A stretch of 64,000 bases of DNA, from assembly GCA_949317995.1 (NCBI GenBank), contig OX439045.1, forward strand, positions 43,853,693-43,917,692. The letters run 5' to 3'. The notes beneath the pieces were generated by a model. The model was not told where the DNA came from, ran no database searches, and was given only the letters and a program-made list of their open reading frames with translations. Source of the stretch: Acholoe squamosa (lineage: Eukaryota > Annelida > Polychaeta > Phyllodocida > Polynoidae). Below are positions 1-64,000 of the stretch, in pieces (the first letter of the stretch is position 1; every line of letters begins with the position of its first letter). The position numbers and the translations under genes were made by a program.

Positions 1-2230
1 GGTTTCTCCATGACATTTTCCGCTGACCATTACACTACATTATTCATCCTGAATAAAGCTTGCACTTCCCGGACTGCCCGCCATTTTTACCAGGTGGAGT
101 ACCAGATATTCCATCCCTGCCGCATGGTGATGCTGTAGAACATGCTACTTATTACCTACAGGTATATACCTAAATCACACTCTCTTACATTTAATGTCAG
201 ACATAGATGCCATTTTGGTGTTTCTCAATAATTTGTGCACCGACTCGCCCATGGCATTTTCCTCAAAATTGTATGATTATCTCTGACTTAAACATAGCCA
301 AGCATCATGCAAGCTGGCTGCCCATCTAGCATGTAGATGTGGGGTCTGTCTTGATAAACATGACAAGATGTATTGTTATCTGATAAAATGGATAAATGCT
401 AGGTTTGGCCCGTTAGTTACGTCAGGCATATGGCTAGATGGCCTCTGAAACTCTATATGCCATAGGTAGCACTTGATAATGAAAAGAATGCATATATAGT
501 TGCTAATATTTAGCGGATAGAGATACACAGAAGCAGAGGTCCCTTTGAGAACTAAAATATCAAATATAAATGGCACTTACATGCTAGGATACTACAGAAG
601 ATTTCACATTGAATTGTCTAAATTATTTAAAATGACACTCTGTATAACGGAGAAAAGAATCAACAGATGAGGCCTCTGATATTCCCAAAAATTCTACTCC
701 TCGAACACTTATCATATACATTGTATTCAATATTCCTTTGGTATACTAGGATCTGTACTATATACTGCCCTACTGCATACAGACATTAGTAAGCAGGTGG
801 GCCTTGGGTCAGTATAGCCGCACAACACTGCACACATTGTTTCCATTAGCATACTTACGTAGTGAACTGCATAGAGATGGTTTATCTACAGCTTTTACCT
901 GACCCAGCCCACCAGCCTTACAGTTATAATTATATCATATTTTATATATACATGACAGAGGGAGCCGGGGGCGCTGGTGTAGAGGCGATAGAGCCACACC
1001 ACTGCCTTCCCACTTATGATAAGAGACAGAATAGTAGCATAAGCTCGCGCAGGTGCTTCTTGTTGGATGTCAAATGCTCAAATTCCTTGGGAAGTATTCA
1101 TCAGATTCAAAACAATATGCAGGATTTTACAGCTACACAATGTTTACAAAATAATTTAATGACATAATTTGATAAAGACAGTTATATACACTGATATCGA
1201 TGCTATAATTAAAATGCAACTAATGTACGGGACTATAGGAACTAATGATTGTGACTGACTTCAGATACATGGCCTCTTCCCTCAGACCTTGCGATTGTAG
1301 AAACAAGGAACTAGGTCCAACCACCCACCTCCCCCTGTCCATACATTTAATCCCATTCTAAAGGATGACAGCCCGAGAATATTCTCGGTAAGCTACCTGT
1401 CACTTTACTGTCATTATTTCAATACAGGACTACTTCTGTTATATGTCAGAAAGTCAATAATGTAAAATAAATGAGATAGAGATGGGAGACACAAAAAAAA
1501 GTGCCGAGAGAGCCCATCACCAGTGAGAACATACCACTTTTGTTCTTAGAAAGATGTCTTTTTTTTTCTTTCATACTTTTCTTTGTACCTCGACTTCTTG
1601 AAGACGTAAGGAAATCCATTCCAAAGGATAGATATTCCAAGACACAACCGAGAAAAGAGGGTCAGAGAGTACGTTGACAAGACGCATTTTAAGAAAGGTG
1701 TTTAGCTATTCTTTCTAATTTACTTTTGAAATGACAGGATGAAGATATTTGCTTTGAACATTTCAGATGCTGTTCTGCAATAGTAAATCTAATCTGGACT
1801 TATCTGATTAGCTGACGTCTAGGGAACATGATTGCCTTGTCTTCTGTCTCGAGCAGGCCAATTATTGAAGATATAGATGAATAAAGCACACAGATGGAGG
1901 CAGATGGGAAAAGGCTAATACAAAATTCAGAGTCTGTCATACTCTACCAGGCTTCTATATGGAAATTATGCGTATAGACATGGACACGTATAACATATTG
2001 AAGAACTTGTTCTTCCTAGAACCCACATATTCACATAGAATCTAGCCAGCTGCCAACAGGCATGTCTTCCATCATAATTGCATTCTTCCTTCATAATTGC
2101 TTATTCATATAGAGGGACATTGGGTTAATTTGGAGGACATTCCAGAAGGGGGGTGCGACGGTAACACCAAAAGATAAATACAATATATACCATATTAAAA
2201 TATTATTCCAGATCTTGCAATTGGACCTTT
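1..2230. other. gene-free AT-rich DNA
   Basis: No ORF here has a recognisable domain, and no exon-like segment with plausible splice borders was seen. The stretch is AT-rich with short homopolymers. I see no TIR pair or tRNA-like sequence in it. It is most simply intergenic sequence. Confidence 0.5.
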
Positions 2231-2454
2231 GATACACCCTAAAAAAATGTCATTGAAAAATGAAGGATCTCTCGTCCCAAAGTTGCCTGAGATTCTTCAT
2301 TATTTTCTCACATCGTTTTCACAGAGATTACTTGTACCACCACACTGCCACCTGGAGATTATACACTGGCTCCCTGTCGTGTAATCATGGTGGTTCATTG
2401 TTCGGTTTTTACAAGGATCCGTTGTATATCCAACAGTTATTTCTTACAGTGTAC
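2231..2454. mobile_element. possible short TIR element (MITE-like)
   Basis: The left end reads TACACCCTAAAAAAAT and the right end, read on the opposite strand, reads TACACTGTAAGAAAT. Both are imperfect versions of the TACAC..TAA end seen on the larger elements of this window, and the right end matches the left end of the element at 47585 over 15 bases. It has no coding capacity. The pairing of these two ends is inferred and may be accidental. Confidence 0.35.
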
Positions 2455-3564
2455 CTGATGAGTATCATGATGAATCAGTCTACAAGCCCTGAGGTAATGA
2501 TATTTTCTTAGAAATTCAAAGTGCTAATACATATCTACACAGAGAAAATATTGATACTCACCGTGAGTCTGATGTTAGCCTCAGGCAAATGTCGCCAAAA
2601 TGAGTATATTTTGATACTCAGGGTGAGCCTAGGGTTTAGGCATACTCCAGCAATACCTGGCACTCTACTCTAGATTGTTTATGGCCTAGCTGTACCCTCT
2701 CTACTGCCCTACTCTCACAGTGCAGGAGTCTCTTTAGAGACAGGCTCAGGGTCAACTGGAGTAACATAATAGAAGAGAATAGGACATTGCCTAAGTATCT
2801 CTATGAAGAGGGTCAGGCAATGCTGGATCCTACCTGAACAGGCTCCAACATTGCAGGAGTCTGTCTTGCCAATGGTGTAATGCACTGCCAGAGTATCCCA
2901 ATACATAGGATCACACTTTGCTGGATTCTACCTTCAGAGTGAGTCCAGCAACACAACCCAGTGGGCACAACTCCACTTAATGAGTTACTAATCAGCACTG
3001 CATTTAGGGCTTACAGACAGTCTAAATAATAATGGTTATGTAGCCCTGCATTTGTAGCCCTTATTGAACTACTAAGCTGTAGGGTGTATTAAGCCCAACA
3101 CATAAGTGGTTTATCAAACACTATAAAGAAATATAGAAATTAAGGTCACCATATGACAAAAGCCCATTATTTCATACACACAAGGATTTCAGATGGTCGA
3201 ACATTCAACTTCCTAAGGCAGTCTAATTAATCGATGAATAGTTTGTGCATTCCTGGTTTCAGTGTCCTTATTGCTCCTTGGTGGGATTTGAAACGGGTAC
3301 CTCCTTATTGTGACTCCTTTGTGCTCCTATCTGTGCTAGCGGGGCAGGTGTTGAAAGTGGCACTATCAATATGATATTTCAACCATAGACCTACTACAGT
3401 GAGATGTCATTGGTCATATGAGGCCCAGTAGACTAAAAGGAAACACAGACTGGAGTGACCATAGTAAGGAAAAATGCCCATAGTAAGGTAACTGTCCACA
3501 ATGTCCTCAGTATGTATGGCACAGTCCTACTTATATGCCTATTGCAAGCTGGCTCACCAGTTGT

Positions 3565-3633
3565 AGAGGTGGCACAGCGGTAGGATTCCCGCTTTGCATG
3601 TGAGGGGTCTCAGGTTCAAGTCTTGATGGTGCT
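3565..3633 (+). repeat. tRNA-Ala(UGC)-like sequence, SINE head or tRNA pseudogene
   Basis: A pol III A-box-like TGGCACAGCGGTAGG and a B-box-like AGGTTCAAGTC lie at tRNA spacing. Between them GCTTTGCATG matches the anticodon arm of tRNA-Ala(UGC). The arms pair imperfectly and no clean 7-bp acceptor stem can be drawn, so a working tRNA is unlikely. A T-rich tract follows. It lies inside the TIR element 2536-4652. Confidence 0.5.
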
Positions 3634-3845
3634 GAGAACCATTTTTCATTTTTTTCAGTTTAATAGGAAACATCTCATCTATTGCAGTGTATTTTTCTAA
3701 GACCTAACTTTGTAACTAATTGAAATAGATGCTTGCTTGAAAACTGACAAAATCTTCAACATCTGCCAAATTAGAAAAAAGCAAGAAAATAAATTGTTTG
3801 CATAACAAAAAATTTCGGGTTGAAAACTTGCAGCTTTTGAAGAGC

Positions 3846-3916
3846 ATCCCTGGGCTGGAATCGAACTCAGGACCTTCTCATATGAAGGTAAACATGTTAC
3901 CAGTACACCATCTTGA
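3846..3916 (-). repeat. tRNA-like sequence, probable SINE head or tRNA pseudogene
   Basis: On the minus strand an A-box-like segment (GATGGTGTACTGGTAACA) is followed at tRNA spacing by a strong B box (GAGTTCGATTCC). The middle stem CCTTC...GAAGG encloses only six bases instead of seven, so the sequence is decayed. It is the second of three tRNA-like sequences within 800 bp. Confidence 0.5.
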
Positions 3917-4296
3917 CTGTGCTGAAAGATCTCCACTTGAAATCTCATATGATCTGCTCCCTCTGTGTGTTGAAAGCTGGTATTCTACTTTTTTCCAAGC
4001 CCCAAAACATTAGAAATATGCCTAGGACCATATGTCACTTTTACATTTACTGAAAGATATGATCATACTCTAAATGTTTTAGTGATTAATTCCTATTATA
4101 TTCCTATATAGATAAGATTATATTCTTAGATATCATGGTTACAAGGACTAGAGGATAATAGAAATGATATTGAGTATGTGCAAGAACGGGTGAGGGGGGG
4201 GAACAATTTCTCACAAACCCATTATGAATGCATATTCATGCACATATTCATGCTCACATTGTAAGATTGACTTACAGAGATTGACTTTACAAAAAT

Positions 4297-4366
4297 TCTC
4301 AATGGGGCTTGAACTTACAACCTTCAGATGAAGAGTTCAGTGCCATATCAACTGAGCTAATGAGGC
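4297..4366 (-). repeat. tRNA-Lys(CUU)-like sequence, probable SINE head or tRNA pseudogene
   Basis: The minus strand reads TTAGCTCAGTTGATA (A box) and GTAAGTTCAAGCCCC (B box). The segment GAACTCTTCATCTGAAGG resembles the tRNA-Lys(CUU) anticodon arm. The overall order and spacing are those of a tRNA, but several stems are mismatched, so a functional gene is unlikely. It lies just inside the right word array of the surrounding TIR element. Confidence 0.55.
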
Positions 4367-4652
4367 ACATGGTGTGGTTGGTGCTAGGATATGATATAAT
4401 CTCAGACATCAGTGTAGGTGCTAGACCCCTGCTTTGCTGGAGTATTCATTTATATTCAGACTGAGTATGGCACCATGCCTGAGCCTTGTGCCATACTCAT
4501 GCTGATCCTTTTTCCCAATGTGTGGCATTGAAGCAGGCTCAGCATGAGTATGGCATGTCAGGGGAGAGCCTCTAGCAGAGGCTCTCATGATACTCAGGCA
4601 GCGCCAGAGACTAGGTGAAACTCAGGCTGATGCTCTTTTTTCCGTCAGTGTA

Positions 4653-7414
4653 TGTCTCCTATGTATGACACATAACAGAGCTATACATGAAAGCACACAT
4701 ATCTCCATGACTGAAAGGTCAAAAGGCCCTATAAATGTGAGAATCATATCTGATATCTGATAATGAGTTGAGTTTGAAAGTATTTGTGACATGTACTGGG
4801 AATCTTAATGCACCCTGCACTAAGGGCCCTTTTCCTAGATCCTGTCACATTTATTGGCGGAAAGCATCATATATGTAAGCTTTCCAGGTCAGCCAAGTAA
4901 CAAATATATACAAGTAGAGAGATGGTATGTCCAAGCAAGGGAAAACATAATTTATATATAGTATCAATCGGCAGTGAATTGATAGGGTTCGGTTATGTAG
5001 TCTAGACAATCTATCTAAATTTCATATAACAGATTTGGACATGGCACAATTAATGTGCATATTTATTAGATTAGCCAGGACATATATCAAATGGAGCGTT
5101 GACATTAGGGCACTAATGAGTTCTGTAATGCATAAGCTCAATAGATGCTAGGAAATTGCCCCTTCCAATCAATGCAGTCATTTTCCTCTTTCTGGTGCAA
5201 GGCAACAATCATGAGGTAGCAAGAGGTCAGGTGTTGCAGGCCATGTTGTGCAGTAAAAACATATAACTACTTATTTCATCATTGGGGGTATTCGCTCTGA
5301 GGCATTTTCTAGATATTGAAATCCAAGAATGGGGTCACCACCCATTTTAAATCTAATTCCAGGCATTCGTGATACTATTTTAGCCTGTTGTCAGTCACAT
5401 CTGTCAGTCGGCCAAAAACGTCGGGAAAATCAACCTGAATGTTAGAAGGGGTATCGTGTGCCCCTCAGGGGCACAAAAAAGAAAGTTCTCATCTCTGGCA
5501 ACTTGATACTCTGACTCGAATAGTAGCTTCCCCTTTTTTACCACTAAGGTGGGGTATTTAGAGCCCTCTAAGAGTTAGCAGGCTAGGGTGCCTGGCTCCT
5601 TCTCAAGAGCAAGAAATATTGAAAATGAAATATAATGCCCCTGTGTGCATCCTTCTATATTGGAGGTTTGCTGTAATACTATAGGACTGACAAAATAATT
5701 GAAATTCTGTGGATTTTCATTGCAATCTCTAGGACAGCTTATGTCTTTGTTAACATTTTAATGTTAATATAGAAGGTGAAGATTCTAAAAGAAATCAAAT
5801 TTTAACTGCATGGACATCACTGTAAGAATTGACAACTAAAATTAACTCAATTTTATTGAATTCAAGATCAGTGATTATGTGGAGAAAGTTCACACACCTT
5901 TGAGCTAGCAAAGCACCAACATCAAATGAAATTTTTACATTAAATTTTGTCCTGGCTAGATATCAAAATACACATTTAATATGTAGCAGTTATCTAGCAC
6001 TGGACCACTATAAAATTATATCTATCAGTCCGGGGTCTGCTCAATCCAAGGGCCCAGGCTGGATCCCCTCCAGTTGCAGCAGGGGATTTGTGTTTAGCTT
6101 CTCAATGAATATGGTCATGGTGTTTATTCCACCTGGGGTACCACGGGAACTGCCTCACTGTAAGCAACGCAGGGTGGTCTAGGCCAGGCTAAGAGATGTC
6201 AAGATAAGATAAGAGAGATAAGCAGGCTAAGATGACAGCAGAGAATCTAGAGCAGAACTTGCTTTTGTATCAAGAAGATTTGCATTCATCAATAGTATGT
6301 GATGTGGGCTGCTCTGCCAAAAGGAACCGTGATACATGGCACTGAAGTACAGTCATTTAGCTACATCTCGATAGATGTGCCATATCACGTTCATAGCCGA
6401 TATGTATTTGGCTTTAGGCATTGCGATTTTGTAGCAGTAATCATTACATGGGTATGAACTTTATTAATTTTCACCTTAATCATATCTATACCACACCCTT
6501 TGACCTGATCTTTTATTCCTAACGGGGCAATTGCATAAATTGATGTATGTGTCGTGGGATACAGAAATGGAACGCACAACAAGACAGTATTGCAAAATGA
6601 TTTCACCTCTTTGAAAATTGTAATCAATCTTCATGGGATGATTGATATGGTTTCACATTTCATCCACGTGAAAAATGCAATTGTTAGAAGTGTATTGCAA
6701 TGAGAACGATGATGCCAGATTTGAATAGTAATTTCTTTCTGAATTCAATTCATGAAGTAGAACTGCCTTTGTCACTTTGGCGAAGCAATTGGAATTACGA
6801 AGTAGAGTTTAATAAACTATAATTTCACTAGTACAGAGTAATCGATCTTTGCTGTTGAGCTAACAACTGTTTATGTTAAAACTCATGAATAAAAAGGAAA
6901 GTCAACGTGCATAAATTCAGTCTAGAATCTGCCTTTAGATATGGAAAAGGAGGAGCATAAAACAAAAGTATCACAAAGAGGACACTACCACTGCACTAAT
7001 TAATGAAGCTGTATAATAACAGGTATGAGTCAGTATTACCCTTGGATTGTCTGATAATCTTATCATAGACCATAATATTCAATTTAAGAAACTTAATACT
7101 GCTAAATGGCACATGGATGTCAAGCGCACCTGTTACCAGTTAATAAAAAGAAGGAGAGAATCAATTTACGTCTGTTGTTACACTTCTAATTCGCTTACTG
7201 TATCCCAACTGTGTCGTCCCATGAATACATATCTTATATCTGTTCCTCAAGTACATCATTTTAAGATAGCCTGAATCGATATCACTATCTACTTTTAATA
7301 CTCAGTAGTTTATCTATTCATTTTCTTTTTGAATATGAAGCTCATCAAAGTTAACTTTTCATACGTAATATTTTTGCATTTGCTGATTGTCGTGTATGGA
7401 GTGCGTGTGAATCA
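4653..7414. other. gene-free DNA
   Basis: Only short ORFs without domain-like sequence occur here. I saw no splice-bounded exon, no tRNA-like sequence and no convincing inverted-repeat pair. Confidence 0.45.
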
Positions 7415-8732
7415 TACACTGTAAGAAGTAGGCAGGGTTAGTTTACAGCGAAATCCCCTGGCAACTTTGGTTCCAGTACCCTTTGCTGTAAATCTACAGG
7501 AGGTGAGTCAATGTAATTTTACAGCACAATCCATAATAATCAACATTGATCTTCAGAAACATGCTGTAAATTAACAGCAATATATGTTGTACAATTACAA
7601 AAAAAGGTTTTGTAATTAAACATCAATATTTTTAAAATGAACAACAAAATTTGCTGTAAATGAACAGTAAAATGTAGTGTACATTTACAGAAACCTTTGC
7701 AGGCAACTGAGGTTCCGGCAACTATGGCTGTAAATTTACAGAAAATGGAAGTGTAGATTTACAGCAAGAGGTGTATTAAGGTTCAATGATGTTTACATGA
7801 AGCATCAATGTCATATCCCATGTTATACCATGCAAGAATAAAGTTACAATAGTCTACTGATAGATGTTATCTCTCCGAGCTCCAGTGTCAGCCTGTCTGC
7901 TCTTATTGACACTATGCACACTATTGAGAGTAAGTGAAGTAGAGAACCATATCACCCAAACCATTTTGTGGTCATTCAGTTGTAGCACTGATTTAACCTA
8001 AAGGCAGGTAGGCCTATGTTACCTTCAATCTCAGAGTCCAGACACTTCTTTTTAAGATTTAGACACAGCTATGGTGTCATTTGTGTATATTACTGTTGTT
8101 CCTAGTTTCATCTCAGATAACCTTGTATATTATCATTTGTGCACAATGCAAGATTGAACCTATTCAGGTTACTATTATATTACATTTCATTAAGCTCTGT
8201 CCGAGACAATATTGGATTTAGGTATGAATATACATACTGAACATAATTATGGTATACTGGTACCCACTAGTGGGAGAAAATGCAGGTAAGGCTATCTAGG
8301 TGAACCCTTGATAGGGCCATCATATGTACTCCATTTATGTGGCAGGGTGATTGCTTGGCCTAGGGCATATTGATTGATTGATTGATTTGTGTTTTACAGC
8401 ACTTTAGCGGCACTAAGTGGCTATCCCGTGCTTCACAGGTTGATAATTTAACAGAGGAATGTGTCAGTGCCCGTGCATATGTGCACCACACACATCCTGA
8501 GGGGATAGGAAAGAGGAGATATAGACCCTTTTAAGTGGGCTAGGGAAGCCCGTGGCCTAGGGCATAGGTATAAGTAAGAGTAATTATACAGCTCAACTTA
8601 TGGTACATAGGTATATACAGCTGCAAAGCTGTGGTTGTACAGTAAGGCTCACTGTATTTGTGAATACTGCAGTTTCTCCTGTGAATTTACAGAGCATGTT
8701 CCTGTTTGAAAACACAAACTCCTTACAGTGTA
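7415..8732. mobile_element. TIR element with CTGTAAAT/ACAG word array
   Basis: The ends are TACACTGTAAGAAGT on the left and, inverted, TACACTGTAAGGAGT on the right: one mismatch in 15 bases. The terminal TA at each side could be a TA target duplication or part of the TIR. Between about 7440 and 7765, and again around 8580-8700, the word CTGTAAAT / TTTACAG recurs in both orientations. There is no transposase-like ORF, so the element is non-autonomous. It was itself invaded by a retroposon at 8370-8552. Confidence 0.65.
8370..8552 (-). mobile_element. SINE or 5'-truncated LINE insertion with perfect target-site duplication
   Basis: A 183-bp insert is flanked by a perfect 14-bp direct repeat, TGGCCTAGGGCATA, at 8356-8369 and 8553-8566. 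On the minus strand it ends in a (TCAA)n tail, seen as TTGATTGATTGATTGA at its low-coordinate end. A tail of short tandem repeats plus a 14-bp duplication is the hallmark of target-primed reverse transcription. The body (on minus, ..GTGCCGCTAAAGTGCTGTAAAACAC.. before the tail) has no clear A/B boxes, so it could be a SINE lacking a visible head or a LINE 3' fragment. Confidence 0.8.
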
Positions 8733-9668
8733 GAATGTCGGCCAAAGAGCTTGAGGAATGTTCTCAAACATATGATAGCTCGATTCCTAGTCAATAAACC
8801 TAACTACATCTAGCTAAAACATGCTAGAGTATGGATTTGATATCGTAGGTACAGCCAAGGCAAGGAAATCCAAAATGCAGTCGTATATAAAACCTTTCGT
8901 CCAAAATTCAGTACATCATAGTTGTAAATTAACAAAAGCTGGCACCTGGAGCTGGAAAGGTTAGATCATGACCTTGGTGCTAAGTGGATTGGATTGGTTA
9001 AGTTCCATTTCCTTAGTTGAAAAGTGAAGGCCAGTCTATTTTACCATCAACTGCAAATCATTTATGGCCCCCAAGGCCTATACTACTACGTTCATCATTA
9101 TCCTTTTACTACACATGAGAAGCAAGGTGTAAGGATCGACCCTTGGGCATTGGAGTGGATTACTTCCAATACTGACCCAGGGAGTTTTCCAAACCAACAT
9201 ACGCATATCTATCTAAAGAATTGACGATCGGGGAGGAGGAGGCTGGCAGATCAAGCGATGGGGCAGCTTAATAGGAACCCTTAACAGTACAAGGTGCTGA
9301 CCATCAGTAGCAGACACTGATACAATAATCGTGTTCGTTAGCTCCAGATCTGGGTTGATCCAAAGAGCCTGGATTTTGAAAGTACACTCTAAAAAAATAA
9401 GTGTTTAATCTACCAGAGATCCTCGTAAAATTGAACGGTAAATCACCATAACCGTGTTGCAGTGAAACAGTGTGGTTTCTACAATGAATCCCCAGATGGC
9501 AGTAGTGTAGGAGTAATACAAACTATTAGAGTCTGGGTATTACAATGCCTATTCAGTAGTCTGTTGACCTTGGCTGCAATGACCCTCGAACCTTTTGTCC
9601 CAATTAGTTTTATGCCAGAGGAAAGTTTTCTCAAATCTTTCACTAAATCGATACTTTGTCTCCACTTT
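8733..9668. other. gene-free DNA
   Basis: No gene is seen. At 9385 a lone TACACTCTAAAAAAATAA resembles the end of the TACAC..TAA elements, but I found no partner end nearby. Confidence 0.4.
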
Positions 9669-10397
9669 GTGACCATATATGAGCATGTGACCTACTTTCT
9701 CGAGCTCTGATTGGGTGAGAGATAATTTATGAAATTTATGCTATGATGTCATCACATGATGATCACGTGATCACAACAAAAAAGGAAAAAAAAAGCAAAC
9801 CGACCACGTGGTCAGTCACAGCAGAAAACATAAACAAAAACAAACCTAGTCTTGCCCAAGTCTGTAGTATAAGCAAATGGTAGCGTTTATTTTAACAAAC
9901 AGGGGTGGTGGGTAGGTAGGTAGGCAGGGGTAGGTAGGGTAGGGTAGTTAGGTTTATATAGGGTGTGCTCATGTTATACATGTGCGTGTGTGGCCTTTTC
10001 TACTTTAGCCTAGTTTACGTTTGGTTATTTATTTTTTGTTTATTAAGTTTACATATCGCCGTTTACAAAATGGATTAGAAAAAAGTGTTAACTTTTAGCA
10101 CCTACATCATAACATTCTCCCACCACAACGTAGGGTAAAGTAGGTAGGTAGGTAAAATAGGGTAGAGTAAGGTAGGGTAGGCTATGGGGTGGGCGGCACC
10201 CCTTACGTATTTTGGGGGAAAAGGCCACACACACGCACACCCTATGTATAAACCTAACAACCCTACCCTACCCTACCTACCCCTACCTACCTACCCCTAC
10301 CTATCATGTGATGACGTCATAGCATAAATTTGCATAAATTATCTCTCAACCAATCAGAGCTCGAGACAGTAGGTCACATGCCCATAATTATATGGTC
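9669..10397. repeat. large inverted repeat with TAGG tandem repeats
   Basis: The left arm (9669-9760) and right arm (10303-10397) are near-complementary over about 90 bp; both contain the TCGAGCTCTGATTGG segment and the ATTTATGCTATGA segment. A second complementary pair follows inward: 9905-10000 (GGTAGGTAGG.., GTGTGTGGCCTTTTC) and 10200-10302. The left half also carries an unmatched insert with the palindromes TGATCACGTGATCA (9760-9773) and GACCACGTGGTC. There is no coding capacity. This is most likely a foldback-type or TIR element. Confidence 0.6.
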
Positions 10398-10453
10398 ACT
10401 TCCGGTTTCAAAACTAGGTCACTTCCAGTTCGTAAGTAGGTCAAATTGATTTC

Positions 10454-11379
10454 AGTAGCTGACTCATTCTCACCAATGTGATGCAACTATGTTCGGGGAT
10501 GTTTCTGACCGAGGTTTCTGACCGAGGTTTCTGACCGGCAGTTACAGAGAGTTAATTTAGCCTCCAGTTTGAAATTGGTCACAGAAAGGTACTGTTTTTT
10601 CACTTCCCCCATGTTCTTTATGGTCCAGGGCACCCTTCCCTGTCCTTTTTGTTCCTTTCCAGACTCAGGAACAAACCGAGAAGAAAAATGTTCTTGACTT
10701 CCTCCTCTCCCAAAGGGGTTACTAACTGGGGAGGTTTCTGACCAGCAGTTATAAAAACATCTATTGATCTGTAGTTTGAATTCCATCACAGAAAGGCATA
10801 GTTTTTTCAGTCGACATAGGATTGATCTTATCCTGGCTCTATTTTAGATTGACAAATTTCTTGCCACCCCTTATATTTATGGCACAATTGGCCATCTCTT
10901 TTCTGGTCAGAGAGCTTCACATAATGAAGGTTTCTGACTGAGGTTTCTGACCAGGGTGGTTTCTGACCAAGGTTTCTGACTGGGGAGGTTCCTGACCAAG
11001 GTTTCTGACTGGGAAAAAAAGATATGGCCAATTGTGCCACAAATATGGGGTTGGCAAGAAATTTGTCAATCTAAAAGTCAGGATAGGATCAGAAACCCCC
11101 ATTAGGTCAGAGAACTTCTAGGAGAAGTGACTTCCCCTTAAAACAAAAAAGAGAGGGCAAATAAGTAAGGAAAAATAATAGGAAAAGAAAGATGTCCATC
11201 TAAGGAAATGGGAGGGGAGGCTGAAGATCAAGATAAGTTGCACACTAGCACTGTATTCTTCATCAAGACATCGATCAGAAACCTACCCGGTCAGAAACCT
11301 CCCCAGTCAGAAACCTTCATTATGTGAAGCTTTCTGAACGTAGTTGCATCACATTGGTGCGAATGAGTCAGCTGTTACT
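10454..11379. mobile_element. TIR element with GGTTTCTGACC word arrays and nested inverted repeats
   Basis: Left-end sequence AGTAGCTGACTCATTC, followed by CACCAATGTGATGCAACTA, recurs inverted at 11338-11379 (AGTAACAGCTGACTCATTC and CACCAATGTGATGCAACTA). The word GGTTTCTGACC/T is repeated tandemly at 10501-10540, 10730-10745, 10928-11012 and, inverted, at 11274-11320. A further inverted pair lies inside, about 10818-10905 with 11018-11095 (GGCACAATTGGCC.. / ATTGACAAATTTCTTGCC). The ORFs across it are by-products of the repeated word. Confidence 0.6.
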
Positions 11380-14300
11380 ATGTGCTGAGTTTGCCCCTAT
11401 ATACTATTTTTATGTACAAACAACAGAATGACAGAAATATTGGTTCTACACGTCTACGGAACATTGTTATTCCTGACCTGAGTTCTTCCCATAAATGTAT
11501 GTGGTATGTGGTATGTATTCTTAGAAATCATAACAAGATTGATTTTCTTCATGCAAGGGCAGGTCCCAGGTCCTTAAGGGTGTTTGTGTGTCCTGTTACC
11601 GCATCTGCAGGGGGGGGGGTCTATATGACATATCATGCATGGTGATACCATATACAAGAATATGGTATTCATCGATTAACTGGGCACCCAAAAATACTAG
11701 GAACATGTCAATAGAATGTTAATTCCCCACACACAATTTGTTCTAGATGTGAAGGCAATCGTATCATACTTAACCTTATTGTTATTGTCATAATTATAGT
11801 GATGCCACTCCGGTAAAGCTGAAGCATCACACCCTGGATGAAACACCAATCGAACGTTTTTTTTCCCTGAATTTCAAATGTGTGGCTGATCAATGCAGAT
11901 AACCATAGTGCGTCAAATGACTAATCTTGATACAATAATGTTGTCTTGCATTGTGGGCTCAAGGTAGTACCACCAACCTGGTCTCATTGTAAACTTAGAA
12001 ATCTTGATAAGTATCTTATTGTGAGTAGCAATTCCTCATACCTAGGTTATCTAGGAAGCAGCATTTAATTCCGACTTAGCAGGTCACCCCATGGGCGCCG
12101 CCATTACTGGAGCTTGTTACCAGCAAGTTCTACTGATAAGACCTATCAGATGGGTACCAGTCGGCCCCCGAGAGGACCGCAGTGAATCAGTGGGGTCATC
12201 TCATTGGCTAATAAATGATTCTGCTAAGTCCGTATAAGTAAGGGGTATCACTGTGATTGCTTAAAAACGGCATAATACTAGAACACTGAAAAGGCAAAGC
12301 AAAATGTTTGTTTCTAACTGTATGCACTATCACACAGACATGGGCAGTTCAGCTCTTGAAAGGTGTTACTGCAACATTTCCCATATCAAGTATTCTGTGA
12401 CACTTTCTATGGGTTATACACTAGCTGTACGGCTAAAGTGGGACTGGTGAAATATTGGCTGCTATTACTTTGGATTATTTCAAATAGGGACCCGACGAAG
12501 TCCACAATCCTGTATGTATAAATATCTACGGGGTGTGCAGATCCAAGGAGGTACAGTGGTAGATCCAGGGATGGAGGCGGCTTAGAGGGGGTAGGGTCAT
12601 GCCCCATCAGGAGGAGACACTGATATACTGCTGTAATCAGCTCCAGAGGTGGGGTGCTACATTGCGCTGGGGGTTATGGTGGCTGAAATGGGGTATCATG
12701 GGCATAGGGGATGCTGAGGAGGATGGTGTCTTATATCCCCTACATAGGACTCTGCTGACCTCGGCTGCCAGGCACTCAGACTCAACTCTCTTCACTGGTG
12801 ATGAGGCCATTGCCTGCTTATTCTCAAAGTTGCAACTAATCCTATATACTCAACATTGCTATGACCAATAAAATGTTATCGAATAAAAACTCCAACAGCA
12901 AAATATAGGAGTCAGCACAAAATGTATACACTCTCATGGTTCCTTATTACAGTCATGTGTCTTCATACAAATCACAAAAGACTCATGCCAAACAGTATAG
13001 TGGGTCCTTAAAATTGGGTGTGTCTATATCCTTTCTTACAAAAGCTGGAATATCATGATTTTCTATTCGACAATAGGTTTAAGGTTGTAGGTGTTATACA
13101 ATCAATAATGAGTGCATATGGGATACAAGTATAATCATTGTAAATTTAAGAAGGCACCACTTTGAGTCAATACTGATGTTCCTCTCTAATATTTCGCCTG
13201 TAATCCTAATTTGTAAGGCCCATGATTACCGGTTGTGCACCAGTATTACCTCCGAAATACATACTACTGAATGGTCATGAATAGTAAATCTCGAATGACA
13301 AATAAATGGTTTTATCAATAATATTATAGTGTTAAGTCTCATGCTTGGTCACGAATGCGCGAGACCCAAAACGTGGAGTTGAAAATTACATCTATGCCTG
13401 TAGCGATGGTAGGTTTAGAGGTAGGGCCTTACCTCTATATGGTACGGACCCTTTAGTGGTGGTATTTATAAGAATAAAGTGTTTTTTTCACAGCGAGCCA
13501 TCCCGTGAAAAATTGACTAGTCGTAACAACTCCAAACGACATTAAAATCTTACTTTGGATCCTCCCCTAATATGTGTTCTAGGACTGCTTTATTAGGCAA
13601 TACATGACCCAGTATATGGAAGAAATTCCAATTTTTGGCAGTTTTTCACTTTTGACGACCAATATCTCTAAGAATAATAATTGGCTGCCACATATAGATA
13701 AACGTCAGCAAAAGAAAAGGGTTTTATGAACGAATTTTGGAGAAAGTCGCCTTACTTTGGTGCATGGGTCTAGAAAATAGATGAGGGAGGAGTGGTGGCA
13801 ACAAGAGGAGTGGGTGTGTGTATGTGTGAGGGAATGGATGTGTTAGTGTATAGCTACCTAGGTTGGGAGGGAAGTCCTGGAAGAGGAGAGGAGGGAGGGA
13901 GGGTGAGAGATTGCTGGCGACATTTCAACCCCAGTTCACTGACGATGCTGGCAGGGCATTGACGAAGCATGGATAAAAGAGGAGGCTTATGTCACCAGTG
14001 GCTACATACTCGCCCTCTCCCAGTGTTCCCCACCCGATGATCTATCTCTACCAGCCACAGGTCTCGCCGTGATGAATTCCCACCCACCGAGCCGCCCCGC
14101 CATCGTCTTCTATGACGCGCTACCCGCACCAAGCGCATTTAGCGTAGCAAGACCTGAAATATGAAATGATAATAACCATGTCCCAAGCCCGTCGGCGGCC
14201 GTAAATCGGCGGGAAGGGGGATTAAGAGGTGTGGGCGGGGGGGAGGGGAGTGGTAGGGGGCTTATTGTAGGGGGATTGATGAGGGAACTATCGTCGTGGT

Positions 14301-15181
14301 GTGGGCCTGGAGGCTAGGGGTTGGTCGAGACTGAATGGACCACCCTCCCCACCTGGATCAAGGCAGATTAGCAGGGCTTTACCCAGAGGCATAATTAACA
14401 TGCGTGTCGCGCTGGGGATTAAATTTAAATTGAATGGTATCGCCTGTCCTGGGGTGGTATTATGAAGGCCCATCGATAAGGATTAGGGGAACCGATTCAA
14501 AACGGGTGTGCCCCTGCCCCAGATATGGTCGCCAAGGCAACGAATAAAGTGCAGTACTGAGAAGCCCTCATCTACCTTCATGATAAGCTGGACCTCACTG
14601 TACCTACCACAAGCATCACCATCCATACATGGCCTATCATACCAGCTGATAAAAAACAGACCTGTTTATCACTGATGTTTTAGGCCATCGAAATCGAATT
14701 CTATGAACATGGACCAATGCATCATGGTCTGCTTTTCCATCTTTAAATAAAGTATACATATGTTTTCAACGAATAGTCTTCCAAACGCTGACATGCTCTA
14801 GGTTGAAAATGGCCAGTGAAAAAGAATATACAAGGAGTACTTGTCAATTGTGAATCATGATTTACTATTATTTTGTATTGTCTGTGTGCAGTTTAACTGA
14901 CCAGTTAATGATTGTGATAAAGATTAAATTATTCATTAAGAAAGTACAGCAAATATTACGATCGAAGAATATTGAAATATAAAGCATTCCCTCACTCACA
15001 TACCTTACTAGTCTATAAAACTGAAGGTTTTAAATAATATAGACTCCAGAAATACAACATAATTATAACATACCAACGTGCAATGTTTTGTATGGCCAAT
15101 GTCATGTATAAACAACCTGGCGTTCTTGAAACCTCCCAAGTCCGCCCACATTGAGATGCTCTCGGTGACTTGAATTTCCTT
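11380..15181. other. gene-free DNA with a GC-rich block
   Basis: No gene was recognised. From about 13,790 to 14,560 the sequence turns G- and CpG-rich (purine-rich GGGAGG runs, then CGCCGTGATG.. and GTCGGCGGCCG) and ends in an RFX-like site. The rest is AT-rich without ORFs of note. Confidence 0.4.
14528..14541. promoter_or_regulatory. RFX X-box match
   Basis: GTCGCCAAGGCAAC fits the X-box consensus GTNRCC-NN-RGYAAC at every fixed position. It sits at the edge of the GC-rich block, about 9.5 kb upstream of the receptor's first exon. This is a motif match only. Confidence 0.35.
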
Positions 15182-15455
15182 TACACTGAAAACATGGAAG
15201 ATCCGAAACTAGTCAGTGGTGACCACTTTAGGTCCTCAAGTTGACAATACCTAAAACTACAACTTTAGATAGTCAAAAGACGACCTGAGTCGTCAGTATG
15301 ACAATACTGACAGTACAGAGTCATCATACTGACGACTTAGGTCGACCTAAAGTCGTCATTTTGACTACCTAAAGTTGTAGTTTTAGGTATTGTCAACTTG
15401 AGGACCTGAAGTGGTCACCGCTGACTCGTTTCGGATCTTCCATGTTTTCAGTGTA
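15182..15455. mobile_element. hairpin MITE (almost complete inverted repeat)
   Basis: The 274-bp unit begins TACACTGAAAACATGGAAGA and ends with its complement. The arms stay complementary almost to the centre (TCAAGTTGACAATACCTAAA is matched on the other side), leaving a small loop near 15,300-15,320. TA flanks both ends. It has no coding capacity. The whole unit would fold into a long hairpin, and the CACTG end links it to the other TACAC(T/A)G elements here. Confidence 0.78.
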
Positions 15456-18400
15456 GTCTACAGACCCCCCCCCCCCTCCCTCCCCAAACACACACAAGAT
15501 TTCCTCATAGTGGCCACAGATGCTCTAAATTTGCCAAATGTACCACTCCTTCCCACCCCATTCCTTTGTAATTTAATTCCACATAAATACAAGTATTGCG
15601 GCCTTTGTATGGAATACTTCCATTGGAAGCCGAATGCTAACAAAGTTTATGTGAATCATCGCACAGTCTATGCACAGGCTCACTGGGTCTTTGTTTTTCC
15701 TGAATATTCATCACTCTCTGTGTCAGGTTCCAAGCCAATTACTGCAATGAAAACCACTGTAGAGGGGTTTACAGAAGTACAAAGTATGCCTCCGAGATAA
15801 GGCAGTTTAGAGCTGGGGAGCAATATTGTCAGTCGTAAGCATTCTTATGTAAATCTTGGTGAGAAATTCAATCTACGCATTGAAAGCCCGCAAATATACT
15901 TTAAAGTAGCAAAAACAAACAGCAATTTGCATTCAGAAACAGTCCCGGGTGATTTTTGTCGGTGCTATGTTGGAGCGCCCATCAATACATTAGAGACGCT
16001 AGTGCCGAGGTAGTACCCGGTATTTATAAAGTAGTACGAGTAGCGTCTTATTCACATATCTCTCCGCGCTTTACATCCCGACTGCAGCGACGCGTGGTGG
16101 GGGGGGGCTACACTAATCCCTTGTCTGTATAATCCGCAGTATTAGCCATGTTTATCATCCTTCCCTTTCCCCTTAGCCATCATATTTCATTAGCTGCCCT
16201 ACCTAATACCCTTCACTTCCAAAACACTGTGACGCCTCCACCTCTCCCTCAATGGAGCATAAATGAATTAATCCCCCGGTACATAACATCCAGCCCCTCT
16301 CCCACGTCGGCCAGGCTACTATTTGTATCCTCATCAATAATTAGCCTATTTCCTATGTATTGTACATGGGTCCGGGACAAAATTGATAGTTCCCCATATG
16401 CATCCTCTATAAATCCATCATTCCTCTGTGAGTTTTGCATTTCATCTCCTCTCTTATGGGTTTTATAAGGCATTGGCAACTACAGCTCTCTGAAGCTCCA
16501 AGCTGGCTCAGAATAATATGACTCACATACAGCCGCCTCTATCTGTTTTTACAAGCATCCCCTTTACTGCCTTACTCCAGCCCACAAAATCCTGTTCATA
16601 TTATCGACACTTCCACCGCTTTGTACATCAGTTTCAAACTTTAGCCTTGTATTTTATTCTCGTCTTTAATGGTAGTAATATTAGCGTAGCTGCAGCGGAA
16701 GCCTAGGCCTATATTCTTCTTTTACTCTCACTGTGTTTCAGTGCCAGCTTCCTTTGAAGCCAGTGTTTTGTGCTACAGTTGCCTTATACCATAAGTGACA
16801 GTCTTTCTGCTTCTAACAGATTTAGAGATAGCATCCCATCTCATGGCAAGAAATGAAAATATAATACTGATATATCAAACGAAGTATTCCCCTCCCTATT
16901 AGATCGAAGTTTATAGTTAATTTCCAAGATGTTTCTTTTTACTGAGATGAATTGACATAGGTTCTTGAGTTTATCAATGAATAAGATTGAGGTTTATTTT
17001 TGAATAAATTGCAATTCAATCAAATCAAAATTGCAATATAATTCCATATCTTGGAACTCTAGTCCAAGTTCCAGAAGAACAAAGCTCATCTCATATCTAA
17101 TCCTTTCTTCATATCTTTCACGGTAATTTAAATATTCAGGGTCAGTTTTTGTGGTAAGTCATAACAACAGAATGATTCACGCTTAATCGAATCTTTTCAT
17201 ACACCGCCGGTCGTAAATCCGAATCCCCCGACCAATAACTAGGCCAAAGTGTGAAAAAGGAGTCTGAAACGTCAGTGTTCATCTCAAAACAATCTTATAA
17301 TACATATGAAGTTTTTCAGTCACAGAATTGTGTTTTGCAGTGTGACGCAGCGGTTGGTTCACAGTGGTCTCCCACTGGGATTCAAAGCTCGTTCCGTACC
17401 TATGCAGATGTGGCAAAAATCTATAAATGTTAGATAGGATGTTAAATACAGCTGCATATGAAATGGTGGTGTTTTGTTGGAGGCTGGCACACTAGGCACC
17501 ACTGGGCACCCCCTCTCTACGTCTCCCACCAAGGACAATGCACTCCACACGTGCCATGAACACAGCGTAATCCAATAGCCTCGAACAGATAGCGAAGAAA
17601 AAAAACCAACATGTGTGCTCTAGAAACGTTTGAGATTTCGCAGTGGGACAACACCCCTGAAAGCGAAATGTCAATTATTTAAAGCGTTTTGTGAATCGTC
17701 AGGAAATTCAGGATGACAGGATTGTACTCTTGGGAGACCAGTCGTCCAAATATCAAACAGTCTCATAAGTGCTTGCTTGCTTGTTCTTCCCCTACTTTCT
17801 ATACTTGTCTTCTTTTTTTTTTAACCCTGCCAGTATTCTCTACAGGAGGGGCATCGAGGGGATGGGTATCTTGTCAACCGTTGTCTTTTTGAAATTTACA
17901 GAGTGAGTTTTAAAGAGCGAGGATCTAGCGTGTGAATCATGTTCATGACATGGGGTAGGGGCAGACAGGGATTTGGTTGAGTGCTTAGATGACAAACAGG
18001 AGGAAATTAGCAAAACTACTTTCAACTCCTCAACTCCTCTTGGTGATTCCTTGCTTCTGACATCTAGTGACGGCTGACACAGCTAGAACACCCAACTGTC
18101 CCAATTTCCATGAAAATAGTCAAAGATATTACAAATTGACAGTCTGAATTCCTGAGAACTGTGTCATCATTGAATAAGAAATGGTTGAGTGTAATGATAT
18201 TACCCAAAGGGGATGGATTATCTCGAGGAGATGTGCATTTTGGTAATTGCTCCTTCTCAGTATGAGAATTTGCTCTGTGAACTGCTCAGTTTTGCTCATA
18301 CAATGAGACTGTGGTCCACACAGAGTGTGAGAACAGAGCCTACATGCGAGGGTAAGCTCATGTAAGAAAGAGCAGTTTCTAATCATAACCATAACTTTTT

Positions 18401-21400
18401 ATGTCTCCCCCAGTTTGCTTATCAGATTGATGGGGAGAAATGGAGACTACACGGGCTTAACTCTAGTCTTGGCGTCCCTACTTTTTCCTCTAAACGTCAC
18501 TCGAGTATCGTCAATATTTGAATTTGATGGATGAGCCCAAACTTAATAACTGTGCATTTCAAATAAATAGAACTCTAATCATTAGAGCGACTGCGCCGGA
18601 TTAAAAAAGGCCTCCATTTTATTGCGTCAACATCCGTCTTACTTTGAACGAAACTTCAAATCACGCTCAGCTCTCTCAATCCGCCTAGCGCGCAAAATAT
18701 TGCACAATAAATAATATTAAAATCCATTGTTTGTCAAATTGACATTTGCAGCTCTACAGCAGAATTGTGTCAGGTTGCCGTGATAAATAGCACAGGCCTC
18801 AGGAGGTTTTACTTCAGGTCACGTGGAGGGGGGGGGGGGAGAGCAAGCAGCTCAGAGCCACTCGAATCTGTTTCATCTAGGTAGGATTGAAAATTTCTAA
18901 GTTTGCAAAAGCGAAAATGACAGTTCCTATTTATATCAATATCTTTTTAGCGTCATAACCTGAACTAATGAGTAGGACTAAAGGTTTTCTACAGCAGCTT
19001 CATCACCTTAGCCCTCAGCTCGACGTTAGCTTCAATACTAAATATGGATATTTTATTTCATGGCTATAGTGTTTCCTTCAGGAAATAAAGAAGGCATCGA
19101 CATTTTTGACTGGGGTACTGGTTGGTGTTCAATGACATGGGTATGGATGTGTGGGGATTGGGTGTGTTGGTAGAAGTGTGTATGTGTGTGTGTGTGTGGG
19201 GGGGGGGGTTACACACAGGTGTGCTTCCTCCTGCAGGTGTATGAAGCATGCTTCATCACATCAGACAGGTGAGAATAACCTCCGTCAACCTACACAAGAA
19301 GGCTACTTGAGCACGATGAGGACGGTACACATGTTATCTTGTTAATTAATGTTTGGCATAATAGCAGAGACAAACATGTCAGGTGCCTGATTGGCGTGCT
19401 CTGGAGGCACAATGTAGGTTCACTTATCGCTAATTACCTGTCCACACCCTGAAGGAGCCGACAGGTGATGACAACACAAGGTGCAAACACCTAAATCCAA
19501 CCAAACCTTCTCCAGGCACCATGGTACACGGATTCAGTTAGAGCTACTCAAAGGGAATCATAATCTGAGTTGACAAATCATGTTGAAGGCCAGAGGCTTT
19601 GAGCTTATTAGCAAAATGCTTGATTAAGTCCACTTTTGGCCTGGCTTTCCCGACCCAAGTTCAACATGCTCATCACTTAGCGTTCACAGCAAACTTCCGT
19701 TAAAGGAGGACCAAAGGCTCGAGGACCAATAACTTCAGCATATTCAGTCTTTTTTTGTGTACCTCATGAAATATATGTGTTGAAAGTATGAAACCAATAC
19801 CCGGGAACCAATAGAACTTTCACACTCTCATCTTTCTGGCAGCTGCCACATACCGGCATTATTCAACCTAGTGAGTCTACCTAAAAGTCGATTTCTATTC
19901 GATTTCTACATTATGGATTTTCTCCGATATAAGCCATAGAATTATTCCTTGGTGATCTAACATGATATTTGACCTGGTGCGACACAGAGACCCTTCAAAC
20001 TGGAATTAATCTGTAAGTAGAGGCCATTGACTAAGTGCACATTGGGTGCCTTCATGTAGAGGTGTTGGTGAAAGGGTTATGGTGGCAGGCAGAATGGGAT
20101 GTGGGCGCCGACATGCAAAGCCTGAGTGGAGTGAGAGATGTATCTGTCCAATCAGCCAACAGATGGGGGTTGGAGGTTCATAGCTCATGTACTGGAGGAA
20201 GTGTACGGCCCAGGTCCTGCCATTACGCCGAATAATAGACAAGTTCACAGGGCCGTGTTAACGGGTAGGGCCTGTCCATTGTAGCCGGTGTGAAACGCAT
20301 GTGTTTACCACCCGATGGTGCTATTCCCATACGAAATGTTTCTAGTCGCCATGACACGTTGACACCTCTGTAACGGCTGGGCCAGTGAATATCACATGTC
20401 AGCTCCTCGAGCTGGCTCATTGTAGCCTGGCCACTCAGTCAGTATGGCACGTTCCCATGTGTATGCACAAGCCAACTTTCTGCTTTACATGTATAGGCTT
20501 TTGATTCTCAGTATAGCTCATATCTCATAACATCTTCATAGTACTCTGCAATGGGTTTTTTCCATTGTAAACGGACTTTGGCATTTTTAATGGCCTGGTT
20601 TCAATAGAGTTATATGTTGTTAACTAGATTCCTATTCTTACTATAAATCACATATATAGCTGTTACAATTTGTCTGTATCGTAGGGCTTTACGAATTAAA
20701 AGAGCGCTAAGGTCTTCAAAATACAATGTTACTTACAACTAAAGTAATTATATTTGTTTTGAAGGAATGACTCAATTAAACAGTATGTGCTATATATGTT
20801 GTACATGTAATATACAATAGTAGGTGAGGTGATCCTTTATCTTGTGATTGGTATGTTAGATATGTTCCTGAAACGATTGCCACTTTCGAGATACTACTTA
20901 CTTACTTTGAACCCGATTGATGTGACCCAAATAACCCACCGGGGTACGTGTGAAAGGAATTCCAGGTCAGTCGATGTCACACCGCCTTCTTCCTCCTGCA
21001 CACGTAGTCATTTGTGGCTTTGTGTGTAATCTATATATCCATAGTAAGGAATGGGCAGGAGGGTAGGCATTTGAAAGCTACTTCCAACTAAGTTATCAAT
21101 ACACTACTGTAGAATGGTATAGTACCAGGGGAGTGAACAATATCGAAATGACTATAACTGAGTCTGCAACGATTGATTATGAATTATACTTTGGAAACTT
21201 AAATAGCGACTCAAAATGTCATTAGAGTGCATTACCAATAGATGAATGCACAGATGTGACCCAGGGAGAGAATCAATTCTTGATGTATGAATACATAAGC
21301 AAATGTCAGCCATTATATGGCTAAGCCATATTATCGCTATCGGAAGTAGTATGACCTCAATAACCTCGGCCCTCAAAGGCCTCCAAACGTTGTTAAAAAC

Positions 21401-21563
21401 TAATACAGGTCTACCTTGTACATTAATATGTGATTTAACCGCACTCTGAGACTTAATATTTTTTTCTAAGACCATGTTGGTTTGAACCTGGACATGTTAA
21501 TAAATTGGAGAAGGATACAAAGTCACCCTCGCCATACATTTCCAGTTAAAACCATTCAGGACC
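15456..21563. other. gene-free DNA
   Basis: No ORF with domain features was seen. Homopolymer runs occur (C10 at about 15,467, G runs at about 16,097 and 18,827), together with a GT microsatellite. A weak A-box-like segment at about 17,345 was not strong enough to call. Confidence 0.4.
19176..19209. repeat. GT microsatellite followed by G run
   Basis: Alternating TG repeats with one interruption (GTGTGTATGTGTG..) run directly into about ten G residues. Confidence 0.8.
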
Positions 21564-21640
21564 CTATGGGAATCGTTCCCTGGCCGCTGTGGCAAGAGAC
21601 AGACTCGCTATCCACTACACCAACCCGAACGGTACTAGAA
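21564..21640 (-). repeat. tRNA-like sequence, probable SINE head
   Basis: On the minus strand TTGGTGTAGTGGATAGCG has the form of an A box, and GGGAACGATTCCC has that of a degenerate B box at tRNA spacing. CACAGCGGCC between them recalls the variable/TPsiC side of Glu/Asp/Gly-type tRNAs. The stems are imperfect. Another B-box-like GGTTCAAACC on the minus strand at about 21,476 may belong to the body of the same retroposon. Confidence 0.42.
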
Positions 21641-22254
21641 GCCAATGTATATGAAGGATTCGAATAAGTTGTCCGACATATCTGATGTTTGCACACCTCT
21701 TAAGCATAGAATCCAATGGTGGCAGGTGGAGTTATTAACAGGGAAACATCCTTAGATATCCTAGATGAACATGCAATGTCTAAATTCTCCATATTGTTCG
21801 AAATAACTAAGAATCCAATGATTTTCCATAGCGATATGTCTCAGAACCCGCCATTGTGGCTTGCTGACCCAGTTCTTCAGCCGAAAGTATGTCAGGTTAC
21901 ATCTGGGCACCTAGCCACTTCGTCAACAAGACGGAATGGCTGTGTGCATTGGATCACTATGTAAAATCATTGGATTCTCATTTATTTAGAAGAAAATGGA
22001 GACAAAATATAGGCGAACACCAATTAGAGATCAAATATTTGTTGGTGCTAGAAGTACAGGACTTGACATGCTTGGATTCTACCCGAAAAATGTGTGTAAA
22101 GGTGGAGGTATGTCTTGGCAGAGTGACAACATGGCCATGATGGCTTGGCAAACTGTGCGGATCGCATACACTTTCAAAATGTCTTCTCCTGGATTAATTC
22201 TGGGGTTATCAGGTAAGAAATTGATACAAAATGGAGGAGTAGTTGGATAAATGA

Positions 22255-22375
22255 ATTAATGCATTGATAACCTAGGACGAGGTGAGGTTTGCTGGAAATA
22301 TTCGCCCGACCGCGCAGCGGGAGCTTGAATATTTCCAGCAAACCTCACCTTGTCCTAGGTTATCAATACATTAAT
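22255..22375. repeat. 121-bp palindrome
   Basis: The arms of about 49 bp read ATTAATGCATTGATAACC.. through GGTTTGCTGGAAATATTC and return inverted with two mismatches. They enclose a CpG-rich loop (CCCGACCGCGCAGCGGGAGC). No coding content. It could be a foldback element or a hairpin end of a DNA transposon. Confidence 0.78.
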
Positions 22376-22591
22376 AGCTTATTATATCATGCTTATCGAC
22401 ATTTTGCACTGATTTGGGTTCATATTTGTACCTAAAAGGAGTGCATTTAACCACGGCTAGAAAGAAAAATGTTGACACTGGAACGAAATGTAATATGACA
22501 GTGAGTTGACGGCTAAATATATCCACCATTTCTAACAGAATTTTAAATGTAAATAGTTAGTATTAATGGTGGAAACCATGATATAAAGGCA

Positions 22592-22710
22592 ATATGTGAC
22601 AGTTATTGATGCACTTGTTGATTTTAGCCCCTTGATAAACCCACTCACATGACGGCTCATGGATTGTATCTGGGGCTAAAATCAATGCATGCATCAATAA
22701 CTGTCATATA
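22592..22710. repeat. second palindrome, ~119 bp
   Basis: The arms read TGACAGTTATTGATGCA..TTGATTTTAGCCCC and return inverted at 22672-22710. The loop is about 40 bp. It lies 217 bp downstream of the first palindrome and uses different arm sequences. Confidence 0.72.
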
Positions 22711-23500
22711 TCCCCTAAATACTTTAAATGCATTGATAAATCAGCTGTGGCGATCCCTGCCAAAACATTGGTAACCTTGGTTTCTAACATCTTACATAGA
22801 CGGTCCATACAATATTCATAGCAAGTACCACGCAACTTGCGGCCATGTCGGCCACATTCAGTTATCCATTTGCCTCGGGTATTAGAATTATGTGCCAAGA
22901 ATTGAATCATGATAGTGCCAATAAGAGATGAAAACGGCTTCCTCATAATTAAAACTGAAGTAGAATGAAAAAAATCCAATAGTTCAAGTTTCAGAACTGG
23001 TCATGCATTGGGAAAAAGCACTGGTCTTTAGAGTAGAGGCAATCAAGATGCAATGGAAGTACTTGTAATTAGGCACGAAGAGAATCTTAATGACTGAGAA
23101 AGAAGCTGCTTCTATTTCAATAAAGAATTCATCTCCTATTTTCCGCAGTCAACGTACACATTCAATACCACGGGGTTTTAAACCGGAATACTGCGTCCTG
23201 TCATTTCAAATTGGATTTTCACATTACCCAATCCTGAATTGAACGAATTCTGTGACCTTGGAAAAGAACCTCACGCTTCAAAAACAGAGAACAAAAAGCT
23301 TTGATCCGATTTAACCTTTCTGCGCTAAATCTGTAATAAAAGCAGTAAAGATTAATACCCTCATTGAATGGTGTTGAACCCTGGAGCAGGGGGCGAAGGC
23401 TGCCCTTGATCACCCCTCCTCTCCATACACCTCCACCCTCGACTTTGACATAAAGACCCACCCACCCTTCCTCCCTCTCCCAATCCACTCACCTGCAAGC
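22711..23500. other. gene-free DNA
   Basis: Only short ORFs without domain signal are present. The pyrimidine-rich stretch at 23,395-23,530 makes antisense ORFs that look compositional. Confidence 0.4.
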
Positions 23501-24035
23501 TACCCTATCTAGTACCTCCCCCTACCGCTCAACCCAAGCCTAACCCATACCACAGCACGCGACCCAAGTCCTCCCAGACCCCTATCTTCGAGCCATATTA
23601 ATATTCATGCTGCGGGCTCATCCTCATGAATATGCATGGTACAGGGCCGGTTGAGGGAGTACTCTCTGAGCTGGGAAGCCTGTCCCCCATTCACAACACA
23701 GACGCCGTAGGAGTAGCTCACACGGGGTGAGTGCTGGATACTGGAGTGTGCTTAGAACCATAGCCACCACTACTGCTACACTCTAGAGCCCATAGCGTTC
23801 ACTCACAACCTTGCGTCAACTGCAACCAGCGTCACAGTGCCTCCGTATAGTGTTACTGGACTCCAGTAAGATAGAGGCTCAGCAGTTGACAACTTTACCA
23901 CCAGCTGCAACCTGCTAACCTGGAGTAACTCAAGGACTACAATTACAAGTTTACTACTAGTGAGCAGCTCACTTGGTTAGAGCTGCTTTACCACTAAGGA
24001 CTCTAAAGGAAGTGTCATACATAGAGCAGCTCAGG
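23501..24035 (+). promoter_or_regulatory. presumed promoter and 5' UTR of the lectin-CUB-sushi receptor
   Basis: This is the sequence just upstream of the first coding exon. No TATA box at a convincing distance was seen, and the transcription start is not determined. The segment 23,596-23,640 carries clustered ATTAAT/ATTCAT/ATGAAT motifs, including a POU-dimer-type site. The last 100 bases before the start codon are rich in GAGCAGCTC-like words and probably belong to the 5' UTR. The promoter role is inferred from position alone. Confidence 0.4.
23626..23637. promoter_or_regulatory. POU-dimer (MORE-type) motif match
   Basis: ATGAATATGCAT matches the MORE-type palindromic site bound by POU-domain dimers (ATG[C/A]ATATGCAT). 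It lies about 400 bp upstream of the start codon. The same 12-mer recurs at 63814-63825. Confidence 0.35.
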
Positions 24036-24114
24036 ATGGATCCCAGAGCTCTCCGACTGACTCTGGTTACCTTACTCATGTTGGCTATGTTAAGACTGAG
24101 GACCACGGCCACAG
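24036..24114 (+). CDS. coding exon 1: signal peptide
   Basis: The start ATG has A at -3 and G at +4, a strong Kozak context, and opens a 26-residue segment, MDPRALRLTLVTLLMLAMLR and on. A short basic n-region is followed by the hydrophobic stretch LTLVTLLMLAML and a polar T/A end: a typical cleavable signal peptide. The exon ends ACAG/GTGAGT in phase 1. The single G left over joins AG from exon 2 to make Glu27. An isolated signal-peptide exon before a 20-kb intron is common in module-shuffled animal receptors. Confidence 0.82.
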
Positions 24115-27100
24115 GTGAGTGGGCAGCTTATGAGCAGCTCTTTTAAAACTTTTAATTTGACCTCAACAGTGAAACATAACCACTGAAGAGTGCGTCCTAT
24201 AACACAGATGCCAGCGAAGTCAATGTTTCATTTTCAAGCTCAGTTTGTTAAATCAATCATATTGTTGCGCTCATGATGCATCTTGCAAAACAAACCCAGA
24301 TTGCATATCATCTAATTTCAGCGTTAATTGGATCACATTATTCCAACATACACATATCTAAGGTCTGTCTGTCTATATTCAATGTATATACATAGCTAGT
24401 ACCTTAACGTATTTGAGCCAACGATTGGCACCCCAGGGTTGGCACTGTAGCATCCGATTCAGATTAATTGCTTGGCTCCTGGAATCCGCCCAACCCGTAT
24501 GGCATCCCTCATCAGAACGATCGACAGTAATTAATATACCACTAGTACAAGATATGGGTTAATGATCTGTCACTCACTGATGTAAATCTTCTACTTTATC
24601 ACTCACAAACTCCTGGGGCCTGTGAATGTGACTTAATCCTGTCTGAGAGCCATATGTCACAGCCCCTGGACCAGCTGGGTCGGGTTTGGGACGGTCTGGA
24701 GTTGGGATCAGGTTCAGGCCCTGGATGGGGTAGAACGACTTGGGACAGGTTTGGAGGGGGTGGGGAGGGAGGGAGTTGGGTTGTTCTTGATGGATCCCGG
24801 GGTGAGGGAAGGGACCCATGTGGCAGCCTGGGGCGTGGATGTCTTCCAAACTTCCCTCCCCTGTCCCGGGACAGTTTCCTGGCCCCGGGGTGTCTGTTGC
24901 ATTGTTGGTAGAAGTTTCCCACCACTATTATTCTCAAATACTCCTTCTATTTCAGAGAAACTGAGTTTGCTTCACCCTCCTTTTCCAGCTGTTTTCTTTT
25001 TTAAGTCTCTGTCATCACCTATCGCTTTCTTTTGCAGGATATGAAAGACAGATAAATGGATACCTAGTGTATGCATTGTATTTATTTTTGTTTAGGTACA
25101 ATTGGGCACAATGCGCTACGCTCTAGTCTATAATCATAAGCCTTGGTCACTTAGCCCATTATAATTGTACATCCAGGGTTCCCTTGGTTATTCACCGCTT
25201 CCCATGCTGCTCAAATTCCACCTATATCATTACCCCGAAGGGCAGGCTCAATAATAGTCCATTGCGCCCTTGCCAACTATCTCACAACATTAACAATGAC
25301 ATGGTTAATGCCTCTGTTCGGAACAGGAGAAAATAGTCAGCCACAATATATACATAGCCTCCAGCCAATACCTTATATCATAATCTCTCTCAGGAAGTTG
25401 GCAATCATTTCATAAGGATAAAGAGGGCCCTTATTAATACGTCATGCCATGGAGGCTAGATACTCCATAGTCCCATCATAGCATCATTAAGGGAGCGGCA
25501 CACGTCCAATATGTTCACTTGATCCAGTACACAGAGTGGTACAAAAGGGATGGGGGATGCTGATAGGGTAGGCACTCATGAAAGTCAACACCATTTAGCA
25601 GACTATTGTGGACTAAGGGAGTGATCAATTTTTAACAACAGTGGCGGGGGGGGGGCTGGTGGGTTTGAGGGGGGGGGGTCAGAATTTTGTCAACATCTCC
25701 TATGGGGGGGGGGGTTAAAATAATTTCACCTGTTTTCAGTGGAAAACCCTGCGCGTTACTATAGACTAAAAGGGGACGTTCGCACGCGATTTTTGTCCCT
25801 TATGGGGGGGGGGGTTGAATATTGAAATATTGAGATAAATATGGGAATTGGAAACTCATAGATAAGATCCTAGAGAAAAGAGTGAACCAAAAATAAATAT
25901 GATGAGGATGAAGAAAATATATAAAAGTAAATGAAAAAAACAAAGAAACAACAAACATCAACAACACAACAATAACTTTTGCACTAAACTCATAGTTTGA
26001 TATATTCGCTGTAAACAGAAAGTTCCAAATGAGTTCGCAAACTTGATTCAGATGAGTCGTTCAAAATGTTGCTAGATTTGATCGATTACTTACTTATCAA
26101 TTTCAATAAAAGGTCATTCCATTTGAACAAAGCAATAACTATGCACAGTCGCAGTAATAAACTAAAACAAAGACTCCATTTTGATCTTGGTGCATAACAT
26201 TTCCAAAATGGTCTCTATATCTATTGCACTTAAGATGGAAGTGGCGCTCGTCGCAACCTTTCAACCTCTGCACGTACAGAACAGGAGGGGTGGAACACGC
26301 CCCTTTACTTGTGTGAGGTTCCCATCCTCTAAAGACAATCGTCCACCCCTCATCAATAGGTCGAACCAAATACACAGTTCACCTTAACCGAGGATGTAAC
26401 CAATATCCTATATAATCCATCCCATAACCTTACCCCTTCACATCTCCATGACCTTTTAGCATTATGTATGTAGTACCAAGATGTGTAAAAGATCCAAGAA
26501 GGCAGGCGTAGGCAAAGGAGACGCCATCGGAGTGTTTTAGGCGGCAAAGGTGGGAGAAAGTGGGCGGCGCGTGTGACACAGGACCCTTTACATGTATTAA
26601 TCATAGCCGATAATCAAGTACAGTTTGGGTGTTGGCAACTGTAGGCGCGACACATCCAACGCCGACCAAATAGAAGCCTACTGTAATTGTATTGCCAGGC
26701 ACTGGTAGCTGTAGAGTCCGGTTACCAAGGAGGGTGGTGTATTGGAGGAGTGTCCGGTGAGAAAAAAGAGGTAGGAGGTATTGCTTATGCATGACGTAAC
26801 CCCAGTGCACCAGATGGTAGCACCACCTTAACCCTTTAAGGACGACTCGATCATTAAAAGGTGATTTGTCATAATTTAAGCATACACCAATAGAGTAATA
26901 CAGGACCTGCAAGTAACTCGTGCTCCATTCCATCTCTTTATAACTATATAGGAGTGACATGATGCACTCTGTAAATTTTGCATCATGACATCAAAGGGGT
27001 AGTATGCACTAAATTAATATGCTACCTTTAAAGATTTAACAAAGGCACACCCCAGAAAACCAATCTTCCCCCTTGGCCCCACCTGATACAAGTTGGATCA

Positions 27101-30100
27101 AGGACACACATGGAATCTCAAAGCCATTCCCCGTGCATAGACCTGCTGTAAACGTGCCAGAAATAAACTGTCATAAAATATTAAAGAGGAGATTTGAGAA
27201 TGATGGGGAATTGGTATTGCTTAAGATAATGGAGAATGATGTAGAGATATTAAGAGGTAATCGATAATATTCACCTCATTTACCAATTTTTGAGAAGTGG
27301 CGGATTCTAGGTGGCCATAACTTTCATTTGAAGATTGCCGCTACACAAAGACATTTTAAGATTCAGTCTGAGACGACAGCTATGGTGGAATAATCTATAA
27401 TGAGACATCTAAGGGTATTATCCCGGCATTAAAACATACATGGGATTCACAGATGGCACGCAGCATTAGTCGATCGATGGGAAAGTAAGGGTGATTTCTG
27501 TTAAGTACAGTCCTTGCTTGGAGGGTTTGAATCTTTTTATTTCGACAGATATGAAAGGGACTGCACTTGACTCACCAAAAATAAGGCCTTGCAAAGTTGC
27601 ATAGCCTAGGCTCTACCGACCAGGCCTCAAGTGTGGAAAAGGACAGGATCTTTCGACTCATTGGGCAATCAATACACCATGAACGCAGCAAGGCCTTGAG
27701 TCAGAAGTACAAAGACGCACTCAGCTAGGCGCTATCACGTATCACTTTGTTTGATTTTGGTAAGGATTTATAAGGGCAAACCGTGTGGGCACGGTCTCCT
27801 GCCGAGTGCAATCACCCTGGTAAAGAGAGGGTGAGAGGTGAAGAGTTGGGGGTGGCAGGGGGTGTTATGTTATAGTGGAAGATATGCACACCTTACTCAG
27901 TGGATCTTTGTGGAAGTGCCATTTACGCATGCACGGCCAGGATACCTCGCATGCGTGTGAGGTAATGCTTACCATGTCATACCTGCGTCGAACAATGTGC
28001 GCACAAACAGCATTAACTTAGCAGGCTGATGAGTAAAAACACACCTTCTAACCACTACAACTCCACAGGCACTCACTACCATAGTTAGCCTTGGCATGCA
28101 TTGCATGCATGTAGGCCAGCATTTCATGTGCTGGGCTTTAAAATAATAACTGCCTAGACTGTGTTCCCGCCAGCGTTACAGTGACAGACAATAGGCTTAG
28201 AACTATCGTAGTATTACTTACATTTGAGAACACATCTGCCTGCACGCGATGACAAAACATTTCTACTCGGGTCTATGACTCACCAAAAGCATTGATTCAA
28301 TTTTCACAAAAAAGGTTGGAATTTTTGTTGAACTTCCTCTGCTTACCCGTATGTGTGCGGATTTCCCTCTTCCTGGTGGTTGGAGCGCACCACTGAACCT
28401 AACCATTAAAAAGCCCTCCAACAAGAGCACACAAATCGAAAGTAAAAACGAAACTACTTCCGCCAACTTCCTTCCAACGATTCTTCCAGGGACCTAAAAA
28501 TGTGCACGATGGGCTATAAATAAGGGGACATCAAGGAAGCCAGTTGACAAAGGAATAGTTCTTTTGTGTGACGTCGGGGGAATTTGCTAAAAGACAAAGT
28601 TGAAATCACCCGTTTGAGCAAACAGGGAGGTGATGGGCAATGTTTTGCACTGCGCCTCGGGATAAAGCATCAAAGACAACGGCAAGACGCAGGCACTGAG
28701 TAACTGCAATGCTCAACTTCCGCGCGTTGGAGTGGCTCGCATGAACAGCTCCCAGCAACCCTGAGGTGCTCTCATACAACGTCCGAGTAGCTCTTACGCT
28801 GGAAGCCCCAAGGGTATCTGGTTGCCTTATACGAGCAGAGCAGAGTCACCACTTAGTGGTATGTACCGAGCATATACCGAGTCCCTCCGCGCACCTCAAC
28901 ACATTCGTAGAGATTGGTAGGAATCATATTATAGGATTATGAATCCTCAATGGGGTGTATAGTTTAATACTTAAACATATCACTGCCTTAGGTTCCCTCA
29001 AAGGAGGAGTTCATGAAGCCACCTTTTGGGGCATATATACTTACACAGATATACGTGAATCGCAGTAAAAGCAATGGACATGTGCTACTGGAAACCAACC
29101 AGTCTGTGAAAAAAATATGAAGGTGCCAGGGTATTTTAACTCCACTTGGCATGTCTATAAGAAAATCCCCTCAGCTGCGCTGTCCGATGCATATAGCTTC
29201 ATCGGTCATCAAGTGTCATCAAGCAGTGGAAACAGTCAATTATCAAGAAATGTGAGACACTTCGCACACGTAGGAAGAACAAAGTAAATCTATCTAGCTG
29301 TGTTGTATCAGTATACGCCCATCTTAAGATGTCAAAGCAATGCTGTATGATGTCCTGAAACAAACCGGCCATTATCCACAAGTCAAAGACAGATGGATAA
29401 TTTGATATACATGTATCAAGCATCCTCACCTTGGGAGACTTTCACAAAGGGGGTCTCTCTACTCTCTCATGGCTGTATATGGAATATACATTCCTAATGT
29501 AAATGCTTATATTTTATATCAATTCCAGCTACTATACATAGGGAATCATTCTATAAAACGCAGTGTCGCCTTATAGATATAGACTCTACATTATCACTGC
29601 AGAAAGAATGATCCCCAGAGAGATTGAAATGCATATTCCATAATAAAATCCAGTCACACACCAAAGCAATTCCATCTGACATTGCGTTACATATTTACAC
29701 GCTATTAAACTCTTCTAAAACGCAATCTAAAGTTTATTAAGGCCTCTATATGAATTTAAGAAACGATAGGATAGAGTAGTTTTTCGATATGTAAGAAAAT
29801 AATTAAATACCAAACTTGATGCAGATATAGAATGGTAAGGGTAGCATGACCTAGAGTGGTGTAGGCTGTATGCGGTGGGAGTGGGGGGCATAACCCCTCT
29901 CTGTAGGGGAGCAGAACATGTTAAGTGGCAGGGTTCCATGTACCATCACTCTGATGTAACCCTGGCTCACCCCTACATGCTCCATAACCTTGTCCATTCT
30001 TCAAAGTCCTCTCCATGCGCCACTGACATGGGCCACACGCCAGTAGGATGCATGGGGAAACATGACTTTTTCCTAAACAGTCAATGTGCGATTATGTTTG

Positions 30101-30938
30101 TGTTTTTCTACTTACAAAAATATGCATAGAAGAGTTAAAAATGTAAAGTCGTCGCCTCGATGATGATAATAACACCTACAGAGTTTGCAGATAAAATAGT
30201 TCATTCAGAAAGAGATTTGCTGTATACAAAATTGGAGATATCAACACTGTATACTCATATACTACCATAGCTACCACAAATGCATGTAGAATCTTACTAC
30301 GCGAAGATAAATAAATAAATGTGACCAGGCAAGCAAAAACACCCCTCTACAGGGAAATTCATTATCAAAGTTCATCTCAAGATCTTTAAAATGAGACATT
30401 ATTGGCCTAAATATTCCTAGTAGGTATGTCAGAACCCCTCCTTGAACATAGGTCGTTATTCATATCTGAAATCAATGATTAAGCTCTAAATACATTATAA
30501 ACCATGATAATGTCTAAAAACACAATAATTCACCCTTTTCATAAAAGAATACATAATGATATGGTGATTTTTTACATAGATTTTGATCTAGAAGGAATTT
30601 TCCATTTCTGTTTTGGGTTTTTAGTGAGTTTCCCTGAAAATTGGCATAAAAATCTGCAAATTTTGAATACTGGGAAGGTTGCGATGGCAACCAAGAACAA
30701 GCATATAGGTTAATTTCTCATGAAATATGTTCATTTTACCATCCAAATATGGGCCATTTCTACCGAAAATGGTGCATTTTAAATAAGACCATTGAATTCT
30801 GCATCAAAAATCAGCTTAATGTATTTTTATAATGATTTTAGAGTAATTTTGCCCCTCCAATGCCTCCTGGTGGCCAAATGGGGAATTAAAAATCCCCCGC
30901 GGAGGGGTGTTCTCCCTTGATGGGTCACAAATAAATAA

Positions 30939-30981
<43 letters not shown>

Positions 30982-33900
30982 GAATTATTTAACAATATGG
31001 AACTCACTGTATACAGCAAATGACATTTTCTCCAACAGCCCCAGACGCAGACGACATTCGCGGAGGTCTCTTTTTTGAACCGACACACCTTCCCTTTAGT
31101 TTACATAGGTCATCTAAGGAAGACGTCAACAAGTAACACCCCCAATCTCAGAGCAGCTTGGTCGCCAATATCCTAATGGATTTACATCTTCATGAGATTA
31201 TTCTATTTCTATTTTACCCTCAGGCTGGGATATGTAAAGACCTGGTTGTAATTATAATTAGTTTACTTGGTTAGTGGACATTTACTAAGTTTCCTAAAAA
31301 AGGAAGGTATCCTTGAAACATTTGCCTAGATTTGAATATTCAATGGGGATGGGGATGGCGGGTGGAGGTGCTATTGACCAGGTAGAGGGGAAATACGGGA
31401 CAAGGATGTTGCCTGAGGGTGTTTTGGGAATTGAATACTATATGAGTCCATGGCTGTCCTTTTCAGACCCGTGCTCGGTACCCATAGTCAAGTTCGACAG
31501 TGTACCATTTGCAGCCAGTCAGTCGAAAGGAAAACTGTGCCAGGCACATTGTGCAATAGTAAACATTGCATCCATTGAGTAAATCCCATATTTCTCATCT
31601 GAATAACTCTCCTTTGACACAAGTTAAAACTACTGCGATTTCAGTTAAATTGTAGGGACAGTAAGGGCTTTTGAATATATGAATAAGCCACTGCAGAGAT
31701 ATCTAGGGCCCTGCTAAATCAGCATTTTCTGTTTATCATCAGTGAGCGATATAAGGAGAAAGAACTGTGCTGAGCGATATTAGGGAGGATAGTGAGTTGG
31801 TGACACTGGGGTTATGGTGCGGCGGGCGACTGGGGACGGTAGAAGGGGGCTGCTAGCCCCAACCATGACCTCACAGCACGTCAGATGGCAGCCCTGATGG
31901 CTTCTATATGAATGCAGACATCTCCAGATGAAACGAAGAAGAATTTAATTCAGCCACGGCAGAGGAAAAAAAGAAAACCCCTCCCCAACCACGGTGCCAG
32001 AGGTTAGTCCGCGCGCACGACCATCACCACCAGATGGCCGTGCGGCGGCCATGATGAATCATCCGCCTCAGGATGGGGTAATCACAGCAGCCTGTGGTGG
32101 GGCTTGTAGAGGTTAGGAGTGGGGGCGATCGTGTGGTGAGAGCACAGCGGCGCTAGCAATGCGGTTTTTTGGGGTAGAGGGTGTGGAGGTGATGCAAGTT
32201 AATTAGACATTGTAGTCAGCAACAATGTTGGTGAGGTGTAAGGCGACAATGGTGGGAGTGATGAGGTGGACCCGCGTCTGGCCCCGGCACTGATAGAATT
32301 CAAGGGTGGCGTGCGTCATCTGGACATGGACGCCGGATGGAGACTGCCCCCACCGCCAGATATGCCCTTAGACGGCGGGACCGACCTTTCCGGGGTGGTC
32401 GGGGTCTATCTGGACGCTGCTTGGTAATGACATGGTACACAGACTGCGCTGATGATACCTCCATGTTGTCCCTAGTATCACTCCCAGCCACCTCCCTCTA
32501 AACCACACCCACCAAACCACACCTGACAATGGCAAGGAATAGGGCACCTCAATAATACCGGTATATACGCATAGATAGAGTTTGATTTGGATTTATGTAT
32601 CCCAACCATTGTGCAATTGAGAATTCACTTATTCAGAGCTGTTGTGTTATGGATGGTATTTTGTGAGGATTTGTTGGGATTTGTGCACCACCAGCACCCT
32701 TGCTGAAGTCCCCTGGGGCCCGGGGTTCAGATCCGCACTGGATTGATAGGCAAGGTTACAGCTCAGGTTGTCAGGAGGAGGGGTAGCTGCAGATGCTAGA
32801 TGACGAGAAATGGGGTTGTGAGGTTGGGGTCCACATAGGTCAGGTGAGTGGGTTGCTTGTGGATGTGTCGTTGAGGTTTGGGAATTAGGGTTTTGGGGTT
32901 TTGAGGGCGGGTTGTTCTGGAAAGGGATGGTTAATTTGTACATTTCTACATTTGCACTCATACAATAGATTGAATGGTGTTAAATGGTGATAAATATAAA
33001 CATGCATACTACAGACAACATTTTCCCCAGAAGCAACAGACGCAGACAGGTATGGGTTGTATGGAGTTCCTCTCATGAAATTAGAAGAGATTTATAAATG
33101 TCTGAAATGGACATCTATGTCCTGTCTACCGATACTAATTGTCTATATAAATTCACTCTTGGTATAACAGAAAGTTGGTTTCGGGGTATGTATATAACTA
33201 TGTGCAATACCATTATTATTTGTACTTGTATACACTCTGCATAGCAGCACCCAAAATATGTTTCCCCCTTTCTCCCCCATTGAATGTCTAATTATAGAAC
33301 ACATTTAGCCACTTCGAGGTAAAACGCACGACCCTTCATTGGAAGTCAAATCTTTGACAGAGGCCATACTGCACTGGAAGCACTCAAGCCCTAAAGAAAA
33401 CATGAGATCTCTTAGCACAGCCAAACTACTGATTACATGAATACATCTCTTCTAAGTCCCTTTACCCGACATTAAGACAACCTGCTCTGCAGTGGGCTAG
33501 GGCAGAAGGGGGTCCATTAGGCAAGGCTAAACAAGGCACTTCTCCAGGAGCCAGCGGAAAGCAAAGCTAACCGCCAGCCCCCACACCCACAGAGTAGCTC
33601 CTCTAAAAGGGCAAAGACCCTGGAGCTGCTTAGAACAGCTCACCGCCACCATGAGCTGTGGACGAGAGCGGGTCGAGAGAGCACCTGAGAGTCACAAACC
33701 CATTTCCAAAGTGGAAGGATGGTACAGAAGCTCCAGAAGCAGTCTTTCTTTTTCATCTTACTGCTCCTTCCTGTACCCCAAGCCCCACTACCGAAAGAGC
33801 TACAATCTAAAACAAGTAGGAGCCCGTCTATATAATACACCTCCAAATCCATACGCCCTACTCCTGCTCTTCATATTTTGTACCCGACCTTAATACAGGT

Positions 33901-36900
33901 CCCTATGGTTCCAGACTAGGAGACATCAGTCCCAGGTCTGCTATGCTTCCACGTCTAGCCATGGTCAGAGGTGATCCAGGGTTTTTATTCTCTGCAGGCC
34001 ACAGGGTGCCAATATGTTCACCCCACGGGTGACGGCAGGCCAACCCCTCCAAGCGCGGCCACCCTAGCGTGTGCGTGACTGTGGGTTTTCTGCCTGCTGC
34101 CTATCAAGCAAGTCCCTGGAAGAGCTATTTCTAGGTGCTTATAGTGTAGTGTTTGCTTAAGCCGATGTTTTGCCTTCATACTCAGTCCTCTTCCTAGCTG
34201 GTATCTATTTTCTCACTCTCCTATGTCAGGATTATTAATATGACACAACAGGAGGGCTCGTTCCTGAATTATATAAAAAAGGAGAATTATGTCTCAATTA
34301 GCTAGCACATGCATCACTGATTACTTTGTGTCAGATGGAGATACCAAGAAAACTGAAAGTAATATATGGTTAGCTATAGGGCTCACTGGTAAGAAGCTGG
34401 GTAATAAATCACCCTCTGTATTTTTATCATCTGCTATGTTTATAGTCCCTGTAGAGGGGATCCTATACCACACACTTCTCAATGTAAACATCCAGGTACT
34501 TGGTGGGTTCAGTTACAGCAACCCGACCTCCTGGGCTGCCCTTCTGAGGCCCAGCAAGTGAACCCGCACTTAGAGAGATTAGGTAGTACTCATGCTAAAC
34601 ACTACTATGGATATGGAAGGGGGTTCTGGGGAGGATCTAAGACTGTCAACAGTACACAAGGGCGTACAACTCTAGCTCTCCTATAGCAGCCCTAAGTGGA
34701 GCTAGTAGTAGGATAAGACACGGCCATCTTGGATATGGAACAGGGAGAAAAGGGAGGGAGATTTGTAGATGGTATCTCCCGGGTGGTATCTACATGAGCG
34801 CATGGCCCTGGGGTGTCTGGGCATGAAAAAAGTCAGTATGAGTTCCAGCCCCTGCACTCTATACCAATAGAAGACGTCACCTGTGTTCTAGAAATCGCGA
34901 ATTATGGGTCATCTTTCAGGGGCGTTCAATCTCGTTGGATTCAAAAATAAGAGGTCATCTTCTGATGACTTATGTCAGTAATTTTTGAAATAAGAGGTAT
35001 TTTTCCCATAAGGTTTCCAAAAAAAAGTGGAGGGTTTTCAAAAGACTATGTCTATCAGCTATAAAAAATAAAACATGATAAAACCTCCGTGTTTTCCAAA
35101 ATGAGGGATGGTTTAAGACCCATAAAAAGTCAGTGTTTATCAGGAATAACGGGTAAATTTTTGCCTTAAAATCTCAGTATAAGGGGGTGATTGTGAAGAT
35201 GGAGAACGCAGGTGACGTACTCCTTTGAAGCAGAGTGTAGGGGCCGGGGTATTAGTAAACCTTCTTTTAAATATCCTTTCTTTTTTCTGTACTATTGCGT
35301 GGTATCGTGTTTAAATTGCGTACCAGACGTGTATTTGACAGTGTTTTGGCCACGTGGTTCGTGTTTTGTGAGGCTGTCATGATTAGGGTAACCAGTGGTG
35401 CTGGGCTGCACACTTCGGACCACCCATCCACTATCATATACAATGTTAAACACCCAGTTCTTGACCATTTCATACAACCCCTTTTGTTAATTGCTTGTCA
35501 AAATGACGACAGGTAGCTTGAAAAAAGTTTCAGATGGAACATGCATGCAGGAAAAATGTCACATTTACCATTTAAAGGTCAGAACGTGGTAATTATTTTT
35601 GATATGGGTTAACTAAAAAGATTCCTGGAGACGAGGAAAATGCATGGTTTCGTCACGGTCATAGGTAATCAGGGAATCGGGAGACAATCCTATCAAACTG
35701 TTTTCATGTATTTCATACCTTTTTAATAAGAAAAAAATATAGAAAAAAACACCTTACTTTGGACTTTATATCATCAGCCAAACCTTTGGCTCTGACATAA
35801 TATCAAATTTTCGTAGCCTGTCATGTATTTGATATAGACCTACTGCCTATCAGACAGGAATATCTCTATAGCTTTTGCTACAGGGCCCTACTTTGCAAAG
35901 ATGTCTCATCTTTCTCCTACCAATATCCTCGACCTGTATACATTTTTTGCTATTAAGAGTGGCCTATTGATGTAGCTGCCACTCAATACATTCACACTTC
36001 GGACCCACCCTCTGGGAAAGGGAAAAAGCCACCCCAGTGGCATTAGTATACACGAGGGCCGACCTGTCCTATGAAGGGTTATCAACCGATGTCATTAATA
36101 CTGTAATACTGTAAGATAAAAGCAACACACTGCAAGCAGTCAATAGAGCCAGCATTGACATGGAAGCTGGGCTTTGGTGGTAAAGGGGTAAGGGGGGCAC
36201 AGACACAACCACTGCCACTCCCCTCCCAATATTTGACATATTCTATAATTCATATAAGGCCCCTGGACCGAGTTGCCGCACATTGGAGGGGCTGGGGCTT
36301 GAGTTGGTATTCTGGGTCGATGTTGGATTGACATGGCAGCGGACAGGACCAAACAATCTGTGCCGTCCACCACCCAACCCCCTCCCTCCCACCCTGACAC
36401 GTGTCCCCCTGCAAACAGTCGGCCCAGCGCAAATGTTTAATGCTTCTTTATTAGCCGCCGAGCATGGCCCATCGCAAATAAATAACGGCCAGCTGAGTGG
36501 CCGGATGAAAACGGAGGCGGTGGCGGCTTCTTTGTGAAGTCACCACTACTGGAGGTGAATTGGGCATATAATGGTGGGTGTTGTCCTCCAGGCGTGCCAG
36601 GAGGGCTGCAGTTATTGGGCTGTAGGCCTATTTGCTTTAGCCACACAGCACTGCCCGCTGTGTGGACCACAGGAGGAGGAGGGGCGGGTGTACACTAGTC
36701 AAGTAGTATATAGAGTAGGGAGTTTGGCACAGTGAAGAGGGTAGGAGGGGAGGAGGAAAGACCTGCATGACAGAAAACAGACCTGGTCGGCCAGAATGAG
36801 GTGCCAACAGAAGAAGTATGTATATGGGGAAGGGGAAAGCATAGAGTGCAAAATAGAAAGATATAGATTCATATAGGCCGCAAATGACAAGCCACGGTGA

Positions 36901-39900
36901 GTCAAAGAGAAGTGGGGCATGCGGGGTCAGAGTGGCTGCTAGGGATCCCCTCTGGTATACTCTTCTTGAAAGAGACTGTCCTAATAACTGCTATCTGTAA
37001 CACTAGGCGGGATGCACTACTCGGGGCTTGATGGCCAGATATAAAGGATCCAATAACCTGCCCTGAAGGGACTGTACCCGGGATATTGTTCACATATGCC
37101 ATTACCAGAGCACAGCGCCTGTCCTGTTCGATAGCCAGGAAGTTTCGAAAAGCATACTTCAACGTAATAGGTTTCACCCACAGCTCTTTATAACTGGAAT
37201 ATGTGTATTGAAACTAGGTTCAAACCTAACCGGTGGATACATCACTGCACATTTGTTGCTGAAAATAAAGTCATATATCTGACAAGAAAATATTTACTAT
37301 TACGCCATTGTATTGTGATGGTACAGGTGGGGTTAAGGACAAAATTTAATCATTGAGACCGAGTCAAATTAAGTTAAAAACTTATAGCCTTTATGGTCCT
37401 ACGGTCGCTTTTTATATTTGTAACCCACATACAGTAATAACATAGACTTTAGAATTGACTTGTTTTAAAAGAGAACTTTAAGCACATCTGACAGGAGAGT
37501 GGCTCTGTTATCTGTTATGGCTAGACCTTAAGGTCAACGAGTAGCCTCAATGAGACCCATAAGGCCCCCTGCAGGGGACAATCAAAGCACCGGCAGGTCT
37601 CCAAATGGCCAGCCCTAATACCAAGTAAATGACACTAACCTTTGCTTCAAGCAAGCCAGGGATACAAAATTGCAGTCTTGAAGAATTACTTCTCAGCAAA
37701 GTTCTCTTGTTGTGAATTGATTTAATTTGGTTTGCCTGTATGGTTTTGGAACCTTGCGTATTATTAGTGATATGAAATTAAATCAGTGGCTTGACACTAA
37801 TTCATTACACCCATTCTTGGTTTCTAGTTCCAATTAATAACTGACCTTCTGGCATTTAATATCAGATCATCAAGGGATTAATACCGGTGGGTGAGGAGCA
37901 GGTATTCGGGAGGACTTTCATTAAGGTGAAATGTAACAATTACATTCCCTTTGAGAGCCTGCGATGCTGCCTTCTTAGTGGAAACTCTAAAGATGTTTAT
38001 TCTTTGCACATAACCAGGAGGTTATTTCAAATGATGAACAACTTCAATTTGAACTAACCTCCAGGGTGCCTGATCTCCCGAAATCGTGTACTGCATTATA
38101 AAGGAAAGTAGGCAAACCAGAGAACATCGTACTGTATTGCATTACCAATGCTGCACAAATATCTGGACATTAGGAGCATATACTTAAATATTAACCAAAA
38201 TAGATCGAACTTTTTCTCCAGTTTTGAAGTTACCTAATATCTTGACATTGATAATCACCAAGGGAGACTAGATTGCTGAATTGCAGACGATAAAAGGTCT
38301 GAGGGAAGGCCTCAAGGCCAGGGCAGCCCTTATGGTGTAGACGTCTGCTTCTTAATACGTCCACGTCACGACGTAGGGCGCAGGCGCGTGCCATATGGAA
38401 TTAGCCTCGTTTTGGAGCGTACATGCATTGCTGAGGTCGTCGTGGGGTCGGGGACGCTACGAGCACTGGCCATGTGACAGATTGGGCTCTGGGGTAGGGC
38501 ACGACAGGATCGGGATGGTAAGGGAGGGGGGAGATGAGGCAAGTGGCACCGATGACACAACACAAAACGTACCGCTGGCCGCGCCTGACATTGCGCGCGC
38601 GCCATGTAAATTGGTATGCTGGCGAGTCGCTGTTGCCATGGTAACAAATGAAAGGGTTGCGCCACCTAGTGGCCCAGTGACACCGGACGTAGTGTCGACT
38701 CGTTTTTTGCCAGCGTCTCGTTGGACCTTTCTACACATGCCTAGCAGACGACATTCAGACGGCCCGCGAACTGCCATCTGGTGGCCATAGCGCCCCCTGC
38801 CTGACAATCGGCGCGAATTAGACGCAGATAAAGGGCCAACAGACAGTAAAACGCTTCTTTCGTCGGGGCGGCGACCTCCATTTCCAGCGCCCAACGTCAT
38901 TAGAGACGGGCAGACGACATTTCAAAGGCGTGGCGACGGGGGTGAAGTGGGCGCCGCGAGCGGGGGTTGATCCCAGTCCCGTGTTAACTGCATTACCCTT
39001 GGTCCAGCGTCCACCACCGCGCCTGACAATCCTCCATTGCAGAAAGCCGCCCCGCCTCGGGACCTTCCCAAATGATCCAAGTTTATGATCTGGGATCCAG
39101 CAGCCGAGGCAATTAAGGCATGGCACACACGGACGGCCTCTAAACCCCTTCCATCCCCCAGGGGAGCAGGAGGGAGGCCTGGCCGACTGCAGGTGATCGG
39201 CCTAGTGCGAGTTCAAAGGTACATAGCAATGGAATTAGGAGGGACGGCATTGTCCTGGAGTCGGGCCGACCCTGTTGTGGACTCTGGGAGGTGACTAAGA
39301 CCTGCCCGTGTTTATGATCCAACATAAAGGGGTTTGTACATTGGCATCAAATCTGCCTGAAATCTGAAACGCCTGGGTACGCTTAATAACATCAGGATCT
39401 CCTTGCTATGTTGACGAACGGCAAGTCCATTGTATAGAGTAAGCCTTGGTTTTACATGGACAAAGTGATATCTGCCTGAAAGCATATCATATGCGTATCA
39501 GGCGTTTTAGGTTTGAGCGTGAATAATGAATAAGTATTGGTAGATCCTCTAAGGATGTGATATCTCAATTCTGGCAAATTCTCTGATGATATATTGGTAT
39601 GCTGTATCCGCCAGAACCAGAGGCTCTTTTGGGTCACATCTAAGCTGCATTAATTAGGCAGACTATGAGATATAACATGCAAATTCATTTTAAAAACACT
39701 GGACACTTTATCGATCGACATTAAGGGATGCGATCTGTTCAAACTATCCACTACATACCTCCTTAAACATTACCTTATAAATATGGTAATAACCCTTCGT
39801 GGTAGCCCCTGGAGGCACCATGTATATTGGAGAAGAAGAGCTAGTGCTTCAACAAGACTTAAGGCCACCCTTTGAAGTGGTAGTGTAATCGTGGCAATCT

Positions 39901-42900
39901 GCACTGGGCTGATTTGATCCCGCAGACACCCATGGCCGACAACACCATTTCGCCGGGGGCCATATGATGGAGAGGGGTGTGTGTATTGGACGGGGGGGGG
40001 GGTAAGGGGGGAGGTGAAGTGTGGAGGAGAATGGTTGGTGTGTGTGACTGGCAGCCTGCCACGTTCTCACGCCCTCGCAGCTGCTCACTGTTGCTCAGGC
40101 GTTGTTCACCTGGGAGCACCTGGTGGTGGGACTGGGGTGGGTCTGTATGTGTGTGGAGTGGAGGACGTCAGGAGTCCTTGTGACAAGCTCACTGAAGGTT
40201 GATTGAGATAGAGGTCGACATAGACACACATGCAACACCCCTATATATACCAAGATCACTTTGTCCAATATGATTGCTAGGGACATGTGCAGTAAGGTTC
40301 TGCTTATTTAATGGAAAGTGTACCCAAATGCGATACACCATTATAAGGAATATGTCCGCACTAATGAAGCATACGTCTATGTTCACGTCTATGTACTTGT
40401 TATAATAGATGTGCTTGGATCATGATGTCCCAATGACACTATATTCACCAATTCATCTCTGCCTTCTTCCTGGCAGGACGTGACATAGGACATACAAACA
40501 CAAGTGTGTACCAAAGGGAATAAAGGCAAACACGATATAAAAAAATGACAGTGACCAAAAAACAAGGTTTAAGACTCTGTGTGTAAGTTATAACAAGGTT
40601 TGTATACACAGGAAGTGGGACTGGAGGCCCCTATGTAGGCCATGGTTCCCAGAGGACCGGCCAAAATAAGGCAGACGGCAGAGTGGCAGCCCTATTCATT
40701 CTGCCGTCTGCCGCCTAGAGAATGAGTTTGTGTATGTAGGAGTGTAGGTGGAGGTTGTTGTGTTAGGGGGTGTAAGAGAGAGGGGATGTACGTATTCCTC
40801 TTACCAGTACACCGTCGTGCCTGCCAGGCTGGCACCCTGTCGTTGGAGACTTTCGCCAGCAGCAGCAGCGCCTTAAAAGGATCACGGCGTCTTGTTGGCG
40901 TCTCGCTAGGGGGCGCAGGCGCTTCAGACGCTGCCATTGTTGGGGACAAGTGGCGAGCACTCGTGTCAAGCGCGCCGGAAGTTGTCTGGAAAGCCGGCGT
41001 TCCTGTCCTTGATCAAGTGTCTGTCAGAGGATCGCCGTGAAAAATGCCCCTTCCCGGGAAAGAAGAAGCGCCGAACGATTACAACGACAAAAGCGTGAGA
41101 ATCCTGGATGGTGAGACCTGACGGAAAAGGGGAGGAACAGGAAAACAATAGAGCAATCCAATCGTCATTAACAGATGTCCATCGTGGTCGCCATGGCAAC
41201 CGGTTAAATAACGCCCCCATTTAACATTCCTCCAGCGAGATTAAAGTTTGAATAATTCCTGCACTGATGAATCGATGCGCCTCGGCAGTGTAAACAGAGG
41301 GCTGATAATTGCTGGAATAGTTCTAGCTTGCTCAAATGAAATGGAAAATTAGAAAATGGGTTGAAAAACCAAACCTCGAGGGCTTGCAACCCGCTGAAAT
41401 TCAATTAAACGCACAGTGAGCTCTGTGAGTAGGAAAAACAAACCCCTCAACCGACAGCCAAGTCTCAAGTTGGAAGGGGGAATTGGAGAGAACCCAAAAA
41501 GAGGAACAAGAAAGCCGAGAAGAGGTCCTTGTATTTTTTTTTTTTTTTTGCGAGAATTGTCTCAGAGACGACAAGTGCTCGCAGCGCAGACGGCATTTTG
41601 CTAAAAGGCAGACGATCTGCTGCAAATGGCGGGAAATGAATCATTGCGGCTGCAGGTGGCGCTCCTGACCTTGGAGAAGATGCCTGCCGAGCACACGACT
41701 TTCAGAATAGCGTCCTGCAAAGTGGTCCAGGTCGTCCTGACGACCCACAGGCAGGGGGAGCTGACCTCCTCACGTGTGACGTCAGGAAGGTTACAAGAGA
41801 CGCGCTAGGGGAATTCGCCGCCATCTTGGTTCGTAGACGACATCAAAAGAGGAGCCAATAAATACAATATTGACACTGGACGCACTTGAGCGGTAGTGCC
41901 CCATGTAAAATAAACTGGATCTCTGTGACGTAGGGCCGGCCAACATGCGCCTCACTCGGCCCAGTTTTCTTTGGGTAATTTCCACTTTGCATACTCTAAG
42001 AAGCAATGAAGAAGAGGAATTTCAGTCCCAACTCCTGTCGACCTTCTTCTCACAGTCTCAATGGGTGTTTTATATCCTTGCCCACTTTTCCTGTCGTGGC
42101 ACAACAGCGTTCAATGTGAATAGATTCAGATTTAATGTATTTCAAATTTCTCCGCTATTACCTGGGGTATTGGATCCTGGCTGGATCGCCACCCAACCTT
42201 GATGAAACAATAACACTATTTTACAGTTGGTGTCACACTGGTAATACCCTGTACATCAAGCTACTTTTATGATTTAAAATCTCTCAAGTTACACAGATAA
42301 ATCATACCCAGACAATCATAAATACAAGCGCCCTAGCTCCCCATTTGCCTACTGCCTTAAATATTCTCTAAAACATAATGGAATATAATCCAATTATCGA
42401 ATCGGCCTTGCACTTTAAAGTAGGTGTATGAAGTGGAGGGTTGAAAGTGGGGGAAGTACAGGGAGTATGAGAGTGACGTGCGTGAAATGTGACACGTCCA
42501 TCATCACATACTTAAAGAGCAGTCGTCACCATTAGCCAAATGGGGAACTAGAATTCGATTAGAGCAGCCAGCCATTACCGGTATTGTTCCTGTCGGGGTT
42601 GCAGGGGGTCCGGGGGGACGGCCCGCCCCACCATTCAGGGACTATTGTCTTACCATTAGTTGTCCTAACCCAGAGCTTTTGTGGGGGGAGGTGGGTTAGT
42701 GACATTATAGATGCCCTTAATGATAATAAGCATTTGCGAGTTGCTCCCTGTCACTCTAGCAGCCTAACAACACGAGCAGCTCATATCGTAGAAGCCAATA
42801 GCACTTCTCTGGGTGGACTAATTTGACGGCGGCTGCCAATATATCACTCTATGTGCAGCGGCTTCCGACACTTCTATTGAAATGTCGATAAGCTTTTGTC

Positions 42901-45900
42901 GATATACATCAAGGGCGGTGGTTCCGCGTTAAAGAGATGGCTCATCATGGTTAAATCACCGGGAAAGCCGATCCCTCAAACTACCATTGTTGCCTTGAAT
43001 GGCTTTTGTGCCCGGGCATCCGAAAGCAATAGCTCGTTTTTAGTAGGCAGGTGAAACTATCACCCTGACAAAGATTCCAGAGCATTTTAAACAAACAATT
43101 GAAACGCTTTACCCCTGGGGAATATAAACATAGCCGGGGGATATACTTGTGTATCAGGGGATGTTCAGGCGGGGGGGGGGGGGGGTCACACAGAGGGGGA
43201 TAGGAGAGTAAAGGTATAAGGATAGAAACAGACAGAAAGACAGACACAGGTAATACGCTACCGAGTAACTGAAAGTCACTTCAAATTGAACTTCTCATAC
43301 ATGTGTTTCCATTTGATAAGTTTTGCCAATTATTATCTGAGAAAATTTAACATCCTGTTAATGATTTTTTTTTTTATAAAATCACCATCCATCAGGATAA
43401 ATTCCTTAATTCCTACCAAAGTTCTGGCTGAAGAGAAAACTTAGTGATCAGTGTTAATTCCTGTTAGTTCTATCCTCTAATTCAGCATAGGGGTATGAGT
43501 ATTAGAAACTAGTCAGCTGCTAGTGGGCCATAAGTGTACCTCGAGCTTGTTATATTCGATATACTATGCAGCCTATTGATATGCATGAGACTGATTTAAT
43601 TCCTTGTGTCTTTTTATGCATGGATGCTAATTTTAGCAAACTCCAACAATGTTAGTCAGTGATGACACCTACTGTATATTGATTCTTTTACACACCCCTT
43701 AGTTAAATCAAACTTCTGATACATAGATGTGACCATTTGACATATTTTGCCAATAATCACTGGTCACTGGTTACAATATCAAAAAAGCTTTAGCACCTTG
43801 CTTATGAGTTTCCATAAAATCATCATGAATAAATTTCTTACCTCCTACCAAATTTTCTGACCAAATAGAAAACTGAGTGATTAGTTTTATGGACTCTTAT
43901 ATCTAATTATGAACATCAACCAACAGAACCGAACTTATGTTGTTCATGTACACAGGTATAGAATATATGACAGGTGCCTAGAACCATATGGCAGTGCCAA
44001 GCACTGAACATTAGATAGAATGACAGCTATATACATAAATACCCTTGTTAACAGGTGGCCTGCCCAGAGATTCATGACAGCGCACTTCCAGTCATATTAT
44101 TTTACCTGGATGCACCTGTACTTGCATCACAATGGTATTCATGAACACTAATGGGAAAAAAGTGGCGACTTCAATTCAGGACCAACTTGCTGTGGCCATT
44201 GGTTATTTATAATTTTTGTCACAAACATGTACCTTTTCATCTGTTGATTGTTCGGAAAATTTTTGCCATGATTTTCAGGCAATCAAAACTTTCAAACTCA
44301 ATTCATTGGCAATAGGTTGACCTCCATTCACGTTGTTTCTGAATTGCACAAATGTATTCTTTTTGTCCGGCTGATCTAAAACCCCATATAGAATTGCACT
44401 CCCCAAAATTATAAACCTGTTTTTACACGCTGTCTATCTGAGTGATTGACATTTTCCTTATCGTAAATACAGGTAATCTAGCCATACTATGTTCCTGCTT
44501 ATTACTCTTCATCGAAGACTCAGCTATTCTAATATCCATTAATCCTTACCTTTCAGAGATTGGGACCTATTGCCAAAACGAGGAGTTTACAGCCACCTGC
44601 CAACCAGATGAAGTGGTCCTAATGCGAATAGCAAACTATGGCAGAATGAAGCTTAGTAAATGTGTGCGGAAGGACTATGGCTATATAGGATGTGGACATG
44701 AGGTGACAGGTATTGCTCATGCTTTCTGCTCAGGACGGAGGCAGTGTACTATTCCTGTACCTAACGAGCAGCTCGACCTTAACCCACCCTGTCCTGAAGA
44801 CTTCAAGAGTTACCTAGAGGCTGGATATGATTGTGTCAAAGGTGAGTGTTTGATTCTTTAATTTTGTAAATTCACTAAGAATTAAGATACATCGTTAAGT
44901 TGGCTTTAACATCACCTAGTGCATTACATTTTACATGATGAAGGTTGACCTATACAATAGCTATCCTACGTACCATGTCTACCCAATCGCCATCACCAAA
45001 TCCGAAACATATCAATGGTATGGGCGTCTCCAGTCACATTAATATGGATTATGTTACTGCCTACTGATTGCTTAATTTCTTTTTCTTATTAGGGCATCAT
45101 GATTGAACATACACCATCTCAAAAACTCATCTTTTGTTAATCCTGAGTAGTACGCTCCGACCGTGATTTTTTTACCATGAATTTGACCTGCATCTATTTG
45201 GCCTTCCTCGAGTGTACACAGAGAAAATAAAGGGAGTCAAAAGGAGAGTCCAGGCTTGCCTTCAGATTGACTCCCCTTTCTGACAAAAGGGAGTCAACTG
45301 ACTCCCTTAAGGGAGTCCAGGTTTTGCCTTCAAATTGACTCCCCTATACTCCAAAGGAGAGTCCAGGGCACCTTTGACTCCCTTCCAAAAGGGAGTCTGG
45401 CCAATCATTGACTCCCTTTCGGGAAGATACAATTATTCTTAATGACAGTTATATCTAGACCCATAGTCTCTGGATATCAAGTGTAATGCCAGTCATAATT
45501 CATCTTGTACACTTGTGATTTGCATGATGAAAGACAGCATGGATACTGAGCTTTCCTCAAGGTACATTAGTTGACATGACAAAGCAGTTGACTCAGTATG
45601 GCTTTAGTTTTATGATATTGGTACAGAATGGGTGTCTAAGGCTTTTGAAAGTGATTAAATTGGCCATACATCAAGTAGTTTGAATTATTCTACTGTATCT
45701 CATTTTTAGGGTATGTACTGATCCTGGGATAATTGATTTTTTTTTCAATATAAATTCCATTGTCTTATTTCAAATCGAAACAAAGATTAGTGCATCCAGA
45801 TAAATCCTCTATGGAGATAGTGCCTCCACCTAGTGGAAATCATTTGCTTGACTCCCCCTGGCTTACCCTGACTCCCTTTGGGAGTCCAGGTCACCCATGA

Positions 45901-48900
45901 CTCCCTTATTAACCACTGACTCTTTCAAACTCTGTCAAAAGGGAGTCAGGATCCTGTGACTCTGAACAAAAAGGGAGTCAGATAACCTGAGAAGGGAGTC
46001 AGGGAAGCATTGACTCCCTTTTTATACCCCAGACTCCCTTTGTGACTCTGTTTATTCTCTCTGTGTACGGGCAGTATAGTGGTACATGCCCATGCCTTTT
46101 CCAATTTAATATGGCGAGGTGAAACCAGCCCGAGGGTAATGGGTTATTACTTTTAGAGAGATTGTGTTATTACCCCTAAGTGCACGCCCAATATGGGCCT
46201 TTACGTATCAATAACAGTTTCAAATACCAAGTCACGGTATATCTAAATTGAGTTTTCATCTGTCTCAATGAAAGGCCCGCCTCACAGACCCCTGCAGCTA
46301 GAAGAGTGCTGGCAAAATCACCTTGAGTCATGTCAATCTCAATCTCGTTAAAACCATTACCACCCTAGCCCCTGGGTCCAAAATAGCCAGGTCGGCACTT
46401 AGACGATTGATTCCGTGTATAAGATTCAAAACATTTGGCAGTACTTTAACTGGTGCTGTGCCCTTGAGGGTAGGTGCGCCGACCGGAGCTTGCATGAGGG
46501 GTTGAGCCATGAAGACCCCCTTCCCTTTTATACCTCGTTCTGGTGACGTGACATGTGAGTTTCCCCTGCTATACCCCCTGCCTCCTCCATCTCAATTCCT
46601 CTATACGCACCCTACATAATGATAGGCCTGTTGCTTTACTCCGTAGCACTATGCCTGAATGAAAGAACCCTGATTAAAAGGAAGATGCTGATGAAGTGAT
46701 TCTTGAGCAAAGAAAGTTTTATAGGAACTTCACGCCAGACACAAAGAGGACAGAAGCAATTTACACTTTGTTCTGTACAGCAAATATCTATATAGAATCG
46801 CACTACAGAGTTAATTGATGGTATTTCCACCAAATACTGATCTCCCACAGGACCTTCCCATACAGAATGTTGCGTGGGTAATAAAGTATTAAGTGTCACT
46901 CATAGAATTACCCATCCAGGGTTGATGTTGTGTGAGATAACATCAAGGTCGTATATTGAATAGGAAGAATACTGTCCAATTTATTATTCAAAAGGCATCC
47001 GCTTTGTGCATTGTAGTTATTGGCCTTTGTTGAGATCCTAGGCCGGGTCCATTAAGCAATTAAAATTTGTCTGAAATCTCAGGCTGAATTATATATGATT
47101 CGTTCCTACTGACTCCTTGTTTAAAGTCATTAACAGATTGGAAAATTGGCAGGCAGCTATAAAACTATAAGCGGGTCTCAAAACACGGGTATTATTCCCC
47201 ATGGGGAGGGACCTTTTAGAATAAAGGTTCATGCACACAAAAATAATCACTGCTCTTTTTAAGTACATGTACATTAAAAAAAATGCACGCTTCATTCATG
47301 GGGTCGAGCTGGTTCGGCCCCGGAGCAGTCCCACAGTTGTCACGCGAAGTGCGGGACTGCAACATGGCGGCAACCAGATGGCCGCTGGAACTGCGCTCTC
47401 CATGCAGACCTTTTGATTGGTGTGCTTTATACCCGGGGCTTTATAAACACGCAGGACATTGCCAAACACATCAAATGTGCTTGGAGAGTGGTATTCCCAA
47501 AAGGTTGTAAATCAACATGGGATGACCCTTTCAACCTCGCTGCTCATGCTACCTAAATGGAGTGCATCTGTTTCTACAACCATGTACACTGTAAGAAATG
47601 TGTGTTGCATTTACACGCTTTGTAACACACTTCTTTGCAGCATATTTTTACTCACTTATTTTTTTAACACACAACACGCTTTTGCCAAAAGTGTGTTAAG
47701 AAGTGTGTTCATGTCAAAAGGGTGTTACAACAAAAGTGTGTTGCAAAAAGTGTGTTCATGCATATAGTGTGTTCATAGAAAGTGTGTTGCTTCATAAAGT
47801 GTTTAGATATGAAAGTGAGTTAATATTTCTACAATGAAGGGGGTGGGTGGGGGGCATTTAGCCTTTATTTCTTCATATTTTCATTTTGGTATACTTGTTA
47901 TTGTCCTGAGATGACGTGAGGAAGGTAACCATGAGGCACACATACTTAATCTGGAAAGGAATAACAATATATTTTTGTAAGACCATAATTATGATATGTT
48001 GATTTAGTGCATAAATTTTCCTAATATCAATTAAACTTCTACATTGAAATATACTAATACATCAATAACATATCTTCTGATTTCTCTGTCTAGAATTTAG
48101 AATGGTGACTGAGTCTAGGCTCCCATATGTAAAAAAGTCATTTTGTAGGTACATTATAATAATAAAGAATTATATTCAAAATGCAGAAGTCCCATTTACC
48201 TATTCCTGGTATTGTGTAAATCACAAATCAGCATGAAAACTTGTCAGAGACTGGAGCAAGCAGTTTTCTGAAAGAGACGAATTGGTGAACACTGTATGCT
48301 ACACTGGATAGTATGTTAGGCAGCATATTGATACAGCTTTTAGAGAATTTCTTTATGTGAGTGTAAATCTATGAGAAACCAACTTACTACACTATTTTAC
48401 AGCTTGTATAGTACTAGTGTAGAGGATGATATATAAGATTATACTTACCAGAAATAAGCAGAGAAGTGAAGACACTCCTCTCTCCAGCAGGTGCAGATTC
48501 AAACTGACTGTGTGTAACTGTTATAACTGACCTTTGGTTAGGTGAGGGGCAATTAATGGGTTGCATAATACCACTGATAAGACTGAAGGATTAATAAAAT
48601 GTGTGTTGATTTAACACACTTTTCAGTACCTAAACACTTTTGATAAAAAAGTGTGTAAGTGTGTTAGAAAAAGTGTGTTGATGCCCTCAAAGTGAGTTAA
48701 CTGCTCAAAGTGGGTTAAATATTCATGTGTGTTACAATCTTGTGTGTTCCCACAACACACATTATTTACAGTGTATGAGTCATGTTTAGGTAGTAGATCT
48801 TGAGAAATGAAGACGTAATATTTCTAACAAAAAGGGTGGGTGTACATCATTGCTATGAGGAGGGAATTACCATTGTATCCCTTGAGAGAAGATCTGAATT

Positions 48901-51900
48901 TGAGTGCCGGATCAAAAAAGATTTCAAGATATTACCACTTTTGCCAAGTCTATAGCTCTGAGGGTGCCCGGGGAATAAAAGAAATGGGGGGTGGGGGTAG
49001 GGCAGAAAAAGGCATGCAACCCCTCTCAATATCATAAAAATGGCCACTCCCTTGTGCTGCCTGACGACTGGCTTCTGGGTCGTGAAGGGGACTGGTGGTG
49101 CCAGCTGGCGGCGGGCTGGAGCTTCCCACAGTTATCATTCAAATACAAAACGCCATTCAACATTTTGTCCTTCTTATTGAGATGCATATTTCTGGGCAAC
49201 TAAAAGGAGAGTTTGATTTTGATGGAAAATGCCGCTTGCGTCTCAACGGTAGGTTAAGAAAGAAGGCGTCACTGTCACTGAGTAAGCAAATTATCCAAAA
49301 TCAGTAGGAAATAAAGGCAATAAGATTTATTGCCGGGGTTTTGTTTATTCTGATTAATGGAAGAAAAGTTAGTTGAAACTGATTTTAATCCATGGATATG
49401 GATACAGCAATGGTGCAGGTGGAAAGGGGACTTATGGATTTATGTTTTATGTGGACTGTGAATACCAAGCTGAATGAGATAGAATGATACCAAAACAAAT
49501 GTGTTGTACAGAATTCATGGATAGCTGAGCTACAGAACTATAAACCGTTCAGTTTTAACCCTTTCATGCCCAGAATTATTTTCAAGAAGGTAGATTTTTC
49601 AACATACTTCACATGGCGCAGGTTATTACCCTTTTTATTTTGAAAATAAATTGTCCATGCTTGTTTGATGGAAAATAGTATTCAAATAGCTTTCAGAAAA
49701 TATGATATGAGGCATACATAAGAACAATTTCTGAAATAACAGGAATTGATTCTGGTCCAAGAGGTTGGATTACGCTGATTCAGATGGAAATGGCCAGCAG
49801 GCTATATTATCTCTTTTTAATGTATAAAGGATATTTTCTACATGTTAATAATTATTTTGACACCAAATATAAGGATATTCCAATGAAAACTGAAGATCAT
49901 CAACATCATCATTGGAATCCTTGGAAAAAAGTATGGAAATAAGATTTTTTATCACTCTTTTCGAATTTTCATCCTTAAATTAGTCATATTAGTGAATTTT
50001 CAAGAGAGTGCACTTTTCATGAAATTTAAGGCATTTTTAATTCACTATTTCATTCATCCAAGTCTTATATTTAATATTTCACGAGCCACCATAGTGTATT
50101 TGGTATCATTTGAAAGCCCATTGCATAGCGGTTCTCCCAATGTTAGATTCATCTCAATCTAATCAATAGTACTCCCAGGGTGGCCTTTTAAAGATGTATA
50201 CATGCTATAGAGCGCACCTTTGGTATTCTTGGCACGTAAGGGTTAACGCCTCTCTATTTGTATAACATAACCTTTGTCAAAGTCTATGCATAATGTGTAA
50301 GTTATTCATCCTCTTTCTTATATTTTCATGGGATATAACCTATAATTATATTCATAAGGGAGTTAAATGAATCTACCTTCTCTGGTGTACACAGTGGCAG
50401 TTGCCTATATATAATACATGTACAATGGCAATCTGTCACCAGTAATATTACCTGCACCTCATGTATCAGGTATGATAAGCCTCCAGGGCCGGGCAGGTGT
50501 GGACGGTACATGTATACACGTGTAGAGAAACTGATACCTCCATGTTCCTCCACCGCTATGTGAAAGGTGTGGGCGCCCACGCCCAACCCCATCTCTGATA
50601 CCTCTCCCTCAACGCCCTGTGACGTGCTTCCGACGTTGATTGACGTCGCCTTTGGGCAGCGCGTGTGCCATAGATCTGTGGTTCCACAATATATATATGA
50701 ACAGGAGGGGGATGGGAGTGGTGGAGGGAGCACCCACGTGGGTGCGTGTGAGGAGCCGACAAATTGGTGGTAGTCTTGGCCTGCGTTCCGGGTCAGGTAG
50801 GGTTAGAGCATAACGAGGGTTATCAACATGTGCACCAGGGAGGGGCGTAGTGGAGGAGGAGGGTGTGATGAGGGAGATGGGCGAGGAGAATGGAGGATGG
50901 AAGAAGGGTCTGGGAATTTACTGGAGAAGCAGTAGGAATGTCTAGGGAGAGGTCCAGGGGTCAGGATGTAAGGGGATGGGAGGTGTGGTGAGGGTGAGAG
51001 GAAGAGAAGTCCCCATCTACAGTCCATTCACAGCGCAGGCGCAGATGCGGCCCTCTTATTACCAGTTTCTGAATATAGAGGTTACAGGGGAGTTATGGGA
51101 GGGGGCGAGGTGGGGGTCCAGTGCTATACTTGGCTATTGATTTAGGAAATATGAATTCATGCCTACTGCAGAGCGCTAAGAAGCAGAAAGGGACAGAGCC
51201 GGGCAGATCTTACCGCCTTTATAATAAGGCCAAGGGCAGTACCTTGCCGTGTCTCCTTTGCTCAAAGAGACTATAGCGTTGTATTGCCTTTTATTTCAGA
51301 AGTCTAGAAAAGTCATGAAAAACAAAAGCGTCTGAGGTGATATACAATGCATTCGACATTTGAATAAAGTGTAGGCATTGTGAATGTGAGAATATTTCCA
51401 GGAATCATGTTACATGAAGATTGTTAAATGGTGCTATCTGCATAGCTGTATGCCATTGTATCTGAAATATTTGATGGGTAAACGCAGATGTGAACTCTGA
51501 CAGGGTGATGGTAATCTAAAAGATTGTATCGAACCCTGTCTGTCACGGCCTAGTATGTGAAATATAAATCCCATGTCAGCATACACTAAGGCCACTCCTG
51601 ATATCAGCCACATTCTCCAGGGTTCACTGATCATAGGCATTTATATAATAATCAATACCATGCCTTCATACACAACTTTCTCTATTGCAGTTATCAAGGC
51701 AGAACGCAGCCAGTGTGACCGTGCCACCAGCGTTGAGATCACGGCCCCGGAGGGCATCATAGCCAGCGTGGTCACACAGGAAACTGGCTGTGGGTCACAC
51801 AAGGCTCCTTGGGTCATCAAAGCCAGACCAGGCCAAAGGATCAACGTTACCCTCCTTGACTTCTCCGTCCACGGCATGGATGGTATGGGGATGCCTGTGG

Positions 51901-54900
51901 ATGAGTCCCGATGCATTGCCTATGCTATATTTAGGGAGAAGGTTAGGGATCGGAGGTCGACGTTGTGCGGGGCACGTAAGGTGGAGGAACTGGCTTATAC
52001 TTCAGTGGGTCACGAACTGGAAGTGCTCATACTAGGGGCACAGACACCAGAAACAACTAGACACTTCTTGTTGAGATATGAGGGTGAGTGTGTAACTAGT
52101 TCCCTTGAATGTCATAGTTTCTTTTCGTAGATGCATCGCCATGTGTGCCTAGATATATAGTTAGATCGGGTCCGTTAGATCTTAGCAGAGACAAATAGGA
52201 ACAAAATCAAGACGGAATGTTGACCAATGTGGGCTCCTATTTTGGGATAACGTTTCTTAAGGTAGGTATGATACGCTTTGATTCAGAATACTTTAAAACC
52301 TAGTACACGTATCATCCTCATACCTGAGCATAATACTTACTACCTCTATCAAGATCATACGGAATATGAAGGAATGCAACAAACAATATCAAAATCAAAT
52401 TAACACAGCCATGTCATTGTCTGAGCCCATTGTCACCAAGAGGCCACAGGTAGACTAGCCACCTAAAATAGCCGTGTCATCCAGGTTTTTTAGTGGTTTG
52501 TGATCTAAGGGAACAAGGGAGAGAACACTAGAGGACACACTGTCATGGTATTTCCATCACAGCAGCACTGATAATGAACTAATTAGCAGCGCATATTGGC
52601 TCCTGCCAATTAACCCAAACAATCATGGCGGAGCTGTTGATAAATAAACTGCAGATTGACAGTCTGTGTGCCTGATCTCGTGCTCGCATGAGGTAACACG
52701 AGAACTCACGGGAAACTGGTTGAAGCAGTATAACATGAAGGTTAAGTTTAGGCCATTGGCCTATGTTGCCATTGACATTTATGTTCTATGTCATTTTCAA
52801 TGTCCTATGTCATTGCTGCAGAGTTAGACAACAAATGGGCATTTATGCACTATTGGCCCTTAAAGGGTTAAGCTGTTCCTTAAGGGGTTATGTTGGTGGA
52901 ACTAATCTTCCTCGCACCTTTCTTTGTTTGTGCCATATCATAATGGCAGCTATGGTAAACATTCCCAGTCATGTTACATACCTCTTCATGGGCCAAACTT
53001 GTTAGACTACATGAAACACACACAGCATTTCACTATATTCTAATGTGCCCCCGTGATAGCCAAGCTGCACACCATCAGTACATGTAGTTACTGCCTATGC
53101 AAGTGTGTGATTTTTCTCTATGTTCTATTGTAGCAGAATCAGGGTCCAGTTACCATACGTATAAATATGCCATTGACTCGAGTCAATGAAGCCTGTTCCG
53201 AGCACTTTTGATAGAACTAGACATTACTTCTGAGACCATTCTACCTTGTTACTGACTGGTGTCAGTTGGTGCATTTGGAATTGTTAGGTTCTATTCGATG
53301 AGGAGAGCACGTGAGGTTTCTTTTTAACACTAATCATTTGGACTGAACCAGTCTGCTGTTGGCAGTGAAGCAGATTATTTAAATCAATATAAAAAAGATA
53401 CTTTTGTGAATCCATTCTTACATATAACGCTTTAGGACATAGCATATCCACATGTGCAAAAAGGTAATAGTTACAAAGCCTAGAGTCTTTATGTATACAT
53501 ATGACATAATTCATACAAAATATCCGTTCTATTCAAAGGGTCGTATCAATCTTTGAGCAGCTATTAGTTCCTGTATAGACATCGGACATGATTCACAGAC
53601 ATATCTATATAGACACATAGAGCAATGTAGAGCAAAGCAGAGCAGCACAGAGCAGCTTGAGCACCTTGGCTCAGAGTAGAAGCGGGAGCTGGAGCAGCTC
53701 AATCGGCAGCAAACCAAACCCTGCCACTGCTTTGTCAAGGTCTCTGGCATTGCTCCTTTTGCCAATAAATAACAGTTAAATGGTAGTTAGGAAACTTACC
53801 GAGGCAGAGACTGACGGTCATTGGTGAAAATAAATAGGTGCTCCAGAGGATAAATACCGAGGGTCGTATTATACACCCACGGGCGACCGTTTCAGGGGAA
53901 TAGGATGGGGACGAGTTGTTTGTATAGGCCAAACAAGGCTTATAGGTTTAGCTACCTGGGAGCTATATTCGACTCCGCTATTTACCATGCCTCTTTCTAT
54001 TTATTTATCTACTGATTCTAATTTGCACAAAGACCGACGGTTTAGACTACTATCTTGGTCATTACTTTAGTACCCATGATATCTCCAGCTAGCACTAGTT
54101 GGGCATAAGGATAAGCATGAACAGGTGGACTCTGTTTGACTCACAGGTTTTAGGGACGGGAGAATGTTGGTCTTTTGCAGTAGTATTAGATCTGCCAATT
54201 ACTTTTTCTCATTGTAGATCTGCATTAGATTATGTGTAATTGCATTCTATACCAAGCAAAACAAGTGAACCCTGTAGAGTTAGGCTTACTGCAGCTCTGC
54301 CCGCTATGTATGTGGCAGTGTAGATCTGACATGTACCATACTGTTGCTGATATCTTGCCATAGCCCTATCTTATCTTCCCTCCTATCTGCCTTTCAGTGT
54401 CGGGCTGCGCCGACCTAGCCGCGCCACCTGGAGGCTGGGCACGACGTGACGGTGACGTATTTCACGTCGGTTGCCGTGGTTCTGACGACACCTGGCGAGT
54501 GACGTGTAAAAAGAACACATGGGTAGGAGAGATAGGCAACTGCTCCACAGGTAGGTCTAAATACCAACAATAACAATCACTATAAACTGCTTAAGGTGCA
54601 GAATCTACTCGACCAATTATTTACTTTAGAGTAGAGAAAATAACATAGAAAGCAAGCGTTCCTAAAAAAAGTTACGAATATTTTGGTCTCCAAAAGCTGT
54701 ACATGTTTTTATACTGTTTGTGAGACACCCATGGCTAGATGACAACTGCATGAAATCCACCATTATCATAATACCAACATAAACTTTATGATTGCCAATT
54801 AGTTCTGAGAGAGCAGCACAGAAGTGCAGCGGGATTTATTGAACAGTACACAAAATGGCACGGAGAACTATGTTGGGGCTGATTTAGTACCCTGGTTATG

Positions 54901-57900
54901 GGCACAGACTAGTTTGGGACCACCTCCAACTGCACCCCAGACCACCCTGAATCAAACCCAGGAGGGTCATGGAGGGCTGCCACTGATTCCCCCTGCGGCT
55001 GATAACAGACCTCAAACCTTGCCCAAACCCTGGGGCCCAGAACTCATATATGTTCTAGTGTCCAATGTGCATACACTGAGTCCACCATTTGGGGTGGGAG
55101 AAGAACATTAGAAATCCATAACTCTCAAGACAACAGCAGTGTTATCGAAACAGCATCCCCTACACATGGTTGTGATCCTATTGGGCTGCCTAGAATGTCC
55201 TCGTTCCCTTTATTTTCTATTTCAGCATTTTTTTCGTGAATGAGGCAGCATGGTGGGGTAGGACGGTGGATAGAGAAGTGAAGGGAGCCTCGGTTCCTAT
55301 ATGCACTCAATGTCTTGAGCTCTGTCCAACAAACGACACATAATCTACCTGTGATATAGGTGCAAGTGTGCTCACCAAGTGCAATGAGTCGCCTTCAAAG
55401 GATCTAGCTTGCGTAGCTTCAATGCCCAACTTCCTTTGTCAAGCCTTATTCGGTATAAAGTCTAGAAGATGCTGAAGGTCATGACCGACAGTCTGCCTCT
55501 TTCTATATCAACCAGCAGTGGGCACTCGGGTCATCACACCCCCACCTGCCGGCGACTGGCCGCGATCCCAGCGGAGATCTGCCACGTCTTATGATGGGGA
55601 ATTAACTATGCATAGAGATCTGCCGGAGATGAGCCGAGAGGCGGGACTGTGGATGAGGGAAGGGTAAAAAACGAAGGGTGTGACCGTGGGGACCGCCTAG
55701 GGTAATGGGTGAGTTGGGGAATGGGTGGTATGGGGGCAGACTACTTCCCTCTACAACTAGATGGAACTGGTGCTGAGGGCCTTAGCCTTGATGGCTCCTT
55801 GATGACGGCTGGTGCTCAGTGGTAGCCTGCAGGGTAATCCTCTCTCCTCCTTCCTCCAGGGCGTGGGCACCAGGAGGAGTAGGGGTTGAGAAAGGGTTAG
55901 GATGGGAGGAGGGCCGAGTGGTTAGAGCCCTGCTCCATCCTCCCTGTGACTAGACCGTGACGTATGGTGGATCTATCCTTTAGCCTTGCCAGCCTACCCC
56001 ATAACACCCCCATCAGAGAGCCAAGTGGTCGCCTATTACTTCTAGATATTGACGTTGTTAGTCCAACTTTCTGAGAGATGATGGGTTTTGGTGCATCTAG
56101 TACTAAAGTGGACTATCCTCGTGTAGGAGAGTAAATGTATCCAGGGCAGATATATGTGCTGATAGGAAGAAGGCGTTTTCAACACACCTATACACTTTGA
56201 AATGGGGAAGGAGGAAATCAGTGTACAGTAAGGTACCAGCCCGGTACACACTGCATGTCAGGAATAGACAAAGAAAAAAGTGGTGGGGTGGCTGATAAGA
56301 AGCAACTTAAACAAGCCACTGTTTTGAAACAAGTAAAGGTGACTTGTTCTCCAAGTACATGTACATTAGATAGTGTGACAAGACCTAGATCAAAGAGATA
56401 TTACCTATAATCATTACTGAGAGGCAAGTACCACCATACATAAGGCATCGGCTAGTACTAGCACTACCTTCCCACTAGGGGCCAAGCAGAAAATAGGGAG
56501 ATATTGATGACAGAGACAGAAGGCAGAATTCGGGATGTGACATTTACCAAAAGGAAACCACCACTCAGCAACGGGCTGAGATTGCACCCGCACTCACATG
56601 AATAAGTGAGGGATCCTGAGCCACAAAAACCGCTGTCCTCCACCTGAGAGGCCTGTAAGGATCCATCCCTTTCCTCATGTAAGGATCCCTCACCCCCCAT
56701 CCTCCTGTTGCTCCTCACACACCTTCTTTACTCGGTCTCTCTGGTTGGCCAGCAATCAGGCCTTCTCCCTTGCACCGGACATCTCCAATCACAACTGCAA
56801 ATGGATCGTTAATGACTGTGGCCAGCAGCTCACTGAATGAGCATGGCGTTTTGATGTCTGTCCAACTCCAGGGTCCTAACCCCCTGTGCCCTGGAGGAGC
56901 TGCGCAGGGTCACGTGACCATCCATCCTTATCTGATCTGTCAGGGACCCGGGCGGATTAATGTAATCGGCGCGATCCGAGCCCTACCCCGGGGGAGGCAG
57001 CGTGTGGGGAACATGGGGCATTCGTCAATTGGACGCGTCAGATGCGACATGTCGCCCAATTTCAACAACCGGGCTTTATGTGCGCATGCGTTACCGGAAG
57101 GCCAGATGTCACGACCGGTAGGGGGCGTGGTGGGCTTCTGGAGACATGCGCGGAGGGATCATGGTATGATGGCCGCCTGCTGCCGTGATGAGATCATTTC
57201 CAGCTTTTTGGGATTGGATGATTTTGAAAGGAGCCGAGTGTAATTCTTAAATTGTTACTCGACTTTCTTTGTTTTTGAACAACGGCAATACACGAAATGA
57301 ATATTGCAGTATTTTGCAAGGCGATCTATCTCAGTTTAACCGTATGAGAACGGTTTCATTGCAGAAGGAACCTCTTTTTAAACAATGAGAACTTTTCTGT
57401 TTAAAAACTCAAGAAAAAGAACCTCAGATTTCCTTTGTTTTCTAAACCAGGAGATCTGCATCAAATTGTCGCACCGCCTTGATAAGAACGTCAATATAAA
57501 TTCATTAAAGTGCTCCTCCAAACAACCAACCTACTAGTATGTAGTGTCTGAACGTGAGGCCATTTGAAAACCACGATTGGGTGTGTATACTGCAAATTCA
57601 ATATACCATCTCTCTACCTAAAACATACAATATCATAGAAGCAAGTTAAGATCTGTATGATCATGAACATTAGACACTTTAGCCTTGGAAGCTGCCAGAG
57701 TAATTACGACATTGAAACAGTAACTTAATATACAGTTATAACTGATTCAAAATATCAATTAGAAATCAAGGCCGCATGTTTACTGAACCAAGCTAGACCG
57801 TAATCACCATATATACGTTATAAACTAAATTAGGATTGATATTTGGACTGGGCCCTTGCTTGATACACGATTGAGTCTGGCGAATCTTGATATCGTGAGG

Positions 57901-60900
57901 TAGTTTATACATTCATTATTACACTGCAGGTCTGAGCTAGTCATGCCGATAATACCCATAAAGTATTTGGTGCAGCATAGGTGTGGTTGTATCAATAACT
58001 GGCTTAGATAAGACGGACATGATATTGAAGGTGTTCTCTCTTTTTAACAAGCGTGTACTTATCCTGTCTAGACTCCAAATTGCCCCTGGGTCTTTGTAAA
58101 GCAGTGTCTTTTAAGTAAATGCTCGTTTCCTCTTGTACCTGACAAGGGGAAAATGGCCGGAGGGGGTCTGCCGGATAAAGCAGGCAGGGAGTCCCTGCTT
58201 GTAACACGGTGGGAAGAGGTCCCTGCAGCCCTAGACACCTGTCTCCATTGACGGATTGCCCGCTTTAAAACATAGGACGCAAATTAGCCAATAAATACTG
58301 CAATAGGCTACTGTCCACCCCTTGATGGATCCCACCCGAGAGACGCAGGACCCGGCACGCGCGACATGCTTCACTCAACCCGATTGGTCATCAATCACCC
58401 CACGTGACATCTTGCGCATGCGCAGATGACCAGTTTCCGGCCCACCGTCGTGGCCCTGGTCAACACATGTATGCCGGTTGGGCCTAAATCTCAAGCCCGG
58501 TATTTTGATGCGAGTAGGATATGAAAATTAGGCATTGGTGCAGGGCCTTGGTTCCTTCTCTTGCTCCAGACAGGGGGAACCCGGGGAGGGGGGGGGGCTG
58601 CCTCCCAATCCCCACAATGCTAAGCTACCACGCATGCAATACCAAGCAATATCAGTTTTAATTTTCCCGGCGGCTTAGGGTCTTTTTCCACCGTCTCAGT
58701 CATAATGATAGGGCTCAGTGCGGATGCACGTGGCCGTTTTATCATATTTTTGATAAAGGATACGTTCAAAAAACGCCGGGCAAAAAGCCATCAATTGCTG
58801 GTCCTAACGATTCTTATTGTCCATGCATCTCTCAGAAGGAAATGACGTCTTGCATAATACATGAAGGCCGCTGCCTAAGACAATGAAGGTCATAGACAGG
58901 CGACCTTGAGACGGTCAACCACCCCTTAGAGAATGGCACAGGTCATGGTGGACGTATTTGGACGGCAATAGGGAATGAAATGTTCCATGTTTTCACGTCC
59001 CTACAGCCGTGTTAATAGTGATTACGCTGATCCAAAAGTTGTCCGGCTTTATTGTTATTGAATTATTTGAAAGCTTCAAAATGTTATTTTATCGCATTGA
59101 AACAATTTAAAGCTTATTTTACATTTTCATTATTTCCAGGTGCTGGCGCCGGAGGAAATTGGCCAGAAGTCCCTGTTTCATTTGGTAAGTTATCAAGATT
59201 ACCTTCGCAAGGGGACTCGGACTTGAAGAGGAAGAGGTTGGGGGTCCAACAAAGACCAAACACGTGGGCAAAACTGGGGGCATAGCAAAACCATACTTGT
59301 GTTGTTTTCACGGGGGATGTGGGGTGAAGTACTTTGACTTCTCCTGAAATTAAGATATAAGAATATTTCCGTTTTTTCTCGTTTTCAAAGCGTTCTTTAT
59401 AACATAACATGATGCTCTTAACTTTAAAATGATTTATATTTTTTTACAAAAGAGATCTCACCATTTGTCTTTTTTTACAAAGTGACCCTTCCTAGAATGC
59501 AATGGGTGTTATTGTCATCTGCAGCATTTTAAGGCTTTTAAACTCAAAAAGTACAGAACGATAAATCCAAATCCATTTTAGAATTGAATGTTATACCATG
59601 CTAGAAGCCCTGATGAATAATCTACAAGAAGATTTATAACTCTTATCTGCAGTTGGATAGCTGCTCAGAAGACAAAATGGGCCATCTTGATTTTGAAATA
59701 ACCACCCCCAGTCCTGCTCAGATCTAACTCTGACTTCTAATCAGTGAATCTTCTTACTGAGTAAATTCCACTACCTCAGACAAACCATGATATGAGTCCC
59801 AGGGATGCGCCTCTGGCGCTCCGCAGTCTTTTCCCAGGGCTCAAGAAATAGATCTTCTTAGGATTTTTTTTTAATCACAATTGAATTTACCCTGGTGGGC
59901 TGCAGCTTTGGAATATGGAGGGAGAAAGGGAAAGGTAAAAACCACTGTTATGGCAATCCTTACTCTAATTAACTAGAGATTAAATATAAGATTAATTGGG
60001 GAATTAGAGGCATGCAGCGAAGGCCCAATTCAAAATTTCAATCAGGATTTTGACTTGAATGTTTAATCTCATAGCGACTGGGATGATTAGAATGAAGATT
60101 TGCCCATATCAGAGAAATGAGCTGAATGCTTTTTGAGGACTACAGTCGCCGAGGCCTACTGTTTTTCTGTCATCTGTGACGCATACGAAGGGTAAATGTA
60201 GATAGTGAAAACGTTGTCGCAACTGCGAGCTGGCGACTAACGAATCCTCATTCCATTGTATTATCTCCGATTATTACCGTCAGTTTGAAATGATTGCAAT
60301 TGGCAAAACAAAATATAACTCATCGGAAAACCGACAGCTATTCCCCGTGGTACAGTTATGACCGCAAACGAGAATGCATTCAGAGTTATTCCCTCTTGGG
60401 ACTTAATATCTATCTGGTCGCGATATTCTCCTCCACATTCCAGATTTAAAAATGGAAATGAATCAATTGAAAGGTATTCATCTTTGGATGTGATATGTAC
60501 TGGGCAAGAACTATAATGTATTACACAGTGGTTAGAGCCACGTGCATGTTATTTCTACAGCACTCCTAGGGATATCCTTTGATGCATTAATGTAACCAAG
60601 AAATATAAGAACATCCTTGCATGTATAGCCAGCACTGGTACAATCATTGGTCGTTTTATAAGGTTATGTGGTAAACAGTTTCTCTATACGCCATGCCAAC
60701 AGATAATTCAATATTTCCTTTTCTCTTTCTACAGGTGTGTCTATTGGGATTATCATATTGATAGCACTTGGAATTGCTGGATGCATCCTATTAGCTGGCC
60801 TTATATGCATGCAAAGGTAAGAATCTCTGTGTAGCTCTAGGTTGATTGTACTGAAATCAATTAGAGGTTAAATAATACTGGTTTTAAGGTTGCTACACTT

Positions 60901-61680
60901 CTCCACACCTTAAAATGCATAGGTATTATAAGTTTTAACATGTCCAAGTCATGAACATTCGACTCTATCATAGGCTGTAGTTTATGTCTCAAATCTCTAC
61001 TCTGCAGCTGATGAAATGTTAAATATAATATATAGTAATGAAGAACAACCAAACATCCGCCATTTGTAGTGTAGATTTCCATATACTTAAAAAAGGACTT
61101 TGTCGACAAAAATCAACCTTCATATATATTCTACTTCCTATGACATACATACACTAAAAGGATATTTCCTGTTTCCTCCCCTTTTAGAAGACGTCGCGAC
61201 CTACCCCGGAAGTCTCAGGTTCCGCCGCCACTTCCGGTTGTTGAGACGGGGGTCAGTGAAGACTATAAGAAGGCCCTGTACGGCTACTCCCGCCAAAAGA
61301 GCGGCGGCCCCGGCTCCGACATCTACTGGAGTCGTAGGGAGCCAGGAGGTGTCATGACAGAGAACGAATATGCCTCAATTCAAGATGGCTTCCCTCCAGT
61401 GTCGCCAACCGGAACTGCTATGCCGGAAGTTGACTTTTCCCAGCATCAAGGCCAGTCGTCGTTCCCTCCGCCGCCCTACCGCGACGGCCAGGTGCCTGTG
61501 CACGGCCAACATCCGGGCCATTTCAATACCGGAAGTAGGGGGCAAAAACGCAATAGTCCACCGCGCATGCGCGAGTTGAGTCACAGCACGGCGTCCTTGG
61601 ATACGGAGGGACGGGAATACTTTGTGCTTGACCCAGAGGACACACGGGCTCACAAAATGGTACACATGGGCGATCGGTGA
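24036..61680 (+). CDS. SUEL lectin-CUB-sushi single-pass membrane receptor (seven coding exons, whole gene span)
   Basis: Seven coding exons (24036-24114, 44557-44841, 51691-52083, 54398-54550, 59140-59184, 60735-60816, 61188-61680) join without a stop into 509 residues. In order: signal peptide (1-26), SUEL/galactose-binding lectin (28-120, eight Cys), CUB (about 130-252, four Cys), sushi/CCP (255-302, four Cys), Gly-rich stalk, transmembrane helix (320-344), RRRR stop-transfer, and a 164-residue tail. All introns are GT..AG. Introns 1-5 are phase 1 and intron 6 is phase 2. The family logic gives a type I surface protein whose lectin and CUB modules bind glycans or proteins. Tail PPxY and YxxPhi motifs suggest WW-domain and clathrin-adaptor contacts, which is inference. 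I recognise no named orthologue. Additional alternative exons in the long introns cannot be excluded. Confidence 0.88.
24645..24920. repeat. G-rich/C-rich low-complexity stretch
   Basis: Runs of GGTTTGG, GGGTTGG and GGGAGGGAGG on the + strand create overlapping long ORFs on both strands. The Pro-rich and Gly-rich translations mirror this composition and carry no domain. I read it as low-complexity intronic DNA. Confidence 0.45.
25646..25814. repeat. cluster of four G runs (10, 10, 11 and 11 G)
   Basis: G10 occurs at 25646-25655 and 25669-25678, and G11 at 25704-25714 and 25804-25814. The last two share a flank: both are preceded by CCT(T)ATG and followed by TT. The runs can in principle form intramolecular G-quadruplexes on the + strand. 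Confidence 0.8.
30931..30980. repeat. AAAT then AT microsatellite
   Basis: About four AAAT units lead into an AT run of about 18 units. The preceding ~100 bp end in ..GATGGGTCACAAATAAATAAAT, like the tail of a retroposon, but no target duplication was found. Confidence 0.85.
32027..32039 (+). promoter_or_regulatory. near-match to CTCF core motif
   Basis: CCACCAGATGGCC fits CCASYAGRKGGCR at 12 of 13 positions. It lies in a CpG-rich patch (about 31,990-32,430) of intron 1. This is a motif match only. Confidence 0.3.
38632..38645. promoter_or_regulatory. perfect palindromic RFX X-box
   Basis: GTTGCCATGGTAAC is a perfect 14-bp palindrome fitting GTNRCC-NN-RGYAAC. It starts 28 bp before the first CTCF-core match. 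RFX sites often mark ciliary gene promoters and enhancers across animals. Confidence 0.5.
38660..38672 (-). promoter_or_regulatory. CTCF core motif match 1
   Basis: The minus strand reads CCACTAGGTGGCG, which fits CCASYAGRKGGCR at all 13 positions. It has the same orientation as the second site 112 bp downstream. Confidence 0.5.
38772..38784 (-). promoter_or_regulatory. CTCF core motif match 2
   Basis: The minus strand reads CCACCAGATGGCA, fitting CCASYAGRKGGCR at all 13 positions, in the same orientation as the site at 38660. Confidence 0.5.
41187..41200. promoter_or_regulatory. RFX X-box match
   Basis: GTCGCCATGGCAAC fits GTNRCC-NN-RGYAAC at every fixed position and is palindromic except for one base pair. 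It lies at the end of a CpG-rich stretch, 40.8-41.2 kb. Confidence 0.42.
41771..41828. promoter_or_regulatory. E-box, CRE and YY1 motif cluster
   Basis: CACGTG (41771-41776) abuts a full CRE, TGACGTCA (41777-41784). GCCGCCATCTTG (41817-41828) matches the YY1 consensus. The cluster is embedded in CpG-rich DNA (41.6-41.95 kb). Such combinations are typical of housekeeping-type promoters, but no transcript is visible. Confidence 0.4.
43171..43185. repeat. G15 homopolymer
   Basis: Fifteen consecutive G residues in intron 1. Confidence 0.85.
44557..44841 (+). CDS. coding exon 2: SUEL / D-galactose-L-rhamnose-binding lectin domain
   Basis: The exon follows a CCTTTCAG acceptor and ends at AAAG/GTGAGT; both borders are phase 1. 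Residues 27-121 form a complete SUEL lectin domain. Eight cysteines (32, 41, 62, 72, 84, 90, 105, 119) match the family, the hallmark ANYGR is at 52-56, CSGRRQC at 84-90, and PCPEDFKSYLEAGYDC closes the domain. The related segment AxYGR lines the sugar pocket in rhamnose-binding lectins and latrophilin-type receptors. The usual DPC before the last strand is replaced by PPC, so sugar binding is not assured. The open frame runs upstream to 44442, but only from a GTG inside the intron; the splice acceptor defines the true start. Confidence 0.93.
45215..46067. mobile_element. TIR element with GGGAGTC word arrays
   Basis: The ends are TACACAGAGAAAATAAAG and, inverted from the right, TACACAGAGAGAATAAAC. 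The word GGGAGTC / GACTCCC is repeated many times in both orientations at 45235-45420 and again at 45848-46045. The central part (about 45,425-45,840) lacks the word. There is no transposase ORF. TA is present at both termini and may be the target duplication. The element sits in intron 2 just after the lectin exon. Confidence 0.75.
47290..47450. other. small CpG-rich patch in intron 2
   Basis: Contains GCAGTCCCAC..GTGCGGGACTGC, a short hairpin, then CATGGCGGCAACCAGATGGCC, which resembles YY1 and a partial CTCF core. It lies between the two TIR elements. No function can be assigned. Confidence 0.3.
47585..48775. mobile_element. TIR element with GTGTGTT word arrays
   Basis: The ends are TACACTGTAAGAAATGTGTG and, inverted from the right, TACACTGTAAATAATGTGTG: two mismatches in 20 bases. 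The word GTGTGTT (or AACACAC) occurs roughly every 10-20 bp at 47600-47825 and 48597-48765, with variants GTGAGTTA and GGGTGTTA. A core of about 770 bp lacks the word and has no transposase ORF. The layout matches that of the element at 45215, but with a different word. Confidence 0.78.
51691..52083 (+). CDS. coding exon 3: CUB domain
   Basis: The acceptor is CTCTATTGCAG and the donor GAGG/GTGAGT; both borders are phase 1. Residues 122-252 fit a CUB fold. Four cysteines sit at 130, 155, 196 and 214. The core APWVIKARPGQRINVTLLDF (160-179) matches the W.I.APpGqrI.L.F..F pattern, and the domain closes with GHELEVLIL..HFLLRYEG. One N-glycosylation sequon, N173-V-T, lies in the core. The acidic Ca-site pattern of many CUB domains is not obvious, so calcium binding is uncertain. 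CUB domains mediate protein or carbohydrate contacts in extracellular proteins. Confidence 0.88.
52084..54397 (+). other. intron 3 (2.3 kb)
   Basis: GTGAGT donor and CTTTCAG acceptor, phase 1. AT-rich, no TIR pair or exon seen. An imperfect AGAGCA tandem repeat lies at about 53,630-53,665. Confidence 0.8.
54398..54550 (+). CDS. coding exon 4: sushi (CCP) domain
   Basis: The acceptor is TGCCTTTCAG and the donor ACAG/GTAGGT; both borders are phase 1. Residues 253-303 contain four cysteines (256, 278, 289, 301) in the sushi spacing. FHVGC corresponds to the Y.C segment, WRVTCKKNTWVG to C...G.W, and the domain ends NCST. At about 48 residues it is slightly short for the family, but it has the invariant Trp (294) and the final Cys. 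N300-C-S is a possible N-glycosylation sequon. Sushi domains act as protein-binding spacers. The exon is visibly more CpG-rich than its flanks. Confidence 0.88.
56880..57150. promoter_or_regulatory. CpG-rich cluster: E-box palindrome, NRF1, ETS and near-CTCF motifs
   Basis: GGTCACGTGACC (56908-56919) is a perfect palindromic E-box. TGCGCATGCG (57081-57090) is an NRF1 site, and ACCGGAAG (57093-57100) an ETS site two bases further. CCGGTAGGGGGCG (57115-57127) fits the CTCF core at 12 of 13 positions. The set resembles a CpG-type promoter inside intron 4. Confidence 0.42.
58382..58440. promoter_or_regulatory. CCAAT, E-box, NRF1 and ETS motif cluster
   Basis: Within 60 bp lie ATTGG (inverted CCAAT), CACGTGAC (58401-58408), the full NRF1 palindrome TGCGCATGCGCA (58413-58424) and TTCCGG. 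This is the typical content of a housekeeping promoter. No ORF or first exon could be tied to it. It could drive a shortened transcript of the same gene or a non-coding RNA. Confidence 0.42.
59140..59184 (+). CDS. coding exon 5: short Gly-rich juxtamembrane stalk
   Basis: This 45-nt exon is flanked by TTATTTCCAG and TTTG/GTAAGT, phase 1 on both sides. It encodes GAGAGGNWPEVPVSF (residues 304-318). It carries no domain and gives a flexible linker between the sushi domain and the membrane helix. Skipping it would keep the frame, so alternative use is possible. It is called because it is bounded by good splice sites and preserves phase, not on homology. Confidence 0.72.
59185..60734 (+). other. 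intron 5 (1.55 kb)
   Basis: GTAAGT donor and CTACAG acceptor, phase 1. AT-rich, with no further feature seen. Confidence 0.78.
60735..60816 (+). CDS. coding exon 6: transmembrane helix
   Basis: The acceptor is CTTTCTACAG and the donor AAAG/GTAAGA. It enters in phase 1 and leaves in phase 2. It encodes residues 319-346. The hydrophobic run SIGIIILIALGIAGCILLAG then LICM (321-344) is one helix, with GxxxxxG and small residues that often pack helices in dimers. The next exon supplies RRRR, which places the following region in the cytoplasm by the positive-inside rule. Confidence 0.9.
60817..61187 (+). other. intron 6 (371 bp)
   Basis: GTAAGA donor and TTTTAG acceptor. It is the only phase-2 intron and the shortest, separating the membrane helix from the tail. 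Confidence 0.85.
61188..61680 (+). CDS. coding exon 7: cytoplasmic tail and stop
   Basis: The acceptor is CTCCCCTTTTAG. The exon completes Arg346 and runs to TGA at 61678-61680. The tail (346-509) is probably disordered and holds recognisable short motifs: RRRR after the membrane, VPPPLP (357-362, SH3-ligand type), PPPPY (439-443, a PPxY WW ligand), EYASI (Y407) and EYFVL (Y490) as YxxPhi sorting or phosphotyrosine sites, and several RxxS sites. The frame also opens at Met402 (61354), but that is internal. The motif functions are inferred from sequence alone. The exon is CpG-rich and contains a 12-bp palindrome, CGCGCATGCGCG. Confidence 0.9.
61562..61573. promoter_or_regulatory. NRF1-like palindrome within coding exon 7
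   Basis: CGCGCATGCGCG is a perfect 12-bp palindrome matching the NRF1 core. It lies in codons for PPRMRE of the tail. It may be coincidental in a CpG-rich exon. Confidence 0.25.
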
Positions 61681-63115
61681 GCTGCTCAGAGAGCTAGAAA
61701 TAGATGTGATGCCGCATTGAGGTCAAATGTATGACTTGCTCTTGGCTATATTGCCCAGAATATGAACTACCGGTTTGAAAACTGTGTAACACAAGCTGCC
61801 GAAACCGTTCAGAGGACCGAGTTTGAACTTTGCCAACATCGGCCACAACTGTAATACATAAGATAAACCTGTAAATAACTGTGCATTCTAAAGTGATGAG
61901 GAATGCTCTCAAAATGATGATGATATATTTATAACATGTGTATGTTTGTTAATACCTTGCTAATGCTGATAAGATAAGCAAGGAATCGTTATATTATTCG
62001 GCAATTGATATACCGTTGTAGCTTTTGTACGCAATGACGAGACGACGATGAATGAATGTTCACAAATAATGTAACTGTTTCTGTTTCTATCGAGGACGGG
62101 GTCCAACATTCGGGACGTCTTATAGGAACGTTCTCCGATACCCTACAATGATTTGAAAATATTATGGAGTATCAAATTATGTTGTATGACAGACGTACCA
62201 TAGACTCTGTTTGGTGACACGTCATGCTGTCAACCAAATCACCTACATGTATTGACCTTTTGAAGTCATACATTTGTACACAAATCGCCTTAGGCGTCTA
62301 CAAGTTTCCTATTTCGCCTAAATACAATCCTCATACATGTACATAATTCGTATGCTCGCCTCGTATACCCTCTGTCTATGCCTGAACCGAACAGACAAAG
62401 GACTCAGAAAATACAAAAAACATAGAAAGTACAATAACTGCAACAAAATGCCATTTCTGCAAGGCCTTAAAACTATATAGAGCGAGTGCTGATTCATACA
62501 ACTCAGCTCAGCCAGAGAACAATGCTTCATTTTAAATTGCACCGCAGTGGTTCGGCAATGCTCTGGTGATGGAGGAAAAATACAAAGAAATCAGCAGGCG
62601 GGGAGTTGTCTAAAGAAACATAAACGTGATTCAGGGTTGATTTGACTGCAAGATAGTGCAGACAATTTGAAATTGAACAGAGTCGATTCCGGTGGTCACA
62701 AATACCCTGCAATGAATCACGTTTGTTTCCCCCTTTCCTACAGTGTGATACGCGGTGGCCGACAAACAAACGTAGGTAATTATTTTGCCTCTGGATATAA
62801 TTACTGCCCTCTAACTTGATAAGACAGTTTTCATTTGTCAAATGAACTAATCTGGTTAAATTGAATCAGGCACCGCTAGAGATAGTAAGACTATGTGTTT
62901 TTTCTCTTATCTGTGCTGCGTCTAGGCGCCTGCGTGCTTTGGTGATACGATATGGAATCTCTGTTTATTATCACGGCACTGTGTATTCGTGCTGCCTTCT
63001 CAAGATGAGAGAAAAAAAATTAGTATAAAAGAATAACTCACACTAACCATCGTACATTTAAACTGGTGTCTATAATTTTTGTACAGAAATGCTAATAAAC
63101 TTATAAACAATGACA
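61681..63115 (+). other. probable 3' UTR
   Basis: The first exact AATAAA after the stop codon that I find is at 63094-63099, which would give a 3' UTR of about 1.4 kb. The sequence between is AT-rich and has no ORF of note. An earlier non-canonical poly(A) signal is possible. Confidence 0.4.
63094..63099 (+). terminator. candidate polyadenylation signal AATAAA
   Basis: A canonical hexamer in the sense direction, 1.4 kb after the receptor stop codon, followed by a TATAAA and then TG-rich sequence. Confidence 0.35.
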
Positions 63116-64000
63116 TCTGATTGACTTGCCTGATTCAGTGCTTAGCATACTAATAATGCCAGCATATTTCTCATCCATATATTTCGTTCACTATTGCCCA
63201 CTTTATAAACTTTTAGGAACCTCAGAGAAACCTCATTAGTGCAATTAGTCCATGGTAAAGTCTTATAGAGGCAATTAACCATACAGAATTAAGGCAATCA
63301 GTGTAGACAGTGAATAGCCTGACAATACATCGAATCAAACTTTCATACATGCATCATTATATTCATTAAATATTCGGATACATATAGGCACGTGTCTGTC
63401 CTTAATGATGACAAATGCAGGGCACCAACGTCGCAGTGGGTATCTACTGTAAAATTACAACCCTATGCCCCCACCCGTTTACGTGTATTCGAGAGTCCTT
63501 TGAAAAGATATATCATTTTTACTAAAAAAAATAACTTGTAAACAAATAACAACGACAACAAAATCAAGGCCTTAGACAACTCAAATTCACAAGACGTTAA
63601 ATCCAGTTCATGTAGCAACTCCGATTCCAATATTTACCATTTCATATACGTCATAAGGCAATAGTAAAGTCCAAAAATAGATGTACATAGAATGCAAGCT
63701 GCATACATAATCAGATGATATAGCCATACTTAAAATTATCTTCCGCTATTAAGGTAGCTCTAGATGCTCGGCATCTAAACGGCCACCTACTATGCCATAG
63801 AGTTCCCCTCCTTATGAATATGCATCAGCTTTACTACGCTAGGAAATATGTGCCATAATGGCAAAGATGAATTATTCATCTGATGTAATTAGGTAGATAG
63901 CAAGAATAACAACTACAACAACTACAGAAACTACAACAACAACCAAAATTGCCCAAACAAGATAGCTCTAACCAGAAATCCAGCAGTATATATAGTATAA
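63116..64000. other. gene-free AT-rich DNA
   Basis: No ORF or exon was recognised. It contains a second copy of the POU-dimer motif (63814-63825) and an ACAACT-type microsatellite at about 63,907-63,945. Confidence 0.45.
63814..63825. promoter_or_regulatory. POU-dimer (MORE-type) motif match
   Basis: ATGAATATGCAT, identical to the site at 23626-23637 upstream of the receptor's first exon. This is a motif match only. Confidence 0.3.

Follow-up and report, generated by a model that had tools for sequence, protein, structure and literature searches.

Putative non-autonomous EnSpm/CACTA-like transposons with similar tips and private arrays of subterminal words

The analysed window (the whole stretch of DNA, 64 kb in length) contains a set of elements with paired inverted ends and TA on both sides; several of them carry subterminal arrays of a short word private to the element, and the array stretches fold strongly. 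These features were observed directly. Because the elements combine subterminal arrays with CAC...GTG tips that are flanked by TA, we consider it fairly probable that they are non-autonomous cut-and-paste DNA transposons of an EnSpm/CACTA-like type, probably animal, whose private words would act as protein-binding sites and whose transposase would be supplied in trans. Their mobility, mobilization in trans, protein binding and superfamily are what we infer from these features.

Elements, tips and genomic setting

Every TACAC start (n = 81) was compared with every GTGTA end (n = 87) in the window. The best pairs were 15182–15455 (16/16), 45215–46067 (15/16), and 47585–48775 and 7415–8732 (14/16 each), and the boundaries of these four elements were confirmed. 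Pairs of at least 14/16 within 2.5 kb thus number four in the window versus 0.02 on average in 500 dinucleotide shuffles, none of which contained four pairs at 14/16 and nine of which contained at least one. Other pairs of terminal inverted repeats, e.g., 1187–3691 (which overlaps the element at 2536 and is not nested in it), 62277–63305 and 33231–35239, were set aside because the shuffle background was too high (100 shuffles contained on average 2.19 pairs at 12/16 and 1.25 at 14/20). The elements and their parts are as follows.

45215–46067, unstranded: element of 853 bp, TA + CACAGAGAAAATA ... TATTCTCTCTGTG + TA
45232–45416, unstranded: its left word array, nine exact GGGAGTC in mixed orientation at offsets 17–195
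45850–46038, unstranded: its right word array, nine exact GGGAGTC in mixed orientation at offsets 635–817
47585–48775, unstranded: element of 1191 bp, TA + CACTGTAAGAAATGTGTGTTG ... CAACACACATTATTTACAGTG + TA
7415–8732, unstranded: element of 1318 bp, TA + CACTGTAAGAAGT ... ACTCCTTACAGTG + TA
15182–15455, unstranded: fold-back palindrome of 274 bp, TA + CACTGAAAACATGG at both ends
2536–4652, unstranded: probable element, left end TA + CACAGAGAAAATA, right end tentatively at 4652
2233–2453, unstranded: possible small relative with an exact right end, TACACTGTAAGAAAT, and three mismatches in its left end, TACACCCTAAAAAAAT

The initial annotation had assigned TACAC(A/T)G ends with TA to five elements. 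Four of them have paired ends, including the palindrome, whose self-match is 83.6% and whose ends pair at 20/20 positions, while the right end of the element at 2536 is tentative. For the latter no clean partner end was found: past TACAC, its left tip agrees poorly with the tip at 4652, local alignment of its arms matched nothing at the tips, and the sole evidence for the right end is four ATACTCA copies located 64–192 bp away (measured from 4654). A further possible member, proposed at 2231 and placed here at 2233–2453, has one good end, a poor second end and no word array.

The tips form three groups, CACAGAGAAAA (2536 and 45215), CACTGTAAGAA (7415, 47585 and one end of 2233) and that of the palindrome 15182. 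Exact copies of TACACAGAGARAATA were found three times, on the plus strand at 2536 and 45215 and on the minus strand at 46053; TACACTGTAARAAAT has two exact matches, at 2439 on the minus strand and at 47585 on the plus strand, and two further matches, at 7415 and 48761, that each contain one mismatch. Neither had an exact match in 20 shuffles. In the first 11 bases after TA the left ends of 2536 and 45215 are identical, as are the left ends of 7415 and 47585 and the right end of 2233; relative to the left ends of their groups, the right ends of 45215 and 7415 differ at one position each and that of 47585 at two. Between the groups 2 to 5 of the 11 positions differ, so the ends described initially as common to the whole set are common within the two groups and not across them. 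A Repbase rule for non-autonomous elements, as worded in the portion of PMC4455052 used here, demands duplications of equal length and at most one mismatch in the first 11 bases. By this standard, the left end of 2536 belongs with the two ends of 45215 (0 and 1 mismatch), and the left end of 47585 and the right end of 2233 belong with the two ends of 7415 (0 to 1); the right end of 47585, being 2/11 positions off its group, breaks the rule.

At both ends of 7415, 15182, 45215 and 47585, and at the left end of 2536, TA is followed by CAC. With the cut placed at TA|CAC, TA forms a direct repeat in 6/6 candidates and no longer repeat was present in any of the six (1–10 bp tested); if the cut is instead placed outside TACAC, 47585 alone has a repeat, of 2 bp. 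The TA beside the six candidates also continues their inverted symmetry, and it may belong to the inverted repeat and not to a duplication.

No second copy of any element was detected within the 64-kb window (self-BLAST, E 1e-4). A Pfam search of the 150 longest of 246 stop-to-stop ORFs (at least 62 aa) revealed no transposase domain, as expected if the elements are non-autonomous; its matches were SUEL_Lectin and two weak ones, DUF5960 and TM_ErbB1. The SUEL lectin domain is located in the ORF 44442–44861 (E 1.1e-08), after which there is a donor-like AG|GTGAGT at 44842. Since both lie upstream of the elements 45215 and 47585, these two elements, downstream of the SUEL lectin exon, are probably located in an intron of an animal gene. 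Exact end patterns gave no match in prokaryote contigs and one in viral contigs (L001), collections that are unsuited to finding copies of the family; the viral match was taken as chance, and no word cluster surrounded it in a stretch ending 143 bases past the match.

Private words and the layout of their arrays

The most regular array belongs to 45215, where GGGAGTC/GACTCCC occurs 18 times exactly, nine times per 250-bp arm and never more than about 220 bp from an end. In 47585 there are ten exact copies of AGTGTGTT and 23 with one mismatch allowed, 18 of the latter in one orientation; the shorter word GTGTGTT occurs 16 times within this element and seven times outside it, once in 2536–4652. 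The element at 7415 carries eight exact copies of CTGTAAAT, seven of them in its left arm. For 2536 the word originally given, GATACTCA, is present only three times inside the element as written, and the shorter ATACTCA eight times. The four private words have no copies in the seven other compared elements, except for one CTGTAAAT in the right tip of 47585 (48764). In the 56.4 kb outside the eight compared elements, counted on both strands, exact copies number six for ATACTCA, three for CTGTAAAT, and one each for GGGAGTC and AGTGTGTT. The palindrome 15182 contains no private word: its commonest, ACCTAAA, occurs five times inside it, three times in other elements and 11 times in the rest. The claim that the words differ between elements with the same tips is therefore borne out by 45215 and 2536 and by 7415 and 47585, since in each pair the left ends are identical in their first 11 bases.

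The count of the commonest 7-mer in the two 250-bp ends of each element was compared with that in window pairs of the same geometry, the six candidates being excluded. The counts for 45215 (18 copies) and 47585 (11) were reached by 0/529 and 0/509 controls, respectively, so these two arrays are far beyond chance. By the same measure 2536 (7 copies; 1/458) and 7415 (6 copies; 5/500) are weaker. All six control pairs that reached the observed counts represent words of two further inverted-repeat elements:

9669–10399: inverted-repeat element with other ends; word AGGTAGGG, five copies inside and three in the rest (X9669)
10457–11373: inverted-repeat element with other ends; word GGTTTCTGA, 12 copies inside and none in the rest (X10457)

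Neither has a clear duplication at its ends. An unbiased scan for 8-mers with at least five copies within 1500 bp gave 22 words in the window versus a mean of 0.05 in 20 shuffles. These words are located in 7415–8732, 45215–46067 and 47585–48775, so that the scan recovers three of the arrays, and in two stretches absent from the initial annotation, 9910–11281 and 10501–11309, which lie in or overlap X9669 and X10457; one marginal word was found at 21710–23210 and none in 2536–4652. Elements outside the TACAC group can thus have private words as well, since X9669 and X10457 carry their own words with other ends.

Of the subterminal arrays in both orientations proposed for four elements, those of 45215 and 47585 are strong, that of 7415 is lopsided (8/11 copies with at most one mismatch begin in the left 342 bp) and that of 2536 is weak. 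At the same tolerance the two orientations are represented by 11 and 10 words in 45215, 4 and 7 in 7415, and 18 and 5 in 47585; the exact copies in 2536 divide 4 to 4. In 45215, where 18 of these 21 words are exact, words alternate and many are 10–11 or 18–21 bp apart. In 47585 they run mostly one way, many at a spacing of 12–19 bp, and in 7415 forward words follow each other at 74–90 bp, paired with reverse ones. Phasing at 10.5 bp gave P = 0.004 (uncorrected) for 45215, 0.33 for 2536, 0.58 for 7415 and 0.96 for 47585. The longest gap between words exceeded that of uniform placement in all four (P = 0.0002 for 2536, 0.008 for 7415, 0.04 for 45215 and 0.00005 for 47585). A strictly word-free core, as described earlier, exists in 45215 alone and for exact words; with one mismatch allowed, the core of 45215 has one copy and that of 47585 two.

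Single-strand DNA folding was calculated for eight array stretches, of which four come from 45215 and overlap pairwise, 47585 and 7415 contribute two each and 2536 contributes none; the z values were −2.2 to −5.9, versus −1.85 and 0.35 for two core stretches; the core value of −1.85 nearly equals that of the weakest array stretch, −2.2. The two overlapping stretches of the left array of 45215 have z = −4.1 and −5.9, and those of its right array −3.4 and −2.95.

Superfamily assignment and alternative explanations

Members of EnSpm/CACTA (CMC) are recognized by CAC...GTG termini, an EnSpm duplication of 2–3 bp, subterminal words in both orientations and, in an autonomous partner, a DDE transposase bearing the C(2)C and H(3-4)H motifs. 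The termini and the subterminal words are present here; the tips CACAG or CACTG, and not CACTA, count against this assignment, as does the 3-bp duplication of the plant element Tgmt*. The available text of PMC12730594 gives EnSpm termini as 5'-CAC..GTG-3' and duplications in the CMCT clade as 2–5 bp, and two MITEs were assigned to CACTA/CMC through TIR similarity, CAC/GTG tips and a 2-bp duplication (PMC6004678). The CACTA type with subterminal repeats, suggested from the outset, is accordingly the best reading of the tips, the TA and the arrays, and the binding role of the words is a probable part of it only by inference. Under the proposed mechanism an autonomous relative elsewhere would supply transposase in trans; the enzyme would cut at the common CAC...GTG tips, and insertion at TA would leave the element flanked by TA. 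The private words would offer multiple sites to a DNA-binding part, either a TNPA-like accessory protein or the DNA-binding domain of the transposase itself, and the bound protein would bring both ends together in a single complex. Every autonomous lineage would have its own protein, and hence its own word.

TA on both sides would also fit other TA-targeting lineages, and we judge it unlikely that the elements are non-autonomous members of one of these (Tc1/mariner, a TA-type Harbinger such as PHISTA, or ESTA) with arrays in the same binding role. Tc1/mariner ends usually look different; of the features of that group TA is present, and no transposase was found in the 150 longest of 246 ORFs. 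PHISTA and ESTA make TA duplications and ESTA is EnSpm-like, but in that source both are known from fungi, and they are set beside the present elements by description, not by ends (PMC12730594). CAC...GTG tips together with dense subterminal arrays, on the other hand, match CACTA elements as portrayed in PMC2613891. It is possible, if doubtful, that the set is a mixture in which the two tip groups and the palindrome represent different superfamilies that converged on TACAC tips, a view compatible with an EnSpm/CACTA-like origin of at least one group. The 2 to 5 differences in the first 11 bases between groups, above the one-mismatch rule, are consistent with it, as are the different ends of the word-bearing X9669 and X10457 and the low similarity of the arms beyond base 22 (among the best 10 of 120 comparisons one scored a single point above its 100 shuffles and another tied with their maximum). 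A shared descent of the arrays was set aside on the same comparison. However, TA|CAC tips are common to all candidates, and within each tip group the left ends agree at 11/11 positions.

We regard it as quite improbable that the arrays are neutral, slippage or local duplication in dead elements having multiplied a chance word. Such growth would agree with the tandem rows detected by TRF in the left array of 47585, in X9669 and in X10457, with a two-copy row in 7415, and with longer repeated units of 47 nt in 7415 (62–79% alike to the reference copy) and 29–40 nt in 45215 (62–80%). In 45215, however, TRF found no row, and the 18/21 exact words lie in mixed orientation, nine per arm. Neutral growth also gives no cause for arrays near the ends in several elements, a pattern that 2536 and 7415 show more weakly.

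Three other classes were rejected. Transib/ProtoRAG, with its target duplication of 5 bp, finds no 5-bp repeat at either cut point in the six candidates. For hAT, with duplications of 8 bp and in some cases 5–7 bp (PMC12730594), there is likewise no 5–8 bp repeat at either cut point in the six. Kolobok/KolobokP was dropped, since these elements have TTAA or 3–5 bp duplications and RR..YY tips (PMC9587614).

Comparison with known systems

The element at 7415 may resemble fish EnSpm elements; a fish EnSpm end used for comparison had no match in viral contigs, a search that is no test of fish genomes. Small protein-less elements likened to ours by description are the animal non-autonomous EnSpm (EnSpm-N6_DR, zebrafish) and CMC-NA_1 (wasp ichnovirus). 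The CMC-NA elements have CAC..GTG tips and 2-bp duplications (PMC6004678), and EnSpm-N forms several subfamilies in one genome (PMC3485254); neither account, as used here, mentions subterminal arrays. CMCT lineages mostly share CA..TG tips, and ESTA is similar in its TA duplication and EnSpm-like character; it differs in comprising fungal families with a TET/JBP gene, and the likeness is one of description, not of tip sequence (PMC12730594). TRC (SmTRC1) is CACTA-related, has animal hosts and makes a 2-bp duplication, but its TIRs begin with CCC and not CAC (PMC1636069).

The closest parallel is provided by the plant CACTA/EnSpm elements (En/Spm, Tam1, soybean Tgm1, Tgmt*), which have short conserved tips and direct and inverted words that form stem-loops (PMC2613891). 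The same account reports that subfamilies of a single species retain the tips but have different words, as in soybean, whose CACTA elements carry diverged subterminal words behind conserved tips; the suggestion that no described family has such a set therefore did not hold. In CACTA elements the subterminal repeats are recognized by TNPA, and tnpD encodes the putative transposase (PMC2613891), and by analogy the words described here may be binding sites with a similar division of labour. Tgmt* differs in its CACTA tips and 3-bp duplication (ATA), in place of CACAG or CACTG and TA (PMC2613891). Because fixed tips with repeated subterminal words correspond to the CACTA layout, our elements are probably an animal example of the pattern described in plants, with TA flanks replacing the 3-bp duplication of Tgmt*.

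At present, the set represents a clear example of an already known layout. A further proposal, to which we give a low probability, is that in one animal genome CACTA-like lineages keep one cutting signal (e.g., CACTGTAAGAA at TA) and swap private arrays, so that an accessory DNA-binding protein, and not the cutting enzyme, would decide which family moves. Were the picture true in full, it would mean that outside plants too the tips remain constant as the subterminal address code is replaced; several codes would exist side by side within 64 kb, and the co-evolution of protein and word would be testable within one genome.

Word-bearing elements with other ends

Two further inverted-repeat elements carry words, short sequences repeated within the element:

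9669-10399, inverted-repeat element (X9669)
10457-11373, inverted-repeat element with 38-bp ends AGCTGACTCATTC... (X10457)

The arms of X9669 are 90.7% alike over 97 columns, and the element contains five copies of the word AGGTAGGG. In X10457, whose termini differ from TACAC, the word GGTTTCTGA occurs in 12 exact copies and nowhere else in the window; no clear target duplication was seen at its ends.

Lone end, tRNA-like stretches and palindromes

A single end, TACACTCTAAAAAAAT, lies at 9383, with two mismatches to the pattern of the CACTGTAAGAA group of TACAC-ended elements; it has no partner among the TACAC/GTGTA pairs listed. Within the probable element starting at 2536, three tRNA-like stretches with GGTTCAAGTC-type boxes were recognized by eye (3560-3625, 3850-3920 and 4280-4350) and may be fragments of SINEs. 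A search of the whole window with ARAGORN yielded no tRNA. Two short fold-back palindromes with arms of about 50 bp lie near each other and are possibly MITEs from another family:

22255-22375, fold-back palindrome
22592-22711, fold-back palindrome

Putative host gene

The ORF at 44442-44861 matches the SUEL lectin domain (E 1.1e-08), and a donor-like GTGAGT site lies at 44842. This ORF is probably an exon of the gene hosting the two main CACTA-like candidates (45215-46067 and 47585-48775).
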